From NCBI GenBank assembly GCA_902728285.1, contig CACVBU010000982.1, positions 565,912 to 629,911 of the forward strand: a stretch of 64,000 bases of DNA. The letters run 5' to 3'. This DNA comes from Clytia hemisphaerica (taxonomy: Eukaryota; Cnidaria; Hydrozoa; Leptothecata; Clytiidae). Every line of letters starts with the position of its first letter. Position 1 is the first letter of the stretch. This document shows positions 1 through 64,000 of the stretch, piece after piece. The notes under the pieces are model-generated. The model was not told the origin of the DNA. It was given only the letters and a program-made list of their open reading frames with translations, and searched no databases. Both the position numbers and the translations under genes were made by a program.

Positions 1-589
1 ACAATTTTTGACAAAAATGTTGACAGAATCACAAAATATCATGTCTTACAAGAGAAAAACACCAAAAATATTTAGCATACCGAATGTGATGATAACAATA
101 TGGCTGGATATAAAATTACACCAATCAGAAACTCGTGAGTTCTCCGAGAAGGTAGTTTTAGAGCGATGAGTTTTATTATATGTAACCATCATATAACATT
201 ACAAACATTACAATATGTAATATACCTGTTATACGTATAATATGGTTTTAAATTTTCTGGTCTGCGTTATACACGGCGCAAACTGCGAAATATCGATAAA
301 AGCACATGGTTAAATTTTGATGTTTGAAATGGTTTTATATGGATGAAATTGCTTGAGAATTATGTTTTTGATAATTCTTTGTGTTTTCCAAACATTTTCC
401 TCTGCAATGACATTGATTAGAGTCAACCTGTCATCACTGACCTGTGACCTGTGACCTGTTGACCTGTGACCTGTGACCTGCGTTTCGAACTAGCCGCTTC
501 GCAGGTGATTTTTCAGCTTGAGTTTATGTCTAATGTTATGGTTTTTTGAAGTTCTTGTTCAAATTTAATCTTTCTTCTACAAGAAGAAA
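1..589. other. AT-rich sequence without a recognised gene
   Basis: No coding signal is seen. The only structure is the short GACCTGT tandem tract listed separately. The LINE-homologous sequence starts near 590. Confidence 0.6.
438..482. repeat. Short tandem repeat, GACCTGT unit
   Basis: About six head-to-tail copies of the 7-mer GACCTGT are present, with one extra T in the middle. This is a minor microsatellite. Confidence 0.85.
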
Positions 590-1717
590 AATGGCATAAA
601 CGGTAAACTCCTTGAATGGATCAGATCCTTTTTGACTCATCGAACACAGAGAGTTTCAGTAAACTCGACCTTGTCCTCAGAAATAGATGTTATTTCAGGT
701 GTGCCGCAAGGATCTGTGCTGGGACCGCTATTGTTCCTGATCATGATTCAAGATATCGATAACAACATCCTTCATTCTATTTTGGCATCGTTTGCTGACG
801 ACACTCGTTTGATGAAAGAAATATCCAAACTGGAGGATGTTTATCATCTACAAAATGATCTAGACACTGTCTATAAGTGGACAGAAGACAACAACATGCA
901 GCTGAATGGTCTTAAATTTGAGCACCTTGCCTACGGGAAAAACGACGCTCTGAAGCAAAGTTCTCGCTATTTTACTGACACAGCAACGTTGATCGAAAAT
1001 AAAGACGAAGTTAAAGACCTTGGAGTCACCCTAGACACTCAGTTGACTTATGAGAAACATATCCAAGAACAAATCAAAAAAGTGAAAAATATAAGTGCAT
1101 GGATATACCGCACATTTAAATCAAGGGAAATTGAAACCATGTTAACTTTATGGAAAGCACTAGCCATCCCTCATTTGGACTACTGCTCTCAACTCTGGTC
1201 TCCCTGGAAGCGTGGTCTTGTCCAGCAACTGGAAGAAGTTCAGAAATCATTTTTACATGGAATTCCATCCCTCAGACATCTCAATTATTGGGAAAAACTC
1301 AAATCATTAAAACTGTATAGCCTTGAAAGACGGAGAGAGCGGTATCAAATAATTTATACCTGGAACGTCATTGAAGGCAACGTCCCGAATTTTGATTATG
1401 ACGAAAGTAAAGGAGGCATTTCCTGCCATATAAATCAGAGATTGGGGAGAATTTGCAATCTAAAAGCTGTCAATATCAAACACAAAAATATCTGGAGGGG
1501 AAGTCTTTCCCAAGAAGGCCCTCGATTATTCAACACCCTTCCCAGACCAATAAGAGATTTGACAAACTGCCCCAAAGAAGTATTCAAAAAACACTTAGAC
1601 ACCTTCCTCACAACTGTTCCGGACGAACCTCTGCTTGCCCACTATTTTAACCTTAGGCAAGCTGACTCCAACAGTCTCAAGGAAATGTCGAAGCATCGGA
1701 CTCAACGAGTTGGATGA
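590..1717 (+). pseudogene. 5'-truncated non-LTR (LINE) retrotransposon reverse transcriptase
   Basis: The open frame encodes the middle and C-terminal part of a LINE reverse transcriptase. Seen in the protein are the RT motif GVPQGSVLGPLLF and the catalytic FADDT box (the usual F/YxDD). A long thumb/connection region follows, with LDYCSQLWSP, and a C-terminus containing FLTTVPDEP. The last is typical of Jockey/CR1-like elements that are abundant in cnidarian and other invertebrate genomes. In-frame homology extends upstream of the first methionine (632) to about 590. No endonuclease domain and no N-terminal RT motifs are present, so the copy is 5'-truncated, as is usual for LINE insertions. 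The frame is open to the stop at 1717, so the copy is fairly young or only lightly decayed. The clade (CR1 versus Jockey-like) is an inference. Confidence 0.9.
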
Positions 1718-2290
1718 GCTGTTCAAGCAAAAGCCAAAAAGAGGTACAAAGAGGTAGGTACAAGATTACACTTTAATATAATGCCAATTATGCATGTAAG
1801 TTTTATATTAATACTTTCTTGCATATGTTTTGCATACTTTCTAAGGGAATTTCACCACGGCAATTCGGCCACCATAATTTTTGCATGCAATTCATTATGG
1901 CGGATGGAAAGGCGAAAAGGTCTATTCTTACCCGGTGACTTAACTTAGGATTCCGTAGGGATCCTTGTGGCTTGTAGGGGCACCGGTAGCCGGGTAGGGT
2001 TGTGGGAGCTTTCTTAATTAAGGTCTGTAAATTACACGCTATAACTATTTGTGAATGACAGGTTTTCATCGTTTCTCATTGGCACAAGCAGTTAGGCATT
2101 GGGTTTGTAAACCAAGGTTACTTGCATTTGGTGCTGTTTCATCGGTAGTATGGGCAAATTTTAGAAAAATACTTGGAAAACAGTTAGGAACACTTAAGAA
2201 AGACAGAAAATCAGATAGAAGATAGGAAGGTAGAAAATAGGGGGAAATAAGAGACGATGCATCCTGGAGTATGATATTGTTTGCACTGTA
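1718..2290. other. LINE 3' flank and unassigned sequence
   Basis: A short GGTAGGTACAAG stretch after the reverse transcriptase stop may be the LINE 3' tail. Beyond it I see no gene or clear repeat. Confidence 0.4.
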
Positions 2291-2635
2291 AGGGAACTTA
2301 TATTGGCGGGAACTAATTTTGGTGAATTTGGCAAATTTAAACGGATTTCGCCAAATTTAGTTCCCGCCAAAATTAAATATTTTGCTCACTCACCTAAATA
2401 AGTTCCCGTCTAAATTAAATTTTTTGTTTCCTTGCCTAAATAACCCCTGAAATTCATAAAAATTGATCAAAATAAGGCAAAATAGAACAGATTTATGCTG
2501 TCATTCGCCAAAATTATTCCGCCAAAATTAAAAAAATTCACTACTGTATTGGCCAAAATTAGTTCCCACCAAAATTAAATTTTTTAAAGATTTTCGCCAC
2601 TCGCCAAAATTAGTTCCCGCCAAAATAAGTTCCCT
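2291..2635. mobile_element. MITE, 345 bp, TA target duplication
   Basis: The left end (AGGGAACTTATATTGGCGGG) is matched in inverted orientation by the right end, which reads CCCGCCAAAATAAGTTCCCT. TA lies directly outside both ends. Several further copies of 'TTAGTTCCCgCCAAAATTA' lie inside. There is no coding capacity. The TA duplication suggests mobilisation by a Tc1/mariner-type transposase. Confidence 0.85.
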
Positions 2636-2864
2636 TAAGGTATATTTCTAAAGGTCATATCATGCATATCATCTGATATCTGAAGGCCTTGCTTGAAGAG
2701 GAATTTTCCCGCAAAATCCGATTTTATCAGGAATTTTTTTCGGGAAATCAGTGAATGTTACGTACAGTTTTTAGATGTCAATTTCAAATTTAAGACTATT
2801 AAATTGGAATAAAGCAATCATAAAATACTTTACACCCAGAGAATTTAGTCTATAAGGGGACCCG

Positions 2865-3410
2865 TCCCTATTCATTTGACAACGCATAACGTCAAATTGA
2901 CGTTATCCTCTGACCCCCCACCCCCCACAGATAACGCCAAGCGATGTATACCAAAAGTTGTAGCCATTTTTTCATTAAATTTTTCCTGTCGCAAGGTCAG
3001 TACATGATTGTACCCGTGCGTGTATGTGTTCTTTTAACTAATGACCTTTATTTTTAAAAAAATTAAAAGCTCCCGCCCCTTGGCGCTAGGTCCGTGCTGT
3101 GCTTTAAGCGTACCACCTTCTTTGCCCACTTGTGCGATGTGGTTCGCACAATGAAAATATGATGTAATGATATCATAGCGCGAACCAATTGGATTAAGCG
3201 AGCAAATTTTCATGTAATTCATACACAAATATATTTCCGACAGCTTAAAAAGTATAGTGTGGTTGGTGGTTACAAATATTCGCGATTTTGACAAAAAGGT
3301 ATGTATATATATACCTTTGATTTTTTATAACGTCAAACCTAACTTTTGAAAACCCCCCACCCCCTCATAACGTCAATTTGACGTTTTGCGTTGTCAAATG
3401 AATATGGACG
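2865..3410. mobile_element. Inverted-repeat element of about 545 bp
   Basis: The left arm (from CCGTCCCTATTCATTTGACA) and the right arm (ending TGTCAAATGAATATGGACGG) are inverted copies of each other over about 50 bp. Both include CAAATTGACGTTAT, and both have C-rich runs just inside. A minus-strand open frame inside (3034-3294) is not convincing. No clear target duplication is seen. Confidence 0.75.
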
Positions 3411-3857
3411 GCTCACCTAAATAAAGAACTTAAATAATAGAAAAAGTGAATACAAAAAAGAAATTCACAGAACCAAGTTTAAATATTACGGGGAGCATTC
3501 AAACATGAGCGTTTCGTACGGCATGATTTCGTGACTGCGAGGAAAATTCCTGGAAATCTGTGAAAACACAAAGTTATTCAAAAATTATGTTTTTTCCATC
3601 AATTTCAAGTATTTTCATGAACCTAAACTAAAAAATATGACAATTAACTTAAGGCCCTAGCTAGACGAAAATTTTTTATTGCGTTTTTGGGAAGGTTATG
3701 GCTAGCCCGGCCCTAATTCAATTCCGATTTCGATTCCTGGTACAGGATCCTCATCATCATCAAATAGCCTTTCCTTCCTCAGTCTCACATTTGATATCTT
3801 TTGTAATCTCTTTTTGATTTGGTCACAGCCAGGAGTTGACGCCATTTTTTGCATTGT

Positions 3858-4414
3858 TCATTTTTTTGTCGATGGTGACATGCAGTTCAGTATGAATGAA
3901 ACTTCTTCAGTGCTATCAGCAATAGAACTGGATTCCAATTGTCGTTCGAGTCTCCTGTTTTCATTTACCAGACGAGATACCCTCACTTTGAGAATCTGAA
4001 AGTAAATAATAATAGCGAGTTATATGCAAAAAAGCCTGCATCTATATATAATTAACATTTTTACAGCAGATTGAATGGCCAGGTGAAGGAGGAAGAAACC
4101 TTAGACCCTATTAAAATATTCTCTTATCCCCTCCTGCTCCTTTGATTCCCTCTGATATTTTCTTCTCATTGACAAACCACGATCTTTTCTTGATGATTTT
4201 GACGGATTTCTACCCCGACCAGGGTGTAAAGGACAGCCATCATCGGAGCATCTCCTCCCCAAGGGGTATTTTGGCTGTTTTGCTCTGACCTCTGCAACAC
4301 GCTTTCTTGTTTCCTCTTTCTCCTTTTCATGGTCATAATCTTTCTTTTGTCTCTGCCTCTCTCTAAACAGTCTAATCCTCTGCATTGATGAAATGACTTC
4401 TTTCACTGGTCCTA
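3858..4414 (-). CDS. Hypothetical basic coiled-coil protein, 3'-terminal exons (partial)
   Basis: Two minus-strand exons join in phase. One runs from about 4414 to 4107, with donor AGG|GTCTAA. The other runs from 3995 to 3858, with acceptor TTTCAG|ATT, and ends at TGA. The first exon encodes a very basic and acidic helix (RERQRQKKDYDHEKEKEETR), then a short Cys pair (CSDDGCPLHPGRG) and a Lys/Arg-rich segment. The second encodes a leucine-heptad segment (VSRLVNENRRLERQLESS) ending about 25 residues later. In-frame stops upstream of 4410 mean that either an exon starts near 4410 or the gene is truncated there. Just after the stop, an A7 run is followed in another frame by more coiled-coil-like codons, so the end may be frameshifted. 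The function is not recognised. It could be a remnant of a transposon-associated protein. Confidence 0.4.
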
Positions 4415-5814
4415 GTTCTTATTCTTGTTTTCATTATTGCTATCACTAAAAAAAAAAATAAAAGACTTTTAAAAAGCTCCAAATCACTCAAATCACTTGA
4501 TGGTGTAGATTTAAGGCTTTCCAAACTGGTACTGTCAAAGATCTACCTTTCAAACTTTATATCTAAAGAGGCGCGTTTCGTACACAGTTTCAGAGATAAC
4601 CGTACGTAACATTTATTTTGCCTCTTAAAAAAATAGGGTTTAACCTGCTGAATGAATTCAATATGTAAATTTACGTAACAATGGTAGATGTCAGGAAATA
4701 CAATTCATTTGGCTTCCAAACTCCTGTGTTCAATGGTATAGTGAATGTTACGTACAGATTTTAGTCATCAATTTCAAATTTAAGACTATTAAATTGTTAT
4801 ATTTTCATTTATTGGAATTTGAATCTAGTTTTGCACCTTAAATTCTTTTCATTTTCCCAGAAAACATCAAGACTGAAGAGCTTCTTTCATCTTCATTGCC
4901 TTTGGCGCGTTTTACAAAAAAAATGTTTCGTACGGTTATCTTTGGTTTTATTAGACTAAATAAATTTTGGAGCTAACAGAGTTCATAGATCAATCTTTGA
5001 AGACTTTGGTCAGTTATTTTTTCGAATTTAGGACAGTTTCTTATATTTTCCTCTTTTTCAACTTGTAAAATGACAATATGGTATCAAAAATGTATTTACA
5101 AGACTTGTAATTTCAATTTTTCAAATTTTTATGAATTAAATTCAGGAAATATTTCTGAACTAGCAATTAAATCATGAATTTTACAGTTATATATGATGGT
5201 ACTAATGGTATGGTTTATATCTGTAACAAAAAAAAGTTTCCTATCTTCTTTTTTATAAAGTTATAAGGGTATAGCCGGTGTTTCGTACGGTTTAAAAAAG
5301 TAAGCGGGTCTTCAAACTCCATAGGCCGTAACTTTTACACTGTTTGAGCAATTGCCTGGCAAACTTAGACATTGATAACCCATAGGTAGGGGATCATTTT
5401 GATACAAAAGTTATTTCAAAATTTTAAGTTTTTTTTTAAAAAAAATTCAGATTTTTTTGGGACGGATTGGTGACCGGGACCCAAATATGACAATTAACTT
5501 GACAGTTTTTGTTGTTAAAATAGACAATGCAATGTAGGACCATGTCAAAACCAGTATTTCGTACGGTCAATTTTGGAACTTTTAAGCACAATAGCCTCAG
5601 ATCAGGATTATTTTTGTCAAATTCAATGTTGGTCCCCACTAATTTACCTAGATAAGAGACTTTTGACACAAAAATAGTAAGTTTAGATTTTTCAGGTTTT
5701 CTATAAAATCAAAAACCATGTTTCGTACGGTTTTGGGACGGATTGGTGACCGGGACCCATAAAATGTCGAAAAGCCCAGGCTTGGACAGCATGTAATGAA
5801 CTACCTACTGTCAA
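4415..5814. repeat. Gene-free stretch with recurring CGTACG-centred motifs
   Basis: TTTCGTACGGT recurs near 4924, 5280, 5564 and 5720, with a related GCGTTTCGTAC near 3511 and 4567. GGGACGGATTGGTGACCGGG occurs twice (5459 and 5736). A block of about 55 bp that starts GTGAATGTTACGTACAG is present at both 2752 and 4741 in direct orientation. This looks like a decayed, internally repetitive element. No convincing gene is seen. Confidence 0.5.
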
Positions 5815-6330
5815 CTTGGGACCATTGGTCGAAACATGGGACTGTTGATATATCTGGCCTGTATTTTCACTTGCTGTTAAATCTCTTTGACAACAAATTT
5901 GTTTTGATAACTCCACCAAGTTTATCAATCATACTTTCTGTCATAGCATGTCACGATATCTTTCACTGATAGCGCGCCCTTTTTAACTTTTTTGTTTTCA
6001 TTCAAAATGACCCGAGGCCATTTTGGAGAATTAGAGAACGCCCATCGCCTAGCCGCCTATCGCCTGATGGGATTAACAAATGACGAGTGTGTAACTTGCC
6101 GCACGAGTGACGTCAAACACTCGTTTTGCCACTAAATTGTTCATCTTTGTTCCAAACCCTTGCGTATGTTCCTACGGATTTTTTTCATATTTCGATTTAT
6201 AAGCCTACTCAGTGCGTAAGAGAAATCGTGTATTTTATATGATTTTATGAGGTTTGGTGAAATGGTGGCCAAATTGCCGTCCCATGTTTTGTCAGATAGT
6301 CCCAAGCTAGAGCAGTTAACGGTATCTAAG
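5815..6330. mobile_element. Inverted-repeat element, copy 1 of a family shared with 59444-59990
   Basis: The sequence is similar along its length to 59444-59990 in direct orientation. Shared stretches include ATATCTGGCCTGTATTTTCA, GGTTTATCAATCATACTTTCTG-like sequence and GGTGAAATGGTGGCCAAATT. The ends are inverted: the left side has AACTTGGGACC..AACATGGGAC, and the right side has GTCCCATGTTTTGTCAGATAGTCCCAAGC. No coding capacity is seen. Confidence 0.8.
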
Positions 6331-6489
6331 ATATGGAAATAAAATCTGTCGCATGACCTTAAAATTAGAATATTTACTGCTACAGTAGAGATTGTACTTC
6401 TTTATGTTATGGTTGTGAAGCCAATTTTGGTCATAAAACGGTTTTTCTTGAATCTCTTGAGCTGCAGTTGATATTGTAAATAATGCGTA

Positions 6490-6765
6490 AGTAAGTAGGT
6501 AAGTCTGCGACCGCAGTCGGAGGCGACCCGAAGGCTCCTCTTTCGATAGCTATCTACCCGAAGGTAGGGGAGGGCGCCACTCTTTCTCCCTGGATTTCTC
6601 CACTTACCCTTGATCCTTCTCTTAGTTGCTGAGCATCAAGCAGAGAGGCATCAAGTGCCATTTTGGGAATCTTTGGTATGACACGGCTGGGGGTTGAACC
6701 CACAACCTTGCGAACCGTAGCCGGATGCTCTACCACTGTACTACGGCGAGTTTCTCTTCTTCCAC
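6490..6765 (-). mobile_element. tRNA-derived SINE
   Basis: On the minus strand a tRNA-like head starts near 6752. It has an A-box-like segment (AGTGGTAGAGCATCCGG) and a B-box/T-arm (GTGGGTTCAACCCCCAGC). The anticodon stem does not pair well, so this is not a functional tRNA. The head is followed by about 200 bp of body, with a CTTCGGGT pair and a GTAAGT-like simple tail near 6490. This order (pol III promoter, unrelated body, simple tail) is that of a SINE. Confidence 0.75.
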
Positions 6766-7172
6766 TGATTTTGTGCAAATTTCCCGATTTTCAAATATTT
6801 TCCAGACATTCCCAGAAAACCTTCCATTGAAAAACTTCCAATTTTCTGAAAAATCAGGTTTTGTGTGAAACTTTCTGAAAATTTGTTTGAATGGGAGACT
6901 TTCAAAAATAATTACGTGATTGTTTGAATTGAGGGACTGCTGTGAGGGGCAACTTCTGCATTATGCTGTTTTTGTTTGTTTCCTGTATTTATTTTTTACA
7001 TTACTTTAAGTTTGATTTATGTCTATGTTGTTTATGATTGACTTTAATTTCTAGCTGATGAAGAGTATTATGTAGTCATTAGACATTAGTAAGCTAGTGG
7101 GGAAGGCTCTTGTTGGAAACAATTCCTCAGCTGTTTAAAAAAGCTGTTGAATTTTTCTTAGCATACAACTTA
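6766..7172. other. Spacer upstream of the first WHxH/ubiquitin-like gene
   Basis: AT-rich sequence with no gene or clear repeat. It ends at the MITE that lies just upstream of the next gene. Confidence 0.4.
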
Positions 7173-7325
7173 CACGCTTTTTCTTTTATAAGAATAACTT
7201 CTATAAGAATATCAGGGTGAAATTTTGGGTTTAAAACAATAGGCCTATTGTTTAGAACAATAGAAAAATAAGAATAATGCTCACCCTCAACCAAAGTACA
7301 CTATTCTTATAAAAGAAAAAGCGTG
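7173..7325. mobile_element. Short MITE with TA duplication next to a gene start
   Basis: A 153-bp inverted-repeat element. The left end CACGCTTTTTCTTTTATAAG is the exact reverse complement of the right end CTTATAAAAGAAAAAGCGTG, and TA flanks both sides. It ends 99 bp before the ATG at 7424, so its TATAAAAG-like sequence lies in the probable promoter or 5' leader of that gene. Confidence 0.9.
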
Positions 7326-7423
7326 TATATTATTTGTTATTATCATTATTACTAATAAGGTTCTCTGAAGAAGAAATCTTTCCAAATGATTTACTTAATA
7401 AAATAGAAATTCAAAGGGGAAAA

Positions 7424-9819
7424 ATGAAAACAAAAAAGCAACTGAATACACAGAGTGGGAGACTTAACAACAAAAGAACAACAGCCAACACGAAACCTCC
7501 GCAACAATCAAAATATAGTTTCCGGGAACGTGCGATTGTTATTGAATCATCCACAGAAAACGAATCGAGTGATGGTGAAACTGTAGACTCAGAAATCGAG
7601 AGTAACAAAAAACACAGTGGAGAAAACGAAAAAAACCCACAAATCTCAGGTGATGAGACTGAGAGTCTTTCAGAATCAGATGTTGAGTCTCTGCCTCACA
7701 AGTCAACAAAAACACGTCAATCTCCAAGGAAATCACCTAGAAAACAACCTCCAGTAATAGATGACGACAACCCACAAACTTCAGGTGATGAGACTGAGAG
7801 TCCTTCAGAATCAGAAGTCGATTCTCCGCCTCAAAAAAACACAAAAAAACGTCAATCTCTGAGGAAATCACCTAGAAAACAACCTCCAGTAATAGATGAT
7901 GAAGATTCTGACATCATCTCATCCAAATCTCGAAGATCCACTAATAGGACGCTTAGATCAGGGATGGAATGCATAGAGGATAGTCCACAGAGTTCACCCA
8001 ATTCCGCTGCAGATTCGGCTTCGCCAAAGCTATTTTCACCAGCTGATCCAGAATCCCCTGGAAGTCAAAATTCGTCAGTATCGTCCTTTGATGAGTCAAG
8101 ATTAAGGAATGAAACCTCTAACCATGCTGAGTAAGCATTGTGTTTCTCTCTCTAAACCAATTAAAGAGTCTGGTCTTTCAAAAGTTAATAGTGTTTTGAT
8201 TTTCTTTTGTCATTTATTGTTGGGATCTACCATCACTAGGATGATTTTGGTTGTGGCGTTTTATATGCCTGAAAAATAGTTTGATATGATATGATTGATT
8301 TCTTTTTTCTATCTTTGTACAATCAGATCGATTCACTTTGATTTCACGCCAATTATGAACGTTGACAAGCTTCCTACAACGAATGTCGAAAAACAACCTC
8401 CAAATACTGTTCCTTATGGCCATGGTAACTATCATACGAATTTAGATTGGTATTCGTTTAACAATTTGAAAATTTTTGGGAATGACTGAATGTGAATGTT
8501 TTTGGATGGTGCTTGGAATAAACTCACATCACTTTTTTTCAGATATAATATCAATCAAAAGTTTTGAGTCCGACAAGCTCAATTTAAAATTTCCATCATA
8601 ATTTTCCCTACACTCCAGGTGCACCAATTGAAGCTTGTAAGATAAAAGATCACTTATCCATTTATTATAACGAACGTGGCATATGTGATGAATTCGCCAA
8701 GAGAGAAAACCTACAAATTCCACAAATGAAAATATTATGGAATAGCTACCTTGAGTTTATGACCATCAAAATAATAGGCTGCGATACCGGGCTCGATGGA
8801 CTGATACGATACTCAACTTGCACTGAAATGCATAAACTATGGCACGCACATGTTTTGAACACACATAATTACAGAACATTCATGGCATTAATCAATAACA
8901 TTAATCCTTTAATCGAATATTTGGACCCTTCTATTGAGCACGCCAATTCTACTGAAGAAACCAAGAAGAGACAAATCCAGAATACGAAAGAAGCTTACAG
9001 GTATTGAGTCATTTTGTTCGCAATTTTTGCAGGTTTTGTTAAGTCCGGGATTGTTTTTTTATCTGCTTTTACTCTTTTCATTTCCATTGGACGAAAATTA
9101 CTCAATAATTTCCCTGTTAAGCTGGCTGGAATGTGTCATGTTTAAGTAGCTTATACTATGTCCTTCTGAGTTTATGACACCAAACACATTTATATATCCA
9201 TGTTTTGTTCATCAGGAAACTATTCAAGAAAGAATGTCCGTGGTTGTCTTCCACACAAGAGGATGATGAAATTCCAACAATAGAAGTATCGGTACCCAAT
9301 ACACCAAACACTACAAATGATCGACCAAGTACAATAGATAAAAACTCCAATAGTAATACATCTAATAAATTAACACACAATGCTCATTCAAAATCATCAA
9401 GATCAGCTAATGACCCTTTAATATCCACCAATAATGGCACTCTTACAAAGACAACTAAATCTGTTTCAAAATCATCTAAATCAACCTCTGCTGATAATGT
9501 AAACTATGCATCTACATCTAATAACAAATCACGTAAACGTAAACAAAATAATCAAATCGAGTCCTTGACCGTCAACATAAAGACACACTCCACTGGCAAA
9601 CTCACGTTTTTTGAAAGATTTACAATAACGCCATCAATAACAGTTCTAAAGTTAAAAGAAATGCTTGCGCAAAGGCAGGATGTCCCTACTGAGTCCTCTC
9701 TTCTATGTTTTAGCGGCAAGCATCTTGAAAATCATAAATCATTATCAGAATATGAAATAACAGATTTGTGTACTATCCATTACGTCGAATCACGCGCCAG
9801 TCGACGGAATAAGAAATAG
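7424..9819 (+). CDS. WHxH-domain / ubiquitin-like fusion protein, paralog 1 (four exons, 596 aa)
   Basis: Exons 7424-8130, 8327-8424, 8619-9000 and 9216-9819 have GT..AG borders and keep one frame through to a stop. The N-terminal 235 residues are Ser/Glu/Lys-rich and probably disordered, with two 45-residue repeats that each end SPRKSPRKQPPVIDD. Exon 3 holds a helical domain with EFMTIK, LWHAHVLNTHNY and NPLIEYL, then a Lys/Arg helix ending EAYR and KLFKKECPW. This order resembles a family known from algae, oomycetes and plant GRDP-like proteins (WHxHxxxTxxY .. FIHH .. RYxxTxxxY). The C-terminal 80 residues form a ubiquitin-like fold (LKLKEMLAQRQDVPTE, LLCFSGKHLEN, LSEYEI) without a terminal Gly-Gly, so it is not a conjugatable modifier. 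Two paralogs lie downstream. The methionine at 7424 was chosen for its A-rich context; 7334 is an in-frame alternative. The function is unknown. Confidence 0.8.
7639..7905 (+). repeat. Tandem duplication inside exon 1
   Basis: Two adjacent copies of about 133 bp encode near-identical 45-residue acidic/Ser-rich blocks that begin SGDETES and end SPRKSPRKQPPVIDD. The duplication keeps the frame. Confidence 0.9.
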
Positions 9820-11829
9820 TTGTCCACAAGTTTGGAGCAGCATTGTTTTGAGATAGTGCGTCCTTTTTGTGCAAGTTGAGATCTGCAACCTTGGCTGAAA
9901 TATATTGAGATTTTAGTGTATTTTAACGTTTTTCAAAATTTAAAGTTCGAGCGAGAATTGCTATTTTAGCACTTCCACTTTCTTTCATTGAATATTTCGA
10001 TTTTAGAGGGGGTTCGGTGGCTTCTAGGCTATATTCCAAGCCTTATTCGAGTAAATTTGAGCTTTTAAATCCTGAGATCCCAGGTCCTAAGTCTCAAACT
10101 GTAGTCTAAGGCGCTTAAAAATCATTTGTGGTGTTTAAAATTTCGCCGGGAAATCCCCTTAGTCTCAAATATTTTGTCCATGATTGTGGATTCATCAAGG
10201 ATTAGGTGTCTTTTTTTTTTAATCTTATGTTGGCAGCAACCTCGTCAAATTATGTTTGATGTGTGGTGAAAGTTTGTGAAAATATTTTTTTATCCATTTT
10301 CTTCTGTAAATTGTTATGCGTCTTCTGTTTTGTCTCTATTTTTCAATCTTTAAGAATTCTCTTGGGTAGCTAGTAAGTATTTTCGACACCCTAATTATTT
10401 TTAGAGAATGGCTACCTGGGAAATTAATTCTCGTAAAAAATTTGTCCTCATTCTTCTTCGTTTTCTTTCTCTTTTTTTTTACTTTATTTTTTTTACTTCT
10501 TTTTTCATTATTATTCCAAAATATAACATTTTTTGTTTTTTTAACTACCGTCCCGCCGTCGAAAATAGCCAAGATTGTGACTATTTTGATAACGAGGATA
10601 TCAAGTTTTGTTGGTGATGTGGTTGCATGAAAATTACACTTGACTACTCCATGTCAATTGCACTAAGCCATATAAAACAGGTTTAGTAATACTTGTTTTA
10701 TACTAAAGAGTGGCATTCAGCCGGGTGGACCAAAAAAAACGCAACATAATTTATTTTTGACGTATCTTTAAAATTTATCGAGCTTACTTTATAATTTTCA
10801 CAGGGATTTTTACTTACCTAGTTTCCATCGTCTCCTGAAATTTGAAATCTATAACTTGATTACAAAAGCAATTATCGTTGTTTTAGTACGAGTACTTTTT
10901 TTCAATTTGTTACAAAATTGACGTCGCAGTATAATGTTGATTTATTTTTCAACAGGTAGATTGCATACAGGTAATATAATCTGGGCAAATTTTATCTTGT
11001 ACGTAGAAAATTTTTAATATATCAAAATTTAGATATTTAAAACTTTTTTGATTTTTTTTATGTCTTTTGTATTAGGGTTATCTTTTATTATCACCCTCTT
11101 AAGGAAGACTGTTTTAGTGTCCGGCGAGGAATCAGGGAGGGTTCTCCTGAATCTCCCTTGATATCTAGTGCGACACTTTTATGTTATTGATAGCCATTGT
11201 TTGTATGTATGGTTGTATATATTTTTGTGTGTTTGTGTGTTTATGCGTCACCACTTTCATCTTTGAAATATTTTGTTCTTTAAAAGATGACTTTTGAGTT
11301 GATAGAGTCTGGTCTAGACTTCATTAAGCCTTTGATTTGAAATTAAAGACCCATCTACATTAAGAGCATTTTGAATTTCTACCTTGGCTAGCTTTTCTCT
11401 TCCTTTACATCTTTTCGAATGTAATTATCGACCTTATTTGATTAATGACATTCGAATTATTTTCAAAACAAAATAAAAAAGTCTTTTTATCTAGAAAAGA
11501 ACAAAATCTATAAAAACATTAAAATCTAAAAGTACAAACTAAGACTTTTTAAGAAGCGCAACTTAAAATTGTTACTTGTTTACTATTTTTTGAATTTGAC
11601 AAAAAAATTTACATTATTATATGTTTGTCTGTGTGTCTTTGCCGCCTGAAGAATCTAATCTCACTCCTCTATTTTGACATCAAAGTTTTTCAAATAATCG
11701 AGAGCTGAACGGCACATTTAAAGCGAGCGAAGCGAGAAGAATGTAATTGTAGCATAATCGTCTCGAACACGACACCAGAACGCAAATAATTTTTATTTTA
11801 TTTTCTATTACTGCTTCAGAAAGATTTTA
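9820..11829. other. Intergenic, AT- and T-rich, no gene seen
   Basis: The stretch contains poly-T runs (10440-10550). A single mariner-like end (GCCGGGTGGACCAAAAAAAACG) lies near 10718, with no matching partner found. No upstream coding exons comparable to exons 1 and 2 of the preceding paralog were found for the next gene. Confidence 0.5.
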
Positions 11830-13054
11830 ATGCAAAGAATGAATGCTTTTAAAGCTAAAGACATTTTATCAACATATAATGGAAAGAATCACATTTGCGA
11901 TTTATTCTGGAGAAAAGAAAACCTATCAAAAACTGCGATAAACATTTTATGGGACCACTATCTAGAATTTATGACCATCAAAGTATTAGCTTTTGATACT
12001 GGTGTTAAAAATCAAATGAAATATTCGACAAGTCAAATCATGGAGTCGTTATGGAATGCGCATGTGCAGTGCACAGAACGTTATCAACAGTTCATGTTGT
12101 TGGTGAATAAGATAAATCCTATGGTTGATTTCATACATCACTCTCTAGAGATGTCCATCTCCTCTGAAACGTCCAAGAAAAAGCGAAGATATAACACTGC
12201 AATTGCATATAGGTATTTTTTATCTTTTCTGTTGTGCTTGAATAGTGCACAGCTTATGTAACGTTTGATGGATTTTAAGGCGAAGATATAGGTGAATGGC
12301 ATTTTTTTACGTAGGACAAGTGAATTTTTTTCACCAGATATTATAAAACTGTAGTGGGTTAAACTATCGGTATTCTTTCTGTGGTTGTACGTTTCTTACA
12401 ACAGCTGATATATTGCGTTTTTTTAAGACGTCCAATTTAACGACCGTTTTTTCTGTATTGATCAGGAAAAAACTCCGGTCTAGTGAGATGAAAAATGGTA
12501 GCCATAATATTCTGGGGGAAAATTGCATGAAATTTGCGTCATTAAAACAGAGTAAACGTGTCGTAAAGCCTACAAGAGTAAGCTCAAATCGCTAATACAG
12601 ATATAGCTTTTTTTTACCAAGCTCGGGGTCCTTTATTTCAACAGTCATTTATTTTGGTTGACATTTAATTTACAGAAAGCTTTTCAATAAAGAATGCAAA
12701 TGGATCTACGATGAAACTGAACCAAACCCTCCAATACCAATAAAGGAATCACGAAAGCGAAAACAAAAATCGGTGGCAGACGAGTATTCGAAAATCTACG
12801 TGAAATCGTTAAACGGTAACAAAACGCATACAATTCGAATCGTTTCTTGTATGACAGTAAAGCAACTAAAACAATTAATCAAAACTCTAGACGGAACTTC
12901 TGTTGAGCGACAACATCTCATTCTAGCTGGCAAGGAGCTTCAAGATCAATGTCTATTGGGTCATTATTGTGTGAGAAGTGGATGTACGATGCATCTGGTG
13001 TGTTCGAAAACGTCCAGAATGTTACAGAAAGTCAATTTCAGAAGATCACCTTGA
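11830..13054 (+). CDS. WHxH-domain / ubiquitin-like fusion protein, paralog 2 (two exons, 253 aa)
   Basis: Exons 11830-12212 and 12676-13054 join in the same phase and at the same place (YR|KLF) as in the paralogs. Exon 1 holds the helical domain with YLEFMTIK, LWNAHVQCTERYQQFM and NPMVDFIHH. The FIHH is the best-preserved match in this window to the wider WHxH..FIHH family, although the first His of WHxH is Asn here. A KKKRRYNTAIAYR helix follows. Exon 2 holds a ubiquitin-like fold (KIYVKSLNG, MTVKQLKQLI, HLILAGKELQD) ending without Gly-Gly. It lacks the long Ser-rich N-terminus of paralog 1. A 3' splice acceptor (CTGCTTCAG) lies 10 bases before the ATG, so an untranslated first exon or a trans-spliced leader is possible. 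The function is unknown. Confidence 0.75.
12467..12594 (+). other. Possible alternative terminal exon of paralog 2
   Basis: Within the intron, an acceptor (TTGATCAG|GAAAAAACTC) would continue the phase of exon 1 and stay open for about 42 codons to a TAA. It starts KKLRSSEMKNG and ends VKPTRVSSNR. Splicing into it would give a protein without the ubiquitin-like domain. Its own internal GT is out of phase with the next exon. Weak evidence. Confidence 0.2.
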
Positions 13055-13878
13055 ATTTTATAACTGAAAAGATGTTAGAAATTTATCAAAATCTTTTGAA
13101 TTCTAAAAGCTTTGTCTGCAATATATCTTGAGCTTTTGTGTTGCTTGAGTTTTTTTTGTTGTGTTGCTTTTTTCCTTTATAATACTTTTATCACTAAGCA
13201 CAGGCATTTTGTATGGCCTTAGTAGTGAGCCTGAAGTGCATTTACGAAGGAGATTTTTTATCTCTGAAGAACAGAAGTTTTCCCCAAGCATACGGAGATT
13301 ACATATCAATTTTGTTGATTTTAGTGTATAAATCCTTACGTTGTCAGAACAGCATTCTTATATTTTTAAGAGAATATTATTTTCTTCCATTTAGGGATCT
13401 AAAAATGAGATGTTTATATTTTAAAATATTTTTATGTATTATAAGTTGTATTCCTTGTCTTTTTCATTTTTTACTGAGGCCTCCAGCGGCACCCCTTATC
13501 GCGCCAGTACGCCGAATTTGATTTTTTGCTTCCTCACCATCACAAAATTGTGAAAATTCTCTCATCGTGATATCACAAAACATGCAAAAATAGCCAAAAT
13601 CACGCATTATTCTTGAAACTTTTCGAAACTCCGTCACGCATGCAAGAATCACGCCATTGCGCAAACCGTGATATGGAATTTTTTATTCTGACTGAATTTG
13701 ATTGAACCAATTGTTTATATAGGTTTCGAAAATTTGTAAATTTTGTACTGGGACGTGTCTCTAAGGTGTTGATTGATTTCAGAAAACTGATGATCTCACT
13801 TTCTTAACCCAACAACACTTTTGTATTTTTCAGTGTAAAAAAACACACTATATATTCAAATAAAAAAAAATAAACAAA
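13055..13878. other. Spacer between paralog 2 and the COX7A-like gene
   Basis: No coding sequence is seen. TCACG-containing words recur at 13567-13670. A 3' splice site-like sequence (GTATTTTTCAG) at about 13832 lies 47 bases before the next ATG. The region presumably holds the 3' end of one gene and the promoter or leader of the next. Confidence 0.4.
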
Positions 13879-16800
13879 ATGTCATCCAGCTTACGTCAAG
13901 AATACACCCAATCTTCCAGCGCATCCAATAGCGTCAAAAATATGCAAAAGATCTACCAGGTAAGATAGTATTTTCTCCTTTGTTTTTGTATTTTTAATAC
14001 TCTATGAACCCCTTTCGCTGCTGTATGAGTATTTCCAAAGGGAATTTTCGGATCAGGTAAGGTTTCCGTGGGCGCTGGTTGAATTCTTTATCAGTTTTCG
14101 AGCCAGATAAAGAATTCGCCCAACGATGATTTTACTGACCAGATTTATTGAAAAAAAGCACTTAAAACTGTTAAAGAATTCTCCCAAGACTGTTTAACAA
14201 TTGGCCCAAGACTGTTAAAGAATCTGCCTTTCTGATAAAGCATCTGCCCCAAACCTGATAAAGAATGTACTCCCCTCCAGATAAAGAATCTGCCCACCTG
14301 TTCAACGATCTGCCCTCCACCAGATTAAGAATTGACCCAAGACTGTTTAACAATTGACCCAAGACTGTTTAACAATTCACCCGAAACTGTTCAACAATTG
14401 ACCCAAGACTGTTTAACAATTGACCCAAGACTGTTTAACAATTGACCCAAGACTGTTTAACGATTCACCCAAGACTGTTTAACAATTTACCCGAAACTGT
14501 TTAACAATTGACCCAAGACTGTTTAACGATTCACCCAAGACTGTTTAACAATTTACCCGAAACTGTTTAACAATTGACCCAAGACTGTTTAACAATTGAC
14601 CCAAGACTGTTTAAAAATTCACCCGAAACTGTTCAACAATTGACCCAAGACTGTTTAACAATTGACCCAAGACTGTTTAACAATTGACCCAAGACTGTTT
14701 AACAATTCACCCGAAACTGTTCAACAATTGACCCAAGACTGTTTAACAATTGACCCAAGACTGTTTAACAATTGACCCAAGACTGTTTAACAATTGACCC
14801 AAGACTGTTTAACAATTCACCCGAAACTGTTCAACAATTGACCCGAAACTGTTTAACAATTGACCCAAGACTGTTTAACAATTCACCCAAGACTGTTTAA
14901 CAATTCACCCAAGACTGTTTAACAATTCACCCAAGACTGTATAACGATTCACCCGAAACTGTTTAACGATTCACCCGAAACTGTTTAACGATTCAACCAA
15001 GACTGTAGAGTATCTCGTTACTGAAAATCTCATGCCAACGGATAAAAAATGGCGAAATTAGCGGATTTAAACAATAGAAAAAAGTTAACTCTGAGTTCAA
15101 GAATCTCCCCTAAATCAGTTTAACAATGTTCCCTAGCTCAATTTAACAATGTCCCCTAACTCGGTTTAAGAATATCCCCTTGACTCAGTTCAAGAATGTT
15201 CCCTAACAATGTCCCCTTAACTCGGTTTAACAATGCCCCCTTGACTCAGTTTAACAATGTCCCCCAATGTCCAATGTTAAGGAAATAACCTTTCTAAGGT
15301 CCAAAACCACAAGTAAATATCATCTACCCCGTGTATACCTAAAATCTATCCGGAGCTCTGAATGTTAACCCTTTAAAATCGGAAGACCTGTTTAGTTTAT
15401 GTGTCCAGAATAATCCAAAATACCAACCACAGACTTTTGGTGATAACTCCTGACCGCTTAATTTAAAGGGGCATATACTGGAAGCTTTTAGAAAGAGAAT
15501 AAAAATAGCCTTCTAATGGTACCAAAACGATTGTCTAACTCTCAAGCTACAAGTATTTAGGCCACTTTGAAGTTTTATGGTTATTTCAATAAGAAGATGG
15601 ACAAAGATGTTCAACTTTCAACTTTTTTTTCACATGTTGAAAAAGTACTATAAAAATATATATACAAGGGAATAAACAAAATAGCTGGAGCAACATCAAA
15701 ATCATGTTTGGGGGTAGTCGATATTAATACAAGCGATGATGTTGTCGAATGGCTGGTCAAGTCCGTACCAATCTCTGTAATAAAACAAGACAGTCAATAG
15801 TTAACAGAGTTTATTTAAATTATTTTTGGATAAAATAAAGGCTTTGTATTAGCTTAAGTAACTCTGTCTCAGATTGGGCATATATTTCATATTAGACCAG
15901 AGTCGGCATATTGTCTTTTTTCGCTGAGATAAACAAATATTTTGAATTTTCTTGGTTTTCGATCGAAAATTGCTAAACATCTGTGTCTATTCAATACAAA
16001 ATAGCTTGTAATTTAAAAAAGCTGAGTTAGCAAACGAAAACTTTACATAACAAAACAAAACCTTTAAACATAATTTCTAAAAACTATTAAATTTTTAGTT
16101 ACCTCCACATGAACTCGTCCATGTAACTTTGAAGATCAACACGCCTGATCCCTTTCATAGCCTTGATTTTCAATTTGAAGCGGTTCCAATATGACTCTAT
16201 ATTCTAAAAATATAAGAAATAGGTTTCTAACGAAATAATCTTAACTTGATTTATGTAAAGTTATAGCTCCAAAAAGCTGGCCCGTTTCGCCCATCTTTGC
16301 CATTTTAACTCTAGCTTGTTGGTCTGTAACTTTTGATCCGTTCAGAAATATATGAGAAATTTGAAGACAAATTTCAACTTCTAAAGAGTAGTAATTATCG
16401 CTTACCTGCGTGTGAGCCCCTGTTTGAGGATCTACAAAGTGGTACGTATGGTTAACCGTGTCATGGCCAATACAATTTGGAACGAATTGTGGGAGATTGA
16501 TGTATGCCCTCCATTCGTCGCTATGGATAATGCTGTTGGCATTTAGGACACGATTGATCACCCCAGTCAAAACAGCGCGATTCCTCCTTGGGACAATTTC
16601 CATATATCCTTTGGCGGGTACAAACCTCGTATCGGCCAAGCCAAAAACCCATACCGGATTTTGGGCAACGCGTCCTACTCCAGCCTAAAAATGAAAATAA
16701 TACTTGTTTATGCATGTTTAAAGACTCTCAAGGCGCACACTATTTTATAAGAACGGATAAAATTTGGTCGAGACTCGGCGCTGTTCTTGACTTTTCGAGA

Positions 16801-19800
16801 CTTTTAGAAATCTTCTCAAATTTTCAAATCATCGAGAATAATAAAATTCCAAACAACGTTTTTTGGCTATGAATGTTCTACACTTTGTTCTGATATAAAA
16901 TCGTTGGATATCTAAATCTTCTGATATCCTTAAAATTTTAAAATTTTATGAACTACACGGGTGTTTAAAAAAAACGGAAAAACTTTTTGATGTTATTTTA
17001 AAAGAAAATTTGTCGTTTTTCTTCATAACTTTTGAACGAATAAAGCAAATTTAAAAACTCAAAATTTAAGTTAGCCTAACAAATTAAGTCGATAGCATTT
17101 GTAAAATTTTTTCACAACTTTTCAAACTTGTTCCGTTTTTTTAACACCCGGTACCTTACAGCTCAAAATCAATTGATCAAATTATACCCTTCGTCTGTGA
17201 TGAAACTGGCTTTCGTCAATTTGAACGACAAAATTTGCGCCACCACCACCAACCCGGATGGGGTTCCTTTGAAGATCATTTTGACACACTCTTCTTAACT
17301 TTTGAAACATTTGAATTACATGGTCCTTGTTGATTCGCACAATATTGACTACTTTCACGCAGCTTATCTTCTTCGACCACAAATATATAATTAAAAAAAG
17401 GTCCGGTAGCGATTTTCTTTTCCAGTCTGAGAAGATTGTACCATCCCTGATTCGCAGTGCTTTCCGACATGGTCGGTTGCATCTCCTGAAAATGTACCAT
17501 AAAATTTCCCAATTCTAATCAAAATCTTAAAATCCTTGTATAGTCTGTCTCAAAATTATGTGGACACTTTATTTTTTTTGATATTATCTCAGCACCCATT
17601 CATTCTATATTAAAAAGTTATACACCGTTGGAAAGATAATTTTTTGCAGAATATTTTAATAGATTTAAAATTTTTTGAAATTTGAAAAATGGAGATGAAA
17701 AGTGAAGAAGAAAAAATGAAGATTTTTTCTACTGATTTAGAAATCATGAAGTACTGTAATACTTTTTAGAATATTTAAACTTTGGTGATTTCAAATCTGT
17801 GCTCAGTCAGATTTTTCATATCTTTCTTGTATCAGAAGTTACAGTCCCCGAAGAGGGGCTAAAACGGTCTGAAATGGCTAAAATAGACCAATAAAATAAA
17901 CCAAAAAAAAAACAAAAACTGTTTAACAAAAAAATTAAATAGTCTTACCAGCGGTAACCATCAGTGCATCTTGCATCTCTTTCCATGTGCATTGGATTTT
18001 GGCAATTTGGACAATCTTTTCGCACAGAAATCAAACTTCTAGCTTGCAGAAAGTGAATAATTGCTGCCTTATCACGACCAAAAAGTAGGGCACCCCATCT
18101 TTGCATGAATCCCCGATGTACTGCATTCGCTGCCATTATGTTACCGTGATACTACTTGAACAAATTACTAGATCCCAATTACTAGTTCAAAAATCCACTA
18201 CATGCAAATAAATAGTAATTTTCGAATCCTGGGAATCCTCAAATCATTAAGCCTGGTAACTAGTAAAATCGTTTACTATTGTTTATCGTGTAAATAAGTT
18301 GGGCAGGGAAGAAAGGGAAGTTTTTTTATTGGGGTGCAATTACATAGCATATTAATAACCGCTTAACTTTTTCTTTGACATGCAGGTGACTAAGTGTCTC
18401 TAATTCCAACCAATTATATTCCATAATTGGAATTGGAATTCAAGTTATTTCACACTTCTGGAGCTTTTTGAAAATGTGAAGAGCCGTTTCAAAGGGAGAG
18501 TGTTATTCTTAATGTTATACTTTGAAACAACTCACACCATTCCTTTGTTCGCGCGTGTGTAAAATAAAACTTGAAATTTTGGCACGATAAAGTCCGATAA
18601 ATCCATGTTCCCCCCATAAAAATTGTTAAATAACCCCTTCAAAGCTGAATTCCTTCGGAATAATATAACAATAGCATTCGGTTTGAGGTCGTTGTTGTTA
18701 TTTTCTGCCCGCGCAGTTTGATTATTAGCCCGAGAGTGTCATTTGGGCCCGACGCGAAGCGGAGTTAGTTTAGTCTTTTCGCTTCAATGCAACGACTTCA
18801 ATAAAGTTCTGAGCGGGCTGCAAATGACGTTATCGCCCTATAACCAGGGCGGTTATTGATATTTTAGCCCTCTGAAGCGCGACGCCTTAGTTTTCTCAGC
18901 GCGGGTATGACTATTTGAGTCATAGAACCTTTCAATACCGCCCGCCGTTCGAATATTTAATGGCTTACTTAATGACCGCTTTATGGATAATAATATGTGT
19001 TTATAAATAATATTTTCATTTTTGAGCGAGTCATTTTCATCTTTTTGTTGTTTATGTACAGGTATATATGGTTGCAAAAAAAAAACCGCAACCAATTGCC
19101 TGACGATTGCATAGCATGAAACACCGTGTAGCAATAAGTTAGTTTATTATTTCAAAATTCCTATTTTCGCTCGATTTCTTTCTTTAGCAATCTGTGAATT
19201 TATATTTTTATTGTACAGGTATATACATAACTTTAACCCTATTTACCCTAAGCTTTTTTGAGAGTAGTATCCCTAAGGGGGAGGGAGGGTGTTTTCCACC
19301 AGGCTTTAATAACTTATGATCTAGTTGGGTTTTAATCGTGAAACTTTGCAGGAATGGGCCTTACAGTATGTGTTCCCAAAAACGGCGATCAAATTTGAAA
19401 TTTCTCTCAAATCTAGAGGAAAAGAGATTTTACAAAAATTTTTGCTGCATGAAAATCTTTTACATCTCTACTTTATTTCCTGGAAGTTCTTTTTCAAAAT
19501 ATTCAATTTCAACAATATTTTTCAATCGCTTAAAGATATGTAGCTTTTTTCTAATGGCCCCCGAAACGGAGGTTTGACACTTTAGCGATTTCTCGAGATA
19601 TCTTTAAGATATGAATACAAAATTTTGAACATAGTTTTTGCATTTTCTGAACGTCATTAGATGTAGAAAGTTTCCTATACCACGTTTTCATAACTTATTT
19701 TCAATATCCAAGGAGCTAGAGTGAGTTATATGCAATTTTTATCTAATTTAGGTGTTAAAATATTTCCTTTAGACGCAAATATGTTATTTTGAATCCGTCT

Positions 19801-22800
19801 CAAACCAGCAAAAACATGCTCATTTTTAAGTATAACCATCATTCTTTCAAAATAAACAAAAATCGTTTGATTCTGATAAATCTACAAGTCAGAATTTTCA
19901 TTTTAATGAAAACCTTCGTTTTGGGGGCCGTCTCCGTTTTGGGCGGGCCATATACTGTACCTTGAAAGGACCTCACAGGAAAAATTTGGAATTGATGACG
20001 TCACCGTACAGGTGGTGACGTATCGCGCAAACCTTTTATCAACCGCTGACCAGTCAAAAAATAAGGGTCACTAAAAACGTAATCCCAGGATAACGAGTAA
20101 AGATTTTTCAATTCTGTTTTGATTTTCTAAAAGAAGAAGATTTAGAGGCGGTTAGGCGAGATTTCTTTGGGGTATGTTGAAAAAATGCAAAAAAGTGAAA
20201 TAACTGCCTCCATTGGATTTTTGTACAAACGTCAGGATTTCTCCAAGACTCTTTGTTTATTTCGTTAGAAAATTCGGCTGAGTATAGTAAAATACATCAG
20301 TAAATCGAATGGTAGTTCAATTGTTTTTAAAAACCAAGCAATTTATAAGTTTTAAAAGTCATTGAACGGCAACATGTATGGTTGCAAAATTCGTAGGAAA
20401 ATCGCGGTCACCCTTGGAAAAAATAGAAAGATGCCCTTGCATTTCACTTTTTGAAAAGTTTAAAAAGATTTTGGGCTGAGAATAATTGAGTTTTGTCTCA
20501 GACTTTTTGTATGTAGGTATAGTAATTTTGGAAATTAGAAATCCTGAGCTTTCCAAAGCTATAAAAAATCTTTCCTTTTTTCCACTTAAAAACGTGTGAA
20601 ATTTAGCCTCTAAAATAAGTCGCTGCGATTACCCTTGGGTGGCCGCCGTTTGCCTATGTTACCGATGTTTTCTAATGATCCAGGAAAATTTTACCTCAGG
20701 ATAAAAATTTAAAATAATCACATCAAAACATCACAAAAAGATTAATTTACTCAATGGAAAAAAGTATTAGTTGTAATTGCTGGGGGGGGGGGTTGGAAAA
20801 AAATGTAAAACTTACATACAGAAGACTTAGTGCAAAAGAAGGAACTTTCAAAAACATTTTCCCAAAAAATAATAAGCGGGGGGGGATTGGAATGAGAATG
20901 TCCTGGGTAAAAAAATTTCGAAAAATTTAATTAGCAGGGGGAGACGTCTATTACAGATCAGAGAGTACAGACATTCATTAAAATTGGCATTACGCCTGGG
21001 TGCTCAAACGTCACATACATACAATCGAACTAATCGAAAAATTCTCCCGCTGCAGTTGATATTTTGAAAAATTCTTGCAAAACATTAGATTTTCATATAA
21101 TCCAACTTACGGGTTGTGACGTTTTTAAGGGTAAGTTTTTATAAATAACCACCGGGGATATTTTCGCACTTGCTAGTGAGTTGCATGCGTCAGCATGTTC
21201 GTATGATCACCCCATGCATGGCCTGATGTAATACATACTTAAAGGAAAATATCCGTCACGAGACCTGTAGAACAGAGATATAGTAAAAAATACTTTGGCC
21301 AAATATTCAAATGAAAGTTGAAGAAGGTGGTAAAATACAACACGAAAACGGCAAAAGAATTCATTTGTTTCGAAAAAATTTATGTCGGTGTGTCGGTGTT
21401 TGGCTAAATAATTGTTGGTTTTTCGGTGAATTCAAAAAAAATCGTCGGTATTTCGGTGACACAGATCCTTGTACGCCCCCACATTACATAGCATATTAAT
21501 AACCGCTTAACTTTTTCTTTGACAGGCAGGTGACTAAGTGTCTCTAATTCCAACCAATTATATTCCATAATTTTCTATCTTTCTTTCTAAATTCAAGTTT
21601 CACACTTCTGGAGCTTTTTGAAGGACCGACATTATTTGACAGCAATTATCTTGTTATGTAATTGTAGTATTTTGACAGTGTTCAGAAAAAATTGTTTCTA
21701 CAGTATATAATCTACAGATAATTGGGAGATAATTAATACAACAATATACACGCAGGTGGTGGTAGATAAAAAGAATGGGCCGACAAAAAGTATATTTGAT
21801 TGGTTAAAAGATTTCATACGAAAAGGTGATTCCCCAAAACTTTTTATATAAGGATAAAAAACACACGAGAACTTCACTTCACTTAGAACAAAAATAATTT
21901 CAAGATGAATTTTGCATTGATTACACAAATCGACGACGAAGGAATTTTAACGTACGAACTAATGCAGCGTGGTGTTTTGGCGAGGTCACGAAGATGTAAA
22001 AATAGAAATAAACACGAATATGACGTGGATATGGAGCTTTCAAATAATCAAAAGCGTTGGTAAGTAGTGGATTTATTATTAATTTCGATATTATTACGAT
22101 AGTCTTTCTGCGGCGGCGGTGGTGGTCAGAAGATGTTGATATGTTTCTTCAGTTATCGACGGCGCTAGATACCTAGCACAGAAGCATACCTTTTAATAAG
22201 GACCGTATTTTTCAACTTTATAACAAACTGCCCAATGGCCTTTTTTTCTTATAAGCATCAAATCTATACTTAAGAAACTAATCGATAACTTGCGATCCAA
22301 GGGAAATTGGCTTTCGGCAATTCGGTTCGAGAATGAGCATAGTCTTTCGATTATACGTATGTGATAATCGAATACTTTAATCGTAGAAATTTTAGCGAGA
22401 CTAATTTTAGCGTCAGGAAAATCTTGATTTTTTTTTGATTTTTTTTTAGCGAATCACGATTTCAAAAGATTTTGCGTGGACAAATTTTAGCGAATACTTG
22501 TATTACATTATTGACTATATCCGTTTTCTAGTATTTCTTTGCACTGAAACCCTTCCTATTGATAACAATGTATCAAGACAATATTTTCAGAAATTTCGCA
22601 GGGATAAATTTTAGCGATCTGTCGATTCGACGTGTTTTAGCGAGATTCATTTTAGCGAAAATAGGGAAAAATAGGGAAAACTCGCTAAAACGCTAAAATT
22701 AGTCTCGCTAAAATTTCTACGATTAAAGTATACAATCCATTTGCTTTCAAAGGTTGTCCTTCGATCTAATTTGTTGATTTGAATCGTCAATTGGCTTTTT

Positions 22801-25800
22801 AAAGTGTCTATAATCATTGAATTCAATGTTGCGAGGAGCATTCGTAGGGTCAGCTAATTGCTAGTTACTATAATGTTAATCCAGTGTATTACACTGTCAA
22901 ACCCCTATACTTTTTTCTGAGTCACCCGGTACAATGGGATATAATGTGAAGAATTCTCTTTCTTTACCTCAGGAGATGTCATGAATGCACCAACACTTAC
23001 TCTGTTCGAAAAGACTCGTTTTTTGAGAACTCTAATGTCAAATTATTGATTTGGGTACAAGTTATCGCCTTCTGGAGCCAAGAAAACACAATACGAGTAA
23101 GGAAAATGATTTATCTAACATTTAATGTTTATGCCTAAGGTTGTTTTCAAGCTAGGCCAGGCAGATGGGTAATAAATTAATTCCCAAAAAGTAATCAGGA
23201 TCGAGAGCTAGTCACATCTGTATCAGCTATATATTTCTATTTTTTTCGGAATTTTTGGGTTTTTCGGCATTTTGAAAGTAAAATCAGAATATTTTCCCCA
23301 TTTTCTGATTTTCCAAAAAATATTTATCGAATTTGGCGGAAAAATTTTCCTGAATTCCGGATTTTCCTATTTCTAAAAACCGGATTATCGGTTTAAGTAT
23401 GTCATAGCCTTCAAATTAAATTTTGTTTTAATTTTTTTGCCCAATTTCGAACTATAAAAGAACGATTTCAAAATCTTTTTTAGCCCTTAAGATAAACGAG
23501 TTTAAAGTTTTCAGAGCAATAATTTTTTATTTCTAGTCATGTGCAATTATGTGAAAAAAGTGCAAAAAAATGATTTTTTCGATCATTTTGAAATTTAATT
23601 AAATAACTCGGGAACCGCTCAATTAGAAATGAAAAATAAGACCCTTTTTAGATCAACCTTTTTTTGTTTTTTTTTTGTTTTGTTGTTTAGAAAAAGAATT
23701 ATCTTGAAAGCTAAAAGCTAAATGGGTGACTTTGAGTCTTTGAGTCATCAGTCATCAGTTATGACGTCATAAAGCAAGGTTTTTCTCAAATTACTCAAAA
23801 AAGATGTCGTCATATAAATCTACGTAATTTTTCTATTCTCAGGCTATTGCCAACAATGTGGATGTGTCACAACCAACAGTGAGTGAGATGGTAAAAGGCC
23901 TGAGGGAGCAATGTCAGGCGTTTTTGGAAGATCAACCACCTCTGATCGGTGGTCCGGGAAATCCTGTCGAGATAAAGATTTTAAAGCGATGTACTGCAGA
24001 GTGTGACATCGTGATTGTCAAACAAAGTGATAGAGACCATGGTTATTTGCTCCACAACAAAAATGGACGATATAATAACCCAGAAAGTGGAAAAGTAGTG
24101 CCAGTTCAACCAGGAGGCACCGTCTTCACGAGGCATGGTTTTAATTTACCGGAAAATGTGGCCACTTCGGATGATCTGGTCCTTTACCAAGGCAATGCCA
24201 ATCCAGAGAGACACGCGAAAGATTGGATTCGGAAAAGACATGGGATTCCTTGTAACAAGGCTGGTGGCTTCTTGGGGGAGTACAACTTCCGCTTTCTATA
24301 CGAGAATGACCAAGATGAGATTGGGGAAAGGTTCATCGCTGCCTTAAGTAGACATTACCAAGGCGAATTTTTATAAGGTTGAACGTCAGTTTAGTATTTA
24401 TTAGTCGATTTTCTTATTGTTTTGTATATACCCGTCGTTTAAAAGAAGCCTTCGCCTTCGGATGTTCTTAACCTTTTTCAGTTTTAAGCCTTAAAATGTT
24501 CGTATTTTCAACATTTTTACCAGTTTTAAAAAAAATCGCTTGTTTCCCATGTTTTTAAAAAGTTTCTGGATGTTCCCACGAAGTTTGTACGTATAAAAAA
24601 CGTAGCTTTTTTTATTGTTTTGTATATTGCTGCTTATTGTTTTGTATATAGCATATCGTTTCAGATTGATTTTACTATTTTCTTTTCATTTTGTAAAGCA
24701 AAGAGAAAAGACAACACAAACTTCAAATACCGTTTCGAAGAATTATTCCATATAGGACCATATACAGTGGTAACAAGAATCTTGACAAAATCAAAAATTT
24801 CCCAATTAAAAGGGCAAAAGTCTACAGAATACTCTCGGGTACCTAATAGCCGGGGGGATTGGAATAAGCGGGGGGGGGGGGGGTTGGAAAAAATCTCAAA
24901 ACTCAATAAGCGGGGGATTGGAATAAAAATGTCCTGGGTGGAAAATTTTTGAAAAGGAGGTTAATACAGCTGAATTACGGCAAAAGAAGGAACTTTCAAA
25001 AACATTTTCCCTAAAACTAATAAGCGGGGGGATTGGAATAAGAATATCCTGGGTGGAAAATTTTCAAAAAATTAATTAGCGGCTATTAGGTACCCGAGAG
25101 TAACGCTTTTGAGAAACTTTAGCAAAAATTTATTTAGAAGAGGTCGGAAAACTTTTTTGTCAGTGGAAATTTTACTTATTCGCAAAACTTTATTGAATTT
25201 GGGATCAATATTTTCTTGGACAAATCCTTTTATAGGTAGAGAGTCTGAACGAACATTTTAAACAATCGTAACCTTGCGCCAATTGTTAAACAGTTTCGGG
25301 TCAATTGTTAAACAGTCTTGGGTGAATCGTTAAACAGTCTTGGGTCAATTGTTAAACAGTTTCGGGTCAATTGTTAAACAGTTTCGGGTGAATTGTTAAA
25401 CAGTCTTGGGTCAATTGTTAAACAGTTTCGGGTAAATTGTTAAACAGTCTTGGGTGAATCGTTAAACAGTCTTGGGTCAATTGTTAAACAGTTTCGGGTC
25501 AATTGTTAAACAGTTTCGGGTAAATTGTTAAACAGTCTTGGGTGAATCGTTAAACAGTCTTGGGTGAATCGTTAAACAGTCTTGGGTCAATTGTTAAACA
25601 GTTTCGGGTCAATTGTTAAACAGTTTCGGGTAAATTGTTAAACAGTCTTGGGTGAATCGTTAAACAGTCTTGGGTGAATCGTTAAACAGTTTCGGGTCAA
25701 TTGTTAAACAGTCTTGGGTGAATCGTTAAACAGTTTCGGGTCAATTGTTAAACAGTTTCGGGTAAATTGTTAAACAGTCTTGGGTGAATCGTTAAACAGT

Positions 25801-27391
25801 CTTGGGTCAATTGTTAAACAGTTTCGGGTCAATTGTTAAACAGTTTCGGGTAAATTGTTAAACAGTCTTGGGTGAATCGTTAAACAGTCTTGGGTGAATC
25901 GTTAAACAGTCTTGGGTGAATCGTTAAACAGTCTTGGGTCAATTGTTAAACAGTCTTGGGTGAATTGTTAAACAGTCTTGGGTCAATTGTTGAATAGTTT
26001 CGGGTGAATTGTTAAACAGTCTTGGGTCAATTGTTAAACAGTCTTGGGTCAATTCTTAATCTGGTGGAGGGCAGATCGTTGAACAGGTGGGCAGATTCTT
26101 TATCTGGAGGGGAGTACATTCTTTATCAGGTTTGGGGCAGATGCTTTATCAGAAAGGCAGATTCTTTAACAGTCTTGGGTCAATCGTTAAACAGTCTTGG
26201 GAGAATTCTTTAACAGTTTTAAGTGCCTTCTTTCAATAAATCTGGTCAGTAAAATCGTCGTTGGGCGAATTCTTTATCTGGCTCGAAAACTGATAAAGAA
26301 TTCAACCAGCGCCCACGGAAACCTTACCTGATCCGAATTTTCATCAAAATCACCTTAATACTCCATTGTCACCCATTTTAAGAAATAATTAGGATGCCCC
26401 TAGAACCAGAGAATAATAATTTGTACTAAAGTCTTTCTCAAATTTGTGAGGAGAGTTTTTTTGACAATTTTCAACATGTATTAGTATCAGAAAGAAAATA
26501 TTTTTCAAAAAAAGAAAAAAGACGAAGAAAAATGGAGATTTCTTCTAGGGGTTTAATAATCATGACATAATTTTTCTAGTGTATTTGAACTTTGCTGACT
26601 ACAAATCTGTGTTCACATCTTTAGTATCATTGTTGGATGAAAATTTACAGTACTGTAAGCTGTTTATCTAAGATAGCTACGAAAAAGCAGTTACAAATCA
26701 GCAAGGCTCAAATATTCTTAAAAAATCCGTCATGGTATTTGAAACTATTAATTTCTTTCACCTTTATTCTTCGTTTTCATTTTTCAAGCTTTCAAATAAG
26801 TTTAATCTTTTAGATTAATCTCCTTTGAAGTATCTTTCCAACTGTGCAAAGTTTTTTAATATAGCATTTTCATGGGTACTGGCAAATTGTATAAAATGTA
26901 AAGTGTCCCACATACTTTTGAGTTGGATTATGTTCATGATTTAATTGAGCGTCGTTTCTTTCTTGTTAGTCTGGTCCAGACCCCGTTCACATCAAGACAC
27001 TCGCCGACAAGAAAATGTTCAGGTAGATTTAAATTTATTGATTTAATCTGGAAAGATTCTTCGTCACAGACTGGTACACTTGATTGGCACCTCGTTAAAT
27101 TTTTATGTTCCTTCTTCCAAGCTGGTTCTGTCCCTTTTATTCTTATTTTTGGGCGGTCTAGGGTAATGGACATCAACGTCATCGAGGGACTCCACTCCAC
27201 TTTACAATTTTTTGTGGAGTCAATTGTTGAACTTAAAACTGCTACAAGCGTTGGTGGCATAGTTTCATTTTAAAATTTCCTTTTATTTTTTTAGATTCTT
27301 GATGCCAGCAACTTACATCTCAATTGCTGGTACTTTTGGTGTTTTCATGTACATGGCTCTCGGAAAAATGAAGCGTGCTCCACAAAATTAA
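13879..27391 (+). CDS. COX7A: Cytochrome c oxidase subunit 7A-like protein (three exons, 76 aa)
   Basis: Coding exons 13879-13959, 26970-27022 and 27295-27391 join at consensus sites (CAG|GTAAGA; TTGTTAG|TCT; TTCAG|GTAGAT; TTTTTAG|ATT) and keep one frame of 76 codons plus stop. The protein has a short N-terminal leader, then QKIYQ, PVHIK and ADKKMFR, then one membrane helix (about residues 46-67) and a basic tail (KMKRAP). This order matches the COX7A family (QKLFQ, P(L/V)xLK, ADxLxR, one helix), a single-pass subunit of mitochondrial complex IV in the inner membrane, and the length is typical. Intron 1 is about 13.0 kb because a 12.3 kb Merlin-type transposon sits in it; without the element it would be about 720 bp. 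A mariner-like repeat also lies in that intron. The poly(A) signal is at 27496. Exon 2 is only 53 bp, so the join needs RNA support. Confidence 0.75.
14049..15006 (+). repeat. Left terminal inverted repeat with 22-bp tandem array
   Basis: The outer 110 bp are unique and include GAATTC and paired TTCTTTATC words. A transitional zone (14162-14340) has imperfect units (TTAAAGAATCTGCC). Roughly 30 or more units of GACTGTTTAACAATTGACCC+AA follow. Units differ mainly at AAGACT versus GAAACT and at AATTGACC versus GATTCACC, so two flavours alternate. The array stops at CTGTAGAGTATCTCG. Confidence 0.95.
15090..15275 (+). repeat. Second, degenerate tandem array next to the left arm
   Basis: About seven imperfect units of CTCAGTTTAACAATGTCCCC+TTGA are present. 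They share TTTAACAAT with the terminal array but have a different remainder. No counterpart was seen beside the right arm. Confidence 0.8.
15702..18136 (-). CDS. Merlin-superfamily DDE transposase (five exons, 312 aa, intact)
   Basis: Minus-strand exons 18136-17949, 17485-17188, 16684-16406, 16203-16103 and 15774-15702 join at GT..AG sites in one frame of 312 codons plus stop. The N-terminus has a zinc-ribbon-like set (CPNCQNPM, DGYRWRCNRPC). A helical region with IFSDWKRKSLPDLFLIIYLWS follows. The ISXO2/IS1016-type catalytic domain shows the first Asp in VVQIDESQF, the second in IHSDEWRAY and the Glu in TQNIESYWNRFK. It also has WVFG, IVPRRN and VNHTYHFVDPQTG between them, and a C-terminus with YMDEFMWR. 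All family landmarks are present and the length is normal. The enzyme would cut and join the ends of its element in the nucleus. Intron 2 contains a TA-flanked MITE (16956-17151). No frameshift or stop is seen, so the gene may be functional. Confidence 0.92.
16956..17151. mobile_element. MITE inside transposase intron 2
   Basis: A 196-bp element with inverted ends: CACGGGTGTTTAAAAAAAAC on the left, and GTTTTTTTAACACCCGG (spelled CCGTTTTTTTAACACCCGG) on the right. TA flanks both sides. The ends look like mariner termini. It lies between GT..AG borders, so it is removed by splicing. Confidence 0.85.
17535..17910 (+). repeat. Mariner-like repeat fragment in transposase intron 1
   Basis: It starts TAGTCTGTCTCAAAATTATG and contains GTTGGAAAGATAATTTTTTGC. 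The same words occur in both arms of the inverted-repeat element at 26390-26910, so both belong to one dispersed family. Confidence 0.6.
18335..18480 (+). repeat. Direct repeat, copy 1 (partner at 21475-21628)
   Basis: It contains ATAGCATATTAATAACCGCT and ACTAAGTGTCTCTAATTCCA, and ends TTCACACTTCTGGAGCTTTT. The same block recurs about 3.1 kb downstream in the same orientation, with a small central difference. Confidence 0.9.
18481..21471. other. Central spacer of the transposon, no gene recognised
   Basis: Three kilobases between the two divergent genes, bounded by 145-bp direct repeats. It includes a G-run segment at 20778-20960 that resembles the MITE at 24832-25100. No exon with coding character was found. 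The short open frames here lack motifs. Confidence 0.5.
21475..21628 (+). repeat. Direct repeat, copy 2 (partner at 18335-18480)
   Basis: It matches copy 1 from ACATAGCATATTAATAACCG to CTTCTGGAGCTTTTTGAA. A short T-rich replacement (TTTCTATCTTTCTTTC) stands where copy 1 has GGAATTGGAATT. Confidence 0.9.
21845..21852 (+). promoter_or_regulatory. TATA box of the second transposon gene
   Basis: TATATAAG lies 53 bases upstream of the ATG at 21905, at a suitable distance for a short 5' leader. Confidence 0.55.
21905..24376 (+). CDS. Merlin-like protein lacking the DDE catalytic residues (three exons, 270 aa)
   Basis: Exons 21905-22059, 22973-23096 and 23843-24376 join at GT..AG sites in one frame of 270 codons. 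The N-terminal half is Merlin-like: KRW|RCHECTNTYSVRKDSFFEN, then a tryptophan-rich helix, then a helix-turn-helix-like SQPTVSEMVKGLREQC and GGPGNPVEI. The first intron splits the same Trp codon in the same phase as in the transposase at 15702-18136. Where Merlin has an IDES-type first Asp, this protein has VEIKILKRC. No SDxW or NIExxW motif follows, and the middle is about 60 residues shorter. The C-terminus (GFLGEYNFRFLYEND..FIAAL) again resembles the Merlin tail. It probably binds DNA but cannot cleave; regulator, targeting factor or titrating partner are inferences. The frame is intact, which suggests retained function. Confidence 0.8.
22375..22728. mobile_element. MITE in intron 1 of the Merlin-like partner gene
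   Basis: A 354-bp element with TA on both sides. Its ends (CTTTAATCGTAGAAATTTTA and the inverted TAAAATTTCTACGATTAAAG) pair over about 38 bp. Copies of TTTTAGCGA recur throughout. Confidence 0.92.
24377..24831. other. 3' flank of the Merlin-like partner gene
   Basis: AT-rich sequence with TTGTTTTGTATAT words repeated near 24417, 24616 and 24640. No gene is seen. Confidence 0.4.
24832..25100. mobile_element. G-run MITE with TA duplication
   Basis: A 269-bp element with terminal inverted repeats CTCTCGGGTACCTAATAGCC / GGCTATTAGGTACCCGAGAG and TA outside each end. It contains a run of about 14 G and three copies of AATAAGCGGGGG+ATTGGAATAA. A related, less complete segment lies at 20778-20960. 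Confidence 0.92.
25275..26335 (-). repeat. Right terminal inverted repeat with 22-bp tandem array
   Basis: The reverse complement of the left arm: about 40 units of TTAAACAGTCTTGGGTCAAT+TG, a transitional zone at 26041-26222, then the outer unique 110 bp ending CCTTACCTGATCCG. Across 26022-26213 the sequence is almost identical to 14171-14362 in inverted orientation: the 63-codon frame conserved on both arms differs at one residue. Confidence 0.95.
26390..26912. mobile_element. Mariner-like inverted-repeat element in COX7A intron 1
   Basis: The two halves share words in opposite orientation, namely a GGAAAGATA/TATCTTTCC core and a TCAAATAC..ATGA block. The right end spells AAGTGTCCCACATACTTTTG, the complement of a TGTGGGACACTT-type end like that at 17535. 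The boundaries are approximate. Confidence 0.55.
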
Positions 27392-27495
27392 AACGATGAA
27401 ATTTGTTATTTGTGTGTAGTATTCAACAATGTTATTTCTAATGTCATTTTGTAAAGTTATTTTAACAATGTACCATCGCTGAATGTTTGAAGTCG

Positions 27496-27501
27496 AATAA
27501 A
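27496..27501 (+). terminator. Poly(A) signal of the COX7A-like gene
   Basis: AATAAA lies 105 bases after the stop codon at 27389-27391, and it fits a short 3' UTR. Confidence 0.65.
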
Positions 27502-27867
27502 TATGTTATTACAAAATTGCACGTTAGATATTTTTGTCAGAAAATTAGCATAACCGTAAAATCCTGGCCCTACCTTACCTTTTATCACGCTACACCTCGT
27601 GTACAAAGTACAGTATAATTTTATGGATGAACGTCTATATCGTAGAATGTCTAAAAGTAATCTGCAACGGATAGCGGTTTTGTAATTGTAAAAAAGAAGA
27701 TGCTCCCCCATATTATCAATGTTGTCTGGTTGAAGGCTTCTGCTAGACCCGAAAAAATCTCATAACAATATTGATATTTGGGGAAAGAGTTTTTCCAAGA
27801 AACGACAGCGATCTTGATTGAAAATTCTTTTTCTTTTTTAGAAAAAATATTTTCATAAGCTAAAACT

Positions 27868-29256
27868 ATGGCGGCGATGAGAGCTAAGAAACTTTTTCTT
27901 GGATATTCTGGAAGAATTGAAGTTACTCGTTTATATATAAGAAAAAAAAGTATATCCACACGTCAGATGAACATTTTATGGGATAATTACATCGAGTTCA
28001 TGGTTGTCAAAACTATCGGATTGGATCCCGGTAGTAAATATGGAATCAAGTATGGAGCCACTGCACCTATCGAAAATCTTTGGCATTTCCACGTCTCCTT
28101 GACTGAGATTTATAACACCTTCATGTTGATTGTTAAGGATATCAATCCTCTTGTTGGATATATTGCACACCCGTTGGACCTTTGTTATACATCGAGAGAG
28201 AAGAAACAAGAAAGACGCAAAAATACGGTTGAAGCTTACAGGTGAATAAATTTCTCACATTTTACAATATCCTAAATTATTTCTAACTTAATCTACGGTG
28301 TGAATGCTTTAAAGATGCATCCTGACTTTACTGAAGTTGAAAACAACAAAAGGGCATCACATTTTGGGTTTAATTCAAAATATAAGCTGTGTCATATATA
28401 TATTTCACGCTGACTGTCAGAAAATATTAAACCGCTATCGCAGTGTACTTTAGGTGTGCTAACTTGCGAACAGAAACTTTTCCGAGGTTCAAAAATCGCG
28501 AAATTTACGACATTTACTTTCGCGAATTTGACAAAAAATTATTTTTCGCGAGCATACCACATGAAAATGGATACTTAGAGGGACGGTTGGGTGGGTTGGG
28601 GAATTCTGTCTTTTGACTATTAATGAGGCTTAAACAGGCTAAAAAACCATACATTTTACACATTTTACATGTTATAGTTAGAAGTTTTGTACAGATTTTC
28701 TATCTTTCGTCAAGAATTCTTCGCGAGCATTAAACTTTCGCGAATCGACCTTTCAAGAATTTACTTCCTTGAAAAGGGCTACAATTCCCGAAAAGCGCGA
28801 AGGTTTTTGCACGTTCTGAATTTTACTTCTCTGATTTTGTTTCAAATCTTTAGGATGCTTTTCGAAAAAGGATGCAACTGGCTCACCATATCAGCAAAAA
28901 GAAGACCATCAATACAACCAAAACCAAATTATAAAATATGTATTGAAAGATCTGATCGGGCCTGTCATCATATTTGTATTCCTTGCAATTATGGCGCTCC
29001 AGATGAAACTGTTGGATTTATGAAATTCAGGATTCAGTCTCGAGAGAATATTCCAATTGAAGAACAGTGTCTTTGTTATAATGGCAGACCACTTGCCCGT
29101 GACCATTTAACTTTAAAGGAAAGCGGTGTTCAACAAAATAGTGTTTTGACATTACATCACAAAAAGGTCAAAGTTTCAATGGTAGAGGAGCAAATCAGAA
29201 AAGATATAGAAAGTAAAATCATGGAAGATTTTGGATCTCTACCATGGGAGCATTAG
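27868..29256 (+). CDS. WHxH-domain / ubiquitin-like fusion protein, paralog 3 (two exons, 258 aa)
   Basis: Exons 27868-28241 and 28854-29256 join at the family's conserved site (EAYR|MLFEKGCNW). An in-frame TAA lies 12 bases before the ATG, so this start is firm if transcription begins nearby. Exon 1 has YIEFMVVK, LWHFHVSLTEIYNTFM and INPLVGYIAH, followed by a KKQERRKNTVEAYR helix. Exon 2 carries a ubiquitin-like fold (VGFMKFRIQSRENIPIEEQ, LCYNGRPLARDHLTLKESG) and a further 35-residue charged tail ending PWEH. The second His of the family FIHH pair is absent. A 3' splice acceptor (TTTTTTAG) lies 26 bases before the ATG. The gene starts about 370 bp after the COX7A poly(A) signal on the same strand. 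The function is unknown. Confidence 0.78.
28242..28853 (+). other. Intron of paralog 3
   Basis: A 612-bp intron (GTGAAT..TCTTTAG). It contains several TTCGCGA-type words, including a CGAAAATTT..TTTCGCG series at 28490-28560 and 28720-28800, probably a small decayed repeat. Confidence 0.5.
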
Positions 29257-29903
29257 GGGAACGAACTACAGTTGTTTTTTGAACAGAAACTTTTGCGCCT
29301 GACCAAGTTCCTTTTACACCCCCTTCTCGCCGATAAGATTTGTTCAACCAGTGGGGTGAAAATAACGGAAGGAAAATGGATGGGGATTGATATTTCTGTG
29401 TTTTTTTATGGCTGGGGATTGGTTGGAATTCCATTGTTTTCGAGCCAGGAAATGGGTCTGTGAGAAGTGGTAGTAGGGGCCGCTATGTCGCGAAAAAGCT
29501 CCCCGTGTGCAGCAGCTTGTGCAAAGGGATTTTACGATTGAATATTGTTCCTTCCGTTGCCATGGAAACTGACGTCATTGGTTACTATGGCAACCAAAGT
29601 AAAAAGTCGTGAAAATTGAAAAATTTTTGTTCCATTCGAAAGAGCATGAAAAACTGATAAAGAAAAAGGTCACAACCTATATCTGAAAATGAATATAAAG
29701 TTGGGAAATCTAAAGGCTCTTAATCTTAAGTCTGCTGGAGACAAATAATTGGCAGTCTTTTACCCTTGAGTTGTTGACAAACAGGAGCAAACTCTTCCCA
29801 TAAAAAGTAAAAAAATCTGTGACTTTTTTCTCGGCTGTAGCACATAAATTTAAAACAGTTAACGTGCATCATAAAAATAATGTCAAGTTTTGTCGATGTA
29901 GTA

Positions 29904-30590
29904 GTAGGGGGAAATTTGTTCGTTTTTTTGAGGTCGCTCGATTTTTTTAGTCAAAGCACTTGTTATACATTTTTGGAAAGCTAAGGGGTAGGGAAATCAA
30001 AATAACTTGGGTGCCAATTTTGTTTCGGACACTTTGGTATGATTTTCGGACAAATACGACGGTCTCGGGCAAAAATCATAGGGTGAAAAAATAATGAAAA
30101 TTTCAGCTTGAGAAAACGGAGACCTGTTATATATTTTTGGAAAGCTCTCAAAAAATTAAGATTAGTGATATATTGCGAGTATAGGTGATTTCAGTACCTA
30201 ACTCGAGATATTGAGCTTCCGAAAGCGCTAAAACTGGACAAAACAGCTGTTTCTGGCTGAAAAACACTGAAAAACACTGTTTTTAAGGATTAAAATCTCG
30301 AGTTAGGTAAAGAAATCACCTATACTCGCAATATATCACTAATCTTAATTTTTTGAGAGCTTTCCAAAAATATACAACAGGTATCCGTTTTCTCAAGTTA
30401 AAATTTTCACTAATTTTTCACCCTATGATTTTTGCCCGAGACTGTCGTATTTGTCCGAAAATCACACCAAAGTGTCCGAAACAAAATTGGCACCTAAGTT
30501 ATTTTGATTCCCCTACCCCTTAGCTTTCCAAAAATGTATAACAAGTGCTTTGACTAAAAAAATCGAGCGATTTTACAAATTTCCCTCTAC
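29904..30590. mobile_element. 687-bp near-perfect palindromic element
   Basis: The two halves (GTAGGGGGAAATTTG at the left, CAAATTTCCCTCTAC at the right) are reverse complements almost to the centre near 30250, with TA outside each. Shared blocks include GCACTTGTTATACATTTTTG and ATATTGCGAGTATAGGTGAT. The ends GTAGRGG match those of the 3.1 kb host element, so a relative has inserted into a relative. Confidence 0.92.
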
Positions 30591-30594
30591 TATA

Positions 30595-31118
30595 GGCTGC
30601 GTTTAGACCAGCCTGGCATTTGTAATTGCTTGCAGTATTCTTTTGAATTCTATTGTTCCGCGCAATTGTTCGGTTTGTCAAATGCCTAATGATGCCAACG
30701 TGTTGGCATTTCGTTGGCATTTGAAATGCCATTTTGAGCAAAGGAATCCCCTTTTCTGGCATTTCAAATCAAACAAAGGAACCAAAACAAAGAGAAAAAA
30801 TGACATTTTTGATTTTTAAAGTATTTGCACGTTTTTTATTCAGTTCTTTCTATAGATTGTAAAATTTGCAAGATTTGCCATAGCCTAGCCCTACGGCAAA
30901 AAGTTTCAGTCTTAATGACTGCAGTTTTTGAGAAATTCCATGCTTCTCATTGTTTGATCTGTCAAAGTTGAACTTGAGGGAATCACCTTTTCAGTAATGG
31001 CTCTAAAAAAGACGATTCCTTAAATGCCATGACAGAAAATACAATGGAAAAGCTATTAAAATCGAATCCCTCATGAGCAAATGCCAAATTACAAATGCCA
31101 GTTGGTCTAAACGCAGCC
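30595..31118. mobile_element. Inverted-repeat element, GGCTGCGTTTAGACC ends
   Basis: The left end GGCTGCGTTTAGACCAGCCT and the right end AGTTGGTCTAAACGCAGCC pair, and ATTTGTAATT pairs just inside. It abuts the palindromic element directly. The flank is TAT/TA-like, and the exact duplication is ambiguous by one base. Confidence 0.85.
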
Positions 31119-32334
31119 GTATTTTGATATTTTACAAGTCATTACCATTGCCATTACCAACAATAAAATCCTTTAGAATACAATCACATGTTAATGTTCT
31201 ATTCTCTCTGACAACTAATGCGTATTCATAAACAACAAACAACAACCACATGGATGTGGCCACATCATCGAGGATTTGCCAAGCTAAAATTTCAAAAACA
31301 ACGACAAATGAACAGTTCTCCTTCTACTGAATAAGGGGTGGAATAAATTCTTCCAGGTTAGCCATATATCCAAAATATTTTTTTTCCCATTTCAAAACAT
31401 ACGAAAAGTCAAAATTCGTGTTGTGCTCACTTCAGTGTTCAGATCCAATGTAAAGGAATGGTTTTCCAACCATATGTATACAGTTTATTTTTTCAGCTTT
31501 GATCCTCTTCTTGCAACGAAGCAACAACTCTGTTGAGTATGTCCTGTTGATGAAACAATAAAAATTCCATCTTCTTTCTTCTCATTCCACAAGTTCAGCT
31601 GCTTTTTTTGTTTCTTTTCATCAAGCACCACCTCTTTTTCTTTTCAAAACACCAACGTCTCTTTTCAAAACAACAATGTTTTTGTTGTTTACAGAAAGTC
31701 AACATTCGAATTTGGAAAAGTTCGAAAGTCTTTGCTCGAGTCAATGCACTGACTTCTTGAAAAATGAGCGCCATTTGTGGTTTTAAACGCTTCGAACGCG
31801 CGCTGATTTCCCGATATTTTCTTTAGATTTCCTAATTTAAACATAAAGGAAGATAAAAACAAGGCTTGTCTACTAGCGCCAACCGTGAGTATTATCTCCG
31901 TAGCTTTTAAGAATTGGTACATCTAAACGCACGAGGTGACGCTTTTTGAAAAATACGAATTTAACCATCCGTAATTCCAGGTCTCTCCGCTTAGGTTTCT
32001 AGGTTTGATCAAAGGAAGGGCGGACGGCTTTCCCAATTATATGCGTTTGAAAGATTAGATACATATTGTAAATGTTCATTTGCGCTCCCCCGTGTATATG
32101 AGATTTAAAGGTACATATACACGATAGCAAAACTGCTTCGCTCATGTATATTCGCTTCGCAAAAAGGATTTTCAGACTATTTCGTAATAATATTTTATGT
32201 TGACTGAAAGGTATTCTTTCCAAAAAAACAAATATTTTTGAATTTTGGCAAATCTTTATTTTTCGATGACGTCATTGTTTCATGACGTCATTTTGCCTTA
32301 TTTCCTTAATATCTCGTGACATATTCATTTTCAG
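31119..32334. other. Interior of the 3.1 kb element, no gene
   Basis: AT-rich sequence. A small inverted pair (GTGTATATGAGATTT / GGTACATATACACG) lies near 32092-32124. No coding sequence is recognised. Confidence 0.4.
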
Positions 32335-32832
32335 ATATAGGTTGTGACCTTTTTCTTTATCAGTTTTTCATGCTCTTTCGAATGGAATAAAAAATGTTCA
32401 ATTGTGACGACTTTTTACTTTGGTTGCCATAGTAACCAATGACGTCAGTTTCCATGGCAACGGGTGATAACACCCGGCCCCACCTCTCAAATTTTGATCT
32501 TCTACATTCAAGGAACAATATTCAATCATTAAATCCCTTTGCACAAGCTGCTGCACGCGGGAAGACATAGTGGCCTCTACTATGGGTTGTTTTCTTGGTT
32601 TGACCTGAACTTTCGAACTTTGACTAGTTGAATATAACTCTCTTTTTTTAAGGAAGATTTCATATTTGTTTACATCTATGTCTGTCTTAATCTTTTTATT
32701 TCCCTGATCTGATTTTATTTTTCATCCACTCATACTCGTACTCGTAGTTGATCGACACCTTATTTTATCCCCAAATTCTATTGTAATGTCACGTGACCTA
32801 GGTAGGATTTTCTACCTAACCACGTCACATTA

Positions 32833-33022
32833 GCGAGTTTATGTATGTGTGTTTTTCAGCGACGGAGACGATAAGGTTTTAATTTGACTAGATCCTGATC
32901 ACCTGAGGACGACGGTAAATCAGCACTTTTACCGTCCTCGATTTTGCAGGGCGGAATTGCGGGTTTTTCCAAACCGCTTCAGTCACTCTACCGTCCTCAA
33001 AAGTGCAAATACATAAACTCGC
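32833..33022. mobile_element. 190-bp MITE with TA duplication
   Basis: The ends GCGAGTTTATGTAT and ATACATAAACTCGC are inverted, with TA outside each. Inside, GAGGACGGTA / TACCGTCCTC words occur in both orientations. Confidence 0.88.
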
Positions 33023-33458
33023 TATTTTTCAGCAAAAGCATACGACATCTATCCCTTCGGGCTTTATAAATCTGTGATCCGGAGTTAAGTCCTAGTAGGC
33101 AAAATAGATGTAAAAGCTTATCTGACAGTGCAGACTTTTGGTCATTTGTATTACTTTTCTGGATGGATTCTAGATAAAAGTATCAAATTTCGTCTTTAAG
33201 GGTCCAAATTAGATCAGGATTGGAATGAAGTGAGTTATCTCGGAACGTTGATATAAATTTTAACGAATGGGTTCATTCGCCAAAATTTCTTCTCTGAAGG
33301 TAATACAGGCAGATTTGTCATTTGCATTACATATTGGATTATCCATTAGACAAAGTACTTTTGGTGAAATAGGCTACCCTTCGAAGTTTTGAATCGTAAG
33401 AAAAGATCTTATGCATGCTCAAAATCTGAGAGTCGATTCTCTACGGGCCTTAATAATC

Positions 33459-34534
33459 TAAAACACATCGTATAAATTGCTCCATAAAGGTGTTCAATAT
33501 GTAAACCACAAGTCGTTATACAGCTTTCAGAGTATGATAACAAAAATCAACACTTTAAGTTATCATCAGTATAGGTGTAATCCTTACCTGTAGATGACTG
33601 TTTTGTCATCTATAGTAAGGTGGATGATGATCATGGGGCTGAATGACTTGTATGAGTTAAAAGCTTCGGACCTTGGTGCTGCAACACACCTCGTGTTCCC
33701 ATGTCTGATCTCGACCTACTGATGTCGACCTTCCAACAATTAAAAACTAAATTAAATTTTGCAAATAGACAAAGGGAAGTTTTTATGGAATAAGAATCGA
33801 CGAAGTGTTTCTAGAAAAAAGAAATTAAAGAAAATCAATATCCAATCATAGAATTAACAGTTATTAAATTTCTTACAGCTATTGAGAATGAGATAAAAAG
33901 AATCTATTTTTTTGTTTGGACTTACCTAGACTAGAGTTTACTTCTCGCTGAACTTTGCTTTCTGATAATATTTGATGACGCCGAGTCCAGTGAGTGTGTA
34001 GTCTTGGTGAGGTCGCCATTTTGAAAGAAACAACCAAAATATTCAAAAAAAAAACCGCTTGGAGTTGTAAATTATAGTTGGAGCTGTAAATTATAGTTAG
34101 AGTTGTTAAAAAAAACATGAATAAAAACATTGCTTAATCCTATATTTAAATTTCATTAACCAAGACGGGATCATAGAACTTTTTTGAATTTCGGCACAAA
34201 GATGCAAATGTTTCATCACATACTCCCCTCAATGTTTGGTATAGTTTTTAATTATTGGAAAGCAGGTATCATCAGGTTGAGGTCAGTCATGGGAACACGA
34301 GGTGTGTTGCAGCACCAAGGTCCGAAGCTTTTAACTCATACAAGTCATTCAGCCCCATGATCATCATCCACCTTACTATAGATGACAAAACAGTCATCTA
34401 CAGGTAAGGATTACACATATACTGATGATAATGTGAAAACGAGATTTTTGCTATTATACTCTGAAAGTTGTATAATGACTTGTGGTTTACTTATTGAACA
34501 CAAATGTGGAGCAATCCATGCAATATATTTTACA
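33459..34534. mobile_element. 1.1 kb inverted-repeat element, copy A
   Basis: Arms of about 270 bp pair. The shared words are CAGTCATCTACAGGTAAGGA, CATCATCCACCTTACTATAG and CACGAGGTGTGTTGCAGCAC, all in inverted orientation, and both arms end near AAAACACATCGTAT / CAATATATTTT. The central 500 bp carry no convincing gene. A second copy lies at 38327-39384. Confidence 0.9.
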
Positions 34535-35792
34535 AGATTTGTAACCATGGAGAATAGATCTTTTCATAAATTAACGAACATCACTTGCCTTGTATTCAAA
34601 CAATTACCATAGTGATTATATCCCTTGAGACAATAAATGATTTCTTTATGAATAGAAAGTAGTTTTGATAAAATCCGCTGGGAGTTAATCACCTTGACAA
34701 TAATTTCAAAACGAGGCAAGTGATGTTCGTGACATAATTTATGAAAAGCTATCGGCCCTCAGATTTTGAACATAAGATCTCTTATTTAGCATTCAAAAAA
34801 TTAAAAGGTAAGCCAGCCTCTAGGAATCGATGACTATATTACCGTATTAACCAACTTTACTCGTGATTGCTTCAATCATTTCTCATAGATTTGTAACTTA
34901 ATGTCTCTTGTTGATGCATTAGGTAGGACCATAAAAATATCACTTGATTTATGATACATAGATCTTTAATTTGTAGTTGTTGAGGCAATTTTTTAATATC
35001 TGAGAGCAAAATTTGCAGTCTAACGTTTCCTCAGACTATTTTGTCGAAATGTTTATTTTCCAGAGAAACTTAATGAAGAAAAGAAAATTCTCACAACATC
35101 ATCGGAATGACTTGTATAGTCACTGACAAAGATCTCAATATTGCGGCAGAAGGGGAGGACCTTATTATCCATGGTCATGGTAATATGAATGAATGGTGCA
35201 TTAAACAACATGGCGAATCAGGTACAGCTCTTTTGTAAGATAAAGTTGTAGAAAAACAAAGTTTAATACATAATTTTAGGAATCGCAATGATTTTGACAG
35301 TATTTTTTAGTCCGGGGAAATTTAGTGTTGACCCAAAATTTGCGTCCCGTAAAATTTTTTGATTGAAATTATTTTATTAAGTCCCTAGGAGTGAAAACCC
35401 TCCAGATCCACTTTTGTCACCTTGGGAATTTTCTATAATGAATGGCAGAATTTCAAAATATGTTTTAGAACTTAGGCATATTATATACCGTTGGAAAGGA
35501 TTTTTCTTGCTGAACAACTGTTTTGCCTACGATAAATTCTGAAAACGTACTCAGTGTGAGTAAAAAGCTATAGAAGATGTCAAAATGACGTCATCACTTT
35601 CAAAAAAATTGGCATTTGTTTCAAACTATTAAGTCTTATGTACCGTTTGAAAGGATTTTTCATGCTGAACAAATTTTTCTTACTTACGAAAAATTCTGAA
35701 AATACACGGAGTACCATAGTGTGCAACATCTGGGAGTTTGGATTTTTGGGTCTAAAACTATACAAAAATGCAGACTTGGTGTGTTCAAGGTA
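34535..35792. other. Intergenic stretch with a short imperfect duplication
   Basis: Two imperfect copies of a block containing GAAAGGATTTTTC..GCTGAACAA lie at about 35490-35550 and 35650-35710. No gene is seen. Confidence 0.45.
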
Positions 35793-36472
35793 CTCGGGTA
35801 ACTTAATGCATGTCCCAGAATTGCATTAATTTTTCCGCCCCACTTCTAGTCCCTAAACTATAACAAACTATACATTTTTGGAAGCGTATTTGGATGTAGA
35901 ATACCGTATTCGGTGTAACTTAAATTCTTTCTCAGTATAATTAGAGATATCTTAAGAAAACCTGATTATGACGTCATGATTGATGACGTCATAAATACAA
36001 AAAGTTGAATATCTCGAGAAATATAAATCAGAACTTTATGAAATTCGGACCAGTGGTAGAGTACATTGAGATGTTTCAAAAAAACTTGAAAAAATTTGAA
36101 AAAATTAATGATATCAGCAGAAATTGCAAGAATTTAAATTTTTCCAATAAAATGCTGACATCAGCTAATTTTCAATTTTTTTAAAAAGAATTCTCTTCCT
36201 CTTGATGAGTTCTATCATTGGTCCAAATTTCATAAAGTTTTGAGTATTAGTTCTTGAGATATTCAAAAATTTTGACGTCATAAATAATGACGTCATAATC
36301 ACGTTTTCTTAAAAAAATTCAAATTCTGCTGAGAAAGAATTTAAAGTTACACCGAATACGGTATTCTACATCCAAATACGCTTCCAAAAATGTATAGTTT
36401 GTTATGGTTCAGGGACTGGAACTGGGGTGGAAAAATTAATGCATTTTTGGGACATGCATTAAGTTACCCGAG
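35793..36472. mobile_element. 680-bp palindromic element with TA duplication
   Basis: The ends CTCGGGTAACTTAATGCATG and CATGCATTAAGTTACCCGAG (the latter spelled at 36453-36472) are exact inverted copies with TA outside each. The arms also pair over GGAAGCGTATTTGGATGTAG and TACCGTATTCGGTGTAAC. TGACGTCAT words cluster near the centre. Confidence 0.93.
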
Positions 36473-36479
36473 TAGTCCG

Positions 36480-36927
36480 CAAGACCAAAGTGAATCGATC
36501 CCTGCAGTTAACGTGTATGGGAAAATGACGCCCATTGGCAGGTTAGTTAGCGGTATTACAAGGAACAATTGGGTGTTTCCCTTTCAATTTTTGTTCCAAA
36601 ATCGCTTATGTATCTCCATCCACTTACATTCCAGTTAATGCGTCGTTGCAAAATCACTTATGTATCTCTGTGCACTTATATTCCAGTTAATGCGTCGTTC
36701 CAAAATCACTTATGTATCTCCATCCACTTACATTCCAGTTAATGCGTCGTTGCAATCAAGACTAAGATCGATCATAAACCTCGTCAATTAAAAAGAATGA
36801 GTACTACATCAGCAGAGAGACTGTAGGAATCTTTTTCCCTTACTTTTAGGTACTTGATAGCGCTGGCTACGGAATCAGGAAAAGTCAGTATTTACGAATG
36901 GTTGAAGGAATGGCACCACGTGACCAG
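36480..36927 (+). CDS. Possible exon pair of an unrecognised gene (WD-like)
   Basis: An exon ending at about 36541 (KMTPIGR, donor GGCAG|GTTAG) and an exon starting at 36850 (acceptor TACTTTTAG) are compatible in phase. The second reads YLIALATESGKVSIYEWL, which looks like a beta-propeller (WD40) blade. The upstream limit coincides with the end of the palindromic element at 36472, and no further exons were found. It may be a gene fragment cut by insertions. Low confidence. Confidence 0.25.
36597..36750 (+). repeat. 52-bp tandem repeat, three copies
   Basis: The unit contains CACTTACATTCCAGTTAATG and CGTCGTTSCAAAATCACTTA. Three copies lie between the two possible exons. Confidence 0.9.
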
Positions 36928-37323
36928 TGAAAAACGTATCCTTTTCTTCAATTTTAAAGCCTTATTTGAGAAATTTGAGATTAGGAAAAGCCATAGTCTA
37001 TGGCAATGGATATCCGGGACAAGGCATGCAGGGTTACTGTAAGGGTTAGGGGTTTGTCGCAGACGCTCAAAAAGCAACAAAGAGACTTTCTTAATCTCGT
37101 AAAACAAAAAGTCCCGGATTGAAGTGAAGAGAAAGGATGAAAAATAGGCTAAAATTGATTTATAATGCGCAATGTATTTCCTTTCAAACAATCAGGATAT
37201 CATATCATTTCCTCCACCCACTAAAATTGAATGGTTCTGTAATCAATCTTCTCAAAGCCTTTTTTACTTCTCCTGAAAGTCTTTTGATTTCATTTTGCTA
37301 TCATGGCGCGGTTTTTTTGTTGT

Positions 37324-37808
37324 TATCATTCGACATTTATAGTTCGTGAGCGAACGGGTTGAAAACATCTCCATCTTCGTCTTCACTCTCGTCGTCAAGT
37401 TCGTATTCGCCCATTTTTTCCTCGCATTCCTCCTCCGATTCTTCGCTTTCCTCCTCTTCGCCGCTGTCACTGGCATAAGCTCCTGCAGCGATGTGGCCGT
37501 ACCGCTCTACCCATTCAGGGTCGGGTTGAAAGGGTGGAAAGAGGCGCAACAGTGACGTCCTTCATCTTCACTTTCGCTATCCTCATCAACATCGTCCCCT
37601 TTGACACCACTTTCACTTTCAGTTTCGCTTTCGCCATCTGTTTCATATTCCGATTCACTACAGTGTGATACGAACATTCACTTTGGTAACTCTTATCACA
37701 AAAATAATCATGGTTTACTTCGTTCTCGAACTCTTTCTCCTGGATGGGAAACAATGTTTCGATTCCCATTGACTCGACCGTATCGTAGTCCCATCCAATT
37801 TCTTCCAA
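37324..37808 (-). pseudogene. Frame-broken acidic protein remnant
   Basis: Read on the minus strand, coding-like sequence moves through three frames. It starts with a segment with GWDYDTVESMG and FCDKSYQSE (from 37808), then an acidic Ser/Glu tract (SESEYETDGESETESESG) in a second frame, then PDPEWVERYGHIAAGAY followed by a long Glu-rich tail ending FNPFAHEL in a third. The consistent composition across the frame changes suggests one former protein with two indels, or unrecognised short introns. The family is not recognised. Confidence 0.4.
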
Positions 37809-38326
37809 ACATTCCTATGGAAGTTTACCCGTCAACATAAAGAATTCGAAAGAGATCCTGCTTTTGCACTTTCTTAACTTGCCACATATTGAAGGGGTCT
37901 GAGAAATAAGCTAAAAGAGCGAGAAAAATCAGAATTGATACTCCTAAAATTGATAATTGAGAAATTGATAAATTCTTGATTTAAGCACGTCTAATTTACA
38001 GAACAGAAAAGTCTCTTACAACTGAAGAAAAGGTGTATAGTTGAAGAGTGTTCGGGAAATTACTCCAATGTTGATGAAATAATTTGGATTGGATCTATCT
38101 ATCTAATTGAAAATTAGCATAAGGTGTGAACCCATACTCGTGTAAAATTTAAATCCAACATAAATATAAATTGTATTAGGTACAAGTTTTATTGAAAATT
38201 AATTAATATGGTAAGTAAAATTTTTATTGCTGAATATACAAGATAAATAAAAGTATTTAGTAGGCCTCGGAAATGATGCAAAAAGTACTCGGCTCTCTAT
38301 CTATGGTTACAGGTGGCATTCATGAT
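37809..38326. other. AT-rich spacer without a recognised gene
   Basis: Nothing identifiable beyond simple AT-rich sequence. Confidence 0.4.
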
Positions 38327-39384
38327 TTAAAACACGTCGTATGAATTGCTCCACAAAGGTGTTCAATATGTAAACCACAAGTCATTATACAGCTTTCAGA
38401 GTATGATAACAAAAATCAACACTTTAAGTTATCATCGATATAGGTGTAATCCTTACCTGTAGATGACTGTTTTGTCATCTATAGTAAGGTGGATGATGAT
38501 CATGGGGCTGAATGACTTGTATGAGTTAAAAGCTTTGGACCTTGGTGCTGCAACACACCTCGCGTACCCATGACTGACCTCAACCTACTGATGTCTGTCT
38601 TCCAATAGTTAAAAAGTGAATAAACTTTTGCTAAAGGGAAATTTTATGGAATAAGAATCGACGAAGTGTTTCTAGAAAAAAGAAATTAAAGAAAATCAAT
38701 ATCCAATCATAGAATTAACAGTTATTAAATTTCTTACAGCTATTGAGAATGAGATAAAAATAATCTATTTTTTTGTTTGGACTTACCTAGACTAGAGTTT
38801 ACTTCTCGCTGAACTTTGCTTTTTGATAATATTTGATGACGCCGAGTCCAGTGAGTGTGTAGTCTTGGTGAGGTCGCCATTTTGAAAGAAAAAACCAAAA
38901 TATTCAAAAAGAACAAAAAAAACCGCTTGGAGTTGTAAATTATAGTTAGAGTTGTGAAAAAAAAAACATGAATAAAAAGATTGCTTCATCCTATATTTAA
39001 ATTTCATTAACCCAGACGGTATCATAGAAATTTTCTGAATTTCGGCACAAAGATGCAAATGTTTCATCATATACTCCCCTCAATGTTTGGTATAGTTTTC
39101 AATTATTGGAAGGCAGCATCAGCAAGTTGAGGTCAGTCATGGGAACGCGAGGTGTGTTGCAGCACCAAGGTCCGAAGCTTTTAACTCATACAAGTCATTC
39201 AGCCCCATGATCATCATCCACCTTACTATAGATGACAAAACAGTCATCTACAGGTAAGGATTACACCTATACTGATGATAACTTGAAGTGTTGATTTTTG
39301 TTATTATACTCTGAATGCTGTATGATGACTTGTGGTTTGCACATTGAACACCTTTGTGGAGCAATCCATGCGATATGTTTTATT
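38327..39384. mobile_element. 1.1 kb inverted-repeat element, copy B
   Basis: Near-identical to copy A (33459-34534) through arms and centre, for example CGACGAAGTGTTTCTAGAAA and GACGCCGAGTCCAGTGAGTG. Small indels separate the two. Copy A has CTCCATAAAGGTG where copy B has CTCCACAAAGGTG. Confidence 0.9.
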
Positions 39385-39423
39385 ACAAGATTTGTAATTA
39401 AAGAGACGTTATGGAAGCTTTAG

Positions 39424-39577
39424 CATAGGCGTAGCGAGATACCCTGCAAACTTTATGAGGGAGTGCAGACGTTTATAACATATTCATTATCTTTTGATAA
39501 AACAAAGACAATAATTACAGTGTCGTAAAAACCGTTCTCATCCATAAATTTTGCAGGGTAATGTCGCTACGCCTATG
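39424..39577. mobile_element. 154-bp MITE with TTTAG duplication
   Basis: The ends CATAGGCGTAGCGA and TCGCTACGCCTATG are inverted, and ACCCTGCAAA / TTTTGCAGGGT pair inside. TTTAG is present directly on both sides (39419-39423 and 39578-39582). Confidence 0.88.
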
Positions 39578-40667
39578 TTTAGACTTTTGAATTTGTAGCA
39601 AAGAGGTAATAGAAAACCAAAGCATAAAAACCAGTAAAAAACTGCAAAAACTAAAATTAGGGTTGTAAAATTAATGTTATTTGTTTAAAGACTGAGTCAC
39701 CCTTTTATAAGCACCGCATCCATAAGAGCACCGCACCCAAAATCTCAAAAATTCCACAAGCTCCATGAGCGGCAAGGAGCTGTGACACAGCAAGGGGTGA
39801 TTGTAACTCAATAACAAGTTTTCATATTCATAGGCAAGGGGGCCAAAGCATATGGTCTCTTAAAAGTTATTTAGGTATTCGCCTAATTTCTGGCTAAAAT
39901 TAGCAATTGAAGGGCCCTAATTAGAATGTAATTATCGAAGTGATTTGGTTCTTATGTCTAGGAGTACAAAATTTTCACCTATCACTCCCGTAAGAGTTAA
40001 TTTTGCAGGCGGAAAAAGTGGCGTGATGGTGTGAATTTTAGGTCCGCTGGGGGGGGGGGGGGCTTTTCTTCGACTCGAGTTTGGGAAAAAACTGACCCTG
40101 TGAGACTAATTTAAGGCTTTCTGATTTTTGCAACCCTTAGAAAAAAAGCCGACCCTTACCATCCACATATATCAAGCACCCATTTTTGACTAAGTACCCC
40201 CTCGATCTTCTACTACCTTTAAAGTTAAGGTTGTGAGAAAAGTATACAAATTGGGAAGAAAAGCGTAGGAGTTCAACATTAATTATTTCTTTTTTTATAA
40301 TTGATTCATTTCCTAATACAATAGCTATATTTTTATAACTTTTCCATGATTTAAAGGTTTTCAATTTTTAGATTTAATTTGTTTGGGTGTGATAAATAGT
40401 TCTTTTCTTCAAATAAAGAGTATTGAATTTTTTAATTATTATTTAATCTATTTGATATAATTCGATATTTTTAAGTCGCTGTACGTTCTTATCCTTACCT
40501 CTTTCAAATTTCTGTTCAAGGTGTAGTCTGTCTGGATATAGAGCAGGAGGAAAGTTACAAAGCCAAAAATTCTAGGAAGACCTTTGAATATACTATATAT
40601 ATATATCGGGAATTGATTTCTAGTGTTAGTATATACTATACGATTCAGATATTGTGACATCGTTACT
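39578..40667. other. Upstream region of the GPCR gene
   Basis: It includes a G-run (about 40050-40063) that may be one end of a G-run element, and a (TA)n tract near 40590-40606. No upstream coding exon is seen. Confidence 0.45.
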
Positions 40668-41543
40668 ATGATGGATCAAATGTATATCGGAATAATATTA
40701 TATTCCGTTTCAGGTTTGCTCCACATTATCGGGTTTACCTTACTACGGCGATGGCGCCGAAGTTCTCCATCTTCAACGTCACAACGATTGTACATGTTAT
40801 CTTTATCTATGACGGAGATAATTTTATCTGTTGGTGGTATAAACTTACGAACCCTGTATATAACAAAGGCAGACAGATTGACTCAAACCTACGCTGAATA
40901 CCTGCAACTAACACTTGTTAATTTGCTGTACACGCTAATGATGATTGCACTCACTTTCGATCGCTTCTTAAGCGTCCGCTTAAGTATCTACTATAATGTT
41001 AAATGGTCAACTCTCAAAACGAAAATTGTCATTTGCTTGGTTCCTAGTCTAGCCGTCACCTTGACTGTATTGATTGTCGTGATTTATCAGCCATGGCAGA
41101 AACCTTCGAATTGGAGACTTATTTTCAATATCATTTTCCTTTATCTGGTACCAATTTTCGACTTTCTTTTTCTTGCAGTTTCTTTGCTTTCTTATGGCTA
41201 TTTGTACATGAAAATACGACAAAATTGGGCTGCAGAGCGAAAACAAGTCGCTAGTCTAAATACCAGCAGTGGAAGCCTAGATGTGGTGATAACCTCACCA
41301 AAGCAAATCAAAAGAGGTTTCTACACGCCGACTATCTTGATTGTGACTTATATTATCTTTTGGGCTATTCCCGATCTAATTTACGCCTTTCATGCTTTTC
41401 AAGGTGTCCAGATAGCCAAAGAATTGAGAGATTCTTTAACTATGTTGTATCCAGTGGGAAGTATTGTGGATGCGTTAGTCTTGATTTTATTACCTTTTTC
41501 TGGCACTATCAAACGAAGGATGAAAAGATACTTGGTAACATAA
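40668..41543 (+). CDS. Rhodopsin-like (class A) G-protein-coupled receptor, orphan, single exon
   Basis: The 291-residue product has seven hydrophobic helices, at about residues 5-26, 42-62, 78-108, 118-142, 154-185, 215-243 and 254-278. Helix 3 ends in DRF, standing in for the DRY motif. Helix 2 carries LSLSMTE where family members usually have LxxxD. Helix 6 has a conserved-looking FWAIP (compare CWxP). Helix 7 lacks NPxxY. No Cys is visible at the top of helix 3, so the usual extracellular disulfide may be missing. The cytoplasmic tail is only about ten residues (KRRMKRYLVT). Intronless receptors of this shape are numerous in cnidarians. The ligand is unknown. The Met-Met at 40668 was chosen over the earlier in-frame Met at 40623 because it places helix 1 close to the N-terminus. 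Confidence 0.85.
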   Translation: MMDQMYIGIILYSVSGLLHIIGFTLLRRWRRSSPSSTSQRLYMLSLSMTEIILSVGGINLRTLYITKADRLTQTYAEYLQLTLVNLLYTLMMIALTFDRFLSVRLSIYYNVKWSTLKTKIVICLVPSLAVTLTVLIVVIYQPWQKPSNWRLIFNIIFLYLVPIFDFLFLAVSLLSYGYLYMKIRQNWAAERKQVASLNTSSGSLDVVITSPKQIKRGFYTPTILIVTYIIFWAIPDLIYAFHAFQGVQIAKELRDSLTMLYPVGSIVDALVLILLPFSGTIKRRMKRYLVT

Positions 41544-42431
41544 TTGCTGCTGAAAACTTTCAACAGTGCAAGATAGAGGGTGTACAATCGCGTATACAAT
41601 GTGTAGCCTGGTTATATATAGCACCTCAGTAACTAAATACCTCAGACAAAGTTTGGATTAAATTAGAAGACCCTGGCATTTTTTGTCAAGGAGTTTTGAA
41701 GGAAATTCTGGAGACTTTGTTTGGAGTTTGGATCATTTGCACAATAATAGTGCACTTGTTCCAATCTCCTACCCAGAGCCGCTACTTGCGCCATTATTTG
41801 ATTTTACTGATAGATGTGATGTAACCATTTCCAGAATTATCAAAAAGACGAGCTAAAGGAATGGACACGAGTTTGCACTGGTTCTTATTTCATTAAATTT
41901 AAGATAATATATTTGGTAACATATTTACTGCTTTAGAGCTTTAAGCTTTAAGAGGTATGGGATTCTGTAAGAGCAACCTTTCAAGAAGTTTTTATAGCTT
42001 TTTATGGCAACTGGTACGAAAGATATGTTTTTAAAAATTTAATTTTAATTAATAACTTTATATTTTCAAAAAAATTTAATTACATCGGCTAAATCTCGAA
42101 TTTCTCTATGTATTCTGAATAGAAGACTTTCTCTAAACAGTAAGTCATAACTATAAAGTTATTGTGAATTCTTTAGAGAAAGTCAGTACCTATAAATTTT
42201 AGTTGTCTCCGTTAAGAGATATTAAATGTAACGTAATAAATGTAAACGTGAAATATTCAGCCGAAAATGGTAATGTACGGGAAAAAAAACAGACATACTT
42301 TTAGGTTTTACGCTACCCTACTATTCAGAGAACGTTTTTTCTGCATTCTATTTTTAACCCCCTACTTACCTTGTCTAAACGATAGGCTCGTTTGAGTGTT
42401 ATCAATCAATGTTATCGATTAGCGCTCTAGA
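41544..42431. other. Downstream region of the GPCR gene
   Basis: AT-rich. Imperfect inverted words (CTTTCTCTAAACAGTAAGTCAT versus TTCTTTAGAGAAAGTCAGTA) lie at 42127-42190. No gene is seen. Confidence 0.4.
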
Positions 42432-42815
42432 AATTGATTAGAAAGCCTTTAGATAGATATGAGCCCTCCGAATGCGTTCGGGATGGGTCCTACCCACGAA
42501 GGAGTAGGAATCACGGCGCATATAGACACTGCGACTTGACAGACGCGAGCTGCCAAGCCATGGCGTATACCATGACACTCGAACGACACTGGGAGAGCAA
42601 TACTCACGTGAGGCCGAACCTTATTAGTGCCATAACACGTCATGATGTCTGTCTAATCTACCTACACTCTTGTATCAGAGTCAAAGTAAATGGTACCCGA
42701 TTCCCCTCACATTACATGGGTTGATTCGGGCGAAGGTGTATTCACTTACCAAGTGAATCGTAGAGACACAGTGGGTATCGAACGCTGGGGCCTCAAGGAT
42801 GATAACCACTATATC
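42432..42815 (-). mobile_element. tRNA-derived SINE, second family
   Basis: On the minus strand a tRNA-like head (GGCGTAGTGATATAGTGGTT, then a B-box-like CGTTCGATACCC) starts near 42822 and is followed by about 330 bp of body. The higher GC content contrasts with its AT-rich surroundings. The words AACGACACTGGGA recur at 44967, which may be a fragment of a related copy. Confidence 0.65.
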
Positions 42816-42839
42816 ACTACGCCTTTTTTACCAAAAAAA

Positions 42840-43582
42840 ATAATAAGCTCAAATATCGATGTAAAAATATACTCTGACTGACTAGCTGTATATCTATAGG
42901 TTGAAATAGTTTCAATCGTCATTATCATACCAAATAAGGAAAATATTTAAACCGTAAAACTCCTGCTTGGGAATATGTAACACGCGTAAACATTTTTTCT
43001 TTAGTAAAATTCTGAATATACTGTCAATGAAGTTTGTCCTGAATTTCCTATGTATAATGCTTTCTACGTTTCATAGATAAACAAAACAGCTGGGTGTTCT
43101 CACATGTCTTTTGGTGTTTCCCTTTTAGAGCATATTTGAGCTGTCACTTATGTTTGATGTTATAAGATTTATACATTTACATGACATGATGACATGGAAT
43201 TCCGAAATAGAGCCAGTTCTTTGACCAGTTTTCCAAGGCATCAATATGTCTTCCTGTATCCGAGTGGATCGGCACTTTTGAATAATAATAATGTAAATAT
43301 ACAATAGGAAGGATGGTCTCGGTTATGGTAGTAAATATAAACTTATTATTAACATGGTTGTTCGGCTGTTTTAACCGAATTTGTATTTGTATTCGACCGG
43401 ACCATTAATCTGCTTTGAGTAGAAGTTCTTTTGAATTGAATACAAATTTTAGTTAAAAAAAAGCTAAACGTACGGTGGTTTGTTAGTGCGTACAAAGCAG
43501 ATATAGTTAGCTAACTAACTGGGTCCAAAACCCAATATATTATGAATTAGCGTGCTAACTCGACTTATAGCGCAGAGCCCGC
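42840..43582. other. AT-rich spacer, no gene recognised
   Basis: No coding or clear repeat structure is seen. Confidence 0.4.
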
Positions 43583-44036
43583 GCTACCGGGGGGGCATGT
43601 CTCCCCTCCCCCACTTTTTTGCAAAGCAAAAAGTTATCTTTTTCTTTTCAGTGCGCTTGCCAATAAAAACGTTAGAACCTTTTTAAAGGGGACATGGTTT
43701 GTATTATCTTTAGGAAAATCAGAACAAAAAGGAAGCTGTTTTAGCCAAATAAGGCAGGTCAAAATCGAAAATTTTCCGGCCCGTCGAAAAGTAAAGTAAG
43801 TAAAGGGTCGGAAAAATCTGAAAATCAACTTTCAGTCCCACTAAGGATAAGAATTTCAACTTTTTAACCCCGGAAAGATCGAAATTTGGTCAAAATTGGT
43901 CAAATTTGTACCGTAAGGATCGTAAAATCCACAAAATTTTCCTTTGTTTTCTCCGTTTTAGTCCCGGTAAGGGTTGGAGGGTCGAAAGTCGGGCGGCGCC
44001 TCCCCGTCAGCTCGCAACCCTAGTACCCCCCGGGAC
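43583..44036. mobile_element. G-run-tipped repeat element, diverged copy
   Basis: It begins TACCGGGGGGGCATG and ends CGCAACCCTAGTACCCCCCGGG. The right end is of the same type as those at 45906 and 55408. The interior has repeated GTCCCGGTAAGG-like words. A target duplication could not be fixed. Confidence 0.55.
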
Positions 44037-44132
44037 GATCACACATGACGATATGCGTAAATTCCAAAAAGTCCAATAATAGCCTGCTATGCTGAAAAGA
44101 ACCAAGGTCCTCTTTTTTCCGTCAGCATATAA

Positions 44133-45421
44133 GAGTCTGCTAAATGACGCGCCTTACGCGCCCACGCGCCCTCATATTTCTAACGCGCCTTCGCGCCTTA
44201 CGCGCCCACGCGCCTACGCGCCTTGAAAATTTGACGCGCCCTATGATTTCGACGCGCCTTGAAAATTTGACGCGCCCTAGAATTTCGACGCGCCTTGAAA
44301 ATTTGACGCGCCTTAGAATTTCGACGCGCCTTCAAAATTTGACGCGCCCTATGATTTCGACGCGCCTTCAAAATTTGACGCGCCCTATGATTTCGACGCG
44401 CCTTGAAAATTTGACGCGCCCTAGAATTTCGACGCGCCTTGAAAATTTGACGCGCCCTAAGATTTCGACACGCCTTAGGGTTTTGATGTGCCTTAAGTTT
44501 TCGACGGTTTTGACGGACGGAATAATGGGACCGGTTTAATCATACATGGTTGGTATATAAAAGAATGACGGTGTTAGCAAAATGATCATTTCTTAAGAGA
44601 TTAGCCTAAAGTCGACCCGTTCCATTTATCGGCTGTACACTTTATGTACGCTTTAGTCTATTTCATTGAATTTGTGCATGCTACACGTTATTTCTATTCA
44701 ATTTACAGGGGAAAATGCACAAATTTGTCCCTTCACAGAAAACCCAACTTTTTGTAATCATCTTTGACTTGGAAATTTTTGAAAAGTTTTCCATTGTCGC
44801 TGTCTTTGTTAAATGTACATCTCAATTTGAAAAAGAGTGATTTAAAATAATAATTTGATTACTGCAGTGACGTAGAAAAAAATCATGTACTGAAAACACA
44901 AATTATGGCTTGGTAATGGTAATAAAATACTCGGGAAAAAGGTTTGTATCCTCAATCGCTCATAGAACGACACTGGGATAACAACAACATTCTTTATGAG
45001 ACATGGAGAAAACTCTGATCTTCAAGTCAATCTCATTAATGTCAGTTATTTAGGTAGTGTCAAATTATCAGGGCGCGTCAAATTATCAGGTCGCGTCGAT
45101 TTTTTAGGGCGCGTCAAATTATCTGGGCGCGTCAAATTATCAGGGCGCGTCGATATTTTAAGGCGCATCAAATTTTTAAGGCGCGTCAAATTACCAGGGT
45201 GCGTCGATATTCTAAGGCGCGTCAAATTTTTAGGGCGCGTCAAATTACCAGGGCGCGTCGATATTTTAAGGCGCGTCAAATTTTTAGGGCGCGTCAAATT
45301 ACCAGGGCGCGTGGGCGCGTGGACGCGTAACATTTTAGGGCGCGTAAGGCGCGTAAGGCACGAAGGCGCGTTAAAAATATGAGGGCGCGTAGGCGCGTAA
45401 GGCGCGTCATTTAGCAGACTC
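44133..45421. mobile_element. 1.3 kb foldback element with tandem-array arms, 10-bp target duplication (Mutator-like)
   Basis: The outer ends GAGTCTGCTAAATGACGCGCC and the inverted GGCGCGTCATTTAGCAGACTC match, and the direct repeat CAGCATATAA lies outside both (44123-44132 and 45422-45431). Each arm is a tandem array built on TGACGCGCC. In the left arm the unit alternates CTTGAAAATT with CTAGAATTTC; the right arm uses a different spacer set (CTGGTAATT, CTAAAAATT, TTAAAATATC). The central 490 bp have no gene. The 9-10 bp duplication and long arms fit Mutator-like (MULE) foldback elements, which is an inference without a transposase. Long open frames in the arms are products of the repeats. Confidence 0.9.
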
Positions 45422-45546
45422 CAGCATATAATTAGGGACACATACAGAATTCAGAATGTGACATTTAGAGCGGCACTAACCAGCTAACGTGCGGCACCTC
45501 GGCTGCTGACTGTTCTTTTTGCTGTGCTGTGGTGTTAAGATTTAGG

Positions 45547-45906
45547 CCCGGGGGGGGGGGGTACTTAGGCAAAATGGGTGCCGGGTATGTGCGAGCCATA
45601 AGGGTACCTTTTCTCGTTCCTCAAAAGTCTCTCAAAGGGGTACAAATTCAAAAGTTAGTCTCTGAAAGGGTCCCAAAATCACGAAAGTCAAAAATTTCTC
45701 TCTCAAAGGGTCACAATTTCCAAAAATTTTGACCAAAATTTGGTGAAAATCAAACCAAAATTTGGAAAAAATGGACCAAAATTTAGGAAAAATTCTCTCA
45801 AAGGGTCCCAAAATCACCAAAATTTTGTCTCTCAAAGGGTCGATTTTCGATTTTCGGCTCGGACATACCCCCGTCACCTCGCAAACCTAGTACCCCCCCC
45901 CCCGGG
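45547..45906. mobile_element. G-run-tipped MITE with 8-bp duplication
   Basis: A 360-bp element that starts CCCGGGGG (about 13 G) and ends with a C-run and CCCGGG. The direct repeat GATTTAGG lies on both sides (45539-45546 and 45907-45914). The interior repeats TCTCTCAAAGGGTCMCAAA several times. An 8-bp duplication would suit a hAT-type mobilising enzyme. Confidence 0.9.
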
Positions 45907-45914
45907 GATTTAGG

Positions 45915-48719
45915 GTGTCCGGCTTAAAAAGGTGTACGGAATTCTTTATTCTTCCGGGCTACCTTTAGGGCTAGGATACACTCTGCTCACTATCCTGAAA
46001 CTGTTTCTACAACCGTTCATGATCTAAAAGAGATTCCACTTATAGCTGTTAGTGTAGACGCACCTTAGTAAAGTTAAGTGTGCGACCATCGCGCTGCTCA
46101 CACTAATGGCGTTTTCACAGGGAGCACCAAAACAAAACACTGATGGTATACATTCTATTTTTGTTTGGTGATGTATAGTGTTAGAACATATATTTTATCT
46201 TTTAGTACCTAGTAAGCACCTTTTCAACTTATTACATCATTTCTTAGCTTCACATACGTCTACATGTCGAGCGTAATAGTTTTCGCTCATCATCCACATC
46301 CTGGTACCTGCCCTGGACTGGAGCTGGATGCTCCCCACAAGTTGTATAGCTATTTAGAAAGTAGGGGGTCTGGTGTGGTGGGTGTTCAGCAGAGGACAAA
46401 GTTCCATCCCAAAAGTCAATCTGTACCGTAAGTTGGTCTAATCTCGACATACGTCTTCTAATCTCGACACCGGATTTGTAAAATAATCAAAACAAACCTT
46501 GAATGAAATTCTTGGTATCATTCTTATCGAACAAGTTCATCCATCAAACTAGAAGTTCAGTAAACATTGCAATCCTTTCAATTAAAAAAACAGCCAAATT
46601 ATAATCAGTTTTACACAACACACGAAACGCATACAAACTTCCTCGTAACTTTCTCGTGTCCATCATCATTAAAATTGTACAACTTTATTACGCTTCTAGT
46701 CACGTGATAAAAATAATTCGCACGCTTAGCCTGGTTTCCCCTTCCTTATTTATCAAAAACACATGCTCTAGGTGCTAAGAGGCCGCACGCCGTGATGGCT
46801 AGTATGGCTGTCACATTAAATTCAAAAGGAAACCGGGTTCTTTTTATTATTTTCGGTTCACGGTAAAAAGGTCTACTTAAAAATTCGTTGCGTGCAAAAT
46901 GTTGTTTTGATTTGGATATCTTCGTTCCGTTGAATAAAAGCATGCTAATTAGTTTTTAGTGACTACATTGTTAATTAAAGTTTTCTTGTACGTGTTTTCT
47001 TTTCGAAAAAAAACCACTTCACGTTTCTTACATTTCAACAATCTTGATTTTTTATTTCGAAGACCAGCCTACAGCTATGTCAAGATTAGAAGACATATGT
47101 CGATATTAATTCGACTCTACGGTGCATAATTGGTCAGCCTAAGCTGAGCATTCAAATAGGTAAAATTCGGTTCTTCTTCTTCCATAAGACGGCAAAAAAA
47201 AATTCCGATTTTCCGATCTCACTTTGATTTCTAAACTTTCTTCCGATCGGGTTAACTTTTTGGGTACTTTTAGCGTGCGTTGTTTTTACAGATCATAATG
47301 TAGTTTCAAGATGGCGGCTCAAGCATCAAAGTGATAGTCAGATGTGATAAGTCAGTGTTGTACCAAAGTATTTCCAGTGTAAATCTGTTGCAAGCTTCAA
47401 TTTCTGTCATTTATTTTTTTAACTCGGCAAATCAAACAAATGATTTTCATCAAGGGGATTCTTTTTCTATATCCTTTGAAGGTTTAAAGCCGTTTGCTCA
47501 AGTTTTGTTTATGTTGAATTTTCTGATATATACTTTTTATTATGCTGCTTTTTAATAGTTTTTGCAATAAAAACATATTTTTCTTGTTTGCCTCTAGGGG
47601 AATTGATGGTGTTATAATGTTATTGGGATTTGATAAAGTTTACAAAAGTACAGCTACTGTATAAATTTGATATAAAGACTGGATGGAATCGTGCTTTTTT
47701 GGACTTGGACGTGTTTGTGATAAAGGCGAATCGCAAAAAACTGTCTGGTTCCCGTCATTTCTACTTTAAAAAGTGGGAGTCGTTCGGTCAGTCGAAATTA
47801 TTTTTCTGTTAAGAAGCAGCTATACATCTTGTTGAAAGGGAGTTCGTGTGGACTGATCCAAATTTAAAATTGAGAAACCGTGGATAAATTGGTGTTTTCG
47901 GTTTACTCTCCATTAGCATGCGGCTCTCTACTTCGATTTGAAAACTTTTAAACACAGAGCGTGCAGAGGTCGACAGTTGAAATCCAGCAAAGCAGTGGAA
48001 AAGCTTTCCGACTCTCCAGCTCGTAACCGTAAATCAGATGACGGGAACCAAATGATGACGTCACATCTCCTATTATTGGACTTGCAAGATTATGACAAAT
48101 GGTCTTTGGAATTTGATCATTTATATTAGTATTAATATATACAGTTCTTATTGAAATTGATCAAACTATTTTTCACACAGTTCCGGATGCAGATTGTGTT
48201 TTTCTAACCTTTTCTAACCTTGGCGCACATTTTGACTGAATGATGGAATGGAATGAATGGCGATAACAGTTTATAGATATCTCTTATCAGACTTGCCGAA
48301 AGCGGGCTGCCGTCAAGTTACACAACATGCTGTGCACACTCTCGTCACAACTTGCACAGCCATAACAAACAGATCAACCTGGTCTTCATTTAACATTGTT
48401 TTAAAGTTTAAAAAACACTACCAGTGCTTGGCACAGAAGAGAGGACTCCCAGTTGAAATTAATTGCTACACCGCTGCCCTGTTGAATTTATTTATTATGG
48501 TTGTGTGTTTATTCCGCCAAGGCGGTAAATCAATCGCCCAAATTCATAGACCAATCAAAAGCGAGTTTAAAGCAAAACGGGGGAAAATGAGCTTCCCCGT
48601 ATAGTTGTGAATTTTAAGTTTTGCTTTCGATTATCATTTGCGACCAGCAAAGTCTTCAAGATGGTTGTGTAGAGAATGAGTGTTGTGAGGTTGTTCAATG
48701 ATTTGATATAAGTTTCTTC
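45915..48719. other. 2.8 kb AT-rich region, no gene recognised
   Basis: Short open frames at 46250-46450, 47331-47555, 47938-48129 and 48257-48604 lack motifs and splice support. A 20-bp word, CGTCAAGTTACACAACATGC at 48312, recurs inverted at about 55034, just beyond the far LTR of the retrotransposon. Confidence 0.45.
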
Positions 48720-49091
48720 TGTTAAAAAACCATTTCAAAATGTGGCGTGAGCTACCCTCACAACCTTCTCTGATTAAATGAAAATTTCCACAGCTTTTAT
48801 AGCATATCAACATGTCAAAATATCTAACAATGTCATTAGGGAATACAATCATACAAAAGAAATAAGAGGGATTTCTAGATAAGCTAGAAATCCCTAATGA
48901 CTAGATAAATTACAAACAAATTCTTGTAAGTCATTTGGGAATTAATACGTGTATCAAATAAACTATTCATTTTAAATGTAAACAAAATTCCGCATGTCAT
49001 TTGAGAAAATGACGTCAATTCAGCAGCAATTAAGAAAAGCTCCTTTGGTGGAGCGTGCGTCGAGGTCAGTAATAACACAAGATGTTTTACA
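48720..49091 (-). repeat. 3' LTR of the BEL/Pao element
   Basis: A 372-bp direct copy of 54642-55020 with TG..CA ends (TGTTAAAAAACCATTTC to GATGTTTTACA on the plus strand). It differs chiefly by lacking a 7-bp ACACAAA insertion that the other LTR has, so little time or recent exchange separates the two. Confidence 0.95.
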
Positions 49092-49105
49092 ATATACCCC
49101 TCCCC

Positions 49106-49504
49106 TTAACGAACGTTGGGAAGTTCAAGTCTGTAGATCTTCGAAGCGGGTCGGAGGTATGTACCAGCATTCGTCTTTACATACGCCATTCGAATTCGAT
49201 TGTCTCGTCCGGGTATTGTTTCCACAATAATACCAAGTGGCCATTGTCCTCTTGGTGCATCCATGTGCAGGAGGACCATATCACCAACTTGCAGGTTTCT
49301 CCTTTCTTCGACCCATTTGCCTCTTGTTGTCAGTGTTGGGAGATATTCGGATCTCCATCTATTCCAGAAGTGTTCTAAGCACATCTGAATGTGCTTCCAT
49401 CGTTTGCGATAGCATTTTGTTATGTCCAAATCTTTGTCTGTATTGAGTAGGACTTCTGCGTTGTTGAATCCTTTTAGCAGGTGGTTCGGTGTTAGTGCCT
49501 CTAA
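49106..49504 (-). pseudogene. BEL/Pao integrase C-terminal part (cut off by a MITE)
   Basis: This segment encodes the end of the integrase and the DUF5641-type tail: the motif LTPNHLLKG at the start, then YRKRWKHIQ, FWNRWRSEYL, VGDMVLL and PLGIIVETIPGRD. It stops just before the polypurine tract. The upstream part of the same domain lies at 50064 and above, on the other side of the inserted element. It belongs to the pol entry and is not an independent gene. Confidence 0.9.
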
Positions 49505-50063
49505 CCCTATTCGGCCTAGGGGGGGGGCTCTTTCTGTTCGGACGTCAAACTATTGGTAATAGCTCCTGAAATAATAGAGCTTTTGCCTTGAAATTTTCTG
49601 TAAATTCCTAACTTTTATTTAGCTTCAAAATAAAAAAAAAATTTGACACCTAAAAATTTTCACACCTTGAGTATGATGACATTTCTGACAGTAAGGTGTC
49701 ACAAAAATTGACACTTTTCCAATACAAATTTATTTTTAATGTCTAATATATCGTTTAAACCGTAATTTATTGAATATTTAGGATAAAATAAGCATTTTAA
49801 ACTCAGACAACTTTTTTCTAAAGCTTTTGTTAGAATACAATAGCTATTTATAAGAACAAAGGAAATTTTCGGTTTTTGCTCACCTTGGGCATGATTAGTG
49901 ACGTCATCAAAAAATTTTTTTGTCAAAAGTTACCTTACGTGACAAAGATCTTGTGTGCCAAATTTCACCCAAAAAGACCAACTAGATCAAAAGTTAAGGG
50001 GTGGTACAGGAAAAGCCCCCCCCTAGTTCTGAACCGCCCCTAAAAGCCTAGGTTGAATAGGGC
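49505..50063. mobile_element. 559-bp MITE inserted in the integrase coding region
   Basis: The ends CCCTATTCGGCCTAGGGGGG and the inverted CCTAGGTTGAATAGGGC pair, with runs of G and C inside. TAA flanks both sides (49502-49504 and 50064-50066), so the duplication is TAA or TA. The integrase reading frame resumes in register across the insertion, so the MITE came after the retrotransposon. Confidence 0.92.
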
Positions 50064-52679
50064 TAAGTCTTTAGGATCTTCACTGATTGGAGTTAGCGGA
50101 CGACTGTTCACCATATTTTCCACTTCAGCTATGAATGTCATAAGTTGAAATTCGGTTAATATTAGATTCTTCAAGGTGAATTTCATGCTTGTTTTTACGG
50201 TTCGAACTAGTCGTTCCCAGGCTCCACCCATGTGTGGCGCCGATGGAGGGTTGAATTGCCATTCAATCTCCCTGAGTGAACAAAATTCCCCAATCTTGTG
50301 CTGGTTCAATTTTCTTAGTTCTTCTTTGAGCTCGTTTACCGCACCTTTAAAGTTTGAGCCACAATCCGAGAGCAGCTTCCTTGGTTTCTGTCTGCGACTG
50401 ATGAAGCGTTGGAGTGCGTTTAAAAAATCGTCAGTTTCCATACTTTCTCCATGAAGTAGTTCTTCTACGCTGAAGACTCCTCTTGTGGTAATGTCACCAG
50501 GATTTTCTTCACCATTAACGTGATGCCATTGTGTAGGTTGTGTCACTTCTCGAATTTCTGAGACTCTGTTTGCTACGAAGGTCTTGAAACGATTCCTTTC
50601 ATTTGTTATGTATTGGAGGGTCAGTGTCGAGTCACTCCAAAAATGACTGTCCTCGATTGGCAAGTCAATTTCTTTGATGATTAATCTGTATAATCGTACT
50701 GCAATTGTTGCTGCACTTAATTCCAATCTTGGTAGGGGAACTTGTTTTGTTGGTGCAACTCTTCCTTTGGCTAATACAAAGCTAACGCTGATCGGTTCTG
50801 TGGTTGTTCTGAGATAAGCAACTGCACCATAGGCGTTTTCTGATGCATCGTCAAAGATATGTAGTTGAATCTTGGATGATATTGGAATGTTGTAGCATCT
50901 CTCCAACTTGAACATGTCGATAGTGGATAGGCCAGATTGCCATTTGTTCCACTTTCTTTGAATTTCGTAGTTGACTGGTTCATCCCAATTTGTGCCATCT
51001 TTCCATACATCTTGTAGTATCATCTTTGCAGTAGTGGTGAAAGGTGAAAGAAACCCCAGTGGGTCATACAGTGAGCTAACAACGCTAAGGATTCCTCTCT
51101 TGGTTGAAGAAGATTTTAATAGGTCATCCACATAGAACGATCGTAAGATTGTTTCAATGGTGCTTGGGTCGAAGTCTCCTAAGTGATCCCTTGCACACCT
51201 TTTTAGAGCATAGTTGGCACACGTTGGTGAGCATGTTGCACCCATGATATGAACCAACATTTGGTAGGTGTCTGGTTGATCAGGTGAGTCAATATCTTCT
51301 TTCCAAAGGAACCTCAATGATTGTGTGTCCTCTTGGTTGACTTTCACTTGATTGAACATTCCTTCAATGTCTGCGGAAAATGCAAAGTGGTGTGTTCTGA
51401 ATCTCATTAGTACTCCAAGCATATTGTTAAGCAGATCTGGTCCAGTGTATAGAGCATCGTTTAAGCTCGTTCCTTGAAACTTTGCAGCTGCATCAAACAC
51501 AAGACGAATTTTGCCTGGTTTGTTTGGGTTGAAGACGCCATAATGCGGCAGATACCATGTTCTTGGGTGTGCGGTAGCTGCCTCTTCTAACGTCATCTTT
51601 CTTGCATAACCAATCTCAAGATATTTGGTCATACTTTGGTCGTAAAGCTTTCGAAGGTTTGGTTCTCTTCTCAGCTTGTTTTGAAGTTGATGGAATCTTT
51701 TCTCGGCCACAGTACGGTTGTTTGAAAGTGTTACATCTTTCTTCCAAAGCATTGGTACTTGATACTTTCCATCAGCGAGAACAGTTTCCGATTCCAGCTT
51801 TTCGTGACACCGTTTATCCTCTATCGATAGGGCTTCGTCACGGTCTGATGGGTTTGTAATAAAGTCTTGATCCCATATTCTTTGTACACAGTGATGGAGA
51901 TCAGCTTCTGGTTCGATAACAATTCTGTTCATTGATACCGTCTCTGGTTGTCCACTGGCACCGAAGAGGGTCCATCCAAAGATTGTTTTGATAGCCAGTG
52001 GTTCGGAATTTTCTCCTTCCTTGACTTCCAAGGGTATGTGGACGGATGGAACGTTTGCTCCTATGAGAATTCCAATTTCTTCATAAAGAGCATTGTGTAG
52101 TTTAATGCCTTTCTCCTCCTTCATTTTTTTCATCATTGTTGAAGGATATTGCTGCTTTGGCATGTGGAAACTTGATTTTGGCACAATATAGCAGTGGTCA
52201 ATATTGACACCGATTCCATCGTCTCTGTTTTCGACACGCATTGACGTTTCTTTGACTTTAGTTTTTGTCCCAATGTCATTGATTGTTGTTATGGTGATCT
52301 TCTTGTCTTTTTTCTTCAGTTTGAGTTTCTTGGCAACGTCATTTCTGACCAAAGTGCTTTGACTACCTGTGTCCAAAAGTGCGTAGGTAGTGATAGATGA
52401 AGAATCCAGTCCTTGAAGCTTTACTGGAACGACAGATAGATACACTGTACCAGATTGTTCAACAACTTGAGTGTTTCCTAAGAACGATTCTTTTACATGT
52501 TCAGTGAAGTATTCATGTAGCGTGGTATGATGACGTTCATCGCAGCCAGCATTGAAACAATTGTTCTTTGATTTGCATTTTGAAGTAAAGTGATCCTTCT
52601 TCAAGCAGTTGTAGCAAAGATTCAACTTCTTTGCCATTTCAAAGCGTTCTGGTTGATCAGTGATACATATTTTGGACAT
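50040..52679 (-). pseudogene. BEL/Pao pol: protease, reverse transcriptase, RNase H and partial integrase
   Basis: Read on the minus strand, in order: a zinc knuckle (CYNCLKKDHFTSKC); an aspartic protease with LLDTGSQSTLV; a long linker; the reverse transcriptase with RLVFDAA, FSADIEGMFNQV and the catalytic YVDD; the BEL-type DPLGFLSPF; RNase H with HIFDDAS and WSDSTLTLQYI; and the integrase part with SDCGSNFKG and HMGGAWERLV. Two stretches are much shorter than in the family. One is just after YVDD. The other lies between the RNase H/connection region and SDCGSNF, where the integrase zinc domain and the first catalytic Asp should be. Both losses keep the frame. The frame then runs into the MITE and stops there. 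Catalysis by the integrase is therefore impossible. Confidence 0.93.
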
Positions 52680-54543
52680 TTGTGAATTTGATGCTCATCC
52701 TTGCATATGTAGCATTTGTTGCTTGACTTGTTTTCTTTGGATTTTGTTTTTGTTCCTTGTTGTCCTGTTGGTTTTCCATCTCCATTTTGCCAGACCAATT
52801 TGATCGATGGCCATTGTCATGTGATTGATTTTGCTTCCCTTGTCCTTGTCCATTTCTTAAGTCTCTATGATCTTTGCGGTCCTTGTGATCCTTTCTATCG
52901 TCATTCTTTCTTGGTAGATAAGAGTCTTTGGATGCAAGAATCCTTTCTTGAAGCCAGGCTTCCAAGTGGGTGAGATTTGGTTCACAGGATCTTCTCAGGG
53001 TAAGACAATAATCAGCCCATTTATGTAGCAGGTACTGCGGAAGTTTGGTGCAGGCTTGTCGAAGGATGTCTGTGCTGTATAGGTCGGAAACATAGTTTAG
53101 TTTTCGTAGCGTCACCAGGCAATCACTTAGTGTGTAGTAGAACTCGGTGAGCGAAGTTTGATCTCTGTTGCCAATTGGTTTGTAGTCGACAATCTTTGTG
53201 ATGACAGACTCTGCAATTCTTGATCGTTGACCAAACATGTACTTTATTCTTCTGAGTGCGAGTACGTAGCCTTCATGGTCATTTCTGAAGCCTTGGATCG
53301 ACCTCTTGACTTCCCCTCGTACAGCTTGATGTAGATAGATGCATTTCTGAAGCGTGGTCAAATATCCTTGGTTGTGGACAAGATCTCTAAAACTGGTTAT
53401 AAATTCTACGTAGCTTGATGGAGTGCCATCAAACCATGGTATTCTGATCCTTGGTAGACCTTGCTGTACAAACCATGTGGCGAGTGTATCTTCCATTTTA
53501 TTACCAGCCAGTTGATACGGTGGTTTGTTGATGTCGAGCTCATCTATCCATGCATCGACCTTGTTAGAGTTGATTGGTATAGATGAGTGATCTGTAGTTG
53601 TTTGATTCTTCGGTACTGCATCCTTTGCCGCATGTTCTTTTGGGGTGCTGATAATCTGGAAAGGTGATGGATCCACTCTGCTACGTTGTGGTTGAACATA
53701 CGTCGATTTGTCGAATGCATTGGAAAATGTTGTGCAAGTAGGAGCTATGGTAGTCACGAATGGATTAACCATAGTTGTTAGTGGCAATGTTGGATTGGGT
53801 TGAAATCCAGTTGCAGATACGTTTAGTGTGCTTGCCGGTTGTGTTGTGATTGGAGCCAAATTCTCAAGCTCCTTGGTGATTTCCTTTTGTGCTTCGTCCA
53901 TTCGGAGGAATTTCCCAAGTAGCCAATCTGATCCACCAGCTTCCGAAGGGGGATTATCTTTTAGCAGTTCAAGATAATCATCGATGTTTGATTTGATGTT
54001 GTCGGTTTGAAACTTCATGTCATCCATCCATCCTTCTGTATCATCACCAAGATCTTCAAGTTTTTGGTTGATGACGTGAGCTTCTTCCAAAACTAGAATC
54101 ATCGAGTCGTACAATGAGCGAATTCTGGTACGACTGCCATTCATCTTCATGATTTCCTCAATCAAGTTGATTCGTTTGGTTATTGAGCCTTTCTTTCCTC
54201 CTCGTTTTCTGCGAAGACTCGCTATCTTCAGATCCACAGACATCTGGTCTCCAGTTTCACAAGGGACAGACATCGTTTGGTGGTTGAATGTGAGCAGTTG
54301 GGCACGAGTTTTTCGCCAAAAGGAGGCTAAAACTTTGGGGCAGCCTGGAGACTTCAAAAATTGTTCGATTTGGCTGAAACTTTGCACACTTGTTCCTTGG
54401 GTGAATATCTTGGGGTGCTTTTTGCATTTTTCAAAAATTTTGATTTTTGGGGCCTGGGAACGAGTTTTTTGCCAAAACGAGGCTAAAGCTTTGGAGCAGT
54501 CTACAGGCCTCCAAAATGATCGGATTTGGTTGAAATTTGGCAC
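52657..54543 (-). pseudogene. BEL/Pao gag
   Basis: The 628-codon frame encodes a charged helical N-terminal region and a DUF1759-type capsid region (PWFDGTPSSYVEFITSFRD, then YLHQAVRGEVKRSIQGF). A Lys/Asp-rich linker follows. The first 90 codons cover a duplicated leader sequence, so the true start is probably the Met of MSVPCETGD near 54273. The frame closes at 52657, overlapping the pol frame by 23 bases. The first zinc knuckle (CYICKDEHQIHKC) lies in a third frame around 52680-52720, so two small frame changes separate gag from pol here. Family members usually have one continuous frame. Confidence 0.85.
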
Positions 54544-54567
54544 ACTTGTTCATTGGGTGAATATCTG
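54298..54567 (-). repeat. Imperfect tandem duplication in the BEL/Pao leader
   Basis: Two copies of a block of about 110 bp, 160 bp apart, share GGGMACGAGTTTTT, GCCAAAA and CACACTTGTTC+TTGGGTGAATATC. They lie between the 5' LTR and the likely gag start. Confidence 0.85.
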
Positions 54568-54641
54568 ATGGTCTACAATTGGGCCTATGAATGATTTGAA
54601 GCCACTGAAGTTGAGCCCAGTGCGTTGCGCACGTTCGACTA

Positions 54642-55020
54642 TGTTAAAAAACCATTTCAAAATGTGGCGTGAGCTACCCTCACAACCTTCTCTGATTAAA
54701 TGAAAATTTCCACAGCTTTTATAGCATATCAACATGTCAAAATATCTAACAATGTCATTAGGGAATACAATCATACAAAAGAAATAAGAGGGATTTCTAG
54801 ATAAGCTAGAAATCCCTAATGACTAGATAAATTACAAACAAATTCTTGTAAGTCATTTGGGAATTAATACGTGTATCAAATAAACTATTCATTTTAAATG
54901 TAAACAAAATTCCGCATGTCATTTGAGAAAATGACGTCAATTCAGCAGCAATTAAACACAAAGAAAAGCTCCTTTGGTGGAGCGTGCGTCGAGGTCAGTA
55001 ATAACACAAGATGTTTTACA
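54642..55020 (-). repeat. 5' LTR of the BEL/Pao element
   Basis: 379 bp, TG..CA ended, near-identical to 48720-49091. It carries the short inverted word TTTCTAGATAAGCTAGAAAT, which may form a hairpin in the transcript. The bases just inside (TAGTCGAACGTGCG on the minus strand) do not show an obvious tRNA-complementary primer site. Confidence 0.95.
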
Positions 55021-55116
55021 ATAGGTTGTGTGCATGTTGTGTAACTTGACGACAAAATTTATTTACCCAGACTGACCATCCATATAGTACGTACACAGTG
55101 AAGGGGGAGAGGGGGT

Positions 55117-55408
55117 CCCGTTGGGGGGGGTACTAGGGTAAAATGGGTTACGGGGATGCTCCGCTGGTCAGGGTACCTTTGTTAACCTCCACGAGTCCCT
55201 GGTAGGGTCGCCAAAACACGAAAATAGAAAAATCAGTCCCTCGTAGGGTGCCTATTTTTGGAGAATTTGGGGAAAAAGTCGAAAATTTTGGAATTTCAGT
55301 CCCATTCAGGGTCACTTTTTTCGCAAATTTCGAGTCCCACGTAGGGTCCATTTTTCGAACCTTGGCGGAGCACCCCCGTCGGTCGACAAGGGTAGTACCC
55401 CCCCCCGG
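55117..55408. mobile_element. G-run-tipped MITE, second clear copy
   Basis: 292 bp. It starts CCCGTTGGGGGGGGGTACTAGGG and ends GGGTAGTACCCCCCCCCGG. The direct repeat GAGGGGGT lies on both sides (55109-55116 and 55409-55416). Interior words of the type CGTAGGGTCSMATTTTT repeat. It is the same family layout as 45547-45906. Confidence 0.85.
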
Positions 55409-55416
55409 GAGGGGGT

Positions 55417-57257
55417 TCAGCAAAAGCGTACATCTATTGTTTAAACAAAGTCATTTCTATTGTTCTCTGCGTACAAGGGGGTGTCTAATATTTGGAAAAT
55501 CTTTGCGTACGTACTATATGGACAATGCTAAAGAGAAGTATACTTTGAGCTTCTCGTGGGGGGGGGGTTGGAGGAGCTCTCAGGCTTGTTTTACATAATT
55601 TTAAATCAAGTTATCAAATGTTTCACATTTTGTACATTATTCAACATATTTAGTCTACTCTGTTTCAGTGCATCTCTTACATCTGTTAACCCACTTATTA
55701 AAGCTATCTAGCTAAGCTCTATTGGCTGACCTTCCAGCCTCGGCTGGTTTATATTAGTTTTTATTATCCGACGCGAGTAAATAGCGACATTTGATTGGCT
55801 TCTTTGTTGTCCAATATTTTCGAATATATAGCTTCCATGGAGGCTATATATTTCAAAAATTGACGTCACACAACGAGTTCAATGACAATTGAGCATCTTC
55901 TTTTTGACGTTACCATGGTTTCAGCCCACTTTTCAGGTGCCCCCATTTAGTATGGTGCCCCCAGCAATTTAGGTCCCCTTGAAAAATTGCTTTGAGTTAG
56001 GTACCCCTATTCAGCAGATAATTTCTTTGAATTGACACTTTTTGTTCTTTTGTCATTCCTAAAGTAAAATCATGCTGACGCATGAACGCCTGCTAATAAG
56101 CTTTGTTGTTATGCTATAAAGATGGCGGCTGTAAATCAAAACAATCACATTAGAAAAATATAGCAAAAGATGGCGTGATGGGAAACGAAAGAAAAATTCA
56201 GTTAGGGAAAACATCCAGGATCCTGCCATTCTATAAGCCAGCAAAAACTAAATGACACTTGTAAACTTAAGTTTCTTACCATTTTCCATCGAAAACAACC
56301 AAAAACATTGCTACTTCCCAAAGCCGGAGACCAAAACAAATTATCTTCCAAGATTATGGCGCCCTTTTGGATCTATTGTTAAGGCCATCTAAAATGGTGG
56401 AAAGAGTTGCGGAAAGACAAAGGCGCTCGCTGTTTCGAGGGTGGTAACGCCAAAACGCCCAATATGATCTTCCAACAGAAGGCGAGTTAGTTGCCGCGCG
56501 AGTTACGTCATGCGCTCCACCGCAGCGCTTAACGAAGCGTGTTTAAATGAATATCATTAATTATAAGAATATCTTATATGTGCTTACTTTCAGTAAACTT
56601 TGAGTGCTTCATTAAAGATGAAGAAGGTAAGAAGATAAAAAATGCGCTGGATAATTTTCATTGTAACAGTTTGGTCAATCATCGCTAAAAGTTTGAAAAA
56701 GTTTTTCCGACGCAAAAGAAATTGTCAGCCAATTAAAAGCACAGTGTGCTTATACTTACTATGTTTGCTACATCATCTAGGCTAAAAAAAGTGCGAAAAG
56801 ACACGAACGCCATTTTTTATTGAGTGACGTTATGATTTTTTTGATTGCGGCCGTGTACAGGAACTCGCCAAATGTTCCTAACTGAAATTGGATGGGAAAC
56901 TAGGTGCTGGGGTAAAAGAATTCAATAATTTGAAATATTTTGAAATATTAGATTTGGAAAATATAATACCCCAGAGCCTCCATCAAGACAGCTAGGTACC
57001 CTTAATGAATAGGTAACCCCAAAGAATTGCAAGGCATTAGCCCCCCACTACTAACCTGGCCTAGGTGCCATTCAGATTTCTGGGGGGCTGATACCATGTT
57101 GACGTTACGTCACAAAATAAAAATAAGACTTTTAAATAAAAAACTACCAAGAAACCAGATTTACGAGCTTATAAATTGAAACTATGTTTGAAAAAAAGAA
57201 ATATTTTAGCGATGAACGGATAATAAACCATTTATTTGGACGTAGTCTCATCCAATA
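55417..57257. other. Repeat-rich region with a probable 1.1 kb inverted-repeat element
   Basis: CAGGTGCCCCCATTTAGTAT and GGTACCCCTATTCA near 55935-56009 have inverted counterparts (TGAATAGGTAACC, GCCCCCCACTACTAACCTGG, TAGGTGCC) near 57017-57067, so an element spans about 55935-57067. The first 500 bp contain a G-run (55558-55568). No gene is recognised. Confidence 0.55.
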
Positions 57258-57435
57258 GACCTTTTTTTTAAGAGGCCACCCAGTTGAATAATTATGTAGT
57301 CCAGCAGAAAAACAATGATATAGCCATGCATAATCATTACAATATCCATGATACAGTTATTATGCATGACTGTATCATTGTTTTTATGCTGGACTCCTTA
57401 ATTATTCAACAGGGTCGCCCCTTTAAAAAAAGGTC
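57258..57435. mobile_element. 178-bp MITE with TA duplication
   Basis: The ends GACCTTTTTTTTAAGAGGCC and the inverted GGGTCGCCCCTTTAAAAAAAGGTC pair, as do GTTGAATAATTATG and TAATTATTCAAC just inside. TA lies outside each end. Confidence 0.88.
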
Positions 57436-57716
57436 TATATGAAAAATATTGGGCTACGAGAAGTATATAGTCAGTGCATCACAAAGTGGGATATACACAA
57501 AACTCAACATCCTTACAAAAGTTGTCTTTTTGATTTTCCAAACATTCGTTTCAAGTGTTCACTTCCATTCACTTCCACAATAATTTATGTAATTACTGTT
57601 TTGGTCAGTCGGGTACAACATATACGCGGTTTTTAGTCACGTGACTGAAGTGCCTACTAAAACAATCCGGGGGTAAGTGTCGAAGCAACACAGCAGGTTA
57701 TTCTTTAAAAGAAATA

Positions 57717-58345
57717 TCAGGTGACCCACGAAAAAGTTCAGACGTTTCCCGACGTCTTGAGGCCGAATAAATGTCCCAAAGTGCTTGGAGTTTTGATATT
57801 TAGAAAGCAGATATCCTAACTTAAAATTTGAGCCATCATTTTTTAAATTTGACCAACTTGTTCTCTACTTATGAGCTTTTTTAAAGTCAAAATTCACTTT
57901 TCGAAAAGTGTAAAAAACACGTAAAAAAGAGGTATTAAATTGATACAATCAATTAGAAAATCACTTACAAATTGACTTATTTAACGAGTTTTATGACATT
58001 AATAATTAATAAAAACACCTTTGAAAGTAATTTTTGTTTAAAACAAGACTAGTTTTTATAAAAATTGGCGCCTTCATAGATTTTTTTCAAAAACTGTATA
58101 TCAAAAACGTCTAAAAATACCAAATTTGATACCCCTTTTTTACGTGTTTTTTACACTTTCCGTAAAGTGAATTTTGACTTTAAAAGCTCATAAGCAGAGA
58201 ACAAGTTGGTCAAATTTAAAAAGGGATAGCTCAAGTTTTAAGTTAGGATATCTACTTTCTAAATATCAAAACTCCAAGCACTTTGAGACATTTTTTCGGC
58301 CTCAAGACGTCGGGAAACGTCTGAACTTTTTCGTGGGTCACCCGG
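57717..58345. mobile_element. 629-bp palindromic mariner-like element
   Basis: The ends TCAGGTGACCCACGAAAAAG and the inverted CTTTTTCGTGGGTCACCCGG, with TA outside each. The halves pair nearly throughout (AAGTGCTTGGAGTTTTGATA, AGGATATCTRCTTTCTAAAT, TTTTTTACGTGTTTTTTACA). Confidence 0.9.
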
Positions 58346-59443
58346 TATCTTTTGGCATTGACAATTAAATAATATATTACATTATATATTTCCTTAATTC
58401 AAAAATACAAAAATTCACTTTGCATTCGCGAAAAATAAAAATAACAAAATGATGAATTTTAAAATATTACGTACTAAAACGCCCCCGTCTTTTAGTCTCG
58501 TCTAATTTTCGATCTTGCGGAACGTGCAAAACACCTGTCCGCCTAATATCCACCCAATTATCATAAATTCACCTTGATTGTCCTTTGACTTTCAAAAAAT
58601 AGTATTTAAAAACTATGAATTTATAATAAGTACAAAAAACAAAACGTTTGATACTTCATTTGTGAAATATTCAATAAATTCCTAGTTTCAATTTTCAGTG
58701 GGCGTTTTTCCAGCGCTTCGTTTATTGCGCAATTTTTGCGTCACACGAATTTTCTCGGCCGTTCGTAATAATTATGCATTGCCAAATTTGGTTTCTCCAT
58801 TGTTCTTACTGTCAAGTCAGGATCGATGATGACGTCACCTAAGAATAAAAAAGAAAGGAATTTGTCAATTTTATGCATATTATTAATTTGCGAGATATTC
58901 TATTCGCTGCGCGCGGGCACATTTTCGTAGACTAGTCGGAATACCTCTTTTTGCTCGCAGGATCAATGGTAACTTACTTTTCATCTTCTTTTTTTTTTAA
59001 ACCAAGCACAACCGAAAAAAAATTATTGATGATTTATAATTTTTTTTCAGTCAGCCAAATGTCTCGTATTGGGGGTTCTAGTCTTGAGCCTTAAGCCTAC
59101 GCGAGATTGCAGCGTTTGGGTAATCGAGACAAAACTAAAAAAAAGCTGGTGTTTTGAAGCGTTTCCGTGTCATCGCAATATTGCACTTTGTTACGCACTG
59201 ATAGTCATCAACTGGTGTACTGTAATTATGGGACAGTTAAAATGAAGGGGTAAATACACCGTTCACCCCTAAAAACAGTGTTTATTATTATAAATTTGGA
59301 TTCAGATGGAGAGGATTTTGGAGATAAGTCATTCTCTAGCTGCTAGAAAATGTCTAGTTAGATTATTCTAACATATACTTTTGAAATTTCAACAAAAATT
59401 TCACATGTCACCATAAAAATCAATTTTCGTAAGGAACTGTCAA
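58346..59443. other. AT-rich spacer, no gene recognised
   Basis: A CGCTGCGCGCGG patch lies at 58906-58917. Otherwise the sequence is featureless and AT-rich. Confidence 0.4.
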
Positions 59444-59990
59444 CTGCTCTAACTTGTGACGATTGGTCAAAGCATGGGACTGAATGATATCTGGCCTGTA
59501 TTTTCACTTACTGTTTAAATCTCTTTGACAACAAATTTGTTTTGATAACTCCACCAGGTTTATCAATCATACTTTCTGTCATAACATGTCACGATAACTT
59601 TCACTGATAGCGTGCCCTTTTTAACTTTTTTGTTTTCATTCAAAATGACCAGACGCCAATTGGAGAATAATAGAACACCCGCTGCTTAGCCGCCCATCAC
59701 CTGATGGGATTAACAAATAACGAGTGTGTAACTTGCCGCGTGAGTGATGTCAAACGCTCCATTGTTTTGCGACTAATTTGGTCTTCGTTCCAGACACTGG
59801 TGTGTGTTCCACTGTGAATTTTTTTCATATTTCAATTTAAAAGCCTACGAAAGTGCAAAAGAGAAATTGTGTATTTTATAATTTCTCGTTCGCATTGACT
59901 CAAATCAAATGACTTTTGAGGTTCGGTGAAATGGTGGCCAAATTGCCGTCCCATGTTTTGCCAGATAGTCCCAAGTTAGAGCAGTAAGTT
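59444..59990. mobile_element. Inverted-repeat element, copy 2 of the 5815-6330 family
   Basis: The ends AACTGCTCTAACTTGTGAC and the inverted GTCCCAAGTTAGAGCAGT pair, as do GCATGGGAC and GTCCCATGTT. The body aligns to copy 1 with small indels (ACTCCACCAGGTTTATCAAT, GTGTAACTTGCCGC). Confidence 0.85.
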
Positions 59991-62900
59991 GACAGAACTT
60001 TTCATGCTTTAGTGTCAGGAAGAGCTGCAATCACTTTGATTATATTTTGACTGAATTCTTAGATCAAGATACTATGGTTTGAAATTATAATAGTCTCATT
60101 ATCAAACACCTTGTCAGGCACCTTGTCTCTAAAAAGTGTGTCCCATACTGTATTTACCCCGTAGTCAAATCTTAATCTTGGGGTAATTATTGGACACTAA
60201 AGTTTGAGTTTGAAGTGTGTATTTTTTATAAGAAAACTACAAACTTGATTTTCTAGTTATGGAACTCTAAGTCTTTCAAAACCTGCAAAGGTTTGCATCT
60301 AAATATACTTCAGTTGGTCTAGATTGCTCTATACAAACATTACTGATTGAAAACTAATTACTCCACAGCAGCTGAGGGAAAGTAATTTATGTGGAGTAAT
60401 TTGTTATTCAATAGGACGTCTCCTCAAACCGCGTACAAAATGGTAGAACTTAGCTGAAGCAGATCATTTTGTGGGCAGTTGTTGGAATGTTTACAAGGTT
60501 CTTGACAAAGAATCCTTTGTTTGATTGTCAAAAGATGACAGTGTTGTTATTAATTTTGTAAGATCTGACAAATTGATGTTGGTGAGTGCACTTATAGTTT
60601 TGATTCCCATCAAAAAATCGTATTCTGGTTTTCATGTTACTAGATGCTGTTTTAGAGCTTTAGAGCTAGCCTGAAAAATCCCTGACTAAACATACGTTTG
60701 ACAAAGTTCGATAACAAGAAAACAAAATTGTCAAAAACACTGTTTGTCAAAGTTCGACAACAATAAACTTGGTTTGACAAATTCTATCTTAAGTTTACTA
60801 TCCACTATGGAAGCAGGGTTAAGATTGTCAAGAGCACTGAAAATAGTAGCCTGATTTTTACTTTTTATAATTTATTTCTCATCCCTTTTATGTTGCTGCC
60901 CTCTGCTTTAATTTTTTCGATTCTGAGGAAACCCCAATATTTAAATCATCCTTTAATTTTTCAATGTGACCCCCCCCCTAACTTGATTTTGAAATTGGCA
61001 AATATGGACATTAAAACGCACTGTTACTGATTTTGTCCTTTGCTGGATAAAACTGTCCAGTGTGTGTAGGTTTTTAAATTGCAATAATTATTGACACTGG
61101 ACTTGTTGGACCTACCTCAAAGGTCCTTCAAGTTAAAGAAAGTTTTGGCAAAAAACTGCCTAAAAGTGGTTTTTTTTCGACTTGTGTGAAATTACATTGT
61201 TGTTTACATTGATTTTTTGCATAAAGACAAAGGGCAAGGTTCTCTAAAGAGTGGCTGAAGCTGTGTTTTTCCAGAAATCTTTTTTGGTCTTAACAATCTG
61301 ATTTCTTATTTTTGGAGATTCCATTTGTCATCTTCAGGGGAAATGAGCATTTTGTATGATTAGTTTTGTATTTTTTACATAATGATGCGAAATTGTAATG
61401 TCTAAAAGCCTGAAAGTGCCTAAAGAAGTGAAATGGAGTGAAATTGCTTCTTTAGTTTTTTCTGATTTTTCACATAAAGACAGAGGGTAATAAGAGCTTG
61501 AACCTTTCATGTCAAAAAAGTCCCAAAAACCCTGAAAACACTTTGGCTGAAACACTTTTTCTGACCTTTCATGCTTTTTGGACAAAGATTATTTCCCAAA
61601 ACACCACACCTCTTGAATTCTTGCATATGATCTAATCACACTGCCAAATGATTTCAATTGCAAATATATCCATCTGGATCAGTAATTTAAAGGAATGAAA
61701 TTACCCATCTTGCACGGGGTTATGTTTTTAAAAAACTTCAAATTTCTTCAAATTGTTAATAGTTACTTAAAGTATCAATTAGTACTAGTAGCCTTGTCCA
61801 GAACCATGTCTTTCTTTTACAATGTTGATTTTATAAGGAACAACCCGAACACTTATCTTTGTTAAAGGAAGTGCTGAGTTCAATCTCAATCTCATGTCTC
61901 AAAATCCTCAGACCTCACTGTCTAGACAGACCCCTAAAACAAAGTCTTGTTTTTTTACATCAAAAGTCGGATTATTTTAAGTCATGACATAATTTTATAC
62001 TTTGTGAACCTCGCTTCAGTGTTTCACATATTATCTTTATCTTTTACTGTGATTGAAAACAGTATGTTTCACAAGTCAAGCATAAGAATATGACAATGTC
62101 ATTGTCTGCGTTTTAAAAGTTTGGAAAGGAATCTTCTCCCAGAAGACTTGTCTTTACCATTTTAGTAAAGTTTACAAGAAAGTTTTTCAAATGATAGAAC
62201 CAAAATAGCTCATGAAAACCTGTCCTTTTTCAAATAATAGTGTCAAGATGCAGTTGAAAATGTTCCTATAATATACTTAACTGTGTTGTGTTGGTTTTTA
62301 TAAATCATCTTGTTCATATCTCTCTCAATGAACTGTTTTGAAATAGACTGTTTGCTATTTTGACATTTTTAGTTAAGGATTTTGTTTTTAAAATAAGTTT
62401 AGATTCTGAGATTGTGAAGGTATGTTTAGTTTTTCATGGTTTGGTGTTTTTGCATTGTTTCCATTTCTTTTTATAAGTTCAGCTTTGAAATAACTTAGTT
62501 TAATTATTCCTTGGTATGTCTATCTGCAAACAGACCATTCTTCATACTTTTTATGTTCAATTGATCACTGGTTATAGAACGCTCAATGTTTAATTGCAAA
62601 GAGGAATAGTAAAAACAAACTTTTTCAATGGAAAAACATTAAAACCCTTTTTGTGTCAACTAGATCCTAGCCTGTTTTCTAGAATTTGGCCTGTTAAATA
62701 CACCTAGTGGAAATTTTTTTGTGAATAATGTATCAACATCTTTACAAGTTTGTCAAGCTAGAAGTAAACAGTCAAGCACTAGCTAAAGCTTAAAATGTTG
62801 AATTTGAGTACAACGAATAAAATACTGCTATGGACGAAAACGTTCATCATAAACTTCAATGTATTAGCTAGCATTGTTTTTTTGTCAGGATGGAATAAGA

Positions 62901-64000
62901 AGGGGTAGGTGTTAAGTAGTTAAGCATCTTTGCTTTTTATGAAGCTTTTTTTATTTCAATTTATTTACCATTTGATGCAACCTTTATTTCAAACTCACTT
63001 GGGATAAAACAAGAATTTTCTTTTTGAAGCGTTTGATTTTTTCTTGTATTTTGCAAATCTCAAAAATACAAAAAAGATTTAAAAGTTCCAAACTAGAAAG
63101 GTTTTGAAAATTTGCCATATATTTCTGTTTTCTAAACATCAGGAAAGGTTTTTTCAAAGAATTCAAATTCAAGGTTCTCTTTTGTTATTATTTATATCAC
63201 TTGCTGAAAATTTATATTTCTATCGTCAAACTTGATTGAAAAATATGACAATAGTACATATTGTAAGAAGGAGGAAATAATTTTGTAAATGTCTTCTCCA
63301 AAGCTCTTTTTGTTCTATATTTAGACTTTTCAGAGAGGCATTAATTAACTTCTTGTCATGAATTATATATTAATCACACTCTTTTCTCTGATATAATAAG
63401 AATTTCTCTTAACTTTTTATTGTATTGTGTAAGATACAAGAGCAAGATAGAATCCAAGAAATCACTCTAAATATATTCTCTTGAGTTTTGAAATAAGGTT
63501 GATTTGTTTTGGAGTTGTGAGATCTGATTTCTTGATTGGTTGATTGGTTGTATGTATTATTGTATACACATAACTCTTGAAAACTGGAACTTACTTTCTT
63601 CGCAAATGAAGGAATTCCATTAATGTTTTCAGGGGACTTTAAATATTTTCAGTTTCATAAAAATATTTTTCCCAATTTTGTTTCGTTAGTAAAAGTTTTA
63701 TGTTGAGGGGCACATTGTTTTCTCCAGCAATCTAGGATTACTGTGATTTTGTGGATTTTATTTTATTGCATTAAACTTAATTTCATTCCCTAGAAATCAT
63801 AAATCCATGTTTGTTTTAATCAGTGCTAAACAGAATTATATTCTTCTAATCAATAAATTTCTTAATTTTCAATTGTATTGATTAGTAGTTATCCAGCATC
63901 ATATTATGAAATTCACATCCATCATGTACTAAAATTATCATCTATGAACCATCTTCTGACTCTAATCTAGACCCAGTAAGTCCAAGAGACCCAAAAAATG
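59991..64000. other. 4 kb AT-rich region, no gene recognised
   Basis: No exon with convincing coding character or splice borders is found. TTTGTCAAAGTTCGACAA-type words recur at 60697-60790. The region could be a long intron or intergenic sequence of a gene beyond the window. Confidence 0.45.

Follow-up and report, generated by a model that had tools for sequence, protein, structure and literature searches.

A Merlin-type transposon of Clytia hemisphaerica with tandem-array ends and a second gene related to its transposase

The locus studied lies in a 64-kb stretch of a Clytia hemisphaerica contig, here called the window, and positions given without a contig are those of the window. An element of 12.3 kb spans positions 14050–26334 and carries two genes between long inverted ends (Table 1). 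It is flanked on both sides by a perfect 8-bp duplication, GAATTTTC. The preliminary description had set the limits at 14049..26335, which is right to one base, and had named AATTTT as the flanking repeat. AATTTT is indeed present on both sides, but a 6-bp duplication was rejected because these letters sit inside the 8-bp GAATTTTC, a length known from other Merlin elements (PMC8101967).

Table 1. Features of the array-ended element in the window
Feature	Position in window	Strand	Basis
Left target-site duplication GAATTTTC	14042..14049	none	flank comparison
Left outer terminal inverted repeat	14050..14330	+	starts GGATCAGG; recurs in genome
Left tandem array, 22-bp unit TTAACAATTGACCCAAGACTGT, 31.0 copies	14325..15006	+	TRF
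Second, degenerate 23–24 bp repeat run adjoining left array	15094..15265	+	TRF
Gene 1 exon 4, catalytic Glu (NIESYW) and stop	16099..16203	-	splice model
Gene 1 exon 3, second catalytic Asp (HSDEW)	16406..16684	-	splice model, relatives
Gene 1 exon 2, HTH region and first catalytic Asp (QIDES)	17188..17485	-	splice model, relatives
Gene 1 exon 1, Merlin transposase N-terminus	17949..18136	-	splice model; tblastn in other copies
Gene 2 exon 1	21905..22059	+	splice model
Gene 2 exon 2, Merlin-like WRC..C..YSVRK module	22973..23096	+	splice model
Gene 2 exon 3, HTH, then C-terminal domain without recognisable DDE, stop	23843..24376	+	splice model, relatives
Putative nested MITE-like insertion CTCTCGGG...CCCGAGAG	24832..25100	none	TA flanks
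Right tandem array, 22-bp unit, 35.8 copies	25273..26059	-	TRF
Right outer terminal inverted repeat	26054..26334	-	match to left end
Right target-site duplication GAATTTTC	26335..26342	none	flank comparison

When inverted, the terminal 281 bp of the two arms are 98.2% identical. The exact match of the ends that had been claimed holds for the outermost 77 bp but not over the whole 281 bp. The left outer repeat holds an inner palindrome, GAATTCTTTATC...GATAAAGAATTC, besides degenerate units like those of the array. The start GGATCAGG, beginning with GG, was found at every end in the list, which was drawn up with a pattern that began with these letters and allowed up to 6 mismatches. Inwards of the outer repeats lie the two tandem arrays. 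Across the 31 units of the left array 14 of the 22 positions never vary, and most of the variation falls on five positions. Short degenerate repeat runs were also detected by TRF outside each array, towards the ends, and a degenerate run of 23–24 bp repeats adjoins the left array; none is present by the right array in the TRF listing. Since the degenerate runs add to the 31.0 and 35.8 copies counted, the initial estimate of roughly 40 copies of a 22-bp unit per arm is a fair one. Long inverted ends composed of tandem repeats are a foldback-type architecture. An apparent MITE-like insertion, bounded by TA and with inverted ends CTCTCGGGTACC, is nested in the right part of the element.

Gene 1 consists of four exons which, joined at GT-AG sites, give an open protein of 289 amino acids. 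The spliced protein matched PF12762 over residues 155–289 (E 8.9e-17; 61.9 bits, cut-off 27) and the IS1595 transposase model NF033547 (E 5e-28; 98.4 bits, cut-off 75). The catalytic D, D and E residues are present in gene 1 and in 14 non-redundant relatives wherever the stretch was covered. Going by these sequence features, gene 1 codes for a Merlin/IS1595 transposase and its frame is intact-looking. A P-type transposase with a THAP domain was also looked for, and no Pfam match of this kind was obtained in either gene at E up to 1.

Gene 2 has three exons and on GT-AG splicing yields an open protein of 270 amino acids. Over 132 aligned positions its N-terminal part is 25% identical to that of gene 1 (E 9e-11; hhalign E 9.5e-12), and intron 1 is a phase 2 intron which splits the same Trp codon (TG^G) in both genes. 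The C-terminal half showed no detectable similarity to the DDE domain of gene 1 (hhalign E 0.2–0.9) and no Pfam match. PF12762 did not match gene 2, which is thus not itself a Merlin transposase. The matches to Pfam were helix-turn-helix families under the cut-off only (HTH_28, E 5.3e-4), and the best NCBIfam match was to the N-terminal part of an IS1 transposase (E 8.1e-5; 22.6 bits, cut-off 100). Among PDB sequences the best E value for a relative was 0.51. Searches for relatives outside the genome led nowhere in viral and prokaryote contigs and gave two matches at E 0.3 in phage records. Within the genome, exon 3 is 63% identical to the window copy in C487 and 39% in C450 (C numbers denote contigs), and the site of the first catalytic Asp is occupied by K, D or S across three families. 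As no likeness to DDE was detected in the C-terminal half, this half may be either a decayed DDE domain or a different domain. Judged by its sequence, gene 2 lacks a recognisable catalytic domain and is an ancient paralogue of the N-terminal part of gene 1.

The two divergent genes described at the outset are thus both present and open once spliced at GT-AG, and the transposase is intact. The description of both as Merlin-type applies to gene 1 and, in gene 2, to the N-terminal half only. Likewise, the term catalytically dead sister fits the homologous N-terminal 132 amino acids but claims too much for the C-terminal half, in which no similarity to DDE was detected.

A recurrent in-frame TAG in relatives of gene 2 was rejected in part, after five intron-derived residues had been trimmed from the query. 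With the trimmed query the TAG disappeared in C735, C899, C897, C883 and C792, as did a TAA in C677 and one of two TAGs in C91, so that in these the query had caught the splice acceptor. In relatives such as C513, C355, C410, C3, C617, C786 and C835 the in-frame TAG persisted; our guess is that these may have a second intron near residue 48.

The genome (417 Mb in 951 contigs) was searched for further copies of the ends. Many were found, with near-full ones among the matches listed. Both ends were examined in nine copies: those of the window, C712, C91, C740, C308, C277 and C346, and those of the more divergent families in C373 and C949. Perfect 8-bp duplications of differing sequence flank five of the nine (window, C277, C346, C308 and C373), the one at C308 being made of A/T only. 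At C91 the duplication is 9 bp long with one mismatch, and at C740 the copy is shifted by two bases. None was found at the ends of C712 and C949. The recurrence of near-full end copies, together with differing perfect duplications in five of nine copies, shows that the element is not a chance arrangement. The proposal of one mobile unit of the Merlin superfamily, large and with array-built ends, is supported, and the comparison of target duplications over several copies that had been advised bears it out. A genome search with the joined flanks, also advised, did not find an empty site for the window insertion, the two flanks of the window itself being the sole match.

Arms without the two genes, which were to count against a single mobile unit, were observed, for example in C740, C91, C277 and C308. 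The copies in C740, C91 and C277 have neither gene, and keep unique internal pieces of the window element in order. Their common core is 98.7% identical between C740 and C91 and 99.4% between C91 and C277, and for a second part of C277, which is duplicated, the figure is closer to 95%. In this core window position 21735 is joined directly to 24371, some 1.63 kb of unmatched sequence stands in place of 15282–20186, and 24806–25096, the interval of the MITE-like insertion, has no counterpart. Since they carry window-unique sequence in the right order, these three copies are deletion derivatives. The copy in C308 (695 bp) consists of arms only, with its array units almost all on one side, and those in C17, C928 and C588 are end fragments with a match of 102 to 363 bp at one end; these four do not themselves show an origin by deletion. 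We take these and the other incomplete copies to have arisen by deletion or truncation, rather than to represent a free-standing repeat. In C277 (410483-415279) two left ends with an identical flank, GGTATTTC, are separated by about 4.8 kb, which points either to tandem duplication within a single copy or to a duplication in the assembly.

Other copies with the ends of the window family retain coding sequence. Parts of gene 1 without a gene-2 match are found in C712, C346, C327 and C495. All four exons of gene 1 are present at 100% in C374 (tblastn). C352 lacks exon 2 but has exons 3 and 4, and exon 1 in two frames. Both C374 and C352 match exon 2 of gene 2 and not exon 3, in examined regions that stop short of the far ends; in C352 foreign sequence breaks exon 2 at the position matching 22996. 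Within the window family, the window copy is the only one seen with both genes whole and open.

The association of the two genes was followed across the genome, with same-strand matches less than 3 kb apart joined into clusters. Exon 3 of gene 1 matched at 59 places (54 clusters) and exon 3 of gene 2 at 92 places (64 clusters). A gene-1 cluster lies within 12 kb of 31 of the 64 gene-2 clusters, the nearest neighbour being divergent in 25 and tandem in 6; conversely, 32 of the 54 gene-1 clusters have gene 2 within 12 kb. When nine loci known from exon 2 alone are added, 34 of 73 gene-2 loci have a gene-1 neighbour within this distance (28 divergent, 6 tandem and 0 convergent by nearest neighbour). 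At C3 the choice of partners is ambiguous. The orientation is not fixed, since C487 and C735, whose gene 2 is closest to that of the window, are among the tandem cases. As a control, the genome was searched with PF12762, which returned 68 Merlin places, 43 overlapping the gene-1 set and 25 others. Gene 2 was present within 12 kb at 29 of the 43 and at 1 of the 25 (Fisher p 1.3e-7), where uniform placement would give 0.2 pairs. The places do not count as independent, several contigs appearing to be near copies of one another. Grouped at 90% identity over exon 3, the 19 paired loci examined make 10 lineages. Exon 2 of gene 2 had 44 matches in the genome at E up to 1, and in 35 of these cases the C-terminal exon follows on the same strand at a distance of up to 6 kb, so that the two-part build of gene 2 is itself conserved.

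The single exception among the other Merlin places, C566 (553101-558350), holds a divergent Merlin domain that was missed by the gene-1 query, with a gene-2 relative 4.4 kb off on the same strand. It suggests that the two-gene lineage is older than the gene-1 set.

Between the window and C487, gene 2 gave pS 0.82 and pN 0.24 over 175 codons, and between the window and C450 pS 0.86 and pN 0.39 over 172 codons. For exon 3 of gene 1 the values against C487 were pS 0.80 and pN 0.11 (92 codons). No ratio is given, as synonymous sites are saturated; even so, the protein has changed far less than the silent sites. Gene 2 thus looks to be under purifying selection in the three sequences compared (window, C487 and C450). 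Linkage and selection together indicate a separate, element-encoded, non-catalytic protein conserved with the transposase, as in systems of the En/Spm type. Identity to the window copy was not correlated between gene 1 and gene 2 in the 24 pairs used out of 31 (Spearman -0.23, p 0.28), a comparison in which the gene-2 identities come from partial matches of differing extent and which left out the window, C146, C34 and C897 (short gene-1 matches), C3 (two rows) and C410 (ambiguous partners).

Arrays were sought around 30 gene-1 loci. An array of at least 4 units was present within 1.5 kb 3′ of exon 3 at 12 of them and on the 5′ side at 3; in the remaining 18 none was found in the 1.5 kb covered 3′ of exon 3. 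In the control, 0 of 31 bins of 1.5 kb in the window outside the element contained an array, two bins at a second array-armed element (44133–45421) having been dropped; with these included the count is 2 of 33. Five of the 12 array loci have the ends of the window family (C352, C374, C680, C712 and C495, the last with a 15-bp unit). The other seven belong to other lineages, with units of 45 bp (C508, C731, C248), 36 bp (C854, C769) or 23 bp (C786, C835). Among end-related families, C949 has more than 58 units of 44 bp, and C373 has 15 units of 23 bp on one side and 111 on the other within a perfect 8-bp duplication. Going by the C373 counts, array length looks unconstrained. No match to gene 1 or gene 2 was obtained in the stretches of C373 and C949 examined; the C373 copy (159484-168677) is a 6.8-kb relative with grossly unequal arms. 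By eye, a core like TTAACAAT or GGTAAAGAA is shared by several array units and the terminal palindromes, and is absent from the 45-bp unit. On formal comparison the arrays of C373 and C949 were closest to the ends of their own family, two of the three tested. The window array scored 13 of 16 against its own ends and 14 and 13 against foreign ends, so that its own were not the best.

The second array-armed element has 36-bp and 18/54-bp units, the end GAGTCTGCTAAATGACGCGCC and a 10-bp flanking repeat, CAGCATATAA. This end had 328 candidates in the genome; in the 40 that were scored the boundary was mostly the same, and several formed inverted pairs with about 1.3 kb between them. The length of the flanking repeat suggests a different superfamily, and the element is probably non-Merlin. 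Its presence in the same window means that array arms may be a habit of this genome. Elsewhere in the window, a ubiquitin-like domain (PF00240) closes each of three frames (8588-9819, 11758-13054 and 28678-29256), with E values from 1.7e-12 to 1.3e-14. Two of them follow frames that are alike and have no Pfam match, and together these make up a repeated gene family. A coding region of the BEL/Pao retrotransposon type (Peptidase_A17, DUF1759) occupies 50040-54549 on the minus strand.

Merlin elements are usually taken to be simple, with one transposase. The available part of PMC8101967 agrees with this view; it gives 8- or 9-bp duplications and 5′ ends starting with GG, and the one extra ORF it describes overlaps the transposase and was judged a chance frame. 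Microsporidian Merlins have likewise been described as a transposase with terminal repeats (PMC4202319). The window element is like the Merlin superfamily in general in its DDE_Tnp_IS1595 transposase, GG end and 8-bp duplication, and unlike them in its size of 12.3 kb, its second gene with a Merlin N-terminus and its long inverted array ends (PMC8101967). Neither a second functional gene nor array-built ends are mentioned for Merlin in the excerpts of that paper, and no report of a two-gene or array-ended Merlin was recognised in a literature search made mostly at the level of listings, with Repbase and supplements outside its range. The claim of a new architecture for the superfamily would hold for the two genes and array ends, both unreported in the literature found, but is tempered by the internal tandem repeats of some Merlin families, with one repeat region also in opposite orientation (PMC8101967).

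The array ends are no novelty as such, since array-built ends that bind transposase are known from Galileo, a Drosophila element of the P superfamily, in which the long terminal repeats are internally repetitive and the transposase also binds tandem repeats (PMC3688188, as far as its accessible text goes). The window element resembles Galileo in this respect; Galileo belongs to another superfamily, and no second element-borne protein is reported for it in that text. Tetris and Tm1 also have a foldback architecture with repeats at the ends. Tm1 is listed under Mutator/Foldback, and neither is listed as Merlin (PMC4079207, PMC3169594). In En/Spm, TnpA recognises sub-terminal repeats, TnpD is catalytic, and both proteins are required (PMC2613891). 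The repeats diverge between families; the motif of En-1 is 12 bp, and Tgmt* has 4 and 24 copies at its two ends and a 3-bp duplication. TnpA and TnpD come from alternative transcripts of one region (PMC2613891), whereas the two genes of the window element are divergent paralogues.

The window element is probably an autonomous cut-and-paste DNA transposon of the Merlin superfamily that encodes two proteins. By analogy with the systems above, we lean slightly towards a Merlin of two components, in which the transposase would act on the array ends together with a paralogue that is non-catalytic and probably binds DNA. The product of gene 2, with a putative zinc motif and helix-turn-helix, would be the DNA-binding protein, and it or the transposase, or both, would bind the array units, which resemble the core in the terminal palindrome. 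Binding on the arrays may assemble the two ends into one complex, and may also tune or repress activity. Such a mode would be akin to that of TnpA with TnpD in En/Spm, or to the multiple transposase sites in the long ends of Galileo. Several observations count against this reading: no function could be assigned to the C-terminal domain of gene 2 and its helix-turn-helix matches are under the cut-off, the identities of the two genes are uncorrelated, the linked loci are partly dependent, and no second copy of the family with both genes whole was seen. The lack of an array in the 1.5 kb covered at 18 of the 30 gene-1 loci, the apparently free array length, the window array being no closer to its own ends than to foreign ones, and the nearby non-Merlin element with array arms point the same way.

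The arrays may instead be passive, a sub-terminal motif expanded by replication or recombination with no role in mobility, which we consider rather unlikely. The very unequal lengths of 15 and 111 units in C373, the variation of unit sequence and length between lineages, the other array-armed family in the same window and the failure of the window array to be nearest its own ends all agree with passive expansion, as does C308, where the units are almost one-sided and the 8-bp A/T-only duplication is nevertheless present. Against it, arrays lie 3′ of gene 1 in several lineages, and the core is common to the terminal palindromes and the units of some other families. The 14 invariant positions of the left array also speak against passivity, although recent amplification would give the same.

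Alternatively, gene 2 may be mainly a repressor, which sits on the ends and holds copy number down; the arrays would then act as a titration device. There are precedents in KP of the P element and InsA of IS1, the latter an element-encoded N-terminal zinc/HTH protein without a catalytic domain. The zinc/HTH-like parts kept by gene 2 without a recognisable DDE domain, its weak match, far under cut-off, to an N-terminal IS1 transposase and the few near-full ends among the matches listed are in line with repression. However, such repressors are usually recent truncations, and InsA is made from the IS1 transposase gene itself; gene 2 is an ancient, separate and divergent gene with a conserved C-terminal domain of its own, and its retention in many sub-lineages fits a required partner at least as well. 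A role chiefly as repressor thus seems unlikely. Far less probable is an accidental pairing of nested elements, gene 2 having arrived by a later insertion. The gene-2 region is absent as a block from the core of C740, C91 and C277, and one edge of the missing block falls within a few bases of the gene 2 stop codon, which speaks for such nesting. Yet C374 and C352 of the window family carry exon 2 of gene 2 in place, the junction overlap is 2–3 bp only with no element ends in the flanks examined, and the pairing recurs at 34 of 73 gene-2 loci. Accidental nesting was rejected, as it is contradicted by the genome-wide linkage.

Taking the two-component reading further, we regard it as evenly balanced whether these elements form an undescribed two-protein Merlin lineage of at least 10 sub-lineages, in which lineage-specific satellite-like arrays serve as a joint recognition platform. 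If this is true, the division seen in En/Spm between a cutting enzyme and an end-binding partner would have arisen again, from a duplicated transposase. The lineage would be a convergent counterpart of the TnpA/TnpD system, and new satellite DNA could arise from it. As arms of 15 to 111 units, and units of differing sequence, occur within one genome, it would offer a testable route from a transposon end to a satellite-like array.
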